Made by a program: the position numbers and the translations under genes. DNA of 64,000 nt from Daedaleopsis sinensis (taxonomy: Eukaryota > Basidiomycota > Agaricomycetes > Polyporales > Polyporaceae), in NCBI GenBank assembly GCA_033807695.1, contig CM066310.1, forward strand, positions 2,418,001 through 2,482,000. Reading direction: 5' to 3'. The notes beneath the pieces are model-generated. The model ran no database searches. It worked only from the letters and a program-made list of their open reading frames with translations, and was not told the origin of the DNA. Below are positions 1 to 64,000 of the stretch, in pieces. The stretch's first letter is position 1. The number at the start of each line of letters is the position of its first letter.

Positions 1-817
1 GCAGCTGCGCTGGACACGACGGTGGACGCAGCGACCGCGGTGTCGGAAACAGCAGCCGAACTCGCCGGAGGGGCGGCCACGCTAGCACTAGCGGTAGCCG
101 CAGCGGTGTCGACCGCGCTGGCGGATGCTACCACAGAGGTGCCGGAAACAGCAGCTGAGCTCGCCGGAGGAGCAGCTACGCTAACGCTAGCGCTAGCAGT
201 CGCACCGGCGGATGTCACCACAGAGGTGCCCACATCGATAGAAGTAGCGGGGGGCGCGCTGGCCGCGACAGAGGTGGTGGCAGCGACGGAAGTCGCCGCC
301 GGAGGAGGTGTCGGATCGTCTGACGGGGCTCCGGGTGCCCCCAGTGCCCCGCCGAGGCGAGCGTTGGCGTCCGCTTCAGTAGTGCAAGTGACCGTCGTTC
401 CACGAGAGTTGACATCAGGAAGAGCAGTGCAGCTACACGGTTCCAGGGAAACAATATTAATAAACACTCTTGCACCCGCAGTCACAGAATTCGGCGCGTG
501 CACTTACATCAGTCCTTCTGGGCAGGGAGTGAGGACGAACTTGCCGCCAGCGCACTGAGCGAACGCCGTACCGACACACGCGTTTTGGCCTTCCTTGCAA
601 GCAGAGTTTGCGTCAAGTCTGCTGAACTGCTGGCTGTTGAGCGGGCGAATGTAAGCTCCGTGCGAGCTAGGATAGACGGATCGCATGGGGACACTAACTT
701 GAGCAGGACGGCTTCCCTTGCATTCTCGCTTGAGAAGGAGGCGCGGCCGTAGTGCCTCGGCCTCGCAGAGGCGGCGAGAGCGAGAGAAAGAGCGACGAAG
801 AGGGTGGAGAGCTGCAT
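1..817 (-). CDS. secreted CBM19-like cysteine-rich protein, 3' end beyond window
   Basis: Three exons read on the minus strand: 817-699, 618-508 and 432-1, with introns 619-698 (GTTAGT...CAG) and 433-507 (GTAAGT...TAG); phases join cleanly. The start ATG at 817 opens a signal peptide (MQLSTLFVALSLALAASA). The mature part holds a small domain with ordered cysteines (SACKEGQNACVG, AQCAGGKFV, TPCPEGL, CTALP, VTCTTEADA), which resembles the chitin-binding CBM19 fold common in basidiomycete secreted proteins. After residue ~105 the chain becomes a Ser/Thr/Ala/Val-rich stalk with two imperfect copies of an APPASSAAVS-type unit (plus-strand 40-115 and 138-220), a likely O-glycosylated linker. The C-terminus lies outside the window, so a membrane anchor or GPI signal cannot be judged. 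A cell-wall or chitin-binding role is inferred from the cysteine pattern only. Confidence 0.75.
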
Positions 818-2757
818 GATGGTCAAAGGTCGGGTCGTGAATGTGAGCGCGATCTACGCGGAAAGAGGGTGTGAAAGGTCGTAGGCCGTTAATTGGACTG
901 GTAAGTCTCTGAAGCAGTGGACACCAGGTCGCTGAAGAAGACCAAGAAGTCGCGAAGCTGGCCCCTTTTGTACTCATGGCCTAGCTTGTATCGCCTCCTG
1001 AGGGGCCCATACATTACGCGGGGCAAACTCGAGACGCAAGCTTACGGGGAAACTCGGGTGTGCCGACTTCTGCACATTGCTGCAGACTGTGGTGCATTAT
1101 TCCCGGCCACGAACTGTGCAGAAGTCGATGAGCCACAATGCTGACCGGACACAGCACAGTTACGTTGTAGACTTTTGTTGGCTGCGATCTTACTGAAAGC
1201 GTAGATGTTACTGCGATCACTTATGACTAGGGTATCGACGTGTGAGCATGCTCGTCAGATGGGTTCCGAGCTCGCAACACAACACTCACTGCTGCAAGTG
1301 TGCCATCGGTCCAAGGTGATCGGTGAAGGTGAGTCGTTGTGATATAATAGATACTGACCCGAAGTCCGTAATGCAAGTGCCAGCAGTGCCAATTAGTAGT
1401 AGCCTCTCACTTGTCTCGAGCATGCCGAACATTCTTGAGATATGATGCGGAATTGCCCAATACTGCAAGTCGGACGGCAGACAGCATCGGCACTACGGCG
1501 AGGTTGATTCCCACGACCGTAGTTATTGGCAACCTACCGACTCTGTGAGCGTAACATACATCATTCAGACTCGGAGAGCGATGTCAGACGAGCTACCAAC
1601 GCCTTCCGCATTGCTAAGGTTTTGACTTGTGGATAGCCCGGTACCTGTGTGGAGTGATACACTGTTAGAGTAGCCGCACGAGGGAACGCACCCGCCGGGC
1701 CAATCAATTGACGGTGAGAGCGCAAAATACACAGGCTGCGGCGCTCGACTGCGCATTGCGGCACTACCTGGGAACCACGCTGAGGTCGAGATATTCAAAG
1801 GTCGAGAATTGAATATTGAAGCTCGGAGCGAAAGCCTTCTATTGTGGCAAATGTTCGATCAGCAATAGGTAGCTCTAGCTATCAAATACCATGTTCGACT
1901 GATCGCAGAACGGAATGGCGAGATCGAGCTCGCAAAGTGTAGTGATGGGGAATGACGGCCGGCGCCGTGACCGTAGTGCCAGCGTAGTTGTTGACGCCAG
2001 CGCATAGCACGGATATCGCCTTGGGTGTACCTGTAACCATCTCAAGCATACCCGTACCCGTTTCCGCGCAGACCCGTACTTGTAAGCGTGGTCCTCGAGA
2101 ACGGGTCAGAGGTCTGCGCGGGTATGCTCTCTCATGGGACCTAGTGTACACACAATGATACCTCAGCATGCCACGGGTTTGGACGGGTCGTTGACCTGCT
2201 AACTCGTACTTACCCGTACGCGCGCGGGTTTGACCCGTCGCTACCCGTCCCGAGCTACTCCCCAAGACTTGTTACGAGCCGTATCGATAGGTTGACGATA
2301 GGATCCAACTCCCCGTCAATTTGATTTTGACGAAGTGTACCGTTGAATGGGACAATCCGATATGGCCGATTCAACTGCAACTCTGCATCTGCTAGAGGAG
2401 ATACCTCTTCATTGGAGAGTGCGGGACTCAGTCCGAAGACGCCCGCCCTGCTCACCGAAGTCCGACGAAAGCCTGATGATGTCGGCGATGTGAAAGAGCA
2501 GTGTTGCCGACTACCGCAAACTGAACAAGTGTGCCTGCCCTACCATCTCTCAAATTCCGATATCGGTCATTACCCCAAATCTGGATGGCCCCTGGGTAAG
2601 TAGCATTACTGCGGGAAAATTGGAGAGTCACATACCGTACGGGGAGGTCCAATTGTACTCCGCGCCTGCAGGTATAAATATAAAAGCTAGAACACAAACA
2701 CGTCCAACTGGTCCGAGCCGTCGTTGCTTTCCACTTCCTCGTCGGACTGCGAAATGA
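818..2757. other. intergenic region between secreted protein and F-box gene
   Basis: No coding region could be supported here on either strand; the short open frames lack codon bias, splice continuity and recognisable motifs. No tRNA or rRNA was seen. The part nearest 818 should hold the promoter of the secreted-protein gene. The only structured element is the ACCCGT/ACGGGT-rich block at about 2040-2260, listed separately. Confidence 0.6.
2040..2260. repeat. cluster of ACCCGT / ACGGGT motifs in both orientations
   Basis: Roughly ten hexamers ACCCGT or ACGGGT lie within 220 bp, including ACCCGTACCCGT near 2050 and GCGCGCGGGTTTGACCCGT near 2220. They occur in both orientations, so single strands could fold back. 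This composition is unlike the flanks. Terminal regions of some DNA transposons are built this way, so a small non-autonomous element or remnant is possible. No target-site duplication or second copy was found. Confidence 0.4.
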
Positions 2758-4600
2758 TCAGTTTCTGGTGAGACTGCGAGACAGGATAGACGTTACAACC
2801 TTAAGACCGATCAGCCGTTCATCGTCGATCATGAAACCAGAGTATACGTCGTCAACGGCTCTCGTTGACTCCGCACAGGGTAGTCGAGTGACAACAGGCT
2901 TTTCGAAGGGAATACGAACACCCAGCTCGATGGTCTCCTCACTGTCCAGGAGCCGGTAGTGCTCTTCAGACGGCATTGGTACAGGGTCGTTTCGCCTCTT
3001 GGGGTGGACGTTGAAGTCCAGGACTCCTACTAGCATCGACTCGGATATGGTATTCTCGGGCCCTTCCCAGTTTTTCCTGAGCGGAACGACCACGCGCGCG
3101 CCATGAACAAACCTACGGAAACAGATGAGAAGAGACGAACGGGGATATGTATCAGGGAGTCACAGACCTCGACCATGCGGGATCGCCCATGGAATATATG
3201 AGTCGCGTATTGTCAGGGCCCCATTGCTCCCATTCTGTGGCGGGTACAGAGGGCTCCTGGGAGTCGCGAGCGGTAGAGAGGAACGAGAGGAAGAACCGGT
3301 TGTGTACAAACATCGAGAACTTTGCTGAGTTGACACCATAGTCCAACGATATCATGTGGACCCGTGTATCCCGTGAGGTCTGGAATGGGCGTCCTGGGGT
3401 TGGAAAAGCGACGAATGGCGCCGACTCCGAGTACGTGAACGCTCGCATCAGTGCGTACGACGGTTTTGGGATGGGGAGGACAAGATGTGCGACTTTGATT
3501 GGGGAGCTGTATCGGACTGTCGACGGTTGTGGGTGAGATTCAACACGCCTCGAAGCTGCATCTTCGTCGCCGTCGAAGGTGAAGATTTGAACGGCCCCTG
3601 CATCGCCCGCGACCATAACGATGAACGCACGGCTAGAAATGAATGCAAAGTCGCACACGTCGTGAGGTAGCTCTGCTGTTTTACAGTTCTACAAGTAAGA
3701 TTGAGTAGGAGGCCTTGCTAGAATCATCGGGATTGTGACGTACCACGACTTGCTTCCCAGTACGCCAATTCCAGATGCACAAAGGACCATCATCGACCCA
3801 GAAAAAGGCGCCGATGACATCATCGACAATCTGGGTGAAAGCATTCATAGGCGACCCAGGCTGGTCAAGCTTAAGGTTGAGGACAGGCTGGGCTGCTCGC
3901 GGATGAGGCTTGTTTCCGCTGATCGTTTGAAGATGGATGGTGAAGAACTGTGGAGGGAGCTCGAACATCGAACTGCCACTGTCTGTTAGAAAGTCCACAC
4001 TACAGACGGATCATACTGCACGAACGCAGGATCTTTGAGGACTAGAGCCACCAGGTCTTGAGATGGATCGATAGCGAAGTCTCTTATAACAACTCCGACG
4101 TCCTCTCTCTCCATGGATCTACCTGGCGTGGCGAGGGTAGGAAGCCACGTGAGCGCGAAGTGACGTGAACCTGCAGACAGTGGTGAGGTCCTTGAAGATG
4201 CAAATACTCCGTCCACCAGTTCGTAAGCTTGACAATGGGTCGGAGCAGGAACTGGGACGCATCGGTTCCATGCCAGTGCCCGCCACCGTGCGCGCAGTTG
4301 TAGGAGTCGCTCCAGTCGTTGAGATGTTGTAAGAGTGCAGTCAATGCCATTTTCGAGGCCGTCTGCATGCAGCTCGACGAGATACTGGAGCTCGATGGAG
4401 TCGCGGATGACATTCCACAGCCTTCGACAGACCTGCGCCGGCCAGGTAAAAAATCGAAGTCATGAGTCATGATCATGGATAATGAAATGATAGAAGAATA
4501 GTAGAGAGTGTGAGCTCACAAGAGTACAGCGTAGTAGCGTCTCAGCGTCGAGCAGCTTTAGAATCTCCGTGAGCAGTTCTTCTGGGAGTTCGTAAAACAT
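2758..4600 (-). CDS. F-box protein of the large basidiomycete family
   Basis: Five exons on the minus strand: 4600-4520, 4432-4017, 3978-3744, 3670-3168 and 3112-2758; total 529 codons plus stop, all phases agreeing. Residues 1-50 form the F-box: MFYELPEELLTEILKLL, DAETLLRCTL, then VCRRLWNVI across the first intron, so the protein probably links a substrate to an SCF ubiquitin ligase through Skp1. The remainder (FAIDPSQDLVALV, FTIHLQTISGNKPHPRA, CIWNWRTGKQVVV, DFAFISSRAFIV, SGFMIDDERLIGLK) is the beta-propeller-like pattern usual in polypore F-box proteins. Intron 2 (3979-4016) is only 38 bp. An upstream exon starting MGPLL at 4696 could join in frame through another 38-bp intron. The last ~14 residues are uncertain: another frame continues the domain-like sequence to about 2692, so a small frameshift or missed splice is possible. 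Confidence 0.75.
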
Positions 4601-5123
4601 CTCTGAGATCTTCCAGCCTGCTCGTTGCTGTGACGTCTGACCCTGAAGTAGAGGAGAAAGTCAAGCGCTAGGACCGCCACCAATAAGGGGCCCATCGGGG
4701 TGTGTTTCGGAGTTTGGAACACGCGCAAAAAGAACCAGCGGAGAATGTAACAACCAGTCGCGGGCTTTCAAGCATCCACTCAAACTCCTCAGGCAGGCTG
4801 CTCCCTCTTCACGCCGACACGGTCATGTTGAACAGCAAGTACTCGACCCATACACCCCTTCCCTTCGCCCAACCATCGGCATTTTCTCAGCCAATACCGT
4901 CTCCGAATCTGAACCGGCTGCGTGCCATCCGACTTGAAGACTTGGATCCCAACAACCCACAATGGAGTTCCCCGCTAATCCGAAACAATTCGACGTCGGA
5001 CACCGTCTCATTCCTCAGGTCTCATCACAAGTGGGCCCGCCGTCACAATACAATGGTCATTGAGTGCATATAGTACATGTCGTTCCCTGGAGCGTCGGTA
5101 TCTCTAAAAGTTACAATTTCGGT
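4601..5123. other. intergenic region, F-box to monooxygenase
   Basis: It holds the probable promoter of the minus-strand F-box gene (4601 upward) and the 3' end of the monooxygenase gene. A 123-codon plus-strand open frame at 4702-5073 shows no family resemblance and is not called. Nothing else is seen. Confidence 0.5.
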
Positions 5124-7354
5124 CTACGCTTTGACGATACCCACATGGCCGCGACGCCCGTCGTTCGGCATCATACCCACTTGAATGGCCTTAATTTGCA
5201 GCCCCTGAAAGGTGGGGTTAGCGTCACCATGCGCAGTACCATTGGATGCAGACACTTACCAGCGCCTTGGAGAGGAAGCGAGAAGTGAAGAAGTCGCCGG
5301 TAGCGAACCAGAGCTAAAGAAGAGATGCCGTGAGCGTGATGCCCCTCACGGACAACAAATGGGTGCAATCTTACCCCCGGGTGCCCAGAGGGACGGTAGC
5401 TGCCCTTGATCTCGCCCTCCTCGTCGAGGCCGTACACAGTCTCCGTCTGGTCGATGACGTCCTTGCCGAGGAGCTCGGTGTTGGTCTCGCGCATGTGTGC
5501 GTAGCCAGTGCTAGGGAAAGAGAATAAGCTCGGCGTTCGGGGTCAATGCCATCGCAGGGACATAGTTCAGACTGTCCACTAGCACTCACGCGAAGACGAC
5601 AAGGTCTGCCGGCAGTTCAGTGCCGTCGGTCAAAATCAGGCTGTCCTTGGTGAACTCTGCAAGACCCTGTCCGGTCTTGAACTTGATTCTCCCATCGGCG
5701 ATGAGGTCGGCGCCGCCCTTGTCCATCCCTGCCGCCGAGTATTAGCTGCTAATCCACAAGGAGGTAACATTTGGGATTCGCTTACAATATCCTGCACCGA
5801 GCCAGCGTGGTCGTATCAGCGCTGAGCTGCACCAAGAACAGACACGGGTGACTCACCGCCAAGCCGTTCGAATACGAGCGGGTACACGCCCTGGCCCTCG
5901 GGCCCCAAGTCGAACAGTACGCCGCCCTTGCGCAGCTTGTCGTGCAGCTCCTTGTGCGCCTCCCATGCCATGTCCTGCGTCGCGACCGCGATCTTCTTCA
6001 ACATGCCCATCGACATAGCCCCAAAGCGGAAGTCGGACACGTCGATCGGGACGCCCTCGGGGAACGCGCCCGCGATCTGGTCGCACACGAAGTCGCGCGT
6101 CATGACGCACGAGCGCGAGCGCTGCACCTGCGTCACGGACTTGGCCCCACGCAGCGCGAGGTCCTGCGCGATGTCAATCGCGCTGTTGCCCGCGCCGACG
6201 ACGACCGCATTCTGCCCAGCGAAAAGCGGGCCTCCGGGAAAGCGGGATGAGTGCACGGTGTGGCCCTGGAAGCGCTCCATGCCCGGCACGTTCGGGATGT
6301 TCGGAGTGCCGAGCGTGCCCGTGGCGAAGACGAGATGGGCGGGATGGAGCTTGACTTCGGTGCCGTCGCGCACGACGGTGACGTCCCAGCGCCCGCGCTC
6401 ATGGTCGTACTTGGGGGACTGGACCTCCGAGTTGGTCCAGACTACGAGGTCCTGGATGGACGCGTAGTGCTCCATCCAGTCCGCGAGCTTGTCACGGGGG
6501 GTAAACTCGGGCCAGTTGTCCGGGAAGGGCGTGTAAAGCACTATGTATAGACAACGTACGGTCCGCGTCGGGTTCCGTGCGCACAGAATGGACAAAAGAG
6601 CTCACGGGTATGGTGCTTCTTTGTTGTGTGCAGCGTCAGCGTAGGGTAACGCCTTCTCCAAGTGTCGCCGACGCGGGGAAGACGCTCGACGATGAGGGTC
6701 GGGATGTCCAGCTGCTTGAACCGAGCGGCAATCTGCAGTCCAGTCTGCGCAGCACCAACTGCGAGAGCGGACGACAATGAGGATAAAGTGAAGACTCGAA
6801 AGACGCGAAGAGAACTCACCGATGATGACATAGGGGTCGGCCTCTACGCTCTGAACCCACTTCTCAAAGTCCTTCTGCATGTCTCTTTCAGCGATCCCCG
6901 TGACGTCGTCCCGCCAGGGCAGGGTAGTGAGCTCGGGGTGTCCTGAAAGCTCGTGAAGCTGGGTGAGAACCAGCCACGCGCGGAGCTCGCCGTCGTGATC
7001 AGGAATGAGCCGGGCGAGTCCACGGCCAATACCGCGTTGGAACTTGAACGTGAAGACGAGCTCGACACCGGTAGTCTTGTGCATGTGAGCCGGGAACTCG
7101 CGAGGTGCGAACTCAGATGTTTCATCGAGCTGGACGTCCGTTATGTGCGCCTCGGCCAGAGAGCTAACCATGTAGGACGCGATCTTCTCCTGCCCGTTGA
7201 GACAGCGGATATCCCATGTGAAGACGGAGAGGTCGCGGAGAGCCGGCCCATCTTGGATGAAGAGACTGGCGAATGCTTTGGCGTCAGCACCTTCCAATGC
7301 GGAGGCGCAAGCAGAGATCCAACTGGATGCTACAGACTGAGGGTTGAGAGACAT
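5124..7354 (-). CDS. flavin-containing monooxygenase with N-terminal NTF2-like domain
   Basis: Eight exons on the minus strand: 7354-6820, 6758-6606, 6540-5857, 5791-5786, 5728-5590, 5510-5375, 5313-5260 and 5204-5124; 595 residues, all phases consistent. Residues 1-150 look like an NTF2/SnoaL-type domain. The FAD Rossmann motif follows at ~179 (VIIVGAAQTG), then the fungal block PTLIVERLPRVGDTWR. FQGHTVHSSRF (~320-330) matches the flavin monooxygenase signature FxGxxxHxxxF, VVVGAGNSAIDIA (~345) is the NADPH site, and FATGY (~500) and FATGDFF close the family pattern. It should be a cytosolic FAD- and NADPH-dependent oxygenase of unknown small-molecule substrate. Oddities: the second glycine of GxGxxG is alanine, and exon 4 is six nucleotides long. 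The C-terminus GLQIKAIQVGMMPNDG is typical. Introns are 55-79 bp. Confidence 0.88.
5786..5791 (-). other. 6-nt microexon of the monooxygenase gene
   Basis: The six bases GATATT (minus strand) lie between intron 5792-5856 (GTGAGT...GTGCAG) and intron 5729-5785 (GTAAGC...GGCAG). Including them gives GGC-GGA-TAT-TGG-ATG across three exons and restores GGYWMDKGGADLI, the conserved family segment. Skipping them loses two codons (GY) but keeps the frame, so either form would be translatable. Confidence 0.8.
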
Positions 7355-7387
7355 GGTTGTGGATCCATAGGCCGACCACGTACCGAA

Positions 7388-7396
7388 TACTTATAG
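7388..7396 (-). promoter_or_regulatory. TATA-like box of the monooxygenase gene
   Basis: The minus strand reads CTATAAGTA about 35 bp upstream of the start codon at 7354, a normal TATA distance for a fungal gene with a short leader. Confidence 0.45.
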
Positions 7397-10066
7397 ATCT
7401 AGGTAGGCGCGGCATCATCAATTCGATAAACTCCAGGAGAAATTAGTAAGGTGTGGGTTTCGTAAGAACCGAGAGAAGAGACCGATGGAGAAGAATGGAT
7501 ACCGATTCTCTCGGGCTGTACAGTGTGGTTCCCAATATTCCTGGACACGGTATTGGCAGTAATCCCGCTCCTAGTCAGAAGGGTCATCGGAGTCCGTTGG
7601 TGGGTGACCTCTGCGAGACCTTGTATTGATGCTAAATCCTGCCAGTGCTAAGCCCCATCTCGGTTATTCGCGTTCAGACATGAGCAACCTTTGCGGATGA
7701 ACATATTCAAGAGTGCGCGGCGCTGAGGGATACTATGCATACATGATCAGACAAGGTTGCGGGACTGGTGTCACAGGCACCAGACTTTGACCGGCGACCT
7801 CTTTTTCGCGTTACACCTTGTCACTATCTTCTATTAAGTAAAAGCTGAGACGGGCCATCGTAAGCACAAGTTTAGTTGGCGGGGATGTATGGGGAAGCAT
7901 GAATATGCTGACAATGACGTACGTTGTATGTTATCTTGAAACCCTCCGCGTGCGTCTGACCGGACGTATGCATGGTATAGCACGCCATATATGCATTGTG
8001 TAAGGGCCGGGTAAGCTATCGGGAGTCATATGAGCCAGACAGGAGGACCATGTACATATTGCACGGATGCTAGCATTGTCATGGCGGGATGCCTCCGACA
8101 AGCCTCCGATGCAGGATTCTACGGACCCAGGAAAGAAGCGTCGGAAGGTCAGCATCATTTCCATCAACCCGAAGATAGCGAAAAAACTTCTCTGAGCCAA
8201 GGTTCGCGCGGCTGACTGGCCATGACCTTCATTGAACAGCTCGCACGGCGTTCCATGAAAAAAGCAGCCCATGTCGGTTTATTCGGGAATCACCGCGCTT
8301 CTATGGCGGCGAGAGAACGGTGACGCTTGATGCTATGACTTGGGCCGATGAACGTTATCCATAGAATGCAGGGGGCTGCAGAGGAATGTTCCGAGCTCTA
8401 AGTTCACTGTTGCAACCTTCCGAACCATCAAATCGAGCGCGTCCCGAACATACGCTGGCAGGCAGTGGCAGCTACACTTACCCGACGTCCAACATGTCAG
8501 GGCTCATAGACTACAGGTCGACTACAGCAGCGCCAATCCCGGTCCATACCACATGAATTCGAAAATAGTATGGCCACATTTTGACGGCGTCACTGCGGCG
8601 TTCCTGTAAGTCTATAATCTCAAATAGAACCACTGCAGAGTCCCGAGCTTCGCACGCACACCTGCGCATCCGCCGTGGAGCCGGAACGGCCGCAGTCAGC
8701 CCACAATGACACGATGGCGCAAGATCCGGGCCCAAAATCACACACACACCGTCGATGTACGCATGTCCGTGCGCTAGACTTTGGGTCAGCGGGGTGGCTA
8801 CGGTGGGGCAGCAGCATAGGCATGCGTCACGGTCGGCGGACTTGCCCTTTTCACAGTGAGATCCGGAGGCCATGCACGCGTGAGCCTGACTGCGCGATCC
8901 CATTGAAGAGGCTAGCGTTTTTGTCAGCGGTACCACAGCGGCCGTCCGAAGAGCGATCGCGTACCTTCACGATGGCAAATTCAAGACTCAATGGAGTCCA
9001 AACATGGTACCGATACTATCGCATGGGAGCGGACGTCGTACCGACCTAGAAGACTGCTTCAATGGTTAGGTATGGCCCGTGCGAAAAAAAGTTACGGGTT
9101 CAATGAAGGTGACTCACATTGTAAGGCTTCGTGAGCGCTCACTCTCGTTCTCACATGGAGAGAGAACGGCGAAATGTTAGCATGCCTGAGTCGTAAGCCA
9201 CAAGGTTAGTAATGGATAGGAGGGCATGACGACTCGGAGGAGCCGTCTCCCAGTCTGTTTTTCAAACCCGGACTCGAAAACTGGAACTTCGCGCTGGTTC
9301 ATCTCTTCGAGGTGAAATGTCCAGCCAGACTGACTGCGGTTACGCATAGGCTCGCGACACGATGAATACTGGAATTGGTGGAGAGTGGTGGTGGTGCTTG
9401 GTGGTGGTGGTCTGATCATCATTGCGGCCGGTGTGACTTAGCAAGTGAACCGCGCGTTACATGAGTCACGGAAAGGCGCTAGCAAAGACGCTCGTGTGAG
9501 CCGATAACGTCATCGCGATTCATCGAACCGGGTAGAACCGGGCCCTTGTTGTTTGAACAACCTGAGCTTGAACTTGACCTTATTCCAACCTTATTCACAA
9601 TCATAGCGACTGTTGAACGCTACGCACCCACCTTGAGGTAAGTTCTTTGTGAGTACAATAGCAACTCTAGTACTGACTATCTGATACAGAACAATATTCA
9701 CCAGTTTGGGGCTCGCAAATGGAATACAACAAAACCGACTCTGCCTACTACTAGTAGGGGCCTCAGGGCTGGACGTCCCGCAGCTGCCCTCAAGCGTGCT
9801 TTGGTCATGTAACCAGGCACTGCAGGCCTTGTTCAACTGCTTTTGCTTTGCTCTGTCATAGCGTCCGGACCCTCGCTTTGACTGAGCCACTCCAGCTTTG
9901 ACCACGTGCGTTGCTATGCTAGGCAGTAATAAAGCCTCGCGTGTCGGACATATAACAGGCCGAAGCATCTCCCGCTCTCTCCTAAGCTCATTCCAGGTTC
10001 ATCCGCTGAACTCGCAGCAGTGTCGTATCCGGCGAAGGTCACTTCTTATACTTCGGTCGCTCGAAA
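7397..10066. other. long intergenic region without recognisable gene
   Basis: This 2.7-kb stretch holds the upstream regions of the divergent monooxygenase (-) and F-box (+) genes. Short open frames lack codon bias and motifs. A TGG-rich tract lies at 9378-9411. No tRNA, LTR pair or terminal inverted repeat was recognised. Confidence 0.5.
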
Positions 10067-11800
10067 ATGTCTCACCAAGTACGTTACGATAATCGACCTG
10101 CTTTTTCGCGGAGTCGTGCTGACCTTTCTGTACAGCGCCGCATTCATCACGTCCCCACGGCATCCGTGCGTTACATGGCCTACCCTAGGACGTCACACGG
10201 AGGCCCCCAGGCCGTCATTACTCGACAACCTCCCCAATACCATGCCCCGATCAGCATTCGACAACGCCGCTTAAGCGATATCCCGCCAGAAGTGCTCTGC
10301 AAAATCTTCGCATATATGGTCGACGTCGAGGTGGTTGACAATATGCCACCTTGGCAAATCTACAGGCATCGCAAAGGATGGCTCCAAGCGTCCGCCGTCT
10401 GCAAAAGGTGGCGCCATGCTGCCATCGGGGACAGCAGCCTATGGAGGGTGATCGATGTTGGGCGCACAGGTAGGGGTCTTCCTTTCGTGTTGGGCCGCGT
10501 CCCTTCGACCGCAACTCTGGAGATCACGCTCCATCACCCGAAGAGCGTTCCACGGGTCATAGACGCACTCCTCGACAACGCAAAGCGCATCGAGAAGCTC
10601 GTAGTCGTTCAACTTGACCACCGCACTCTGTCGCTCATGGATCGGCTGCTCTCGTCCACCTCGATGCCGGCTCTCAAAGAGCTATGGATCAATACGTTGC
10701 CTCATGTCACCGATGACGAACATGTCCCCCGCCTTCAGCCACACCTCGTTCCAAACCTGCACTTCCTCGAGGCGACGCATCTGGTATTCGACTGGACCTC
10801 ACCGATTGTCCCGAGGCTCCGTTCATTATACCTAGGACGTTCTCCCGGACAAGTGTACCCGCAGTTCCATGGCTTCCTCCGTGCGCTCGGTTCATGCCAG
10901 AACCTGCGCTTCCTCAAGATCGACCGGGCCTATCCCCTGTACCACGACCACGAATACTCGAACTCGCGAATCTCGATGCCGAACCTCCAGTACCTTGAGC
11001 TTGTCACCGAATATCCTTGGGAGGTGCGCCAGCTTCTATCACACCTCCATCTCAGCGCGGGCATCAACCTCAAGGTGCGCGTGCGTATCGATCTGGAGGG
11101 GTCCGACGACCGCTTCTCAGGCGCTGGGCTCCTCGACGTGCTCCCACAAGACGCAACTTGCCTCCCGATCCTCCAGTCCGCCTCGCACGCCCTCATCAAG
11201 GACTTCGACTTCCAGTGCTGGGGCGGACCGGGCGCCCACGGCAGTCTCTCCGTCACATTCGAAGAGGTACAAGCGGACGCCTGGAAGTACTCCTTCAAGG
11301 ACGCGGTGCAGCAGTGCGCCCGGCTGCTCGCGCGCGCGCCGCTCACCTCTCTCACGATCGCGCAGGAGTGGTCCGACCCGATGCGCACGAAGGACCTCGT
11401 CCGGCTGCTGCACCGATTCCCGTACATCCGCGCGCTGGAGTACAGCGGTCTCAACGCGCTCGAGACCGACCTCACCGCCGTTCTCACCCCTCCGCCTCCG
11501 CCTCCGCCTCCCGTCGACGAAGCGGGAATGGTCCCTGCCCCCACCCCCGCGGACCCCTCTGCGACCACGGCGCTGCCGCACTTGCGCGACCTGCGTATCG
11601 CCCGCGTGGACTGGACGGACGGCCTCCTCCTGCGGGTGATGGAGTGTCTCCGGGCGCGGTACAGGGCGGGCATGTGGTTCGACACGGTGCTGCTTGAAGT
11701 GCGTGGCCGCCCGCGCGACCCGCAATCTGAGCAGGCGCAAATGTGGGCTCTCGGAGAGATGCAGAGGTTGGTGCGGGGGCCGGTCCGCTTGTATGGGTGA
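10067..11800 (+). CDS. F-box domain protein, single exon
   Basis: An uninterrupted 577-residue frame. Residues 1-68 are a basic, disordered leader. The F-box starts near residue 69 (LSDIPPEVLCKIFAYM) and continues through SAVCKRWRHAAIGDSSLWRVI to about residue 130. The rest is rich in spaced leucines (LEITLHHPKSV, LKELWINTLPHV, LRSLYLGRSPG, LRFLKIDRAYP, LQYLELVTE), as in leucine-rich-repeat-like substrate-binding regions of Agaricomycete F-box proteins. A proline run (PPPPPPPPV) sits near residue 475 before the last repeat-like segment LPHLRDLRIARVDW. It probably acts as a substrate receptor of an SCF ubiquitin ligase; the target is unknown. Other in-frame ATGs up to codon 36 could be the true start. 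Coding GC is much higher in the second half. Confidence 0.8.
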   Translation: MSHQVRYDNRPAFSRSRADLSVQRRIHHVPTASVRYMAYPRTSHGGPQAVITRQPPQYHAPISIRQRRLSDIPPEVLCKIFAYMVDVEVVDNMPPWQIYRHRKGWLQASAVCKRWRHAAIGDSSLWRVIDVGRTGRGLPFVLGRVPSTATLEITLHHPKSVPRVIDALLDNAKRIEKLVVVQLDHRTLSLMDRLLSSTSMPALKELWINTLPHVTDDEHVPRLQPHLVPNLHFLEATHLVFDWTSPIVPRLRSLYLGRSPGQVYPQFHGFLRALGSCQNLRFLKIDRAYPLYHDHEYSNSRISMPNLQYLELVTEYPWEVRQLLSHLHLSAGINLKVRVRIDLEGSDDRFSGAGLLDVLPQDATCLPILQSASHALIKDFDFQCWGGPGAHGSLSVTFEEVQADAWKYSFKDAVQQCARLLARAPLTSLTIAQEWSDPMRTKDLVRLLHRFPYIRALEYSGLNALETDLTAVLTPPPPPPPPVDEAGMVPAPTPADPSATTALPHLRDLRIARVDWTDGLLLRVMECLRARYRAGMWFDTVLLEVRGRPRDPQSEQAQMWALGEMQRLVRGPVRLYG

Positions 11801-12150
11801 AAGACATCTGAATGCCGGCGTGTGCGGCCGTTCCTGTCTCTTTTGTTGTGCTATTCCGAACGCTCTTGATATATGTATGCCCTCTGTATGCTACACATTA
11901 TGACTATGCCACTATGATGTTACTCTATCACTGCCGGACGACTTAGAAACTGAAAGCGTGAAGATTTGAAGGCTTCAACAAATCCCTACGAACTAAGTAA
12001 GTAGTAGTACTAGTCTGAGTACTACTGCTACTAGCTAGTACTTACTACTAGTACTAATAGCCTGCAGGAGGCCGAGGAAACGCCGACCGCGTGATCTAGG
12101 GAACGCGTCAACATGAGCAAATAACGCGCTCTTTCCTGTGCTCCCCCATC
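11801..12150. other. intergenic region with an AGTACT/ACTAGT-rich palindromic tract
   Basis: It contains the 3' region of the F-box gene and the probable promoter of the thymidylate synthase fragment. At 11994-12058 the sequence is built almost only from AGTA, ACTAG and TACT words on both strands (for example CTACTAGCTAGTACTTACTA), so it can form hairpins. It lies ~90 bp upstream of the synthase start codon and could be a promoter feature or a simple-repeat expansion. Confidence 0.45.
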
Positions 12151-12447
12151 ATGGCCGCCGCCGACAACGCCCCGACGCGTCTGCACGACGAGCACCAGTA
12201 TCTCGACCTCATCCGCGATGTTCTCGCTACTGGAGATATCCGTCCAGATCGCACAGGGACCGGCACGCTCTCGATCTTCGCCCCTCAGAACCTCCGCTTC
12301 TCGCTCGCAGACTCCACCCTCCCCCTCCTCACGACCAAACGCACGTTTTTACGCGGCATCGTCGAGGAGCTCCTCTGGTTTGTGCGCGGGTGCACAGACG
12401 CGAAGCAGCTCTCCGCGAAGGGCGTGAAGATCTGGGACGGGAACGCC
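12151..12447 (+). pseudogene. thymidylate synthase, N-terminal ~99 codons only
   Basis: From the ATG at 12151 the frame reads a clear thymidylate synthase start: [18 protein letters not shown], the phosphate/dUMP-binding loop [13 protein letters not shown], then [20 protein letters not shown] and [10 protein letters not shown]. The enzyme makes dTMP from dUMP with methylenetetrahydrofolate. In intact genes DGNA continues to SREFLD and later to the catalytic cysteine; here the sequence switches after GNA to Helitron DNA and the frame soon closes at 12543. The catalytic part is missing from the window. Six bases (AACGCC, 12442-12447) are shared by the gene and the transposon at the junction. 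Because the enzyme is normally needed for DNA synthesis, an intact allele or copy should exist elsewhere, or the join is an assembly error. Confidence 0.85.
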
Positions 12448-15400
12448 GTGAAGTCGGTGTCGGTATGTCTTCCGACTCGCCAGAGGATGATGCGTTGCTT
12501 TCTACTGATGCCGGTATGGAGCTTATGGATTACGCCGGCATAGAACACACCTCCGATACCCTTGACCATGTGCTTAACACCGGTCCTCCAGGGAAGCGTT
12601 CTTCGAAAAATACTCTTGAAATGAACGAAATTCAATCCATCTTAAACATTACCGGTCACCATTCGTTACCTGAGCTGTTGTGGATTAAAGACGCTGTGAG
12701 CCCTCAAGAACTGCGTGACCGCTTACTGTCCGATCCTCAATTTGAGAGTGACTTGCTGGAGTGGCTGGAATCTTGTCAAGAGCCGGGGTGCGTGATCCTG
12801 CCACCGTGCAGCCTTCTAGCCCGGACCGCGTTGATGTCGCTGCTGCAGATTGGTATCAACAACTTCTTCGCGATGCAGATCAGGTTGTGTTCATGTCAAA
12901 CCGTCATGATCCCAACCACGGCAAAGGGTGCTGGAGAGGCAAACCTCCCGGGTTCTGCAGAGCACGGTTTCCACGCGATTTGTATGCTCAGACTCAAGTC
13001 GACCGTTCCAGTGGCGCTATTCGATTTCGTAAGACGAACGGCTGGATAAATACCTATCATCCTGTGTTGAGTTATTTGCTACGGTGCAACTCCGATGTGA
13101 CTTGCCTGTTGTCGGGTACACAGGTCCGTGCGATCATTGCGTACGTTACCGACTACGTTACTAAGAGCAAGCTGTCCACCGAGGTGTTCTTTGATTCCGT
13201 GCGTTCCGTGCTCGATCGTAGTAAAGAACTTATTGAGCAATCGTCTGCACAAAGCGCTGACGTCGCTCGCACCCTGATTGTGAAGATGGTGAATGCTCTC
13301 TCTGCATCTGCTGAGACCGGCGGGCCAGCGGCGTGTTCGTACCTGTTGGGTTATCCAGATCACTACACGGACTGCGTGTTTAAGACATTTCACTGGTTTC
13401 CATACTGCCGGTATGTTGCCAGGCCCTATGAACCCGCGCAACCGGTTGCTCCTCACTTAGATGACGCAGGTCCCGAGACCGATCACACCACTGAGTTGCA
13501 GCAGGAGCGCATATTGTTGGGTACGTCGCCTGATGGAGTGGTGGAGTTGAGTAAAGTCGCAGACTACACTCACCGACCGTCTTTTTTTGAGAGTTGGACG
13601 CTGTACGATTTTTTGTGCCGCACTGATATTCGCAAAATTCCCGCTCGGCGGAACATATATGTTGCGGATGACTCTTCTTCAAGCGGTTCAGAAGATGCGT
13701 GCGAACGCGACGAGGAACCCTCGCATGGTGCTGACCGCGTTCGAGCGCGCGTGCCTGTCGGAACCCACTCCTTTTTGCCTGGCCATGTTCGGAGATCTAC
13801 ACATACTGTGGTTGAACGCCCGGTGTCTAAACGCTACGTACTAAACTTTATCGGTGCGACTTTGCCCAGGCCAGACAAAGGGGATCGAGAACAGTACTGC
13901 ATGAGCATGCTTGTGTTCTTCAAACCGGGGGGCTGGCGTACTCCGGATGACCTACGTGGTCTGGCGTCTTCATGGGCGGATGCATTCAGTCCTGTTCAGT
14001 TTCAGCGCGATCACATGCAGGTTATCAGGAACATGAACGTCCTGTATGAGTGTTTGGACGCACGAGATGATTTCGCAGCACAACGCCGTGAAGTCGGTGT
14101 CGGTATGTCTTCCGACTCGCCAGAGGATGATGCGTTGCTTTCTACTGATGCCGGTATGGAGCTTATGGATTACGCCGGCATAGAACACACCTCCGATACC
14201 CTTGACCATGTGCTTAACACCGGTCCTCCAGGGAAGCGTTCTTCGAAAAATACTCTTGAAATGAACGAAATTCAATCCATCTTAAACATTACCGGTCACC
14301 ATTCGTTACCTGAGTATGGAACCGACTGTCAACCTGTTGCTTCTGGTCTGCCTTCTCGCTCTCCTATCCAGTGGAAGTTATTTCTGCAAAAAGCGCGAGA
14401 CAATGAGAGAAGTCGCATGCAAGGGGGCACACGCACCGTTGACTCGCCTGATTCCTCTCACTTTGCGCAGCATTCGAATATCGTGCGTGAGGTATCCCTT
14501 GCGGAAGTCAACTCCTGGTTGCATTCCGCCTTTCAATCGGGAGTTCCTCGAGGTTTGCAGGATCCCAATTTGTTGCTCCTGCACCATATGATCAGCGACT
14601 TCACTTTGAACTCGGAGCAGCAACGGGCGTTCGTCCTCACCGCGACTCATTTGCATCATCATGATAAGACGCCCTTTCGGATGTATTTGGGAGGGATGGG
14701 CGGCACCGGCAAATCTCGGGTTCTAAAGGCGCTCATGTGTTTTCTCGACCGTCGCAACGAGTCTCACCGGTTCATTGTGTTGGGTCCAACTGGCAGCAGC
14801 GCCGCTCTTGTTGGGGGCTCTACATATCACTCTGTTCTGGGTTTTTCCGCTAAGACTGGTGAACAACTTAGTTCCATTCGAACTTTGGAGAAAATACGTG
14901 GACGGTTTGAACACGTCGACCTCGTGTTTATAGACGAGGTATCTATGATATCTTGCAACGCGTTATATTTCATTCATGAGCAGCTGACGAAGGCCTTCGG
15001 AGATAGCACTCTCAGCTTCGGCGGGAAGAACATCATTTTGGCCGGCGACTTCGCGCAACTTCCTCCTCCTGCTAACGCTCCTCCGCTGTATAGCGGAGCG
15101 GTGGGCGCGTGGACATCTTCGGTGAGACAATTCGACCAAAAGTGTGCCTTAGGGAAAGCGCTTTGGCACTTGTTTACGACCGTTGTCATCCTCCGGACTA
15201 ACATGCGACAGCGTGGTCTTTCGGAGGATGATGTACGCTTTCGTCGTGCTCTCGAAAACATGCGCTACGCTCGCTGTACCGCGGACGATATCGCGACGTT
15301 GAACACCCGTGTGTGTCATCCTCGTTCAGGTGACAACTCTCACCTCGCGGGTAATTTTGGAGGAGTATCGATTATCACTGCTCGAAACTCGCATCGCGAC

Positions 15401-17350
15401 GGGATCAACTCCATGAACGCTAAGAAATTCGCGCGTGATACTGGAAAAAAACTATACCGCTTCTATTCCATTGACAAATGGGGTAAAAACAAAGACTCAG
15501 ATTCAGTCCGCCAGGCGCAGCGGATATATGACTCCACCGTCGATCCAGTACGTGTCACACATGACGTTTCGCCGAGGTTGCAGAAGGTGCTTTGGAAGGT
15601 GCCGCCTGCGCTCACAGAACATCATGCGGGCATCTTGGAGTTGTGCATCGGGATGCCTGTTCTCTTGAAGCATAACGAAGCAACCGAGCTTTGTGCTACT
15701 AACGGCGCCGAAGCTGTCGTTTACGACTGGGTTTCTCGAGTTCACCTCGGTAGACTGACACTTGACACGCTGTTTGTCAGGCTGGTCAATCCACCGCGAG
15801 ATGTTCATCTCGAAGGACTGCCTCTGAATGTCATTCCTCTCGGACGTCAGAGATTACCGGTTCGTTGTTTACTTCCGGTAAACGACCTATACGTATCTGT
15901 TCAACGGGAGCAAGTGGCGGTGTTGCCCAACTTTTCCATGACAGACTTTGCATGCCAAGGACGCACACTTGAGTATAACGTACTGTACTTGAAACTTTGT
16001 CGAACACATCAGTCTATTTACACCTGTCTCTCTCGCAGCTCGTCTCTGAAGAACACATTGATAATTGAAGGCTTCGACCGTTCCTACGTACAGGGTGGCG
16101 CGGCTGCCGACCTCCGTCGCGAATACCGCGAACTAGAAATTCTGGATGATATCACTCGGCTTCGGGTTGAAAACAACCTTCATCCCTCTATATTCGGCGT
16201 TACTCGCGGCGCTATCATAGCGGCTTATATGGCTCACCACGGGAGGCGTTTCGTACCGGCTCTCGTTCCCCCTGTGTTGAACTGGTCCACTGCATCCGAC
16301 GCCGAACTTGCGTTGTCGGTAAGCGGTGCGCCATCTCACTCAGTAGCTCCTCGTGCTCCCACCAGCTCTTCCGCGACTAAGCGAGCTCGTTCACCGACAG
16401 GGGACTGGACATCTTCTCGTCGCAAGAAGCGGACCAATCCGCTCGCAGAACCCGATCGCGCGGCCTACGACCTCGCGCCTTCCGTGACTGCTACCGTCCC
16501 CGTCGATGCACCCTCTGCTTGCGTCCGACACGGTCTGATTTGGGACAGTGCGAATTACAGCTGCTCGTACGATGCACTGTTAACGATTCTGTGGAATTTG
16601 TCCGTCGACCACGGTGTGGACTGGGCGCAGTCAGTCCTGCCCTGTAATCCTCTGTTCACCATGTTTGCCACCGCGCTTCCTCATATCTCGCAGGACATAT
16701 CGTATCTGGAAGTCACCCGGGACGCTATCCGGGACGTTGTCAGCGCTCTGGACCGAGTTGCTTTCCCTCGTACTGGTCCGCACGGTGCTGTTCTGTCCGA
16801 GTTTGCCCGATTGATGCTTAACTCTCCAGTTGCATTTGGACGCGTGGTCGGTACTTGCGAGCGGTGTGGTTTGATACCTACACACGTACCTGACCTGGGC
16901 ATGACTTGCATGTGGATGTGTCCACCAGATTGGGAGACCGCGGCCCTTTCTATTTCAGTTCAACTTTACGCTACCGCTCTTTTGCGCGTTGCATACTCTG
17001 CCCCTTGCATGGTGTGCCACGCCTCCGTGACCGTTCGCGTCGCTCTGCGTCAATGTCCTAACATCCTCATGTTCGAGACTCTCCGAAACTGTGAACTTAT
17101 TCCAGACTTGGACCTCACTCTCACAGATGATACCAATTCACATGTACACTGGCGTTTGGCTGGTGTGCTGTACTTCTCACCTGGCCACTACACCGCACGT
17201 TACATCGACCGTGACCACCGTGTGTGGTATCACGATGGTATTGTTACAGGCCGTAACTGCATCCCCGAGCAATCTCCACCCCATCCGGCTTTCCTAAGAT
17301 CCGCACGGGGGGCACCTGCGAGTCATTATCTCTACGCTCGAGCTGACTGA
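12448..17350 (+). pseudogene. Helitron Rep-helicase copy A, scrambled 5' end
   Basis: The 3' two thirds of the transposase are intact and open (frame 12761-17350), covering the second half of Rep, the helicase and the C-terminal protease-like domain, and ending RGAPASHYLYARAD. The 5' end is pieced together: 12448-12674 repeats the segment at 14088-14315 of the same copy, 12675-12778 is the Rep stretch just after the HUH motif, and from 12779 the sequence resumes 34 codons further on (AGVRDPATVQ). The N-terminal region and HUH histidines are absent, so this copy cannot encode a working Rep nuclease, although the helicase part could still be expressed. The joins show almost no homology, pointing to breakage and end-joining. 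Confidence 0.88.
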
Positions 17351-17581
17351 GGGACAGTCAACCCGGCAATGCGAATGGCCCTGGAACAGTCTCAGTATGA
17401 TTGGGCAGCAACGCTGCAGTGTGCGCTTACCTTCTAGCGACCTTCAGTGCGCATCTCCTGTCCTCGTTGCGGATATTGACGAACGACTTGCCCAGGCAGC
17501 TCCGCTTGAAAACGAGGGCTTCGCCCGCCCACCCGTTCGCCGGGGAAGGGTGCGTGATGTATACCGTATATCCCCGCCAAA
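17351..17581 (+). other. element 3' segment at the A/B inversion, with truncated accessory gene acc1
   Basis: After the copy-A stop codon 231 bp of the element's downstream sequence follow, the reverse complement of 27343-27573. It contains, on the minus strand (17581-17427), the last ~51 codons of acc1. At 17581/17582 the sequence flips into the middle of the copy-B helicase. Because the frames agree, the copy-B frame continues into the acc1 remnant and ends at its natural stop. Confidence 0.8.
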
Positions 17582-20500
17582 GGTCGACGTGTTCAAACCG
17601 TCCACGTATTTTCTCCAAAGTTCGAATGGAACTAAGTTGTTCACCAGTCTTAGCGGAAAAACCCAGAACAGAGTGATATGTAGAGCCCCCAACAAGAGCG
17701 GCGCTGCTGCCAGTTGGACCCAACACAATGAACCGGTGAGACTCGTTGCGACGGTCGAGAAAACACATGAGCGCCTTTAGAACCCGAGATTTGCCGGTGC
17801 CGCCCATCCCTCCCAAATACATCCGAAAGGGCGTCTTATCATGATGATGCAAATGAGTCGCGGTGAGGACGAACGCCCGTTGCTGCTCCGAGTTCAAAGT
17901 GAAGTCGCTGATCATATGGTGCAGGAGCAACAAATTGGGATCCTGCAAACCTCGAGGAACTCCCGATTGAAAGGCGGAATGCAACCAGGAGTTGACTTCC
18001 GCAAGGGATACCTCACGCACGATATTCGAATGCTGCGCAAAGTGAGAGGAATCAGGCGAGTCAACGGTGCGTGTGCCCCCTTGCATGCGACTTCTCTCAT
18101 TGTCTCGCGCTTTTTGCAGAAATAACTTCCACTGGATAGGAGAGCGAGAAGGCAGACCAGAAGCAACAGGTTGACAGTCGGTTCCATACTCAGGTAACGA
18201 ATGGTGACCGGTAATGTTTAAGATGGATTGAATTTCGTTCATTTCAAGAGTATTTTTCGAAGAACGCTTCCCTGGAGGACCGGTGTTAAGCACATGGTCA
18301 AGGGTATCGGAGGTGTGTTCTATGCCGGCGTAATCCATAAGCTCCATACCGGCATCAGTAGAAAGCAACGCATCATCCTCTGGCGAGTCGGAAGACATAC
18401 CGACACCGACTTCACGGCGTTGTGCTGCGAAATCATCTCGTGCGTCCAAACACTCATACAGGACGTTCATGTTCCTGATAACCTGCATGTGATCGCGCTG
18501 AAACTGAACAGGACTGAATGCATCCGCCCATGAAGACGCCAGACCACGTAGGTCATCCGGAGTACGCCAGCCCCCCGGTTTGAAGAACACAAGCATGCTC
18601 ATGCAGTACTGTTCTCGATCCCCTTTGTCTGGCCTGGGCAAAGTCGCACCGATAAAGTTTAGTACGTAGCGTTTAGACACCGGGCGTTCAACCACAGTAT
18701 GTGTAGATCTCCGAACATGGCCAGGCAAGAAGGAGTGGGTTCCGACAGGCACGCGCGCTCGAACGCGGTCAGCACCATGCGAGGGTTCCTCGTCGCGTTC
18801 GCACGCATCTTCTGAACCGCTTGAAGAAGAGTCATCCGCAACATATATGTTCCGCCGAGCGGGAATTTTGCGAATATCAGTGCGGCACAAAAAATCGTAC
18901 AGCGTCCAACTCTCAAAAAAAGACGGTCGGTGAGTGTAGTCTGCGACTTTACTCAACTCCACCACTCCATCAGGCGACGTACCCAACAATATGCGCTCCT
19001 GCTGCAACTCAGTGGTGTGATCGGTCTCGGGACCTGCGTCATCTAAGTGAGGAGCAACCGGTTGCGCGGGTTCATAGGGCCTGGCAACATACCGGCAGTA
19101 TGGAAACCAGTGAAATGTCTTAAACACGCAGTCCGTGTAGTGATCTGGATAACCCAACAGGTACGAACACGCCGCTGGCCCGCCGGTCTCAGCAGATGCA
19201 GAGAGAGCATTCACCATCTTCACAATCAGGGTGCGAGCGACGTCAGCGCTTTGTGCAGACGATTGCTCAATAAGTTCTTTACTACGATCGAGCACGGAAC
19301 GCACGGAATCAAAGAACACCTCGGTGGACAGCTTGCTCTTAGTAACGTAGTCGGTAATGTACGCAATGATCGCACGGACCTGTGTACCCGACAACAGGCA
19401 AGTCACATCGGAGTTGCACCGTAGCAAATAACTCAACACAGGATGATAGGTATTTATCCAGCCGTTCGTCTTACGAAATCGAATAGCGCCACTGGAACGG
19501 TCGACTTGAGTCTGAGCATACAAATCGCGTGGAAACCGTGCTCTGCAGAACCCGGGAGGTTTGCCTCTCCAGCACCCTTTGCCGTGGTTGGGATCATGAC
19601 GGTTTGACATGAACACAACCTGATCTGCATCGCGAAGAAGTTGTTGATACCAATCTGCAGCAGCGACATCAACGCGGTCCGGGCTAGAAGGCTGCACGGT
19701 GGCAGGATCACGCACCCCGGCTCTCGCACGCGTGCGCACGGCGGGCTCATCTCCACGCCGTGAGATATAGTCGTCCTCGAACTGAGAACGCAATTCATCC
19801 TCAGTAGAGACGCTGTAATCTCCGGTATGACAAGATTCCAGCCACTCCAGCAAGTCACTCTCAAATTGAGGATCGGACAGTAAGCGGTCACGCAGTTCTT
19901 GAGGGCTCACAGCGTCTTTAATCCACAACAGCAGGTGAAGATGCAACGTCATCCGACCTTGAGACTCCACCGTGCCATAGTAACTTTCGGTGGGTCCGAA
20001 CAGACCCGGACGACCGTCCCCGGAACGAAGCACTACACGAATGAACGTAGTTACTAGAAGGTGAAAAAACCGAGCAGCGCCGACCGGGTTGCCAGCGATC
20101 GCACGTAAACGATGGTCGGAGGAGCGCAGAGTAGGTGCTAGCACGGACAGATCCACGTCTTCACCACAATAATACAAACATAACGGATTTTTAAAGTCAG
20201 CCGGAGCGAATGTAATGAAAAAAACGGGAACACCTTTTTTATAAATCAGAGACCGAATCTCATTACGCTGATATTTGCGTGAAGTGGTCGAGCCGTCCAC
20301 ATGGCCGGCAACACGATCGACGATAGAGATAAGGTCAAAGCACTCCTTCTCTGCTGGAGTGTTGGGAGACACATGCTCGCCAGCAGATGCGCGGCGAATT
20401 ATGCTATCTAGAGCGTCACGGTCAACGTTCAAAATCTTGGAGGCTACAGTGTCGAAATAACCTCGAGTGGTCAGCAGGTATCCACTTTGTGCGGAAGATC

Positions 20501-22337
20501 TGATCTGACGTTGATTAAAAGCAATAAAGGGATAGCAACGATCCAGCTGGAACCGCCTATCGGCGTAGAAAAGGTTAGCTCGTGTGTGCCGGGTAGAATC
20601 CAGTCGGGTAGATATGCCAGAATTGCCAAATCCGCCCAGACCGTACGGATACAGCCAAGGGAACATGCCGGGGTACAAGTCAGGGTTGTGATACACAGAC
20701 TGAGGTTGGATGTCCTGCCCGTAAGCCAAAGCGTTACCGCCGTTTTCAAAGTACCGTATAGCATATGCGACCTTCGCGTCGTAGCTCATACTTGCAAGTT
20801 CGGTAGCAGCTAAAGCGTGCACGACGAATGAGCATTCGCCTGTAACGACACCCCGATTGGATTCAGTCTCATACGAAGCTAGGGTCTCGGGGGCGTCGCC
20901 ATCTCTACCCTTTAGGTAGGTGACATGGACTGGTGGGTGATCTTCAGAGTATTGGGCCAGGTTCTCGTATGAGATACCGATGTCGCTGTACGTATCCGCG
21001 TTGAGCCTCATGCAATTCAAGCTCGCCAGAATTACGTGATGTCTGACAAGAAACGGGGTCCTGCGGACGTCGTTGTCACTGGCCTTAGCGGAACCCACAA
21101 ACAAAATCGCAAGTGAACGCTCTATGTCTTCTTTGGGGGGGGGCAGCATATCATACGCACGAGCGACGGGCTGACCAAACACAATAACGTTCGCAGACAA
21201 GTATCGCTGACCGAGCGCAACCTGCGCTACACAAAAACTGTGCCGATGTCGAGCGATCATCAACTGCTCCACGTAGGACAGGTTCTGGAGCATCGCGGGG
21301 ACAGCCCCAACCCATCGACCGTTGGCCAACGCGTGCCTAGGTATCCGACCCAATCGGACGGACCGCATGCAGACATCGCAGGCAGTCATGGAGGACTTGC
21401 CGTCGACAACAGTCACCGCTGGTTCGTACACGATAGGCCCCGGGATTTCTTCAATGGGATCGCTATCGGTCGCACGGTAGCGTCGAGTGATACCTTCACC
21501 AGCACGCTCTAAACAAGAGAGGTTGACGGAGTCCATGGAAACCACAGAGACGGATCGCGCAGCGACTAACGACCCACACACCGCACAAGGAAGCTCTGCT
21601 AATGAAACCGCAGAGGTGGCCGAGCACCATTCACGCACGATGTCGGCTTTGACATCGACGGTCGCAGGTGGTGGAGGAAAGTTCAAGTTAAACGCGGTCG
21701 CACCACCAACCGCTCGACGGACAGGAATAGGTATCAACTGAACAACTGTCAACACTGACAGACACGGTAAAGAACAGATGTGCACGCGCAGAGCACATAA
21801 CAGCAAACTGCGATCGCGGCGAGCAGCGCGGCTCAAGCGAACACCATGCAGGACAGCCAACTCGGACAGAACGCGGAGACTGCCACGAACAGTATCTCCA
21901 TACGGAATACGAACAACCACAACCGGGGGTTCCACGTCGACAACGTTAGCTACACGCGTAAAGTTCAGATGCCTCCCGCGAAAATCGCAATCGGGGAGAG
22001 CGCCCGCCATGAGCTCGTAGGTCAGGAGCTCGAGTCGACTGTAGAACTCTGAGTGCCCCTGAGCAGGATCAGACACAGTGGACGGAGACGGGCGAACCTG
22101 AATAACGCTCAAAATCGACGCGCACGTCACATCGCAGCGGTGCAAACCGAGCAGACGAGCGACAGACACGTTTGTGTTACGATCCGCTCGAGAAAGACGG
22201 ATGCCATGAAGATGGGCAGTGTCACGGAGCACGCGAGAGCCAGCGGAGAGGGCGACGGACAGAGGAGCCCGAGCCACGAACGGGCGAACCTGAATAACGC
22301 TCAAAATCGACGCGCACGTCACATCGCAGCGGTGCAA
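17427..22337 (-). pseudogene. Helitron Rep-helicase copy B, truncated and fused to acc1
   Basis: A 1636-codon frame carries the N-terminal Cys/His region, the whole Rep (HUH motif MTLHLHLLLW, paired tyrosines AYITDYVTK) and helicase motif I (GMGGTGKS). At the point where the Walker B segment should follow (RFEHVDL) it switches to WRGYTVYITHPS, the acc1 C-terminus. Walker B, later helicase motifs and the protease-like domain are missing. The N-terminus is also rearranged: 63 bp (22089-22151) are repeated at 22281-22343, so the segment HRCDVTCASILSVIQVRP appears twice. The natural first exon and promoter are absent. A stable chimeric Rep protein is conceivable, but transposition activity is unlikely without the helicase. 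Confidence 0.85.
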
Positions 22338-22435
22338 ACCGAGTGGTTAGGATGCGGCAGAAACAGGAGAGTGGCATGTGCGGCAGCGGCTGGAGGCTGA
22401 CAGAGGTCGCAGGGGCTCAGTCTGGACCCGATCGC
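22152..22435. other. junction zone between copy B and the accessory block
   Basis: It contains the 5' end of copy B, then the 63-bp duplicate (22281-22343), then about 92 bp (22344-22435) found nowhere else in the window, before the shared accessory block starts at 22436. The unique piece may be filler DNA from repair, or part of an element terminus. Confidence 0.5.
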
Positions 22436-22768
22436 TGTCGGTGACGTTGACGTGTGAATGTCCGTTGGCAGAAAGGGAGGTCGGCATGTCGAGTGGATGC
22501 ACATGCGCGGATAATGACTAATAGCGGAATACCAGAAATGAAAAAAGACGGATGCAACGCAGTAGTGTGGAGTGCGGAAGGAGCGGAAGTGAACGGATAC
22601 GGTGCGGCGGCAGAGGAGGTGCGGGTCGCGTGCATGTTACCGCGGAGGTGATGTCGGGGTAGGAAGAGCCACACCGACAACTACATATAAGAGTTGTGGA
22701 CGGACGCGGAAGGCAAATAAGTTAGTTCGCGTACAAACAACTACAGCAAAGATACACTGACAACAACG
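22436..22768. promoter_or_regulatory. upstream region of acc4 with TATA box
   Basis: No gene is seen here. CATATAA at 22684-22690 lies ~80 bp before the acc4 start codon and is a likely TATA box. The same sequence recurs at 40741-41073. Position 22436 is the outer edge of the block shared by both copies. Confidence 0.5.
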
Positions 22769-23881
22769 ATGGCATTCTTCGCAGGTGAGCACAGATATGT
22801 TGAAGTGGTGTTGGAGCTGACAGTTGTGCAGTTGACAACCAGCAATGCCGCACGAAGTGGGATGACGGCGTCGGAATTGCAGATCCTGCGCCGCCAAACG
22901 TACCTGCGTGGAGAATCCTCCCCACCGACTACGAAAGTTTGTGCGAGAGACTCACGTTGGACGGTGTTGGACGGAGCGACCGCGAGGTGTTGTTCTGTCA
23001 CCCAGACTTGGATCGCGAGAAGCGTACCGTGGCGTTAGCGCTGAGGTTACAAGGGGTAGTGGCCGACGTCAAGATCAATGCCACTGGCAACTGGACGGGG
23101 TGAGTGTTTATGATCGTGTTAGCAGTGGTGTTCTGATTTCTGTAGTCATCGGGAGGATGCTCCGAAGGCGAGGCAGTGGGTGACACTCACTGGTGGCGGA
23201 AATCAGGCCGCTTTTCGTCCTCAGAAAGACGGAGTCCACAACATCGAGGAGATCATTCGGAACATGGCAGGGGCGGACCAATCGGTGCATCATCCCAACG
23301 ACGGCATGCTGAAACTGCAAAGAGGAGTGTTCACGAAAGTGAGTAGAGACTGACACCGGTGATATGAACGCGGTCGTGCTGACGACTTACAGGCCCGAAC
23401 GGAGGTACAGAGTGCGCCCATCAACATGAGCAAGCACGAAGATCCACAGGGTCGCGCAGCCGGTATGATGCCAGAGTGGTATGTCGATCATCGCATCAAG
23501 ACATGGGTGAAGAACGCGGAAGGTGGTTTTTCCCCGGTGAATGCGTACGCTATCCGGAGGGGTGATCTGGTGGACGTGTTGACGACCGTGGAAATTGTGA
23601 GCATCAAGGCCAAACGTGGATGGCGAGTGGAGGTACATTTCTCTCCCCAAGAGATTGTTCGGCTAGAGGTTGCGAAGAACATGCAGGTGAGTAGATTACA
23701 TACCGGAGGTTATTGGTGGAGACTAACCCGGTTTTTGCAGGGACGGGCGAAGCGACTCGCATCTGTTGGCCAATACAACGTTGCTGCAGAACGCAAGCAT
23801 GATGTCGTGGAGACGTTCGGAGTGCGCGCACGTGAGGGAGGTGAACGGGCAGACGAGGATGGGATGGAGACTCGGGAGTAG
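22769..23881 (+). CDS. Helitron accessory gene acc4: OB-fold-like protein (copy 1)
   Basis: Five exons: 22769-22784, 22832-23099, 23146-23338, 23393-23686 and 23741-23881; introns are 46-54 bp with GTGAG donors, all phases fit, giving 303 residues. The N-terminal half has polar, tryptophan-containing stretches (KWDDGVGIADPAPPN, VADVKINATGNWTG, RQWVTLTGGGNQAAFRP). The middle holds EDPQGRAAGMMPEWYVD and KTWVKNAEGG. Residues ~212-252 (RRGDLVDVL, VEIVSIKAKRG, VEVHFSPQEIVRL) alternate short beta strands and turns in the way OB-fold nucleic-acid-binding domains do. I recognise this as resembling uncharacterised basidiomycete proteins, not a named family. Its place inside the element, running opposite to the transposase, suggests a single-strand DNA-binding helper; this is inference. 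Confidence 0.72.
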
Positions 23882-24002
23882 CCACTGAGAGGGGGAGAAG
23901 GAGTGCGCGGAACGAGCTGTGTTTGCATTGAAGGGGACTGCGACAAGATGCATATCGAAGCACGAATAGTTGTACTGGAAGCTGGAGAGGCGAACAACAT
24001 GA

Positions 24003-24971
24003 TTAACATCTAGCACTGCGGCGGAGATCTTCACGACGAATGAGGAGCACTATCGACCGAAAACGCACTTCCACACTGTACTGGACAGGATTACTTCCCC
24101 GGACAATGCAACATCGTAGTCGAATGACATCTCCGACGTGCAGTGTAGGCTCGGAGCTGGACATCGCGGGACCGCCAGATTCATCACTAATTTCAGAGAA
24201 TGCCTGGGATGAATAGTCAGGGTGATGCCCAGATGATCGAACGAGTTATTCACCTCGCCCGCGGCTGTAAAACTTGACCGGTAGAAAGCCTTCAGGACCG
24301 AGCAGCTGCTCGGACGATCTGCTGAGAGAGGCGTTAGCGGCGACGTTCATTGCGGGAGTAGCGAAGCACGCACAAGGTCGGTTCATGTTGTTGATAACGC
24401 GGAGTGCATCTCTGTCGACACCGCGCAACAGAGACACGTGGATGAAGGAGGCAGTGATATCGCACGGACTACCAACCTCCCACCTGAATTTCTGCAGTAC
24501 CCCGACTACAGAGAACTCGAACAACCGACTGTTGTTACACAGCACACGGGCAAGGATGCGTGGTCCCCATTCAACGGTGGAGGGGATGTTTGATAACGTG
24601 CACACGCCGTCGCGGCGGTCTTCCAACTCACGATGTAAATATCTACACAAAAAAATCAGAATGTGTCCTGGATATGCAACACAGCGTCTCACGGATAGTG
24701 ATGTCCTCTTGAGAAGTCGCCCCACGACGGGAAGCACAGTTGCAGCTTACGCAGGGCGTAGTCGTGAGCAGCGACATCTTGAGAATTGATAGACAGTCGA
24801 GCACGGCTGGTACTAACGCTGCAGGTAAGACGGGAATATAGACATATTGATAAGCGAACGAACATACGTAGAAGACGCAGCCAGTGGCCCAGTGCGATAC
24901 GCGGAGGGCGGGTTCCAATGATCGGGCAGAGCGAGAACGAGGTCGCGCATTTCGTCGTTGGAGGGAGTCAT
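24003..24971 (-). CDS. Helitron accessory gene acc3: second OB-fold-like protein (copy 1)
   Basis: Four exons on the minus strand: 24971-24868, 24818-24693, 24642-24279 and 24203-24003; 264 residues. The first two introns are standard (GTATGT...CTGCAG, GTGAGA...GTGTAG). The third (24204-24278) uses a weak GTCAAG donor but joins two frames with sensible sequence; otherwise the protein ends at 24246 after SRGRGE. The start is MTPSNDEMRDLVLALP. The middle (LFEFSVVGVLQKFRW, ITASFIHVSLLRGVDRDAL) has no family resemblance I can name. The last exon reads LHVGDVIRLRCCIVRG, then YSVEVRFRSIVLLIRR, close in layout to the acc4 C-terminus. It is convergent with acc4, only 121 bp apart stop to stop. Function unknown; nucleic-acid binding is a guess. 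Confidence 0.6.
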
Positions 24972-25373
24972 AGTGAAGTAGGTACCACCGGAGGTATTGA
25001 AAATCGCATGATGTTATACGGCAAGATTGAGGCTGAGAGCGGCTGACCGGATGGAGGGTACACAGACAGAGGCGGACAGATATGTGGCGAAGACGGCGTG
25101 GTGTGTAGTGAACCTTGCGCACCTAATCGTCCACGGAGGCCAACTATCAGACTAAATGCGAACGAAGTGTGCCAGGGGATTGAGAGGGAGCTTTGAAGCG
25201 GGACGAAGACGATGACGGCAGGGAACGAGTTAAGCGCTCGCGGCGAATTCGCAGTGGTCGTACGCGCGCGCTAAAGATGTATATTTCGGATAATGGTATG
25301 TGAACGTTCATTTAAACAGGGAAACCGCGAAGTAATGATACAAGTAGGTACATATACATCATCGATCTGTGGT

Positions 25374-26163
25374 TCAACGTGAATTGAGATCGGACAGCGC
25401 ACCAGCCACCAACAGGCGAGACATCGGTCCCGGTAAAATGTTCGCCAGCTGGTGCGAGAGAAACAAGCGAACGTCTGGAGCGTCGGTCAAGATGCGCTGG
25501 GGCGTGTTACTGTCCAGGTGCAGTTTGATCATCGCGAACAGCTGTATGCAAACAGTTGGAGTCAACAGCCACAACCACCACAACGACTTTCTCACCTGGC
25601 CAAAGTCGGTGAACAACTTGTACGTGCACATGTACGCGGTGCAGTGCTCAGCTACGGCGGGCACAATACGGTCTTGAGAGTGGTGGATCAGGTTGCGTCC
25701 GGGGTCGGTGGTACCGGCGGCGGTGAGGCGTATGCAAACTTGGCCATGGCAGTCACCGCGGGCGCAACCTTCGACGTACAAGGCGAGCACCACTCCCACC
25801 TGTGAATGGATATCAGAGACGTAACGTAGAACAAAGTGGTAGGCATACGTGAGCATCGGGAATATTTCCGCTGTATGCCGATGGCTGCATGAACATGGTA
25901 GGTTCGGACTGTACGAATGTAACGGTGAGCACGGTGGAGGATACGGTATCTGCGCACCATACCATAATCTTCCTCAACGAGTGGCGCATTGATGCGGAGG
26001 CTGGTTCATACGCGCAGTGCACTCTCGGAATGTCGATCCAGGACAGAACGTGGGCGAGCGCTCGGAGGTAACCATGGCCAGCAGGTCCGTTGATGTAGAC
26101 CACAATCGGGACAGAGTTTGACGACATGTCCGGAGTGGAGGTGTGCAACGACAGGCTGACCAT
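25374..26163 (-). CDS. Helitron accessory gene acc2: unknown protein (copy 1)
   Basis: Two exons on the minus strand: 26163-25849 and 25799-25374, with one 49-bp intron (GTATGC...CACAG) joining in phase; 246 residues. The start reads MVSLSLHTSTPDMSSNSV; a second ATG at codon 13 is possible. The chain is rich in short hydrophobic strands and cysteines (VPIVVYINGPAGHG, GVVLALYVEGCARGDCHG, SLWWLWLLTPTVCIQLFAM). Near residue 185 there is a hydrophobic stretch that might cross a membrane, but it is flanked by charged sequence and not convincing. No family is recognised. It is transcribed in the same direction as the transposase and acc3, about 400 bp upstream of acc3. Confidence 0.5.
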
Positions 26164-27098
26164 CGGTCGACATGTTATAGTATGAATTACGCGGTAAATT
26201 TGCAGTTCAAACGAGCTACGGTAGGCGAAGAGCGGAAGTGCGAAACGGGATGCAAACCGACAGGAGAGAGATCGGTCGGATCGGATGCGGGAAGATAGTG
26301 GCCGCGGGTGGTGCCACCGGACAGAACGTGAACGGACTGCAGGCAGAGGTAGGACAGGAGGATGACCCCGTGCCGAATGCCGTGGGCCACACGTTCGGAA
26401 GGAGCGCATGCATGTGAACGAGATCGGAGCGTCTTCAACGGCACGGCGTGGACTACGGGCTGTGGTCAGAACTCGCACAGGAGGATGACATGACAGAGGG
26501 GCGCACATTGAAGCCGAGTGGACGTTGCGATAACCGCCGGTGGCGGGAGGAGCATATTCAATCAGGCAGATGTCGACTAGGGGGTGTGCGCACAGGGGGA
26601 TAACAGGACAGAGGGTACAGATCGGAAGCTGACAGGACAGAGCGCATACTGCGGGGCAAAAACTGGGTGTTCAGATACAATGCGACAACAGCGGACATTG
26701 GGACGGTGCGCAAGGAGGTGAACGACAGAGGAGCGTCTTGAACGGCACGGATGTCGACTAGGGGCTGCTAGGGGCACTGACCGGAATCTGAGTGGACTGT
26801 GGTCGGAACGTGAACGAGTGAGGAGGCGAGCCGCATACCCGGTTAGAAGGCATGACGGAAGGGGTGCTGCAAATGTGCACACGGGCTTCGAACGGATACA
26901 GAGCAGGGAAGTGGCGGAGTGAACACTGAGCGAGTACGGGCCCTGAGAGGAGCGGATGAGCGGGAGAGTAAGGAGCGGATGCGGCACGAAGCTAGGGGCG
27001 GTTAGACAGTGAGGTATGCGAAAATACGTGATTAGAGACGTTGTAGAAACGTATATATGGGTCACTGGACGGGGCTTACCGACGCTGACCGATACACA
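26164..27098. promoter_or_regulatory. divergent promoter region between acc2 and acc1, purine-rich
   Basis: acc2 (-) and acc1 (+) start from opposite ends of this 935-bp gap. TATATAT at 27052-27058 lies ~41 bp before the acc1 ATG, and TTATAG at 26175-26180 may serve acc2. Between them the plus strand is unusually G/A-rich with recurring words such as GAACGTGAACG, ACAGGACAGAG and GGATGTCGACTAGGGGCTG. Long open frames on the minus strand here (up to 192 codons) are composition artefacts. The same block recurs at 44469-45403 and, from its edge, at 50482-51396. Confidence 0.5.
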
Positions 27099-27497
27099 AT
27101 GGTATACCAAGTGAGTATCATAATTCACAGAGCCTCCAAGTGAGAAGCTGACCAATCTCAGGTGAAGAACATGCGCGCTCTAGTCATTCCCGTTGTTGGG
27201 AATTGCAAGTACATGCATGTCGTTGTTCACCGTTACGCAGACGCGGGTGGTCACGACATAGCGATCACGTCGGCGTCGTACTCCATCGCCGGTGATCAAT
27301 ACGAACACAGCAGCTTCGCCCGCGACCTCGCGGCGAGACCGATTTGGCGGGGATATACGGTATACATCACGCACCCTTCCCCGGCGAACGGGTGGGCGGG
27401 CGAAGCCCTCGTTTTCAAGCGGAGCTGCCTGGGCAAGTCGTTCGTCAATATCCGCAACGAGGACAGGAGATGCGCACTGAAGGTCGCTAGAAGGTAA
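27099..27497 (+). CDS. Helitron accessory gene acc1: small conserved protein (copy 1)
   Basis: Exons 27099-27110 (MVYQ) and 27162-27497, intron 51 bp (GTGAGT...CTCAG) in phase; 115 residues. The product is basic and beta-rich in appearance: ALVIPVVGNCKYMHVVVHRY, DIAITSASYSI, WRGYTVYITHPS, GEALVFKRSCLGKSFV, RRCALKVARR. No family is recognised. The stop lies 76 bp beyond the stop codon of the transposase, which runs toward it, so the two genes are convergent. Identical copies exist at 45404 and 51397, and a truncated one inside the copy-B fusion. With a TATA box 41 bp upstream, it is a credible real gene of the element. Confidence 0.68.
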
Positions 27498-27573
27498 GCG
27501 CACACTGCAGCGTTGCTGCCCAATCATACTGAGACTGTTCCAGGGCCATTCGCATTGCCGGGTTGACTGTCCC

Positions 27574-30500
27574 TCAGTCAGCTCGAGCGTAGAGATAATG
27601 ACTCGCAGGTGCCCCCCGTGCGGATCTTAGGAAAGCCGGATGGGGTGGAGATTGCTCGGGGATGCAGTTACGGCCTGTAACAATACCATCGTGATACCAC
27701 ACACGGTGGTCACGGTCGATGTAACGTGCGGTGTAGTGGCCAGGTGAGAAGTACAGCACACCAGCCAAACGCCAGTGTACATGTGAATTGGTATCATCTG
27801 TGAGAGTGAGGTCCAAGTCTGGAATAAGTTCACAGTTTCGGAGAGTCTCGAACATGAGGATGTTAGGACATTGACGCAGAGCGACGCGAACGGTCACGGA
27901 GGCGTGGCACACCATGCAAGGGGCAGAGTATGCAACGCGCAAAAGAGCGGTAGCGTAAAGTTGAACTGAAATAGAAAGGGCCGCGGTCTCCCAATCTGGT
28001 GGACACATCCACATGCAAGTCATGCCCAGGTCAGGTACGTGTGTAGGTATCAAACCACACCGCTCGCAAGTACCGACCACGCGTCCAAATGCAACTGGAG
28101 AGTTAAGCATCAATCGGGCAAACTCGGACAGAACAGCACCGTGCGGACCAGTACGAGGGAAAGCAACTCGGTCCAGAGCGCTGACAACGTCCCGGATAGC
28201 GTCCCGGGTGACTTCCAGATACGATATGTCCTGCGAGATATGAGGAAGCGCGGTGGCAAACATGGTGAACAGAGGATTACAGGGCAGGACTGACTGCGCC
28301 CAGTCCACACCGTGGTCGACGGACAAATTCCACAGAATCGTTAACAGTGCATCGTACGAGCAGCTGTAATTCGCACTGTCCCAAATCAGACCGTGTCGGA
28401 CGCAAGCAGAGGGTGCATCGACGGGGACGGTAGCAGTCACGGAAGGCGCGAGGTCGTAGGCCGCGCGATCGGGTTCTGCGAGCGGATTGGTCCGCTTCTT
28501 GCGACGAGAAGATGTCCAGTCCCCTGTCGGTGAACGAGCTCGCTTAGTCGCGGAAGAGCTGGTGGGAGCACGAGGAGCTACTGAGTGAGATGGCGCACCG
28601 CTTACCGACAACGCAAGTTCGGCGTCGGATGCAGTGGACCAGTTCAACACAGGGGGAACGAGAGCCGGTACGAAACGCCTCCCGTGGTGAGCCATATAAG
28701 CCGCTATGATAGCGCCGCGAGTAACGCCGAATATAGAGGGATGAAGGTTGTTTTCAACCCGAAGCCGAGTGATATCATCCAGAATTTCTAGTTCGCGGTA
28801 TTCGCGACGGAGGTCGGCAGCCGCGCCACCCTGTACGTAGGAACGGTCGAAGCCTTCAATTATCAATGTGTTCTTCAGAGACGAGCTGCGAGAGAGACAG
28901 GTGTAAATAGACTGATGTGTTCGACAAAGTTTCAAGTACAGTACGTTATACTCAAGTGTGCGTCCTTGGCATGCAAAGTCTGTCATGGAAAAGTTGGGCA
29001 ACACCGCCACTTGCTCCCGTTGAACAGATACGTATAGGTCGTTTACCGGAAGTAAACAACGAACCGGTAATCTCTGACGTCCGAGAGGAATGACATTCAG
29101 AGGCAGTCCTTCGAGATGAACATCTCGCGGTGGATTGACCAGCCTGACAAACAGCGTGTCAAGTGTCAGTCTACCGAGGTGAACTCGAGAAACCCAGTCG
29201 TAAACGACAGCTTCGGCGCCGTTAGTAGCACAAAGCTCGGTTGCTTCGTTATGCTTCAAGAGAACAGGCATCCCGATGCACAACTCCAAGATGCCCGCAT
29301 GATGTTCTGTGAGCGCAGGCGGCACCTTCCAAAGCACCTTCTGCAACCTCGGCGAAACGTCATGTGTGACACGTACTGGATCGACGGTGGAGTCATATAT
29401 CCGCTGCGCCTGGCGGACTGAATCTGAGTCTTTGTTTTTACCCCATTTGTCAATGGAATAGAAGCGGTATAGTTTTTTTCCAGTATCACGCGCGAATTTC
29501 TTAGCGTTCATGGAGTTGATCCCGTCGCGATGCGAGTTTCGAGCAGTGATAATCGATACTCCTCCAAAATTACCCGCGAGGTGAGAGTTGTCACCTGAAC
29601 GAGGATGACACACACGGGTGTTCAACGTCGCGATATCGTCCGCGGTACAGCGAGCGTAGCGCATGTTTTCGAGAGCACGACGAAAGCGTACATCATCCTC
29701 CGAAAGACCACGCTGTCGCATGTTAGTCCGGAGGATGACAACGGTCGTAAACAAGTGCCAAAGCGCTTTCCCTAAGGCACACTTTTGGTCGAATTGTCTC
29801 ACCGAAGATGTCCACGCGCCCACCGCTCCGCTATACAGCGGAGGAGCGTTAGCAGGAGGAGGAAGTTGCGCGAAGTCGCCGGCCAAAATGATGTTCTTCC
29901 CGCCGAAGCTGAGAGTGCTATCTCCGAAGGCCTTCGTCAGCTGCTCATGAATGAAATATAACGCGTTGCAAGATATCATAGATACCTCGTCTATAAACAC
30001 GAGGTCGACGTGTTCAAACCGTCCACGTATTTTCTCCAAAGTTCGAATGGAACTAAGTTGTTCACCAGTCTTAGCGGAAAAACCCAGAACAGAGTGATAT
30101 GTAGAGCCCCCAACAAGAGCGGCGCTGCTGCCAGTTGGACCCAACACAATGAACCGGTGAGACTCGTTGCGACGGTCGAGAAAACACATGAGCGCCTTTA
30201 GAACCCGAGATTTGCCGGTGCCGCCCATCCCTCCCAAATACATCCGAAAGGGCGTCTTATCATGATGATGCAAATGAGTCGCGGTGAGGACGAACGCCCG
30301 TTGCTGCTCCGAGTTCAAAGTGAAGTCGCTGATCATATGGTGCAGGAGCAACAAATTGGGATCCTGCAAACCTCGAGGAACTCCCGATTGAAAGGCGGAA
30401 TGCAACCAGGAGTTGACTTCCGCAAGGGATACCTCACGCACGATATTCGAATGCTGCGCAAAGTGAGAGGAATCAGGCGAGTCAACGGTGCGTGTGCCCC

Positions 30501-33500
30501 CTTGCATGCGACTTCTCTCATTGTCTCGCGCTTTTTGCAGAAATAACTTCCACTGGATAGGAGAGCGAGAAGGCAGACCAGAAGCAACAGGTTGACAGTC
30601 GGTTCCATACTCAGGTAACGAATGGTGACCGGTAATGTTTAAGATGGATTGAATTTCGTTCATTTCAAGAGTATTTTTCGAAGAACGCTTCCCTGGAGGA
30701 CCGGTGTTAAGCACATGGTCAAGGGTATCGGAGGTGTGTTCTATGCCGGCGTAATCCATAAGCTCCATACCGGCATCAGTAGAAAGCAACGCATCATCCT
30801 CTGGCGAGTCGGAAGACATACCGACACCGACTTCACGGCGTTGTGCTGCGAAATCATCTCGTGCGTCCAAACACTCATACAGGACGTTCATGTTCCTGAT
30901 AACCTGCATGTGATCGCGCTGAAACTGAACAGGACTGAATGCATCCGCCCATGAAGACGCCAGACCACGTAGGTCATCCGGAGTACGCCAGCCCCCCGGT
31001 TTGAAGAACACAAGCATGCTCATGCAGTACTGTTCTCGATCCCCTTTGTCTGGCCTGGGCAAAGTCGCACCGATAAAGTTTAGTACGTAGCGTTTAGACA
31101 CCGGGCGTTCAACCACAGTATGTGTAGATCTCCGAACATGGCCAGGCAAAAAGGAGTGGGTTCCGACAGGCACGCGCGCTCGAACGCGGTCAGCACCATG
31201 CGAGGGTTCCTCGTCGCGTTCGCACGCATCTTCTGAACCGCTTGAAGAAGAGTCATCCGCAACATATATGTTCCGCCGAGCGGGAATTTTGCGAATATCA
31301 GTGCGGCACAAAAAATCGTACAGCGTCCAACTCTCAAAAAAAGACGGTCGGTGAGTGTAGTCTGCGACTTTACTCAACTCCACCACTCCATCAGGCGACG
31401 TACCCAACAATATGCGCTCCTGCTGCAACTCAGTGGTGTGATCGGTCTCGGGACCTGCGTCATCTAAGTGAGGAGCAACCGGTTGCGCGGGTTCATAGGG
31501 CCTGGCAACATACCGGCAGTATGGAAACCAGTGAAATGTCTTAAACACGCAGTCCGTGTAGTGATCTGGATAACCCAACAGGTACGAACACGCCGCTGGC
31601 CCGCCGGTCTCAGCAGATGCAGAGAGAGCATTCACCATCTTCACAATCAGGGTGCGAGCGACGTCAGCGCTTTGTGCAGACGATTGCTCAATAAGTTCTT
31701 TACTACGATCGAGCACGGAACGCACGGAATCAAAGAACACCTCGGTGGACAGCTTGCTCTTAGTAACGTAGTCGGTAACGTACGCAATGATCGCACGGAC
31801 CTGTGTACCCGACAACAGGCAAGTCACATCGGAGTTGCACCGTAGCAAATAACTCAACACAGGATGATAGGTATTTATCCAGCCGTTCGTCTTACGAAAT
31901 CGAATAGCGCCACTGGAACGGTCGACTTGAGTCTGAGCATACAAATCGCGTGGAAACCGTGCTCTGCAGAACCCGGGAGGTTTGCCTCTCCAGCACCCTT
32001 TGCCGTGGTTGGGATCATGACGGTTTGACATGAACACAACCTGATCTGCATCGCGAAGAAGTTGTTGATACCAATCTGCAGCAGCGACATCAACGCGGTC
32101 CGGGCTAGAAGGCTGCACGGTGGCAGGATCACGCACCCCGGCTCTCGCACGCGTGCGCACGGCGGGCTCATCTCCACGCCGTGAGATATAGTCGTCCTCG
32201 AACTGAGAACGCAATTCATCCTCAGTAGAGACGCTGTAATCTCCGGTATGACAAGATTCCAGCCACTCCAGCAAGTCACTCTCAAATTGAGGATCGGACA
32301 GTAAGCGGTCACGCAGTTCTTGAGGGCTCACAGCGTCTTTAATCCACAACAGCAGGTGAAGATGCAACGTCATCCGACCTTGAGACTCCACCGTGCCATA
32401 GTAACTTTCGGTGGGTCCGAACAGACCCGGACGACCGTCCCCGGAACGAAGCACTACACGAATGAACGTAGTTACTAGAAGGTGAAAAAACCGAGCAGCG
32501 CCGACCGGGTTGCCAGCGATCGCACGTAAACGATGGTCGGAGGAGCGCAGAGTAGGTGCTAGCACGGACAGATCCACGTCTTCACCACAATAATACAAAC
32601 ATAACGGATTTTTAAAGTCAGCCGGAGCGAATGTAATGAAAAAAACGGGAACACCTTTTTTATAAATCAGAGACCGAATCTCATTACGCTGATATTTGCG
32701 TGAAGTGGTCGAGCCGTCCACATGGCCGGCAACACGATCGACGATAGAGATAAGGTCAAAGCACTCCTTCTCTGCTGGAGTGTTGGGAGACACATGCTCG
32801 CCAGCAGATGCGCGGCGAATTATGCTATCTAGAGCGTCACGGTCAACGTTCAAAATCTTGGAGGCTACAGTGTCGAAATAACCTCGAGTGGTCAGCAGGT
32901 ATCCACTTTGTGCGGAAGATCTGATCTGACGTTGATTAAAAGCAATAAAGGGATAGCAACGATCCAGCTGGAACCGCCTATCGGCGTAGAAAAGGTTAGC
33001 TCGTGTGTGCCGGGTAGAATCCAGTCGGGTAGATATGCCAGAATTGCCAAATCCGCCCAGACCGTACGGATACAGCCAAGGGAACATGCCGGGGTACAAG
33101 TCAGGGTTGTGATACACAGACTGAGGTTGGATGTCCTGCCCGTAAGCCAAAGCGTTACCGCCGTTTTCAAAGTACCGTATAGCATATGCGACCTTCGCGT
33201 CGTAGCTCATACTTGCAAGTTCGGTAGCAGCTAAAGCGTGCACGACGAATGAGCATTCGCCTGTAACGACACCCCGATTGGATTCAGTCTCATACGAAGC
33301 TAGGGTCTCGGGGGCGTCGCCATCTCTACCCTTTAGGTAGGTGACATGGACTGGTGGGTGATCTTCAGAGTATTGGGCCAGGTTCTCGTATGAGATACCG
33401 ATGTCGCTGTACGTATCCGCGTTGAGCCTCATGCAATTCAAGCTCGCCAGAATTACGTGATGTCTGACAAGAAACGGGGTCCTGCGGACGTCGTTGTCAC

Positions 33501-34945
33501 TGGCCTTAGCGGAACCCACAAACAAAATCGCAAGTGAACGCTCTATGTCTTCTTTGGGGGGGGGCAGCATATCATACGCACGAGCGACGGGCTGACCAAA
33601 CACAATAACGTTCGCAGACAAGTATCGCTGACCGAGCGCAACCTGCGCTACACAAAAACTGTGCCGATGTCGAGCGATCATCAACTGCTCCACGTAGGAC
33701 AGGTTCTGGAGCATCGCGGGGACAGCCCCAACCCATCGACCGTTGGCCAACGCGTGCCTAGGTATCCGACCCAATCGGACGGACCGCATGCAGACATCGC
33801 AGGCAGTCATGGAGGACTTGCCGTCGACAACAGTCACCGCTGGTTCGTACACGATAGGCCCCGGGATTTCTTCAATGGGATCGCTATCGGTCGCACGGTA
33901 GCGTCGAGTGATACCTTCACCAGCACGCTCTAAACAAGAGAGGTTGACGGAGTCCATGGAAACCACAGAGACGGATCGCGCAGCGACTAACGACCCACAC
34001 ACCGCACAAGGAAGCTCTGCTAATGAAACCGCAGAGGTGGCCGAGCACCATTCACGCACGATGTCGGCTTTGACATCGACGGTCGCAGGTGGTGGAGGAA
34101 AGTTCAAGTTAAACGCGGTCGCACCACCAACCGCTCGACGGACAGGAATAGGTATCAACTGAACAACTGTCAACACTGACAGACACGGTAAAGAACAGAT
34201 GTGCACGCGCAGAGCACATAACAGCAAACTGCGATCGCGGCGAGCAGCGCGGCTCAAGCGAACACCATGCAGGACAGCCAACTCGGACAGAACGCGGAGA
34301 CTGCCACGAACAGTATCTCCATACGGAATACGAACAACCACAACCGGGGGTTCCACGTCGACAACGTTAGCTACACGCGTAAAGTTCAGATGCCTCCCGC
34401 GAAAATCGCAATCGGGGAGAGCGCCCGCCATGAGCTCGTAGGTCAGGAGCTCGAGTCGACTGTAGAACTCTGAGTGCCCCTGAGCAGGATCAGACACAGT
34501 GGACGGAGACGGGCGAACCTGAATAACGCTCAAAATCGACGCGCACGTCACATCGCAGCGGTACAAACCGAGCAGACGAGCGACAGACACGTTTGTGTTA
34601 CGATCCGCTCGAGAAAGACGGATGCCATGAAGATGGGCAGTGTCACGGAGCACGCGAGAGCCAGCGGAGAGGGCGACGGACAGAGGAGCCCGAGCCACGA
34701 CAGTATGTGCATCCAGATGAAGCAGTGGTACTTCTTCTGCTAGTACGCACCGCAGGAAAGACGCGGTGAACTCTCCAGCAGGAAGTTCACCGGCGATGAG
34801 GTGGTAGGACTTCATATCCTCTGATGAGATTGCGCATGACGATGGTACTAAACAGACATTAGAGCAGATTCAGAAACACAGTAGAGCTCAACGTACGGAG
34901 CGGAAGGCCGTTCGATTGGTGGAGCGTAAGGGCCGGAGTAGACAT
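27574..34945 (-). CDS. Helitron Rep/helicase with C-terminal USP-like domain, intact copy C
   Basis: Two exons on the minus strand: 34945-34897 and 34847-27574, with a 49-bp intron (GTACGT...TTTAG); 2440 residues. Order: a Cys-bearing N-terminal region including CDVCMRSVRLGRIPRHALAN (~365); the Rep nuclease with VFFITFAPADFKNPL, HUH motif MTLHLHLLLW (~846) and paired tyrosines AYVTDYVTK (~1040); a Pif1-type helicase with GMGGTGKS (~1560), VDLVFIDEVSM, NIILAGDFAQLPP, LRTNMRQ and TDFACQGRTLEYNVLY; a basic linker (TKRARSPTGDW, SRRKKRTNP) likely for nuclear import; and a C-terminal domain with NYSCSYDALLTIL (~2177) and SPGHYTARYID...WYHDG (~2387), matching Cys and His boxes of ubiquitin-specific proteases, plus paired CxxC motifs. 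This is the only copy with first exon, promoter and full frame. It would nick and unwind DNA for rolling-circle transposition. Confidence 0.9.
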
Positions 34946-35407
34946 GTCTAGGAGGGAGGACAGAAAGCGGGGGACGGACACAGGCATATATAGCAAGGAA
35001 GGCAGTGACTCCCGAAAGAATAGGAGCGTTGGACGACGCACAGGAGTCCGTCTACAAATAATAGCAGTCAGCCAAAGGGGCACACACGTCGGGAGTAACC
35101 GGGTGACGCAGCGGGTGCCATCGGGCATCACGTGTGTCCGAGTTTTCTGAAGGAGAACTTACCGATTCACAATGGAATCGCAACCGGAGACTGCCACGAA
35201 CAGTATCTCCATACGGAATACGAACAACCACAACCGGGGGTTCCACGTCGACAACGTTAGCTACACGCGTAAAGTTCAGATGCCTCCCGCGAAAATCGCA
35301 ATCGGGGAGAGCGCCCGCCATGAGCTCGTAGGTCAGGAGCTCGAGTCGACTGTAGAACTCTGAGTGCCCCTGAGCAGGATCAGACACAGTGGACGGAGAC
35401 GGGCGAA
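34946..35407. other. copy C upstream region joined to a stray transposase fragment
   Basis: 34946-35184 (239 bp) occurs once in the window and is the native upstream region of the transposase. From 35185 to 35407 the sequence repeats 34295-34517, an internal N-terminal piece of the same gene, and then joins the copy-D helicase. Shared bases at the two joins are CGGAGA (35185-35190) and GGCGAA (35402-35407). On the plus strand an ATG at 35172 in good context starts a short frame, possibly the remnant of a divergent gene. Confidence 0.6.
34985..34992 (-). promoter_or_regulatory. TATA box of the intact transposase gene
   Basis: The minus strand reads CTATATATG about 40 bp upstream of the ATG at 34945. 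The other six copies lack this region, so only copy C keeps the native promoter in this window. Confidence 0.6.
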
Positions 35408-38400
35408 ACGTCATGTGTGACACGTACTGGATCGACGGTGGAGTCATATATCCGCTGCGCCTGGCGGACTGAATCTGAGTCTTTGTTTTTACCCCATTTG
35501 TCAATGGAATAGAAGCGGTATAGTTTTTTTCCAGTATCACGCGCGAATTTCTTAGCGTTCATGGAGTTGATCCCGTCGCGATGCGAGTTTCGAGCAGTGA
35601 TAATCGATACTCCTCCAAAATTACCCGCGAGGTGAGAGTTGTCACCTGAACGAGGATGACACACACGGGTGTTCAACGTCGCGATATCGTCCGCGGTACA
35701 GCGAGCGTAGCGCATGTTTTCGAGAGCACGACGAAAGCGTACATCATCCTCCGAAAGACCACGCTGTCGCATGTTAGTCCGGAGGATGACAACGGTCGTA
35801 AACAAGTGCCAAAGCGCTTTCCCTAAGGCACGCTTTTGGTCGAATTGTCTCACCGAAGATGTCCACGCGCCCACCGCTCCGCTATACAGCGGAGGAGCGT
35901 TAGCAGGAGGAGGAAGTTGCGCGAAGTCGCCGGCCAAAATGATGTTCTTCCCGCCGAAGCTGAGAGTGCTATCTCCGAAGGCCTTCGTCAGCTGCTCATG
36001 AATGAAATATAACGCGTTGCAAGATATCATAGATACCTCGTCTATAAACACGAGGTCGACGTGTTCAAACCGTCCACGTATTTTCTCCAAAGTTCGAATG
36101 GAACTAAGTTGTTCACCAGTCTTAGCGGAAAAACCCAGAACAGAGTGATATGTAGAGCCCCCAACAAGAGCGGCGCTGCTGCCAGTTGGACCCAACACAA
36201 TGAACCGGTGAGACTCGTTGCGACGGTCGAGAAAACACATGAGCGCCTTTAGAACCCGAGATTTGCCGGTGCCGCCCATCCCTCCCAAATACATCCGAAA
36301 GGGCGTCTTATCATGATGATGCAAATGAGTCGCGGTGAGGACGAACACCCGTTGCTGCTCCGAGTTCAAAGTGAAGTCGCTGATCATATGGTGCAGGAGC
36401 AACAAATTGGGATCCTGCAAACCTCGAGGAACTCCCGATTGAAAGGCGGAATGCAACCAGGAGTTGACTTCCGCAAGGGATACCTCACGCACGATATTCG
36501 AATGCTGCGCAAAGTGAGAGGAATCAGGCGAGTCAACGGTGCGTGTGCCCCCTTGCATGCGACTTCTCTCATTGTCTCGCGCTTTTTGCAGAAATAACTT
36601 CCACTGGATAGGAGAGCGAGAAGGCAGACCAGAAGCAACAGGTTGACAGTCGGTTCCATACTCAGGTAACGAATGGTGACCGGTAATGTTTAAGATGGAT
36701 TGAATTTCGTTCATTTCAAGAGTATTTTTCGAAGAACGCTTCCCTGGAGGACCGGTGTTAAGCACATGGTCAAGGGTATCGGAGGTGTGTTCTATGCCGG
36801 CGTAATCCATAAGCTCCATACCGGCATCAGTAGAAAGCAACGCATCATCCTCTGGCGAGTCGGAAGACATACCGACACCGACTTCACGGCGTTGTGCTGC
36901 GAAATCATCTCGTGCGTCCAAACACTCATACAGGACGTTCATGTTCCTGATAACCTGCATGTGATCGCGCTGAAACTGAACAGGACTGAATGCATCCGCC
37001 CATGAAGACGCCAGACCACGTAGGTCATCCGGAGTACGCCAGCCCCCCGGTTTGAAGAACACAAGCATGCTCATGCAGTACTGTTCTCGATCCCCTTTGT
37101 CTGGCCTGGGCAAAGTCGCACCGATAAAGTTTAGTACGTAGCGTTTAGACACCGGGCGTTCAACCACAGTATGTGTAGATCTCCGAACATGGCCAGGCAA
37201 AAAGGAGTGGGTTCCGACAGGCACGCGCGCTCGAACGCGGTCAGCACCATGCGAGGGTTCCTCGTCGCGTTCGCACGCATCTTCTGAACCGCTTGAAGAA
37301 GAGTCATCCGCAACATATATGTTCCGCCGAGCGGGAATTTTGCGAATATCAGTGCGGCACAAAAAATCGTACAGCGTCCAACTCTCAAAAAAAGACGGTC
37401 GGTGAGTGTAGTCTGCGACTTTACTCAACTCCACCACTCCATCAGGCGACGTACCCAACAATATGCGCTCCTGCTGCAACTCAGTGGTGTGATCGGTCTC
37501 GGGACCTGCGTCATCTAAGTGAGGAGCAACCGGTTGCGCGGGTTCATAGGGCCTGGCAACATACCGGCAGTATGGAAACCAGTGAAATGTCTTAAACACG
37601 CAGTCCGTGTAGTGATCTGGATAACCCAACAGGTACGAACACGCCGCTGGCCCGCCGGTCTCAGCAGATGCAGAGAGAGCATTCACCATCTTCACAATCA
37701 GGGTGCGAGCGACGTCAGCGCTTTGTGCAGACGATTGCTCAATAAGTTCTTTACTACGATCGAGCACGGAACGCACGGAATCAAAGAACACCTCGGTGGA
37801 CAGCTTGCTCTTAGTAACGTAGTCGGTAACGTACGCAATGATCGCACGGACCTGTGTACCCGACAACAGGCAAGTCACATCGGAGTTGCACCGTAGCAAA
37901 TAACTCAACACAGGATGATAGGTATTTATCCAGCCGTTCGTCTTACGAAATCGAATAGCGCCACTGGAACGGTCGACTTGAGTCTGAGCATACAAATCGC
38001 GTGGAAACCGTGCTCTGCAGAACCCGGGAGGTTTGCCTCTCCAGCACCCTTTGCCGTGGTTGGGATCATGACGGTTTGACATGAACACAACCTGATCTGC
38101 ATCGCGAAGAAGTTGTTGATACCAATCTGCAGCAGCGACATCAACGCGGTCCGGGCTAGAAGGCTGCACGGTGGCAGGATCACGCACCCCGGCTCTCGCA
38201 CGCGTGCGCACGGCGGGCTCATCTCCACGCCGTGAGATATAGTCGTCCTCGAACTGAGAACGCAATTCATCCTCAGTAGAGACGCTGTAATCTCCGGTAT
38301 GACAAGATTCCAGCCACTCCAGCAAGTCACTCTCAAATTGAGGATCGGACAGTAAGCGGTCACGCAGTTCTTGAGGGCTCACAGCGTCTTTAATCCACAA

Positions 38401-40740
38401 CAGCAGGTGAAGATGCAACGTCATCCGACCTTGAGACTCCACCGTGCCATAGTAACTTTCGGTGGGTCCGAACAGACCCGGACGACCGTCCCCGGAACGA
38501 AGCACTACACGAATGAACGTAGTTACTAGAAGGTGAAAAAACCGAGCAGCGCCGACCGGGTTGCCAGCGATCGCACGTAAACGATGGTCGGAGGAGCGCA
38601 GAGTAGGTGCTAGCACGGACAGATCCACGTCTTCACCACAATAATACAAACATAACGGATTTTTAAAGTCAGCCGGAGCGAATGTAATGAAAAAAACGGG
38701 AACACCTTTTTTATAAATCAGAGACCGAATCTCATTACGCTGATATTTGCGTGAAGTGGTCGAGCCGTCCACATGGCCGGCAACACGATCGACGATAGAG
38801 ATAAGGTCAAAGCACTCCTTCTCTGCTGGAGTGTTGGGAGACACATGCTCGCCAGCAGATGCGCGGCGAATTATGCTATCTAGAGCGTCACGGTCAACGT
38901 TCAAAATCTTGGAGGCTACAGTGTCGAAATAACCTCGAGTGGTCAGCAGGTATCCACTTTGTGCGGAAGATCTGATCTGACGTTGATTAAAAGCAATAAA
39001 GGGATAGCAACGATCCAGCTGGAACCGCCTATCGGCGTAGAAAAGGTTAGCTCGTGTGTGCCGGGTAGAATCCAGTCGGGTAGATATGCCAGAATTGCCA
39101 AATCCGCCCAGACCGTACGGATACAGCCAAGGGAACATGCCGGGGTACAAGTCAGGGTTGTGATACACAGACTGAGGTTGGATGTCCTGCCCGTAAGCCA
39201 AAGCGTTACCGCCGTTTTCAAAGTACCGTATAGCATATGCGACCTTCGCGTCGTAGCTCATACTTGCAAGTTCGGTAGCAGCTAAAGCGTGCACGACGAA
39301 TGAGCATTCGCCTGTAACGACACCCCGATTGGATTCAGTCTCATACGAAGCTAGGGTCTCGGGGGCGTCGCCATCTCTACCCTTTAGGTAGGTGACATGG
39401 ACTGGTGGGTGATCTTCAGAGTATTGGGCCAGGTTCTCGTATGAGATACCGATGTCGCTGTACGTATCCGCGTTGAGCCTCATGCAATTCAAGCTCGCCA
39501 GAATTACGTGATGTCTGACAAGAAACGGGGTCCTGCGGACGTCGTTGTCACTGGCCTTAGCGGAACCCACAAACAAAATCGCAAGTGAACGCTCTATGTC
39601 TTCTTTGGGGGGGGGCAGCATATCATACGCACGAGCGACGGGCTGACCAAACACAATAACGTTCGCAGACAAGTATCGCTGACCGAGCGCAACCTGCGCT
39701 ACACAAAAACTGTGCCGATGTCGAGCGATCATCAACTGCTCCACGTAGGACAGGTTCTGGAGCATCGCGGGGACAGCCCCAACCCATCGACCGTTGGCCA
39801 ACGCGTGCCTAGGTATCCGACCCAATCGGACGGACCGCATGCAGACATCGCAGGCAGTCATGGAGGACTTGCCGTCGACAACAGTCACCGCTGGTTCGTA
39901 CACGATAGGCCCCGGGATTTCTTCAATGGGATCGCTATCGGTCGCACGGTAGCGTCGAGTGATACCTTCACCAGCACGCTCTAAACAAGAGAGGTTGACG
40001 GAGTCCATGGAAACCACAGAGACGGATCGCGCAGCGACTAACGACCCACACACCGCACAAGGAAGCTCTGCTAATGAAACCGCAGAGGTGGCCGAGCACC
40101 ATTCACGCACGATGTCGGCTTTGACATCGACGGTCGCAGGTGGTGGAGGAAAGTTCAAGTTAAACGCGGTCGCACCACCAACCGCTCGACGGACAGGAAT
40201 AGGTATCAACTGAACAACTGTCAACACTGACAGACACGGTAAAGAACAGATGTGCACGCGCAGAGCACATAACAGCAAACTGCGATCGCGGCGAGCAGCG
40301 CGGCTCAAGCGAACACCATGCAGGACAGCCAACTCGGACAGAACGCGGAGACTGCCACGAACAGTATCTCCATACGGAATACGAACAACCACAACCGGGG
40401 GTTCCACGTCGACAACGTTAGCTACACGCGTAAAGTTCAGATGCCTCCCGCGAAAATCGCAATCGGGGAGAGCGCCCGCCATGAGCTCGTAGGTCAGGAG
40501 CTCGAGTCGACTGTAGAACTCTGAGTGCCCCTGAGCAGGATCAGACACAGTGGACGGAGACGGGCGAACCTGAATAACGCTCAAAATCGACGCGCACGTC
40601 ACATCGCAGCGGTGCAAACCGAGCAGACGAGCGACAGACACGTTTGTGTTACGATCCGCTCGAGAAAGACGGATGCCATGAAGATGGGCAGTGTCACGGA
40701 GCACGCGAGAGCCAGCGGAGAGGGCGACGGACAGAGGAGC
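35402..40740 (-). pseudogene. Helitron Rep-helicase copy D, both ends lost
   Basis: The frame 35380-40809 (1809 codons) contains nearly all of the N-terminal region, Rep and the first half of the helicase, including Walker A and B. It breaks at VTHDVSP, then reads a few foreign codons (VSVHCV) from an inverted-order fragment and stops; later helicase motifs and the protease-like domain are lost. The 5' end is cut at APLSVALSAG and fused to the outer edge of the next accessory block (40740/40741), so it has no native promoter. Two residues differ from the other copies: QQRVFVL instead of QQRAFVL and DQKRALG instead of DQKCALG. Confidence 0.88.
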
Positions 40741-41073
40741 TGTCGGTGACGTTGACGTGTGAATGTCCGTTGGCAGAAAGGGAGGTCGGCATGTCGAGTG
40801 GATGCACATGCGCGGATAATGACTAATAGCGGAATACCAGAAATGAAAAAAGACGGATGCAACGCAGTAGTGTGGAGTGCGGAAGGAGCGGAAGTGAACG
40901 GATACGGTGCGGCGGCAGAGGAGGTGCGGGTCGCGTGCATGTTACCGCGGAGGTGATGTCGGGGTAGGAAGAGCCACACCGACAACTACATATAAGAGTT
41001 GTGGACGGACGCGGAAGGCAAATAAGTTAGTTCGCGTACAAACAACTACAGCAAAGATACACTGACAACAACG

Positions 41074-42186
41074 ATGGCATTCTTCGCAGGTGAGCACAGA
41101 TATGTTGAAGTGGTGTTGGAGCTGACAGTTGTGCAGTTGACAACCAGCAATGCCGCACGAAGTGGGATGACGGCGTCGGAATTGCAGATCCTGCGCCGCC
41201 AAACGTACCTGCGTGGAGAATCCTCCCCACCGACTACGAAAGTTTGTGCGAGAGACTCACGTTGGACGGTGTTGGACGGAGCGACCGCGAGGTGTTGTTC
41301 TGTCACCCAGACTTGGATCGCGAGAAGCGTACCGTGGCGTTAGCGCTGAGGTTACAAGGGGTAGTGGCCGACGTCAAGATCAATGCCACTGGCAACTGGA
41401 CGGGGTGAGTGTTTATGATCGTGTTAGCAGTGGTGTTCTGATTTCTGTAGTCATCGGGAGGATGCTCCGAAGGCGAGGCAGTGGGTGACACTCACTGGTG
41501 GCGGAAATCAGGCCGCTTTTCGTCCTCAGAAAGACGGAGTCCACAACATCGAGGAGATCATTCGGAACATGGCAGGGGCGGACCAATCGGTGCATCATCC
41601 CAACGACGGCATGCTGAAACTGCAAAGAGGAGTGTTCACGAAAGTGAGTAGAGACTGACACCGGTGATATGAACGCGGTCGTGCTGACGACTTACAGGCC
41701 CGAACGGAGGTACAGAGTGCGCCCATCAACATGAGCAAGCACGAAGATCCACAGGGTCGCGCAGCCGGTATGATGCCAGAGTGGTATGTCGATCATCGCA
41801 TCAAGACATGGGTGAAGAACGCGGAAGGTGGTTTTTCCCCGGTGAATGCGTACGCTATCCGGAGGGGTGATCTGGTGGACGTGTTGACGACCGTGGAAAT
41901 TGTGAGCATCAAGGCCAAACGTGGATGGCGAGTGGAGGTACATTTCTCTCCCCAAGAGATTGTTCGGCTAGAGGTTGCGAAGAACATGCAGGTGAGTAGA
42001 TTACATACCGGAGGTTATTGGTGGAGACTAACCCGGTTTTTGCAGGGACGGGCGAAGCGACTCGCATCTGTTGGCCAATACAACGTTGCTGCAGAACGCA
42101 AGCATGATGTCGTGGAGACGTTCGGAGTGCGCGCACGTGAGGGAGGTGAACGGGCAGACGAGGATGGGATGGAGACTCGGGAGTAG
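41074..42186 (+). CDS. Helitron accessory gene acc4: OB-fold-like protein (copy 2)
   Basis: A copy of the gene at 22769 shifted by 18305 bp, with the same five exons (41074-41089, 41137-41404, 41451-41643, 41698-41991, 42046-42186), splice sites and 303-residue product; I saw no disabling change. Its TATA box lies at 40989-40995. Upstream, the block edge at 40741 is fused directly to truncated copy D, so the promoter keeps only ~330 bp of its own sequence. Confidence 0.7.
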
Positions 42187-42307
42187 CCACTGAGAGGGGG
42201 AGAAGGAGTGCGCGGAACGAGCTGTGTTTGCATTGAAGGGGACTGCGACAAGATGCATATCGAAGCACGAATAGTTGTACTGGAAGCTGGAGAGGCGAAC
42301 AACATGA

Positions 42308-43276
42308 TTAACATCTAGCACTGCGGCGGAGATCTTCACGACGAATGAGGAGCACTATCGACCGAAAACGCACTTCCACACTGTACTGGACAGGATTACT
42401 TCCCCGGACAATGCAACATCGTAGTCGAATGACATCTCCGACGTGCAGTGTAGGCTCGGAGCTGGACATCGCGGGACCGCCAGATTCATCACTAATTTCA
42501 GAGAATGCCTGGGATGAATAGTCAGGGTGATGCCCAGATGATCGAACGAGTTATTCACCTCGCCCGCGGCTGTAAAACTTGACCGGTAGAAAGCCTTCAG
42601 GACCGAGCAGCTGCTCGGACGATCTGCTGAGAGAGGCGTTAGCGGCGACGTTCATTGCGGGAGTAGCGAAGCACGCACAAGGTCGGTTCATGTTGTTGAT
42701 AACGCGGAGTGCATCTCTGTCGACACCGCGCAACAGAGACACGTGGATGAAGGAGGCAGTGATATCGCACGGACTACCAACCTCCCACCTGAATTTCTGC
42801 AGTACCCCGACTACAGAGAACTCGAACAACCGACTGTTGTTACACAGCACACGGGCAAGGATGCGTGGTCCCCATTCAACGGTGGAGGGGATGTTTGATA
42901 ACGTGCACACGCCGTCGCGGCGGTCTTCCAACTCACGATGTAAATATCTACACAAAAAAATCAGAATGTGTCCTGGATATGCAACACAGCGTCTCACGGA
43001 TAGTGATGTCCTCTTGAGAAGTCGCCCCACGACGGGAAGCACAGTTGCAGCTTACGCAGGGCGTAGTCGTGAGCAGCGACATCTTGAGAATTGATAGACA
43101 GTCGAGCACGGCTGGTACTAACGCTGCAGGTAAGACGGGAATATAGACATATTGATAAGCGAACGAACATACGTAGAAGACGCAGCCAGTGGCCCAGTGC
43201 GATACGCGGAGGGCGGGTTCCAATGATCGGGCAGAGCGAGAACGAGGTCGCGCATTTCGTCGTTGGAGGGAGTCAT
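42308..43276 (-). CDS. Helitron accessory gene acc3: second OB-fold-like protein (copy 2)
   Basis: A copy of the gene at 24003-24971 shifted by 18305 bp (exons 43276-43173, 43123-42998, 42947-42584, 42508-42308) with the same reading frames and the same weak GTCAAG donor before the last exon. The preserved frame in two copies gives little independent support, because the copies are nearly identical. Confidence 0.58.
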
Positions 43277-43678
43277 AGTGAAGTAGGTACCACCGGAGGT
43301 ATTGAAAATCGCATGATGTTATACGGCAAGATTGAGGCTGAGAGCGGCTGACCGGATGGAGGGTACACAGACAGAGGCGGACAGATATGTGGCGAAGACG
43401 GCGTGGTGTGTAGTGAACCTTGCGCACCTAATCGTCCACGGAGGCCAACTATCAGACTAAATGCGAACGAAGTGTGCCAGGGGATTGAGAGGGAGCTTTG
43501 AAGCGGGACGAAGACGATGACGGCAGGGAACGAGTTAAGCGCTCGCGGCGAATTCGCAGTGGTCGTACGCGCGCGCTAAAGATGTATATTTCGGATAATG
43601 GTATGTGAACGTTCATTTAAACAGGGAAACCGCGAAGTAATGATACAAGTAGGTACATATACATCATCGATCTGTGGT

Positions 43679-44468
43679 TCAACGTGAATTGAGATCGGAC
43701 AGCGCACCAGCCACCAACAGGCGAGACATCGGTCCCGGTAAAATGTTCGCCAGCTGGTGCGAGAGAAACAAGCGAACGTCTGGAGCGTCGGTCAAGATGC
43801 GCTGGGGCGTGTTACTGTCCAGGTGCAGTTTGATCATCGCGAACAGCTGTATGCAAACAGTTGGAGTCAACAGCCACAACCACCACAACGACTTTCTCAC
43901 CTGGCCAAAGTCGGTGAACAACTTGTACGTGCACATGTACGCGGTGCAGTGCTCAGCTACGGCGGGCACAATACGGTCTTGAGAGTGGTGGATCAGGTTG
44001 CGTCCGGGGTCGGTGGTACCGGCGGCGGTGAGGCGTATGCAAACTTGGCCATGGCAGTCACCGCGGGCGCAACCTTCGACGTACAAGGCGAGCACCACTC
44101 CCACCTGTGAATGGATATCAGAGACGTAACGTAGAACAAAGTGGTAGGCATACGTGAGCATCGGGAATATTTCCGCTGTATGCCGATGGCTGCATGAACA
44201 TGGTAGGTTCGGACTGTACGAATGTAACGGTGAGCACGGTGGAGGATACGGTATCTGCGCACCATACCATAATCTTCCTCAACGAGTGGCGCATTGATGC
44301 GGAGGCTGGTTCATACGCGCAGTGCACTCTCGGAATGTCGATCCAGGACAGAACGTGGGCGAGCGCTCGGAGGTAACCATGGCCAGCAGGTCCGTTGATG
44401 TAGACCACAATCGGGACAGAGTTTGACGACATGTCCGGAGTGGAGGTGTGCAACGACAGGCTGACCAT
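43679..44468 (-). CDS. Helitron accessory gene acc2: unknown protein (copy 2)
   Basis: A copy of 25374-26163 shifted by 18305 bp; exons 44468-44154 and 44104-43679, 246 residues, no change seen. Function unknown. Confidence 0.48.
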
Positions 44469-45403
44469 CGGTCGACATGTTATAGTATGAATTACGCGGT
44501 AAATTTGCAGTTCAAACGAGCTACGGTAGGCGAAGAGCGGAAGTGCGAAACGGGATGCAAACCGACAGGAGAGAGATCGGTCGGATCGGATGCGGGAAGA
44601 TAGTGGCCGCGGGTGGTGCCACCGGACAGAACGTGAACGGACTGCAGGCAGAGGTAGGACAGGAGGATGACCCCGTGCCGAATGCCGTGGGCCACACGTT
44701 CGGAAGGAGCGCATGCATGTGAACGAGATCGGAGCGTCTTCAACGGCACGGCGTGGACTACGGGCTGTGGTCAGAACTCGCACAGGAGGATGACATGACA
44801 GAGGGGCGCACATTGAAGCCGAGTGGACGTTGCGATAACCGCCGGTGGCGGGAGGAGCATATTCAATCAGGCAGATGTCGACTAGGGGGTGTGCGCACAG
44901 GGGGATAACAGGACAGAGGGTACAGATCGGAAGCTGACAGGACAGAGCGCATACTGCGGGGCAAAAACTGGGTGTTCAGATACAATGCGACAACAGCGGA
45001 CATTGGGACGGTGCGCAAGGAGGTGAACGACAGAGGAGCGTCTTGAACGGCACGGATGTCGACTAGGGGCTGCTAGGGGCACTGACCGGAATCTGAGTGG
45101 ACTGTGGTCGGAACGTGAACGAGTGAGGAGGCGAGCCGCATACCCGGTTAGAAGGCATGACGGAAGGGGTGCTGCAAATGTGCACACGGGCTTCGAACGG
45201 ATACAGAGCAGGGAAGTGGCGGAGTGAACACTGAGCGAGTACGGGCCCTGAGAGGAGCGGATGAGCGGGAGAGTAAGGAGCGGATGCGGCACGAAGCTAG
45301 GGGCGGTTAGACAGTGAGGTATGCGAAAATACGTGATTAGAGACGTTGTAGAAACGTATATATGGGTCACTGGACGGGGCTTACCGACGCTGACCGATAC
45401 ACA
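44469..45403. promoter_or_regulatory. divergent promoter region acc2/acc1 (copy 2)
   Basis: Same purine-rich sequence as 26164-27098. TATATAT lies at 45357-45363 before acc1. No gene supported. Confidence 0.48.
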
Positions 45404-45802
45404 ATGGTATACCAAGTGAGTATCATAATTCACAGAGCCTCCAAGTGAGAAGCTGACCAATCTCAGGTGAAGAACATGCGCGCTCTAGTCATTCCCGTTG
45501 TTGGGAATTGCAAGTACATGCATGTCGTTGTTCACCGTTACGCAGACGCGGGTGGTCACGACATAGCGATCACGTCGGCGTCGTACTCCATCGCCGGTGA
45601 TCAATACGAACACAGCAGCTTCGCCCGCGACCTCGCGGCGAGACCGATTTGGCGGGGATATACGGTATACATCACGCACCCTTCCCCGGCGAACGGGTGG
45701 GCGGGCGAAGCCCTCGTTTTCAAGCGGAGCTGCCTGGGCAAGTCGTTCGTCAATATCCGCAACGAGGACAGGAGATGCGCACTGAAGGTCGCTAGAAGGT
45801 AA
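45404..45802 (+). CDS. Helitron accessory gene acc1: small conserved protein (copy 2)
   Basis: Exons 45404-45415 and 45467-45802, 115 residues, the same as copy 1. It converges on the 3' end of transposase copy E, as copy 1 does on copy C. Confidence 0.66.
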
Positions 45803-45878
45803 GCGCACACTGCAGCGTTGCTGCCCAATCATACTGAGACTGTTCCAGGGCCATTCGCATTGCCGGGTTGACTGTCCC

Positions 45879-48800
45879 TCAGTCAGCTCGAGCGTAGAGA
45901 TAATGACTCGCAGGTGCCCCCCGTGCGGATCTTAGGAAAGCCGGATGGGGTGGAGATTGCTCGGGGATGCAGTTACGGCCTGTAACAATACCATCGTGAT
46001 ACCACACACGGTGGTCACGGTCGATGTAACGTGCGGTGTAGTGGCCAGGTGAGAAGTACAGCACACCAGCCAAACGCCAGTGTACATGTGAATTGGTATC
46101 ATCTGTGAGAGTGAGGTCCAAGTCTGGAATAAGTTCACAGTTTCGGAGAGTCTCGAACATGAGGATGTTAGGACATTGACGCAGAGCGACGCGAACGGTC
46201 ACGGAGGCGTGGCACACCATGCAAGGGGCAGAGTATGCAACGCGCAAAAGAGCGGTAGCGTAAAGTTGAACTGAAATAGAAAGGGCCGCGGTCTCCCAAT
46301 CTGGTGGACACATCCACATGCAAGTCATGCCCAGGTCAGGTACGTGTGTAGGTATCAAACCACACCGCTCGCAAGTACCGACCACGCGTCCAAATGCAAC
46401 TGGAGAGTTAAGCATCAATCGGGCAAACTCGGACAGAACAGCACCGTGCGGACCAGTACGAGGGAAAGCAACTCGGTCCAGAGCGCTGACAACGTCCCGG
46501 ATAGCGTCCCGGGTGACTTCCAGATACGATATGTCCTGCGAGATATGAGGAAGCGCGGTGGCAAACATGGTGAACAGAGGATTACAGGGCAGGACTGACT
46601 GCGCCCAGTCCACACCGTGGTCGACGGACAAATTCCACAGAATCGTTAACAGTGCATCGTACGAGCAGCTGTAATTCGCACTGTCCCAAATCAGACCGTG
46701 TCGGACGCAAGCAGAGGGTGCATCGACGGGGACGGTAGCAGTCACGGAAGGCGCGAGGTCGTAGGCCGCGCGATTGGGTTCTGCGAGCGGATTGGTCCGC
46801 TTCTTGCGACGAGAAGATGTCCAGTCCCCTGTCGGTGAACGAGCTCGCTTAGTCGCGGAAGAGCTGGTGGGAGCACGAGGAGCTACTGAGTGAGATGGCG
46901 CACCGCTTACCGACAACGCAAGTTCGGCGTCGGATGCAGTGGACCAGTTCAACACAGGGGGAACGAGAGCCGGTACGAAACGCCTCCCGTGGTGAGCCAT
47001 ATAAGCCGCTATGATAGCGCCGCGAGTAACGCCGAATATAGAGGGATGAAGGTTGTTTTCAACCCGAAGCCGAGTGATATCATCCAGAATTTCTAGTTCG
47101 CGGTATTCGCGACGGAGGTCGGCAGCCGCGCCACCCTGTACGTAGGAACGGTCGAAGCCTTCAATTATCAATGTGTTCTTCAGAGACGAGCTGCGAGAGA
47201 GACAGGTGTAAATAGACTGATGTGTTCGACAAAGTTTCAAGTACAGTACGTTATACTCAAGTGTGCGTCCTTGGCATGCAAAGTCTGTCATGGAAAAGTT
47301 GGGCAACACCGCCACTTGCTCCCGTTGAACAGATACGTATAGGTCGTTTACCGGAAGTAAACAACGAACCGGTAATCTCTGACGTCCGAGAGGAATGACA
47401 TTCAGAGGCAGTCCTTCGAGATGAACATCTCGCGGTGGATTGACCAGCCTGACAAACAGCGTGTCAAGTGTCAGTCTACCGAGGTGAACTCGAGAAACCC
47501 AGTCGTAAACGACAGCTTCGGCGCCGTTAGTAGCACAAAGCTCGGTTGCTTCGTTATGCTTCAAGAGAACAGGCATCCCGATGCACAACTCCAAGATGCC
47601 CGCATGATGTTCTGTGAGCGCAGGCGGCACCTTCCAAAGCACCTTCTGCAACCTCGGCGAAACGTCATGTGTGACACGTACTGGATCGACGGTGGAGTCA
47701 TATATCCGCTGCGCCTGGCGGACTGAATCTGAGTCTTTGTTTTTACCCCATTTGTCAATGGAATAGAAGCGGTATAGTTTTTTTCCAGTATCACGCGCGA
47801 ATTTCTTAGCGTTCATGGAGTTGATCCCGTCGCGATGCGAGTTTCGAGCAGTGATAATCGATACTCCTCCAAAATTACCCGCGAGGTGAGAGTTGTCACC
47901 TGAACGAGGATGACACACACGGGTGTTCAACGTCGCGATATCGTCCGCGGTACAGCGAGCGTAGCGCATGTTTTCGAGAGCACGACGAAAGCGTACATCA
48001 TCCTCCGAAAGACCACGCTGTCGCATGTTAGTCCGGAGGATGACAACGGTCGTAAACAAGTGCCAAAGCGCTTTCCCTAAGGCACACTTTTGGTCGAATT
48101 GTCTCACCGAAGATGTCCACGCGCCCACCGCTCCGCTATACAGCGGAGGAGCGTTAGCAGGAGGAGGAAGTTGCGCGAAGTCACCGGCCAAAATGATGTT
48201 CTTCCCGCCGAAGCTGAGAGTGCTATCTCCGAAGGCCTTCGTCAGCTGCTCATGAATGAAATATAACGCGTTGCAAGATATCATAGATACCTCGTCTATA
48301 AACACGAGGTCGACGTGTTCAAACCGTCCACGTATTTTCTCCAAAGTTCGAATGGAACTAAGTTGTTCACCAGTCTTAGCGGAAAAACCCAGAACAGAGT
48401 GATATGTAGAGCCCCCAACAAGAGCGGCGCTGCTGCCAGTTGGACCCAACACAATGAACCGGTGAGACTCGTTGCGACGGTCGAGAAAACACATGAGCGC
48501 CTTTAGAACCCGAGATTTGCCGGTGCCGCCCATCCCTCCCAAATACATCCGAAAGGGCGTCTTATCATGATGATGCAAATGAGTCGCGGTGAGGACGAAC
48601 GCCCGTTGCTGCTCCGAGTTCAAAGTGAAGTCGCTGATCATATGGTGCAGGAGCAACAAATTGGGATCCTGCAAACCTCGAGGAACTCCCGATTGAAAGG
48701 CGGAATGCAACCAGGAGTTGACTTCCGCAAGGGATACCTCACGCACGATATTCGAATGCTGCGCAAAGTGAGAGGAATCAGGCGAGTCAACGGTGCGTGT

Positions 48801-50481
48801 GCCCCCTTGCATGCGACTTCTCTCATTGTCTCGCGCTTTTTGCAGAAATAACTTCCACTGGATAGGAGAGCGAGAAGGCAGACCAGAAGCAACAGGTTGA
48901 CAGTCGGTTCCATACTCAGGTAACGAATGGTGACCGGTAATGTTTAAGATGGATTGAATTTCGTTCATTTCAAGAGTATTTTTCGAAGAACGCTTCCCTG
49001 GAGGACCGGTGTTAAGCACATGGTCAAGGGTATCGGAGGTGTGTTCTATGCCGGCGTAATCCATAAGCTCCATACCGGCATCAGTAGAAAGCAACGCATC
49101 ATCCTCTGGCGAGTCGGAAGACATACCGACACCGACTTCACGGCGTTGTGCTGCGAAATCATCTCGTGCGTCCAAACACTCATACAGGACGTTCATGTTC
49201 CTGATAACCTGCATGTGATCGCGCTGAAACTGAACAGGACTGAATGCATCCGCCCATGAAGACGCCAGACCACGTAGGTCATCCGGAGTACGCCAGCCCC
49301 CCGGTTTGAAGAACACAAGCATGCTCATGCAGTACTGTTCTCGATCCCCTTTGTCTGGCCTGGGCAAAGTCGCACCGATAAAGTTTAGTACGTAGCGTTT
49401 AGACACCGGGCGTTCAACCACAGTATGTGTAGATCTCCGAACATGGCCAGGCAAAAAGGAGTGGGTTCCGACAGGCACGCGCGCTCGAACGCGGTCAGCA
49501 CCATGCGAGGGTTCCTCGTCGCGTTCGCACGCATCTTCTGAACCGCTTGAAGAAGAGTCATCCGCAACATATATGTTCCGCCGAGCGGGAATTTTGCGAA
49601 TATCAGTGCGGCACAAAAAATCGTACAGCGTCCAACTCTCAAAAAAAGACGGTCGGTGAGTGTAGTCTGCGACTTTACTCAACTCCACCACTCCATCAGG
49701 CGACGTACCCAACAATATGCGCTCCTGCTGCAACTCAGTGGTGTGATCGGTCTCGGGACCTGCGTCATCTAAGTGAGGAGCAACCGGTTGCGCGGGTTCA
49801 TAGGGCCTGGCAACATACCGGCAGTATGGAAACCAGTGAAATGTCTTAAACACGCAGTCCGTGTAGTGATCTGGATAACCCAACAGGTACGAACACGCCG
49901 CTGGCCCGCCGGTCTCAGCAGATGCAGAGAGAGCATTCACCATCTTCACAATCAGGGTGCGAGCGACGTCAGCGCTTTGTGCAGACGATTGCTCAATAAG
50001 TTCTTTACTACGATCGAGCACGGAACGCACGGAATCAAAGAACACCTCGGTGGACAGCTTGCTCTTAGTAACGTAGTCGGTAACGTACGCAATGATCGCA
50101 CGGACCTGTGTACCCGACAACAGGCAAGTCACATCGGAGTTGCACCGTAGCAAATAACTCAACACAGGATGATAGGTATTTATCCAGCCGTTCGTCTTAC
50201 GAAATCGAATAGCGCCACTGGAACGGTCGACTTGAGTCTGAGCATACAAATCGCGTGGAAACCGTGCTCTGCAGAACCCGGGAGGTTTGCCTCTCCAGCA
50301 CCCTTTGCCGTGGTTGGGATCATGACGGTTTGACATGAACACAACCTGATCTGCATCGCGAAGAAGTTGTTGATACCAATCTGCAGCAGCGACATCAACG
50401 CGGTCCGGGCTAGAAGGCTGCACAGTGGCAGGATCACGCACCCCGGCTCTCGCACGCGTGCGCACGGCGGGCTCATCTCCA
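45879..50481 (-). pseudogene. Helitron Rep-helicase copy E, 5' half missing
   Basis: From the middle of Rep (RTRARAGVRDPATVQ) to the natural stop the frame is open (1528 codons), keeping the paired tyrosines, complete helicase and protease-like domain, but the N-terminal region and HUH motif are gone. At 50481/50482 it joins a partial accessory block in the acc2 upstream region; one base at most is shared. A unique substitution changes DRAAYDL to NRAAYDL (base 46774). The remaining frame has a start codon only by chance, and its upstream sequence is the acc1/acc2 spacer, so expression is doubtful. Confidence 0.88.
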
Positions 50482-51396
50482 GAATTACGCGGTAAATTTG
50501 CAGTTCAAACGAGCTACGGTAGGCGAAGAGCGGAAGTGCGAAACGGGATGCAAACCGACAGGAGAGAGATCGGTCGGATCGGATGCGGGAAGATAGTGGC
50601 CGCGGGTGGTGCCACCGGACAGAACGTGAACGGACTGCAGGCAGAGGTAGGACAGGAGGATGACCCCGTGCCGAATGCCGTGGGCCACACGTTCGGAAGG
50701 AGCGCATGCATGTGAACGAGATCGGAGCGTCTTCAACGGCACGGCGTGGACTACGGGCTGTGGTCAGAACTCGCACAGGAGGATGACATGACAGAGGGGC
50801 GCACATTGAAGCCGAGTGGACGTTGCGATAACCGCCGGTGGCGGGAGGAGCATATTCAATCAGGCAGATGTCGACTAGGGGGTGTGCGCACAGGGGGATA
50901 ACAGGACAGAGGGTACAGATCGGAAGCTGACAGGACAGAGCGCATACTGCGGGGCAAAAACTGGGTGTTCAGATACAATGCGACAACAGCGGACATTGGG
51001 ACGGTGCGCAAGGAGGTGAACGACAGAGGAGCGTCTTGAACGGCACGGATGTCGACTAGGGGCTGCTAGGGGCACTGACCGGAATCTGAGTGGACTGTGG
51101 TCGGAACGTGAACGAGTGAGGAGGCGAGCCGCATACCCGGTTAGAAGGCATGACGGAAGGGGTGCTGCAAATGTGCACACGGGCTTCGAACGGATACAGA
51201 GCAGGGAAGTGGCGGAGTGAACACTGAGCGAGTACGGGCCCTGAGAGGAGCGGATGAGCGGGAGAGTAAGGAGCGGATGCGGCACGAAGCTAGGGGCGGT
51301 TAGACAGTGAGGTATGCGAAAATACGTGATTAGAGACGTTGTAGAAACGTATATATGGGTCACTGGACGGGGCTTACCGACGCTGACCGATACACA
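50482..51396. other. partial accessory block: acc1/acc2 spacer only
   Basis: The sequence matches 26184-27098. acc2, acc3 and acc4 that should follow are deleted; the break falls about 20 bp beyond the acc2 start codon. No gene is supported in it. Confidence 0.7.
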
Positions 51397-51795
51397 ATGG
51401 TATACCAAGTGAGTATCATAATTCACAGAGCCTCCAAGTGAGAAGCTGACCAATCTCAGGTGAAGAACATGCGCGCTCTAGTCATTCCCGTTGTTGGGAA
51501 TTGCAAGTACATGCATGTCGTTGTTCACCGTTACGCAGACGCGGGTGGTCACGACATAGCGATCACGTCGGCGTCGTACTCCATCGCCGGTGATCAATAC
51601 GAACACAGCAGCTTCGCCCGCGACCTCGCGGCGAGACCGATTTGGCGGGGATATACGGTATACATCACGCACCCTTCCCCGGCGAACGGGTGGGCGGGCG
51701 AAGCCCTCGTTTTCAAGCGGAGCTGCCTGGGCAAGTCGTTCGTCAATATCCGCAACGAGGACAGGAGATGCGCACTGAAGGTCGCTAGAAGGTAA
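51397..51795 (+). CDS. Helitron accessory gene acc1: small conserved protein (copy 3)
   Basis: Exons 51397-51408 and 51460-51795; 115 residues, no change from the other copies. TATATAT lies at 51350-51356. It converges on copy F. Confidence 0.66.
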
Positions 51796-51871
51796 GCGCA
51801 CACTGCAGCGTTGCTGCCCAATCATACTGAGACTGTTCCAGGGCCATTCGCATTGCCGGGTTGACTGTCCC

Positions 51872-54800
51872 TCAGTCAGCTCGAGCGTAGAGATAATGAC
51901 TCGCAGGTGCCCCCCGTGCGGATCTTAGGAAAGCCGGATGGGGTGGAGATTGCTCGGGGATGCAGTTACGGCCTGTAACAATACCATCGTGATACCACAC
52001 ACGGTGGTCACGGTCGATGTAACGTGCGGTGTAGTGGCCAGGTGAGAAGTACAGCACACCAGCCAAACGCCAGTGTACATGTGAATTGGTATCATCTGTG
52101 AGAGTGAGGTCCAAGTCTGGAATAAGTTCACAGTTTCGGAGAGTCTCGAACATGAGGATGTTAGGACATTGACGCAGAGCGACGCGAACGGTCACGGAGG
52201 CGTGGCACACCATGCAAGGGGCAGAGTATGCAACGCGCAAAAGAGCGGTAGCGTAAAGTTGAACTGAAATAGAAAGGGCCGCGGTCTCCCAATCTGGTGG
52301 ACACATCCACATGCAAGTCATGCCCAGGTCAGGTACGTGTGTAGGTATCAAACCACACCGCTCGCAAGTACCGACCACGCGTCCAAATGCAACTGGAGAG
52401 TTAAGCATCAATCGGGCAAACTCGGACAGAACAGCACCGTGCGGACCAGTACGAGGGAAAGCAACTCGGTCCAGAGCGCTGACAACGTCCCGGATAGCGT
52501 CCCGGGTGACTTCCAGATACGATATGTCCTGCGAGATATGAGGAAGCGCGGTGGCAAACATGGTGAACAGAGGATTACAGGGCAGGACTGACTGCGCCCA
52601 GTCCACACCGTGGTCGACGGACAAATTCCACAGAATCGTTAACAGTGCATCGTACGAGCAGCTGTAATTCGCACTGTCCCAAATCAGACCGTGTCGGACG
52701 CAAGCAGAGGGTGCATCGACGGGGACGGTAGCAGTCACGGAAGGCGCGAGGTCGTAGGCCGCGCGATCGGGTTCTGCGAGCGGATTGGTCCGCTTCTTGC
52801 GACGAGAAGATGTCCAGTCCCCTGTCGGTGAACGAGCTCGCTTAGTCGCGGAAGAGCTGGTGGGAGCACGAGGAGCTACTGAGTGAGATGGCGCACCGCT
52901 TACCGACAACGCAAGTTCGGCGTCGGATGCAGTGGACCAGTTCAACACAGGGGGAACGAGAGCCGGTACGAAACGCCTCCCGTGGTGAGCCATATAAGCC
53001 GCTATGATAGCGCCGCGAGTAACGCCGAATATAGAGGGATGAAGGTTGTTTTCAACCCGAAGCCGAGTGATATCATCCAGAATTTCTAGTTCGCGGTATT
53101 CGCGACGGAGGTCGGCAGCCGCGCCACCCTGTACGTAGGAACGGTCGAAGCCTTCAATTATCAATGTGTTCTTCAGAGACGAGCTGCGAGAGAGACAGGT
53201 GTAAATAGACTGATGTGTTCGACAAAGTTTCAAGTACAGTACGTTATACTCAAGTGTGCGTCCTTGGCATGCAAAGTCTGTCATGGAAAAGTTGGGCAAC
53301 ACCGCCACTTGCTCCCGTTGAACAGATACGTATAGGTCGTTTACCGGAAGTAAACAACGAACCGGTAATCTCTGACGTCCGAGAGGAATGACATTCAGAG
53401 GCAGTCCTTCGAGATGAACATCTCGCGGTGGATTGACCAGCCTGACAAACAGCGTGTCAAGTGTCAGTCTACCGAGGTGAACTCGAGAAACCCAGTCGTA
53501 AACGACAGCTTCGGCGCCGTTAGTAGCACAAAGCTCGGTTGCTTCGTTATGCTTCAAGAGAACAGGCATCCCGATGCACAACTCCAAGATGCCCGCATGA
53601 TGTTCTGTGAGCGCAGGCGGCACCTTCCAAAGCACCTTCTGCAACCTCGGCGAAACGTCATGTGTGACACGTACTGGATCGACGGTGGAGTCATATATCC
53701 GCTGCGCCTGGCGGACTGAATCTGAGTCTTTGTTTTTACCCCATTTGTCAATGGAATAGAAGCGGTATAGTTTTTTTCCAGTATCACGCGCGAATTTCTT
53801 AGCGTTCATGGAGTTGATCCCGTCGCGATGCGAGTTTCGAGCAGTGATAATCGATACTCCTCCAAAATTACCCGCGAGGTGAGAGTTGTCACCTGAACGA
53901 GGATGACACACACGGGTGTTCAACGTCGCGATATCGTCCGCGGTACAGCGAGCGTAGCGCATGTTTTCGAGAGCACGACGAAAGCGTACATCATCCTCCG
54001 AAAGACCACGCTGTCGCATGTTAGTCCGGAGGATGACAACGGTCGTAAACAAGTGCCAAAGCGCTTTCCCTAAGGCACACTTTTGGTCGAATTGTCTCAC
54101 CGAAGATGTCCACGCGCCCACCGCTCCGCTATACAGCGGAGGAGCGTTAGCAGGAGGAGGAAGTTGCGCGAAGTCGCCGGCCAAAATGATGTTCTTCCCG
54201 CCGAAGCTGAGAGTGCTATCTCCGAAGGCCTTCGTCAGCTGCTCATGAATGAAATATAACGCGTTGCAAGATATCATAGATACCTCGTCTATAAACACGA
54301 GGTCGACGTGTTCAAACCGTCCACGTATTTTCTCCAAAGTTCGAATGGAACTAAGTTGTTCACCAGTCTTAGCGGAAAAACCCAGAACAGAGTGATATGT
54401 AGAGCCCCCAACAAGAGCGGCGCTGCTGCCAGTTGGACCCAACACAATGAACCGGTGAGACTCGTTGCGACGGTCGAGAAAACACATGAGCGCCTTTAGA
54501 ACCCGAGATTTGCCGGTGCCGCCCATCCCTCCCAAATACATCCGAAAGGGCGTCTTATCATGATGATGCAAATGAGTCGCGGTGAGGACGAACGCCCGTT
54601 GCTGCTCCGAGTTCAAAGTGAAGTCGCTGATCATATGGTGCAGGAGCAACAAATTGGGATCCTGCAAACCTCGAGGAACTCCCGATTGAAAGGCGGAATG
54701 CAACCAGGAGTTGACTTCCGCAAGGGATACCTCACGCACGATATTCGAATGCTGCGCAAAGTGAGAGGAATCAGGCGAGTCAACGGTGCGTGTGCCCCCT

Positions 54801-57800
54801 TGCATGCGACTTCTCTCATTGTCTCGCGCTTTTTGCAGAAATAACTTCCACTGGATAGGAGAGCGAGAAGGCAGACCAGAAGCAACAGGTTGACAGTCGG
54901 TTCCATACTCAGGTAACGAATGGTGACCGGTAATGTTTAAGATGGATTGAATTTCGTTCATTTCAAGAGTATTTTTCGAAGAACGCTTCCCTGGAGGACC
55001 GGTGTTAAGCACATGGTCAAGGGTATCGGAGGTGTGTTCTATGCCGGCGTAATCCATAAGCTCCATACCGGCATCAGTAGAAAGCAACGCATCATCCTCT
55101 GGCGAGTCGGAAGACATACCGACACCGACTTCACGGCGTTGTGCTGCGAAATCATCTCGTGCGTCCAAACACTCATACAGGACGTTCATGTTCCTGATAA
55201 CCTGCATGTGATCGCGCTGAAACTGAACAGGACTGAATGCATCCGCCCATGAAGACGCCAGACCACGTAGGTCATCCGGAGTACGCCAGCCCCCCGGTTT
55301 GAAGAACACAAGCATGCTCATGCAGTACTGTTCTCGATCCCCTTTGTCTGGCCTGGGCAAAGTCGCACCGATAAAGTTTAGTACGTAGCGTTTAGACACC
55401 GGGCGTTCAACCACAGTATGTGTAGATCTCCGAACATGGCCAGGCAAAAAGGAGTGGGTTCCGACAGGCACGCGCGCTCGAACGCGGTCAGCACCATGCG
55501 AGGGTTCCTCGTCGCGTTCGCACGCATCTTCTGAACCGCTTGAAGAAGAGTCATCCGCAACATATATGTTCCGCCGAGCGGGAATTTTGCGAATATCAGT
55601 GCGGCACAAAAAATCGTACAGCGTCCAACTCTCAAAAAAAGACGGTCGGTGAGTGTAGTCTGCGACTTTACTCAACTCCACCACTCCATCAGGCGACGTA
55701 CCCAACAATATGCGCTCCTGCTGCAACTCAGTGGTGTGATCGGTCTCGGGACCTGCGTCATCTAAGTGAGGAGCAACCGGTTGCGCGGGTTCATAGGGCC
55801 TGGCAACATACCGGCAGTATGGAAACCAGTGAAATGTCTTAAACACGCAGTCCGTGTAGTGATCTGGATAACCCAACAGGTACGAACACGCCGCTGGCCC
55901 GCCGGTCTCAGCAGATGCAGAGAGAGCATTCACCATCTTCACAATCAGGGTGCGAGCGACGTCAGCGCTTTGTGCAGACGATTGCTCAATAAGTTCTTTA
56001 CTACGATCGAGCACGGAACGCACGGAATCAAAGAACACCTCGGTGGACAGCTTGCTCTTAGTAACGTAGTCGGTAACGTACGCAATGATCGCACGGACCT
56101 GTGTACCCGACAACAGGCAAGTCACATCGGAGTTGCACCGTAGCAAATAACTCAACACAGGATGATAGGTATTTATCCAGCCGTTCGTCTTACGAAATCG
56201 AATAGCGCCACTGGAACGGTCGACTTGAGTCTGAGCATACAAATCGCGTGGAAACCGTGCTCTGCAGAACCCGGGAGGTTTGCCTCTCCAGCACCCTTTG
56301 CCGTGGTTGGGATCATGACGGTTTGACATGAACACAACCTGATCTGCATCGCGAAGAAGTTGTTGATACCAATCTGCAGCAGCGACATCAACGCGGTCCG
56401 GGCTAGAAGGCTGCACGGTGGCAGGATCACGCACCCCGGCTCTCGCACGCGTGCGCACGGCGGGCTCATCTCCACGCCGTGAGATATAGTCGTCCTCGAA
56501 CTGAGAACGCAATTCATCCTCAGTAGAGACGCTGTAATCTCCGGTATGACAAGATTCCAGCCACTCCAGCAAGTCACTCTCAAATTGAGGATCGGACAGT
56601 AAGCGGTCACGCAGTTCTTGAGGGCTCACAGCGTCTTTAATCCACAACAGCAGGTGAAGATGCAACGTCATCCGACCTTGAGACTCCACCGTGCCATAGT
56701 AACTTTCGGTGGGTCCGAACAGACCCGGACGACCGTCCCCGGAACGAAGCACTACACGAATGAACGTAGTTACTAGAAGGTGAAAAAACCGAGCAGCGCC
56801 GACCGGGTTGCCAGCGATCGCACGTAAACGATGGTCGGAGGAGCGCAGAGTAGGTGCTAGCACGGACAGATCCACGTCTTCACCACAATAATACAAACAT
56901 AACGGATTTTTAAAGTCAGCCGGAGCGAATGTAATGAAAAAAACGGGAACACCTTTTTTATAAATCAGAGACCGAATCTCATTACGCTGATATTTGCGTG
57001 AAGTGGTCGAGCCGTCCACATGGCCGGCAACACGATCGACGATAGAGATAAGGTCAAAGCACTCCTTCTCTGCTGGAGTGTTGGGAGACACATGCTCGCC
57101 AGCAGATGCGCGGCGAATTATGCTATCTAGAGCGTCACGGTCAACGTTCAAAATCTTGGAGGCTACAGTGTCGAAATAACCTCGAGTGGTCAGCAGGTAT
57201 CCACTTTGTGCGGAAGATCTGATCTGACGTTGATTAAAAGCAATAAAGGGATAGCAACGATCCAGCTGGAACCGCCTATCGGCGTAGAAAAGGTTAGCTC
57301 GTGTGTGCCGGGTAGAATCCAGTCGGGTAGATATGCCAGAATTGCCAAATCCGCCCAGACCGTACGGATACAGCCAAGGGAACATGCCGGGGTACAAGTC
57401 AGGGTTGTGATACACAGACTGAGGTTGGATGTCCTGCCCGTAAGCCAAAGCGTTACCGCCGTTTTCAAAGTACCGTATAGCATATGCGACCTTCGCGTCG
57501 TAGCTCATACTTGCAAGTTCGGTAGCAGCTAAAGCGTGCACGACGAATGAGCATTCGCCTGTAACGACACCCCGATTGGATTCAGTCTCATACGAAGCTA
57601 GGGTCTCGGGGGCGTCGCCATCTCTACCCTTTAGGTAGGTGACATGGACTGGTGGGTGATCTTCAGAGTATTGGGCCAGGTTCTCGTATGAGATACCGAT
57701 GTCGCTGTACGTATCCGCGTTGAGCCTCATGCAATTCAAGCTCGCCAGAATTACGTGATGTCTGACAAGAAACGGGGTCCTGCGGACGTCGTTGTCACTG

Positions 57801-59031
57801 GCCTTAGCGGAACCCACAAACAAAATCGCAAGTGAACGCTCTATGTCTTCTTTGGGGGGGGCAGCATATCATACGCACGAGCGACGGGCTGACCAAACAC
57901 AATAACGTTCGCAGACAAGTATCGCTGACCGAGCGCAACCTGCGCTACACAAAAACTGTGCCGATGTCGAGCGATCATCAACTGCTCCACGTAGGACAGG
58001 TTCTGGAGCATCGCGGGGACAGCCCCAACCCATCGACCGTTGGCCAACGCGTGCCTAGGTATCCGACCCAATCGGACGGACCGCATGCAGACATCGCAGG
58101 CAGTCATGGAGGACTTGCCGTCGACAACAGTCACCGCTGGTTCGTACACGATAGGCCCCGGGATTTCTTCAATGGGATCGCTATCGGTCGCACGGTAGCG
58201 TCGAGTGATACCTTCACCAGCACGCTCTAAACAAGAGAGGTTGACGGAGTCCATGGAAACCACAGAGACGGATCGCGCAGCGACTAACGACCCACACACC
58301 GCACAAGGAAGCTCTGCTAATGAAACCGCAGAGGTGGCCGAGCACCATTCACGCACGATGTCGGCTTTGACATCGACGGTCGCAGGTGGTGGAGGAAAGT
58401 TCAAGTTAAACGCGGTCGCACCACCAACCGCTCGACGGACAGGAATAGGTATCAACTGAACAACTGTCAACACTGACAGACACGGTAAAGAACAGATGTG
58501 CACGCGCAGAGCACATAACAGCAAACTGCGATCGCGGCGAGCAGCGCGGCTCAAGCGAACACCATGCAGGACAGCCAACTCGGACAGAACGCGGAGACTG
58601 CCACGAACAGTATCTCCATACGGAATACGAACAACCACAACCGGGGGTTCCACGTCGACAACGTTAGCTACACGCGTAAAGTTCAGATGCCTCCCGCGAA
58701 AATCGCAATCGGGGAGAGCGCCCGCCATGAGCTCGTAGGTCAGGAGCTCGAGTCGACTGTAGAACTCTGAGTGCCCCTGAGCAGGATCAGACACAGTGGA
58801 CGGAGACGGGCGAACCTGAATAACGCTCAAAATCGACGCGCACGTCACATCGCAGCGGTGCAAACCGAGCAGACGAGCGACAGACACGTTTGTGTTACGA
58901 TCCGCTCGAGAAAGACGGATGCCATGAAGATGGGCAGTGTCACGGAGCACGCGAGAGCCAGCGGAGAGGGCGACGGACAGAGGAGCCCGAGCCACGACAG
59001 TATGTGCATCCAGATGAAGCAGTGGTACTTC
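51872..59031 (-). pseudogene. Helitron Rep-helicase copy F, nearly full length with one frameshift
   Basis: This copy reaches from the natural stop (51872) almost to the start of the large exon; only the first exon and about 40 codons are missing, replaced by the inverted junction at 59032. The frame is broken once: the G run at 57854-57861 has eight bases where copies B, C and D have nine, splitting the gene into frames 58995-57841 and 57823-51872. The downstream frame (1983 codons) still covers part of the N-terminal region, all of Rep, helicase and the protease-like domain. A homopolymer error in sequencing could produce the same picture, but the inverted copy G has the same eight-base run. 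Confidence 0.88.
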
Positions 59032-61697
59032 CTGCTGGAGAGTTCACCGCGTCTTTCCTGTTCCTGCTGGAGAGTTCACCGCGTCTTTCCTGCGGTGCGT
59101 ACTAGCAGAAGAAGTACCACTGCTTCATCTGGATGCACATACTGTCGTGGCTCGGGCTCCTCTGTCCGTCGCCCTCTCCGCTGGCTCTCGCGTGCTCCGT
59201 GACACTGCCCATCTTCATGGCATCCGTCTTTCTCGAGCGGATCGTAACACAAACGTGTCTGTCGCTCGTCTGCTCGGTTTGCACCGCTGCGATGTGACGT
59301 GCGCGTCGATTTTGAGCGTTATTCAGGTTCGCCCGTCTCCGTCCACTGTGTCTGATCCTGCTCAGGGGCACTCAGAGTTCTACAGTCGACTCGAGCTCCT
59401 GACCTACGAGCTCATGGCGGGCGCTCTCCCCGATTGCGATTTTCGCGGGAGGCATCTGAACTTTACGCGTGTAGCTAACGTTGTCGACGTGGAACCCCCG
59501 GTTGTGGTTGTTCGTATTCCGTATGGAGATACTGTTCGTGGCAGTCTCCGCGTTCTGTCCGAGTTGGCTGTCCTGCATGGTGTTCGCTTGAGCCGCGCTG
59601 CTCGCCGCGATCGCAGTTTGCTGTTATGTGCTCTGCGCGTGCACATCTGTTCTTTACCGTGTCTGTCAGTGTTGACAGTTGTTCAGTTGATACCTATTCC
59701 TGTCCGTCGAGCGGTTGGTGGTGCGACCGCGTTTAACTTGAACTTTCCTCCACCACCTGCGACCGTCGATGTCAAAGCCGACATCGTGCGTGAATGGTGC
59801 TCGGCCACCTCTGCGGTTTCATTAGCAGAGCTTCCTTGTGCGGTGTGTGGGTCGTTAGTCGCTGCGCGATCCGTCTCTGTGGTTTCCATGGACTCCGTCA
59901 ACCTCTCTTGTTTAGAGCGTGCTGGTGAAGGTATCACTCGACGCTACCGTGCGACCGATAGCGATCCCATTGAAGAAATCCCGGGGCCTATCGTGTACGA
60001 ACCAGCGGTGACTGTTGTCGACGGCAAGTCCTCCATGACTGCCTGCGATGTCTGCATGCGGTCCGTCCGATTGGGTCGGATACCTAGGCACGCGTTGGCC
60101 AACGGTCGATGGGTTGGGGCTGTCCCCGCGATGCTCCAGAACCTGTCCTACGTGGAGCAGTTGATGATCGCTCGACATCGGCACAGTTTTTGTGTAGCGC
60201 AGGTTGCGCTCGGTCAGCGATACTTGTCTGCGAACGTTATTGTGTTTGGTCAGCCCGTCGCTCGTGCGTATGATATGCTGCCCCCCCCAAAGAAGACATA
60301 GAGCGTTCACTTGCGATTTTGTTTGTGGGTTCCGCTAAGGCCAGTGACAACGACGTCCGCAGGACCCCGTTTCTTGTCAGACATCACGTAATTCTGGCGA
60401 GCTTGAATTGCATGAGGCTCAACGCGGATACGTACAGCGACATCGGTATCTCATACGAGAACCTGGCCCAATACTCTGAAGATCACCCACCAGTCCATGT
60501 CACCTACCTAAAGGGTAGAGATGGCGACGCCCCCGAGACCCTAGCTTCGTATGAGACTGAATCCAATCGGGGTGTCGTTACAGGCGAATGCTCATTCGTC
60601 GTGCACGCTTTAGCTGCTACCGAACTTGCAAGTATGAGCTACGACGCGAAGGTCGCATATGCTATACGGTACTTTGAAAACGGCGGTAACGCTTTGGCTT
60701 ACGGGCAGGACATCCAACCTCAGTCTGTGTATCACAACCCTGACTTGTACCCCGGCATGTTCCCTTGGCTGTATCCGTACGGTCTGGGCGGATTTGGCAA
60801 TTCTGGCATATCTACCCGACTGGATTCTACCCGGCACACACGAGCTAACCTTTTCTACGCCGATAGGCGGTTCCAGCTGGATCGTTGCTATCCCTTTATT
60901 GCTTTTAATCAACGTCAGATCAGATCTTCCGCACAAAGTGGATACCTGCTGACCACTCGAGGTTATTTCGACACTGTAGCCTCCAAGATTTTGAACGTTG
61001 ACCGTGACGCTCTAGATAGCATAATTCGCCGCGCATCTGCTGGCGAGCATGTGTCTCCCAACACTCCAGCAGAGAAGGAGTGCTTTGACCTTATCTCTAT
61101 CGTCGATCGTGTTGCCGGCCATGTGGACGGCTCGACCACTTCACGCAAATATCAGCGTAATGAGATTCGGTCTCTGATTTATAAAAAAGGTGTTCCCGTT
61201 TTTTTCATTACATTCGCTCCGGCTGACTTTAAAAATCCGTTATGTTTGTATTATTGTGGTGAAGACGTGGATCTGTCCGTGCTAGCACCTACTCTGCGCT
61301 CCTCCGACCATCGTTTACGTGCGATCGCTGGCAACCCGGTCGGCGCTGCTCGGTTTTTTCACCTTCTAGTAACTACGTTCATTCGTGTAGTGCTTCGTTC
61401 CGGGGACGGTCGTCCGGGTCTGTTCGGACCCACCGAAAGTTACTATGGCACGGTGGAGTCTCAAGGTCGGATGACGTTGCATCTTCACCTGCTGTTGTGG
61501 ATTAAAGACGCTGTGAGCCCTCAAGAACTGCGTGACCGCTTACTGTCCGATCCTCAATTTGAGAGTGACTTGCTGGAGTGGCTGGAATCTTGTCATACCG
61601 GAGATTACAGCGTCTCTACTGAGGATGAATTGCGTTCTCAGTTCGAGGACGACTATATCTCACGGCGTGGAGATGAGCCCGCCGTGCGCACGCGTGC
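56445..61697. repeat. 2587-bp inverted repeat around a 79-bp spacer (copies F and G)
   Basis: Left arm 56445-59031 and right arm 59111-61697 are reverse complements; the coordinates sum to 118142 at each checked point (59022/59120, 57854/60288, 56445/61697). The spacer 59032-59110 comes from the transposase 5' region and includes most of a 32-bp direct repeat (59029-59060 and 59061-59092, beginning TTCCTGCTGGAGAG). This is the shape expected from fold-back repair or template switching at a broken end. Confidence 0.9.
59111..61697 (+). pseudogene. Helitron Rep-helicase copy G, 3' truncated
   Basis: The N-terminal region and most of Rep up to PAVRTRA on the plus strand, head to head with copy F. 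It shares the eight-base homopolymer (60281-60288) and so the same frameshift, giving frames 59147-60301 and 60319-61779. The HUH motif MTLHLHLLLW is present near 61470; the paired tyrosines, helicase and protease-like domain are absent. At 61697 the element ends abruptly against unrelated DNA, and the frame runs ~27 foreign codons to a stop at 61779. Confidence 0.88.
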
Positions 61698-61942
61698 TCA
61701 GGGGCTACGTTTGTGGAGGTTGCGAATGGCTCGGAGGAGCTGCCTGACGCGGAGCCCGGTTCGTTGGACGAACTGGTAGGCTGCACGCTGGCTGACTTGC
61801 CCTTGGCCGTGCTGGTAGTGGTAGTTTGGGTCGAGCTTCTAGTCTTCCTCTTCGCGGCGGAGTCAGGGGCACCCGCTGGGGCGGGTTCGTCCGCTGGAAT
61901 AGCGAGGTCGGTAGGTAGATTGTGACCTGTCGGCATATTCAT
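61698..61942 (-). pseudogene. Ser/Thr/Ala-rich ORF fragment cut by the Helitron junction
   Basis: Minus-strand frame from an ATG at 61942: MNMPTGHNLPTDLAIPADEP, then AAKRKTRSSTQTTTTSTAKG and a serine-rich stretch ending TSTNVAPE, after which it enters copy G. Composition resembles the disordered N-terminus of a retrotransposon Gag. Because a Gag-like gene without a visible start codon lies just to the right on the opposite strand, this may be its inverted 5' part. That is inference; an unrelated truncated host gene is equally possible. Confidence 0.4.
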
Positions 61943-62070
61943 GACGTGTTTAGAGTCGAGTTAAGGTACGATTAAGCGAAGATAGACTAGACAGGACGGG
62001 AACGCGAGGCGAGTACGTCGAGCGCCTGGAGAGGAGGTGGTGGTACGGAGAACCATCGTCCTCCCAGTCG
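61943..62070. other. gap between the Ser/Thr-rich fragment and gag
   Basis: The plus-strand gag frame is open from about 61945 but has no ATG there, so either its true first exon is missing or it lies on the other side of a rearrangement. Nothing else is seen. Confidence 0.4.
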
Positions 62071-63503
62071 GTGCAAACCACTGCGGCTGCCAACCAGCCC
62101 AGGTCTGTTCAAGCTGCTCCGCCCGAGGCGTCCTCAACGGCCGCTAGAATCCCGCGGACGGTTCCCGTTTTGACGGCAGCGCAGACGGAGACAATGCTCT
62201 CCCGCTTGAAGTATCTGGAGCAGCTCGTCGGCGGCATGACGTCTGCAACACCCGCCCCCGCCCGCGCGACCACCTCTCCTCTGTCGCAACCTTTAGTAGC
62301 CACAGCCGAGGAGAGAGAGAGGGCACGCCTCGCATCACTCATTGTCACTAAGGACACCTCCCTACCGTCCGTCACCACCCTGCCCGCCATCGTGCCTGGC
62401 CAGGTAGCGGATGTTCTATCAATCCGTACGTTCACCGTTCAATATCATGTCTCCGCACGCATATGCACGCACGAATGCATCCGAGTCACGTCCACATAGC
62501 ATGCTAGTCATGCATGTCATCTCGTCACGCTCACGAGTAGCGCTTCACGCACGTCCATGCTCGCGAGTAGCACTCCGCTCACGAGCAGCATTACACGCAC
62601 AATTGTAATTGCGAGCGGCGCTCTATGCACGAAAACGTTCTCGCACGGCTATAAGCATGTTCGCTCGCTGACCCGCTGCCTCACACCTCAGCCGTCCCAC
62701 CGAAGGTGGATAAGGCTATCAGAGCCGGGCATTACGTCCCTTACCAGCATCTAGCGAATTCGTCGCACGCAGCGGCGGTCGCTCGAGAAGACGATAGCCT
62801 GCTCGCAGCGCTCACAGCCAACGAGCCACTGGACCGAGTAGGAGAAGACGACCTCGCTATCACGGACTGGATGGCGGCGGCAGCTGCGGTCGAGCCCTTG
62901 GTTCGCAAGTATCACGGCGACCAACGTGCGAACGCACTCGCTGTACACCACGATCGCGTGCCGAAGCTGGCGAACAAGTTCAGTTGGCCGGCGGCTCGGC
63001 GCTACGACATTCTCGAGCGCGAGAATGCGGTCTCGCAGCCGACCGTGGACCTCAGTACCTATAACGCCCTCAGAATGCAGATGGTCTCCTCTGAGTTGTC
63101 GCGCGCCGAACTCAGCGCTGCAGCCGCCCAGTTACTTCGGCAGCAGGTGCCGCCCTCACAGCGTCGTTCCCAGCCACAAGACAGTGGGCCGAAGAAGCGA
63201 CCACGGATGGAGACGTTCTCGAGCACTGGCAGTAGTACTAGTGGTCACTGCTTTCGTTGCGGCCGGGCAGGTCATTTCCCCGCTAGGTGCTCCGCACCCA
63301 CGACCTGTACCGGCAAGCAATGTGCGCCGCTCTCGTCCTCCGCAAAAAGCCCCAATGGTCTCGAAGGTCCCAATGGGTCCCCCTTCTGCTTCTTTTTCGC
63401 ACTACACTCCACATGTCGCGACGGAACTTCGTGCAGCAACTTCCATGGGTGCAGCATCTGCGGCAGCGCCACCCACGGTGCCAAGCAGTGCGATCGCATC
63501 TGA
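62071..63503 (+). CDS. Gag-like protein of a DIRS/Ngaro-type retrotransposon, start not found
   Basis: Two exons, 62071-62425 and 62692-63503, joined over a 266-bp intron (GTACGT...CTCAG) in phase. Exon 1 has a disordered Ala/Thr-rich part and a short helical segment (ETMLSRLKYLEQLVGG). Exon 2 begins KVDKAIRAGHYVPYQHL, a pattern I associate with basidiomycete retrotransposon Gags, and ends with a CCHC zinc knuckle CFRCGRAGHFPARC (CX2CX4HX4C) and a second Cys/His cluster, CRDGTSC then HGCSICGSATHGAKQC. It should package element RNA. No ATG precedes exon 1 in frame, so the 5' end is truncated or rearranged. Confidence 0.68.
62426..62691 (+). repeat. gag intron with degenerate CACG/GAGTAGC tandem words
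   Basis: Between 62510 and 62605 a ~38-bp unit recurs imperfectly: CTCACGAGTAGCGCTTCACGCA, then CTCGCGAGTAGCACT, then CTCACGAGCAGCATTACACGCA, written here in separate pieces. It lies wholly inside the predicted intron and probably arose by local duplication. Confidence 0.4.
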
Positions 63504-64000
63504 TCCCAGGGCGGTCGTCACCCCGCTCAACGCAGACCGCATTGAGCAACTGCTCGACGACGTCGGCTTGCTCGCCCAATGGCAACACATCGTCGACAGC
63601 ATACGCCACGGCTTCGATGTGGGAATCCGTAAACCTGTTACGCACACCCTTATTTGCTCCAATCACGCTTCCTCCCACCTCGACGAACCCTTTATAGACT
63701 CGTACATCGCTGAGGAGCAGGCCGCCGGCCGCTACTCCACGTCCTTCTCACCAGCAGAGTTGGAAAGCCTCATAGGGTACTTCCGAACGGCTCCCCTCGG
63801 TCTCGTTCCCAAACCGCACTCGAATAAATTCCGTTTAATCCAAGATTTGTCCTTTCCGCGCAATGATCCCGTTCTCACATCCGTCAATGCCGACGTCGAT
63901 TCAGACCAATTCCCAACCGCGTGGGGAACTTTCGATGATGTCTCCACACTCCTGCTCAGCCTGCCCCCCGGGTGCGAAGCCGCTACATTTGATATATCCG
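63355..64000 (+). CDS. reverse transcriptase (Pol) of a DIRS/Ngaro-type retrotransposon, runs off window
   Basis: In a frame different from gag and overlapping its end, the sequence reads VVTPLNADRIEQLL, then LDEPFIDSYIAEEQAAGRYS, the RT opening TAPLGLVPKPHSNKFRLIQD followed by LSFPRNDPV, and CEAATFDIS leading toward the first catalytic aspartate. This APLGLVPKP...RLIQDLSFPR...TFDIS pattern is typical of tyrosine-recombinase (DIRS/Ngaro) retrotransposons in Agaricomycetes. The frame is open far upstream inside gag, so the true start is uncertain; the first ATG considered is at 63355. The catalytic centre, RNase H and recombinase would lie beyond 64000. Confidence 0.75.
   Translation, partial: MVSKVPMGPPSASFSHYTPHVATELRAATSMGAASAAAPPTVPSSAIASDPRAVVTPLNADRIEQLLDDVGLLAQWQHIVDSIRHGFDVGIRKPVTHTLICSNHASSHLDEPFIDSYIAEEQAAGRYSTSFSPAELESLIGYFRTAPLGLVPKPHSNKFRLIQDLSFPRNDPVLTSVNADVDSDQFPTAWGTFDDVSTLLLSLPPGCEAATFDIS

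Follow-up and report, generated by a model that had tools for sequence, protein, structure and literature searches.

A window of 64,000 nucleotides from Daedaleopsis sinensis (contig C11, positions 2418001-2482000, of a 51.6-Mb genome on 24 contigs) contains copies of a Helitron-type transposon that carries a block of accessory genes on both strands downstream of its Rep-helicase. The block is genuine and forms part of the element. In six elements of this genome, Rep-helicase, acc4, acc1 and acc5 keep one order and one arrangement of strands; one of the six is bounded exactly, as a 24-kb unit present on two contigs. We think it probable that the block is a conserved accessory module of a large Helitron2-type transposon, in which acc1, a predicted single-stranded-DNA-binding protein (SSB) of the T7 gp2.5 type, would coat the peeled DNA strand.

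A cluster of truncated copies upstream of a thymidylate synthase gene

Mapping of all pieces by BLAST revealed a cluster of element copies that spans window coordinates 12442-125520 (113 kb), i.e. 61.5 kb beyond the right edge of the window. The pieces lie in both orientations, are variously truncated, and meet at blunt junctions or overlap by a few bases. Three non-element stretches (5.1, 1.4 and 19.8 kb) lie within the cluster. The long pieces are 99.9-100% identical, and two short pieces reach 98.4 and 99.6%. On its right side the cluster stops ~90 bp short of where a thymidylate synthase gene begins (Pfam E 2.5e-50), and the left edge (12059-12445) is a 387-bp duplicate of the 5' part of the same gene with one mismatch (Pfam E 5e-28). 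The 7 bases that align next to this duplication are the element's own end and not host sequence. The window's own family is flanked by a host duplication, with no clean insertion, and the map of all pieces includes no complete 5'-to-3' copy of it. The cluster represents a local accumulation of copies that are truncated, inverted or nested. It sits 2.4 Mb into a 3.49-Mb contig, and a telomere-linked element was rejected on this ground.

The main copy (22343-35183, reverse strand) has a complete 5' end at 35183 and is cut off at its 3' end at 22343. It comprises element positions 1-12841 of ~16,896, as placed by the BLAST map and, for the 5' terminus, by comparison with other families. A second copy (40739-50481, reverse strand; 9743 bp, 99.97% identical to 22434-32176) includes the whole block from acc1 to acc4 (41074-45897) and the 3' part of Rep. 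The third (50482-59031, reverse strand) starts at reference position 26184 and holds only Rep and acc4 (~51397-51890). The remaining pieces in the window are Rep fragments of the same element: a stretch in both orientations (12442-22342) that retains a single acc4 end, within the inverted segment 12779-17581; fragments from an additional copy, joined to the 5' end of the main copy (35182-40740, reverse strand); and an inverted Rep 5' fragment (59027-61697, forward strand) that is palindromic with the third copy.

Three other cluster copies continue past the break at 22343 through identical sequence of up to 4.05 kb that encodes acc5 and acc6, and one of these pieces extends the full 4.05 kb to the 3' end of the element at 125520. 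When the main copy is merged with the longest of these pieces (110915-125513; overlap of ~10.5 kb at 99.99%), the element measures ~16.9 kb, and its 3' quarter, which holds acc5 and acc6, falls beyond the window. The initial annotation had placed the element at 22436-34945 with a size of 12.5 kb or more; its boundaries need revision to those of the main copy, and the larger size is borne out.

The DNA of the block (22436-27098) has six matches genome-wide, all inside this single cluster, including the second copy at 100% (rounded) and pieces outside the window. The block does recur with Rep wherever a piece is long enough, as had been noted. Yet the copies named C, E and F in that annotation are near-identical pieces of one cluster, and their recurrence is therefore not independent evidence that the block belongs to the element.

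Rep-helicase and terminal sequences

The Rep-helicase (27574-34945, reverse strand) begins with an ATG at 34945, followed by an inferred short first exon and intron and then by an open frame of 2431 codons (27574-34869). DUF6570, Helitron_like_N (E 1e-25) and PIF1 (E 3.6e-18) domains all occur in this one frame, so that an HUH Rep and a PIF1-type helicase are combined in one protein, as expected for a Helitron. The protein is 52-58% identical to the Reps of two other elements. A scan of prokaryotic contigs with Rep gave no match, and neither did a comparison of the Rep C-terminus with PDB sequences. The last 675 residues of the frame have no Pfam match up to E 10, and because no AP endonuclease domain was found there, we do not classify the element as a Helentron.

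The 5' terminus of the window's family (35163-35183, reverse strand) reads TTGCGATTCCATTGTGAATCGG and forms a hairpin that is alike in kind in other families; the 3' end at 125520 reads GTGGAATCGCATATGGCGTGCGAAGCAGCGCGCTCACCCTACAAGT. The terminal inverted repeats are asymmetric, with TGCGATTCCA at the 5' end being the inverted repeat of TGGAATCGCA at the 3' end.

A related element with exact boundaries

A relative on contig C9 (477128-501094, 23,967 bp), here called C9A, provides defined termini. A copy on contig C3 matches its whole length at 100% (rounded) and is interrupted by three inserts of ~7.4, 7.4 and 1.3 kb. Both homologies break off at the same two points. In addition, the outermost 73-87 bases of the 5' end of C9A and 46-50 bases of its 3' end form pairs, spaced 746-787 bp apart, at five other places. 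These are short non-autonomous elements, one of them with a truncated 5' end.

At 95%, the C9A flanks match a tandem-repeat unit that is located at a distance of 32 kb and is free of the element (GATGGCCCATTTTGAATC). Comparison with this empty site (CCCATTTTGAATC) indicates that filled and empty versions differ by the element alone, with no target-site duplication and with one T assignable to either end. Because this T fits either end, we claim only an insertion at a T; a strict T^T target was rejected for the same reason. The tandem repeats beside the C9 elements were considered as rDNA, for which Rfam searches of three loci gave no match and thus no support.

C9A ends in TTCCGATTCCACTAAAGAATCGG (5') and GTGGAATCGGGACTAGCGTGCGGAGCATCGCGATCACCTACCAAGT (3'). 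Its terminal inverted repeats (CCGATTCCAC at the 5' end, GTGGAATCGG at the 3' end) are asymmetric, like those of the window's family. Upon folding, the 5' hairpins form, and the 3' hairpin is clear in the window's family and not clear in C9A. Asymmetric terminal inverted repeats and terminal hairpins place these elements with Helitron2. The 3' ends of three elements read ...CAAGT or ...CAAG, and in six insertions A, G or T precedes the 5' TTCCG. With neither a CTRR 3' end nor an A/T insertion pattern, the canonical Helitron1 or HELPO1 type was rejected. For a second element on the same contig (C9B), a search with two patterns did not locate the 3' end. The claim of a Helitron-type element in the initial annotation thus stands, with Rep and PIF1 in one frame and Helitron2-like ends.

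Accessory genes adjoin Rep at dispersed places

A genome search found acc1 at ten places, five in the cluster and five elsewhere (contig C9 twice, and C3, C2 and C4). Each of the five dispersed acc1 genes lies on the downstream side of a Helitron_like_N match, at ~6-14.5 kb and in antisense orientation, and at all five places acc1, acc4 and acc5 adjoin a related Rep-helicase in the same order and strand. The dispersed homologues show 33-62% identity. Similarly, acc4 has ten matches, five of them in the cluster, and acc5 occurs at eight places, three of them in the cluster, with four additional weak matches to paralogues. Genome searches with acc1, acc4 and acc5 returned no match outside the six elements. 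The order Rep, acc4 (reverse), acc1 (reverse), acc5 is kept in 6/6 elements. One of the five cluster copies of acc1 is without its own Rep and adjoins an inverted Rep piece. Ownership of the block is settled by these diverged homologues beside Rep at 5/5 dispersed places and by the 24-kb relative, whose ends are defined and which is present on two contigs, and the bidirectional multi-gene block proposed earlier is accordingly confirmed as part of the element.

Other Rep genes count against the proposed role of the module. At least 72 Helitron_like_N matches occur genome-wide, and 60 of the 72 listed fall outside the six elements and lack an adjacent acc1 match. On contig C7, an element shares the common 3' terminus; its Rep is related (58% identity to the C9A Rep over 464 residues), and the element ends ~450 bp after the Rep stop without the module. 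Rep of this lineage can therefore exist without the module, which is not strictly needed in cis. Together with the 60 Rep matches, this element indicates that the module is the property of one lineage and can be lost.

Gene models of the accessory block

An automatic gene finder run on whole elements merged neighbouring genes, and for this reason the genes were modelled from conserved exons with joins made by hand. The acc1 gene (22769-23881, forward strand) is modelled with five exons (22769-22784, 22832-23099, 23146-23338, 23393-23686 and 23741-23881) that encode 303 aa. Its first exon has only 16 bases (MA[F/Y]F), with a GT donor exactly at its end in 5/5 families compared. The joined protein matches annotated proteins in Trametes, Ganoderma and Cerioporus, whose starts agree across the micro-exon join. 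The acc4 gene (27099-27592, forward strand) has three exons (27099-27110, 27162-27493 and 27544-27592) with in-phase joins read by eye; in this model it converges with Rep and overlaps the Rep stop codon by 19 bases. Homologues in five other elements back the models of both genes. TATA-like boxes were also noticed by eye.

The acc2 gene (24003-24971, reverse strand), whose exact 3' splice sites are tentative, belongs to a paralogous family with acc5 and acc6. The acc3 gene as modelled (25374-26163, reverse strand) has no homologue in C9A, C9B or the partial C2 and C4 sequences, and is a doubtful gene model. Both lie between acc4 and acc1 in the window's family and have no counterpart at that position in C9A or C9B. 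The earlier proposal of four accessory genes with in-phase introns is thereby upheld for acc1 and acc4 by homologues and for acc2 by paralogues, and is left without a homologue for acc3. The conservation supports the predicted splicing of the accessory genes.

Exon 4 of acc1, compared among five families, has a dN of 0.17-0.57, with synonymous sites saturated or dS of at least 1.88 in 10/10 pairs. Rep has a dN of 0.38-0.44 with saturated synonymous sites in 3/3 pairs, and acc1 one of 0.48-0.51 over the same three pairs. These substitution patterns indicate purifying selection on acc1, which over the three shared pairs diverges only a little faster than Rep.

acc1 is predicted to be a viral-type SSB

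We predict acc1 to be a single-stranded-DNA-binding protein of the T7 gp2.5/giant-virus (NCLDV) type. The AF2 model of the Trametes homologue, which is 38% identical to acc1 of the window, has a pLDDT of 87 and displays an OB-fold with the long helix directly after strand 2 that is the hallmark of the T7 type. The Foldseek TM-scores of the best six rows are low (0.34-0.38 by query length and 0.47-0.54 by target), and identity between the model and the best aligned chains is 9-12%. The best eight VIA rows are viral or phage SSBs or uncharacterised structural relatives and rank above generic OB-folds. The C-terminal tails appear mildly acidic by eye, e.g. GMVFEQEDVMDTL and ADEDGMETRE.

This fold was not visible to the initial annotation. 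A single-sequence search with acc1 found nothing at E 0.01, and a five-family profile then gave 12 matches. Homologues come from Suillus and from eight named genera of Polyporales; they include Lenzites betulinus C2E23DRAFT_740292, Trametes sanguinea FKP32DRAFT_1614341, Ganoderma leucocontextum LXA43DRAFT_1056720, and Grifola frondosa A0H81_02092 and A0H81_02175. Against PDB sequences acc1 had no credible match (the best, E 0.13 to a sulfotransferase, was judged to be chance), against NCBIfam nothing credible, and its profile did not match viral contigs. Among the listed matches in the open-licence PMC literature, no paper joins Helitrons with a T7-type SSB, and none was met that describes a Helitron2 element whose conserved module includes a viral-type SSB.

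The acc2/acc5/acc6 family

A profile grown from the first half of acc5 detected members of one paralogous family in every element compared. The window's family has three (acc2, acc5 and acc6), C9B two, and C9A six clear members and a weak one; the partial sequences on C4 and C2 contain five and four. Across ten representatives joined by hand, W, D, M, L-E and R positions recur. The family has no match in Pfam or PDB and nothing credible in PHROGs, and one metagenome protein matches it. Alignment to acc1 in hhalign superimposes a GD-V / EV-F-V-L hairpin and is weak (E 0.0095, probability 4%), and the single-sequence AF2 model of acc2 has a pLDDT of 33. These proteins are probably further nucleic-acid-binding partners. 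The idea that all accessory proteins are RPA was considered and rejected.

Function and origin of the module

During Helitron transposition, the peeled single strand needs protection until it is circularised and pasted. In the mechanism we propose, the HUH nuclease of Rep would nick the element at a T and its PIF1 helicase would unwind 17-24 kb of strand. The predicted SSB acc1 could protect the peeled strand and assist the helicase, and acc2, acc5 and acc6 may join as binding partners. We infer that acc1 coats and protects single-stranded DNA in this process. An SSB borne by the element would suit this need and has a precedent in the RPA-like SSBs of plant and animal Helitrons.

The accessory genes could instead be recently captured host genes or fragments that travel along passively, as is the case for HELPO1 and for Helitrons of maize. 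HELPO1 copies hold one to four genes called captured, and the gene content does vary among the six elements: the TET/JBP-like gene at the 3' end of C9A occurs only there and in the C3 copy, an F-box-like model is seen in the C4 element, and acc3 only in the window's family. Passive fragments would decay, however, and here order and strand are kept at 33-62% identity, acc1 is under purifying selection with a divergence little faster than that of Rep, and acc1, acc4 and acc5 are found nowhere outside elements in this genome. This explanation is already disfavoured, and we regard it as unlikely. It is very improbable that the cluster is a mere local segmental amplification of a host region in which an immobile block happened to neighbour Rep. 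All six block DNA matches do lie in one 113-kb cluster, nearly identical and inverted or truncated, with a 387-bp host duplication as flanks and no clean insertion; against this stand the five dispersed elements with diverged versions, the 24-kb relative with defined termini, a second copy on another contig and an empty site, and the same kind of terminal inverted repeats in the window's family.

The role of acc1 itself is a separate matter. A shared fold does not show function, and it is the predicted fold that ties acc1 to SSBs, with no credible match to solved chains; acc1 could thus be an OB-fold protein of other use, e.g. a structural or regulatory partner of Rep, that does not bind single-stranded DNA. 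The rank of viral and phage SSBs and their structural relatives above generic OB-folds, the T7-type hallmark helix and the carriage of acc1 by a rolling-circle element make this somewhat unlikely and favour the reading of acc1 as an SSB within a conserved module.

More tentatively, we speculate that Agaricomycetes harbour a lineage of 17-24 kb "replicon-like" Helitrons with a single-stranded-DNA kit, composed of a virus-derived T7/NCLDV-type SSB and expanding OB-type paralogues (six clear and a weak seventh in one element), that is evolving toward an autonomous rolling-circle replicon. This is a possibility we would not yet favour.

On these findings, the "captured genes" of fungal Helitrons become a module that is conserved, under selection and likely involved in transposition. 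Element-borne SSBs of Helitrons were known as RPA-like proteins; one of viral type, if true, would represent an independent solution, would tie transposons of eukaryotes to the replication proteins of phages and giant viruses, and might account for the movement of a single strand of 17-24 kb. With homologues in eight Polyporales genera and Suillus, acc1 is also a possible marker gene for Helitron annotation.

Comparison with known systems

The initial annotation had proposed a new type of element, which was overstated because gene-carrying Helitrons are already known. HELPO1 of Pleurotus ostreatus (1.5-13.7 kb) carries one to four genes, called captured, downstream of RepHel, and capB is reported to adjoin RepHel in several other basidiomycetes (PMC4289320). 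Maize Helitrons of up to 39 kb bear gene fragments, and a proto-Helentron of Phytophthora reaches ~14 kb with extra genes (PMC4067079). The present elements resemble HELPO1 as basidiomycete Helitrons with extra genes downstream of RepHel. Unlike them, HELPO1 has canonical ends (T[C/G], CTRR, A/T target) and a Rep of ~1400 aa, and the available text names no SSB (PMC4289320).

The FoHeli elements of Fusarium oxysporum are likewise Helitron2-like, with the defining asymmetric terminal inverted repeats and hairpins and no endonuclease domain (PMC5148889). They differ in their size of ~5-11 kb and in their extra genes, which amount to a single ORF of unknown kind in one subgroup, with no RPA-like gene found (PMC5148889). 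Helentrons and proto-Helentron-Pi likewise use T-rich targets without duplication and carry extra genes, but have an AP endonuclease in Rep, and the extra genes named for them there are RPA, OTU, SET and hypothetical proteins, with no viral-type SSB (PMC4067079). A Helitron2 of Agaricus bisporus carries a TET/JBP gene (PMC12730594), as C9A does at its 3' end; the window's family differs from it, since the genome search found no TET/JBP-like gene there.

The predicted acc1 fold, with its long helix after strand 2, resembles T7 gp2.5, Enc34 ORF6, DUF2815 (PMC5686142) and ASFV CP312R. Compared with the T7-type SSBs, acc1 resides in a eukaryotic transposon, shares 9-12% identity with the best aligned chains, possesses an extra N-terminal region and has an only mildly acidic tail (PMC5686142). 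RPA-like SSBs occur in plant and animal Helitrons, with at least three independent acquisitions counted (PMC4683698). The plant Helitron genes share with acc1 that an ssDNA-binding protein is borne by the element; they are of the RPA type, in contrast to the predicted T7/giant-virus type of acc1, which would represent a further independent acquisition (PMC4683698).

Architecture of the cluster and its host flanks

Rearranged copies of the Helitron2-like element form a 113 kb cluster that spans window 12442-61697 and runs on along contig C11 to 2543520 (L009-L015; window coordinates above 64000 lie on C11 beyond the right end). It consists of pieces of one element that are truncated, inverted, near-palindromic and piled up. 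These include a near-palindromic pair (window 56445-59031 with 59111-61697, gap of 79 bases) and a tail-to-tail joint at window coordinate 81381-81383. Such a pile-up points either to aberrant rolling-circle amplification in the recent past or to a hazard of the assembly. A tandem array of 8-9 units of ~207 bp adjoins the cluster's last piece on the left (window coordinate 108499-110309, C11:2526499-2528309).

Each edge of the cluster is flanked by a 387-bp copy of a thymidylate synthase gene's 5' part (window 12059-12445 on the left; C11:2543521-2543907, window coordinate 125521-125907, on the right); the two copies differ by one mismatch. The intact-looking gene starts ~90 bp past the element's 3' end. 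Further out, host segments including an FMO-like gene are paralogous across the cluster at 90-95% (window 5000-9264 versus window coordinate 130688-134443).

Related elements and their gene content

The 24-kb relative on C9 (C9A) and its C3 copy encode a TET/JBP-like dioxygenase as their 3'-most gene (C9:477253-478587, L045, and C3:3768992-3770326; Pfam Tet_JBP E 0.0016, below cut-off), whose relatives include C3:3057660, C3:4392550, C5:214342, C5:2390243 and C8:987795, among others. The C3 copy is interrupted by a pair of inserts, both exactly 7,406 bp long and probably from one separate transposon family (C3:3777489-3784894 and C3:3798258-3805663); the flanks of each overlap by 2 bases. C9A adjoins a tandem repeat with 7,944-bp spacing (C9:501093-558855) that probably also adjoins a further C9 element, C9B. 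Rfam searches with parts of this repeat found no rRNA family.

The C4 relative carries a gene model between the Rep-helicase and the predicted SSB gene acc1 (L044:1647-3214). It has no Pfam match, and we take it to be F-box-like, possibly nucleotidyltransferase-like.

The C-terminus of Rep (window 27574-28900) contains the conserved motifs SC.YD..LT.LWNL and HYT.RYID....YHDG and had no match in Pfam or PDB. The Rep of C9A lacks the cysteine of the conserved C-terminal motif. These motifs are reminiscent of a cysteine protease/deubiquitinase.
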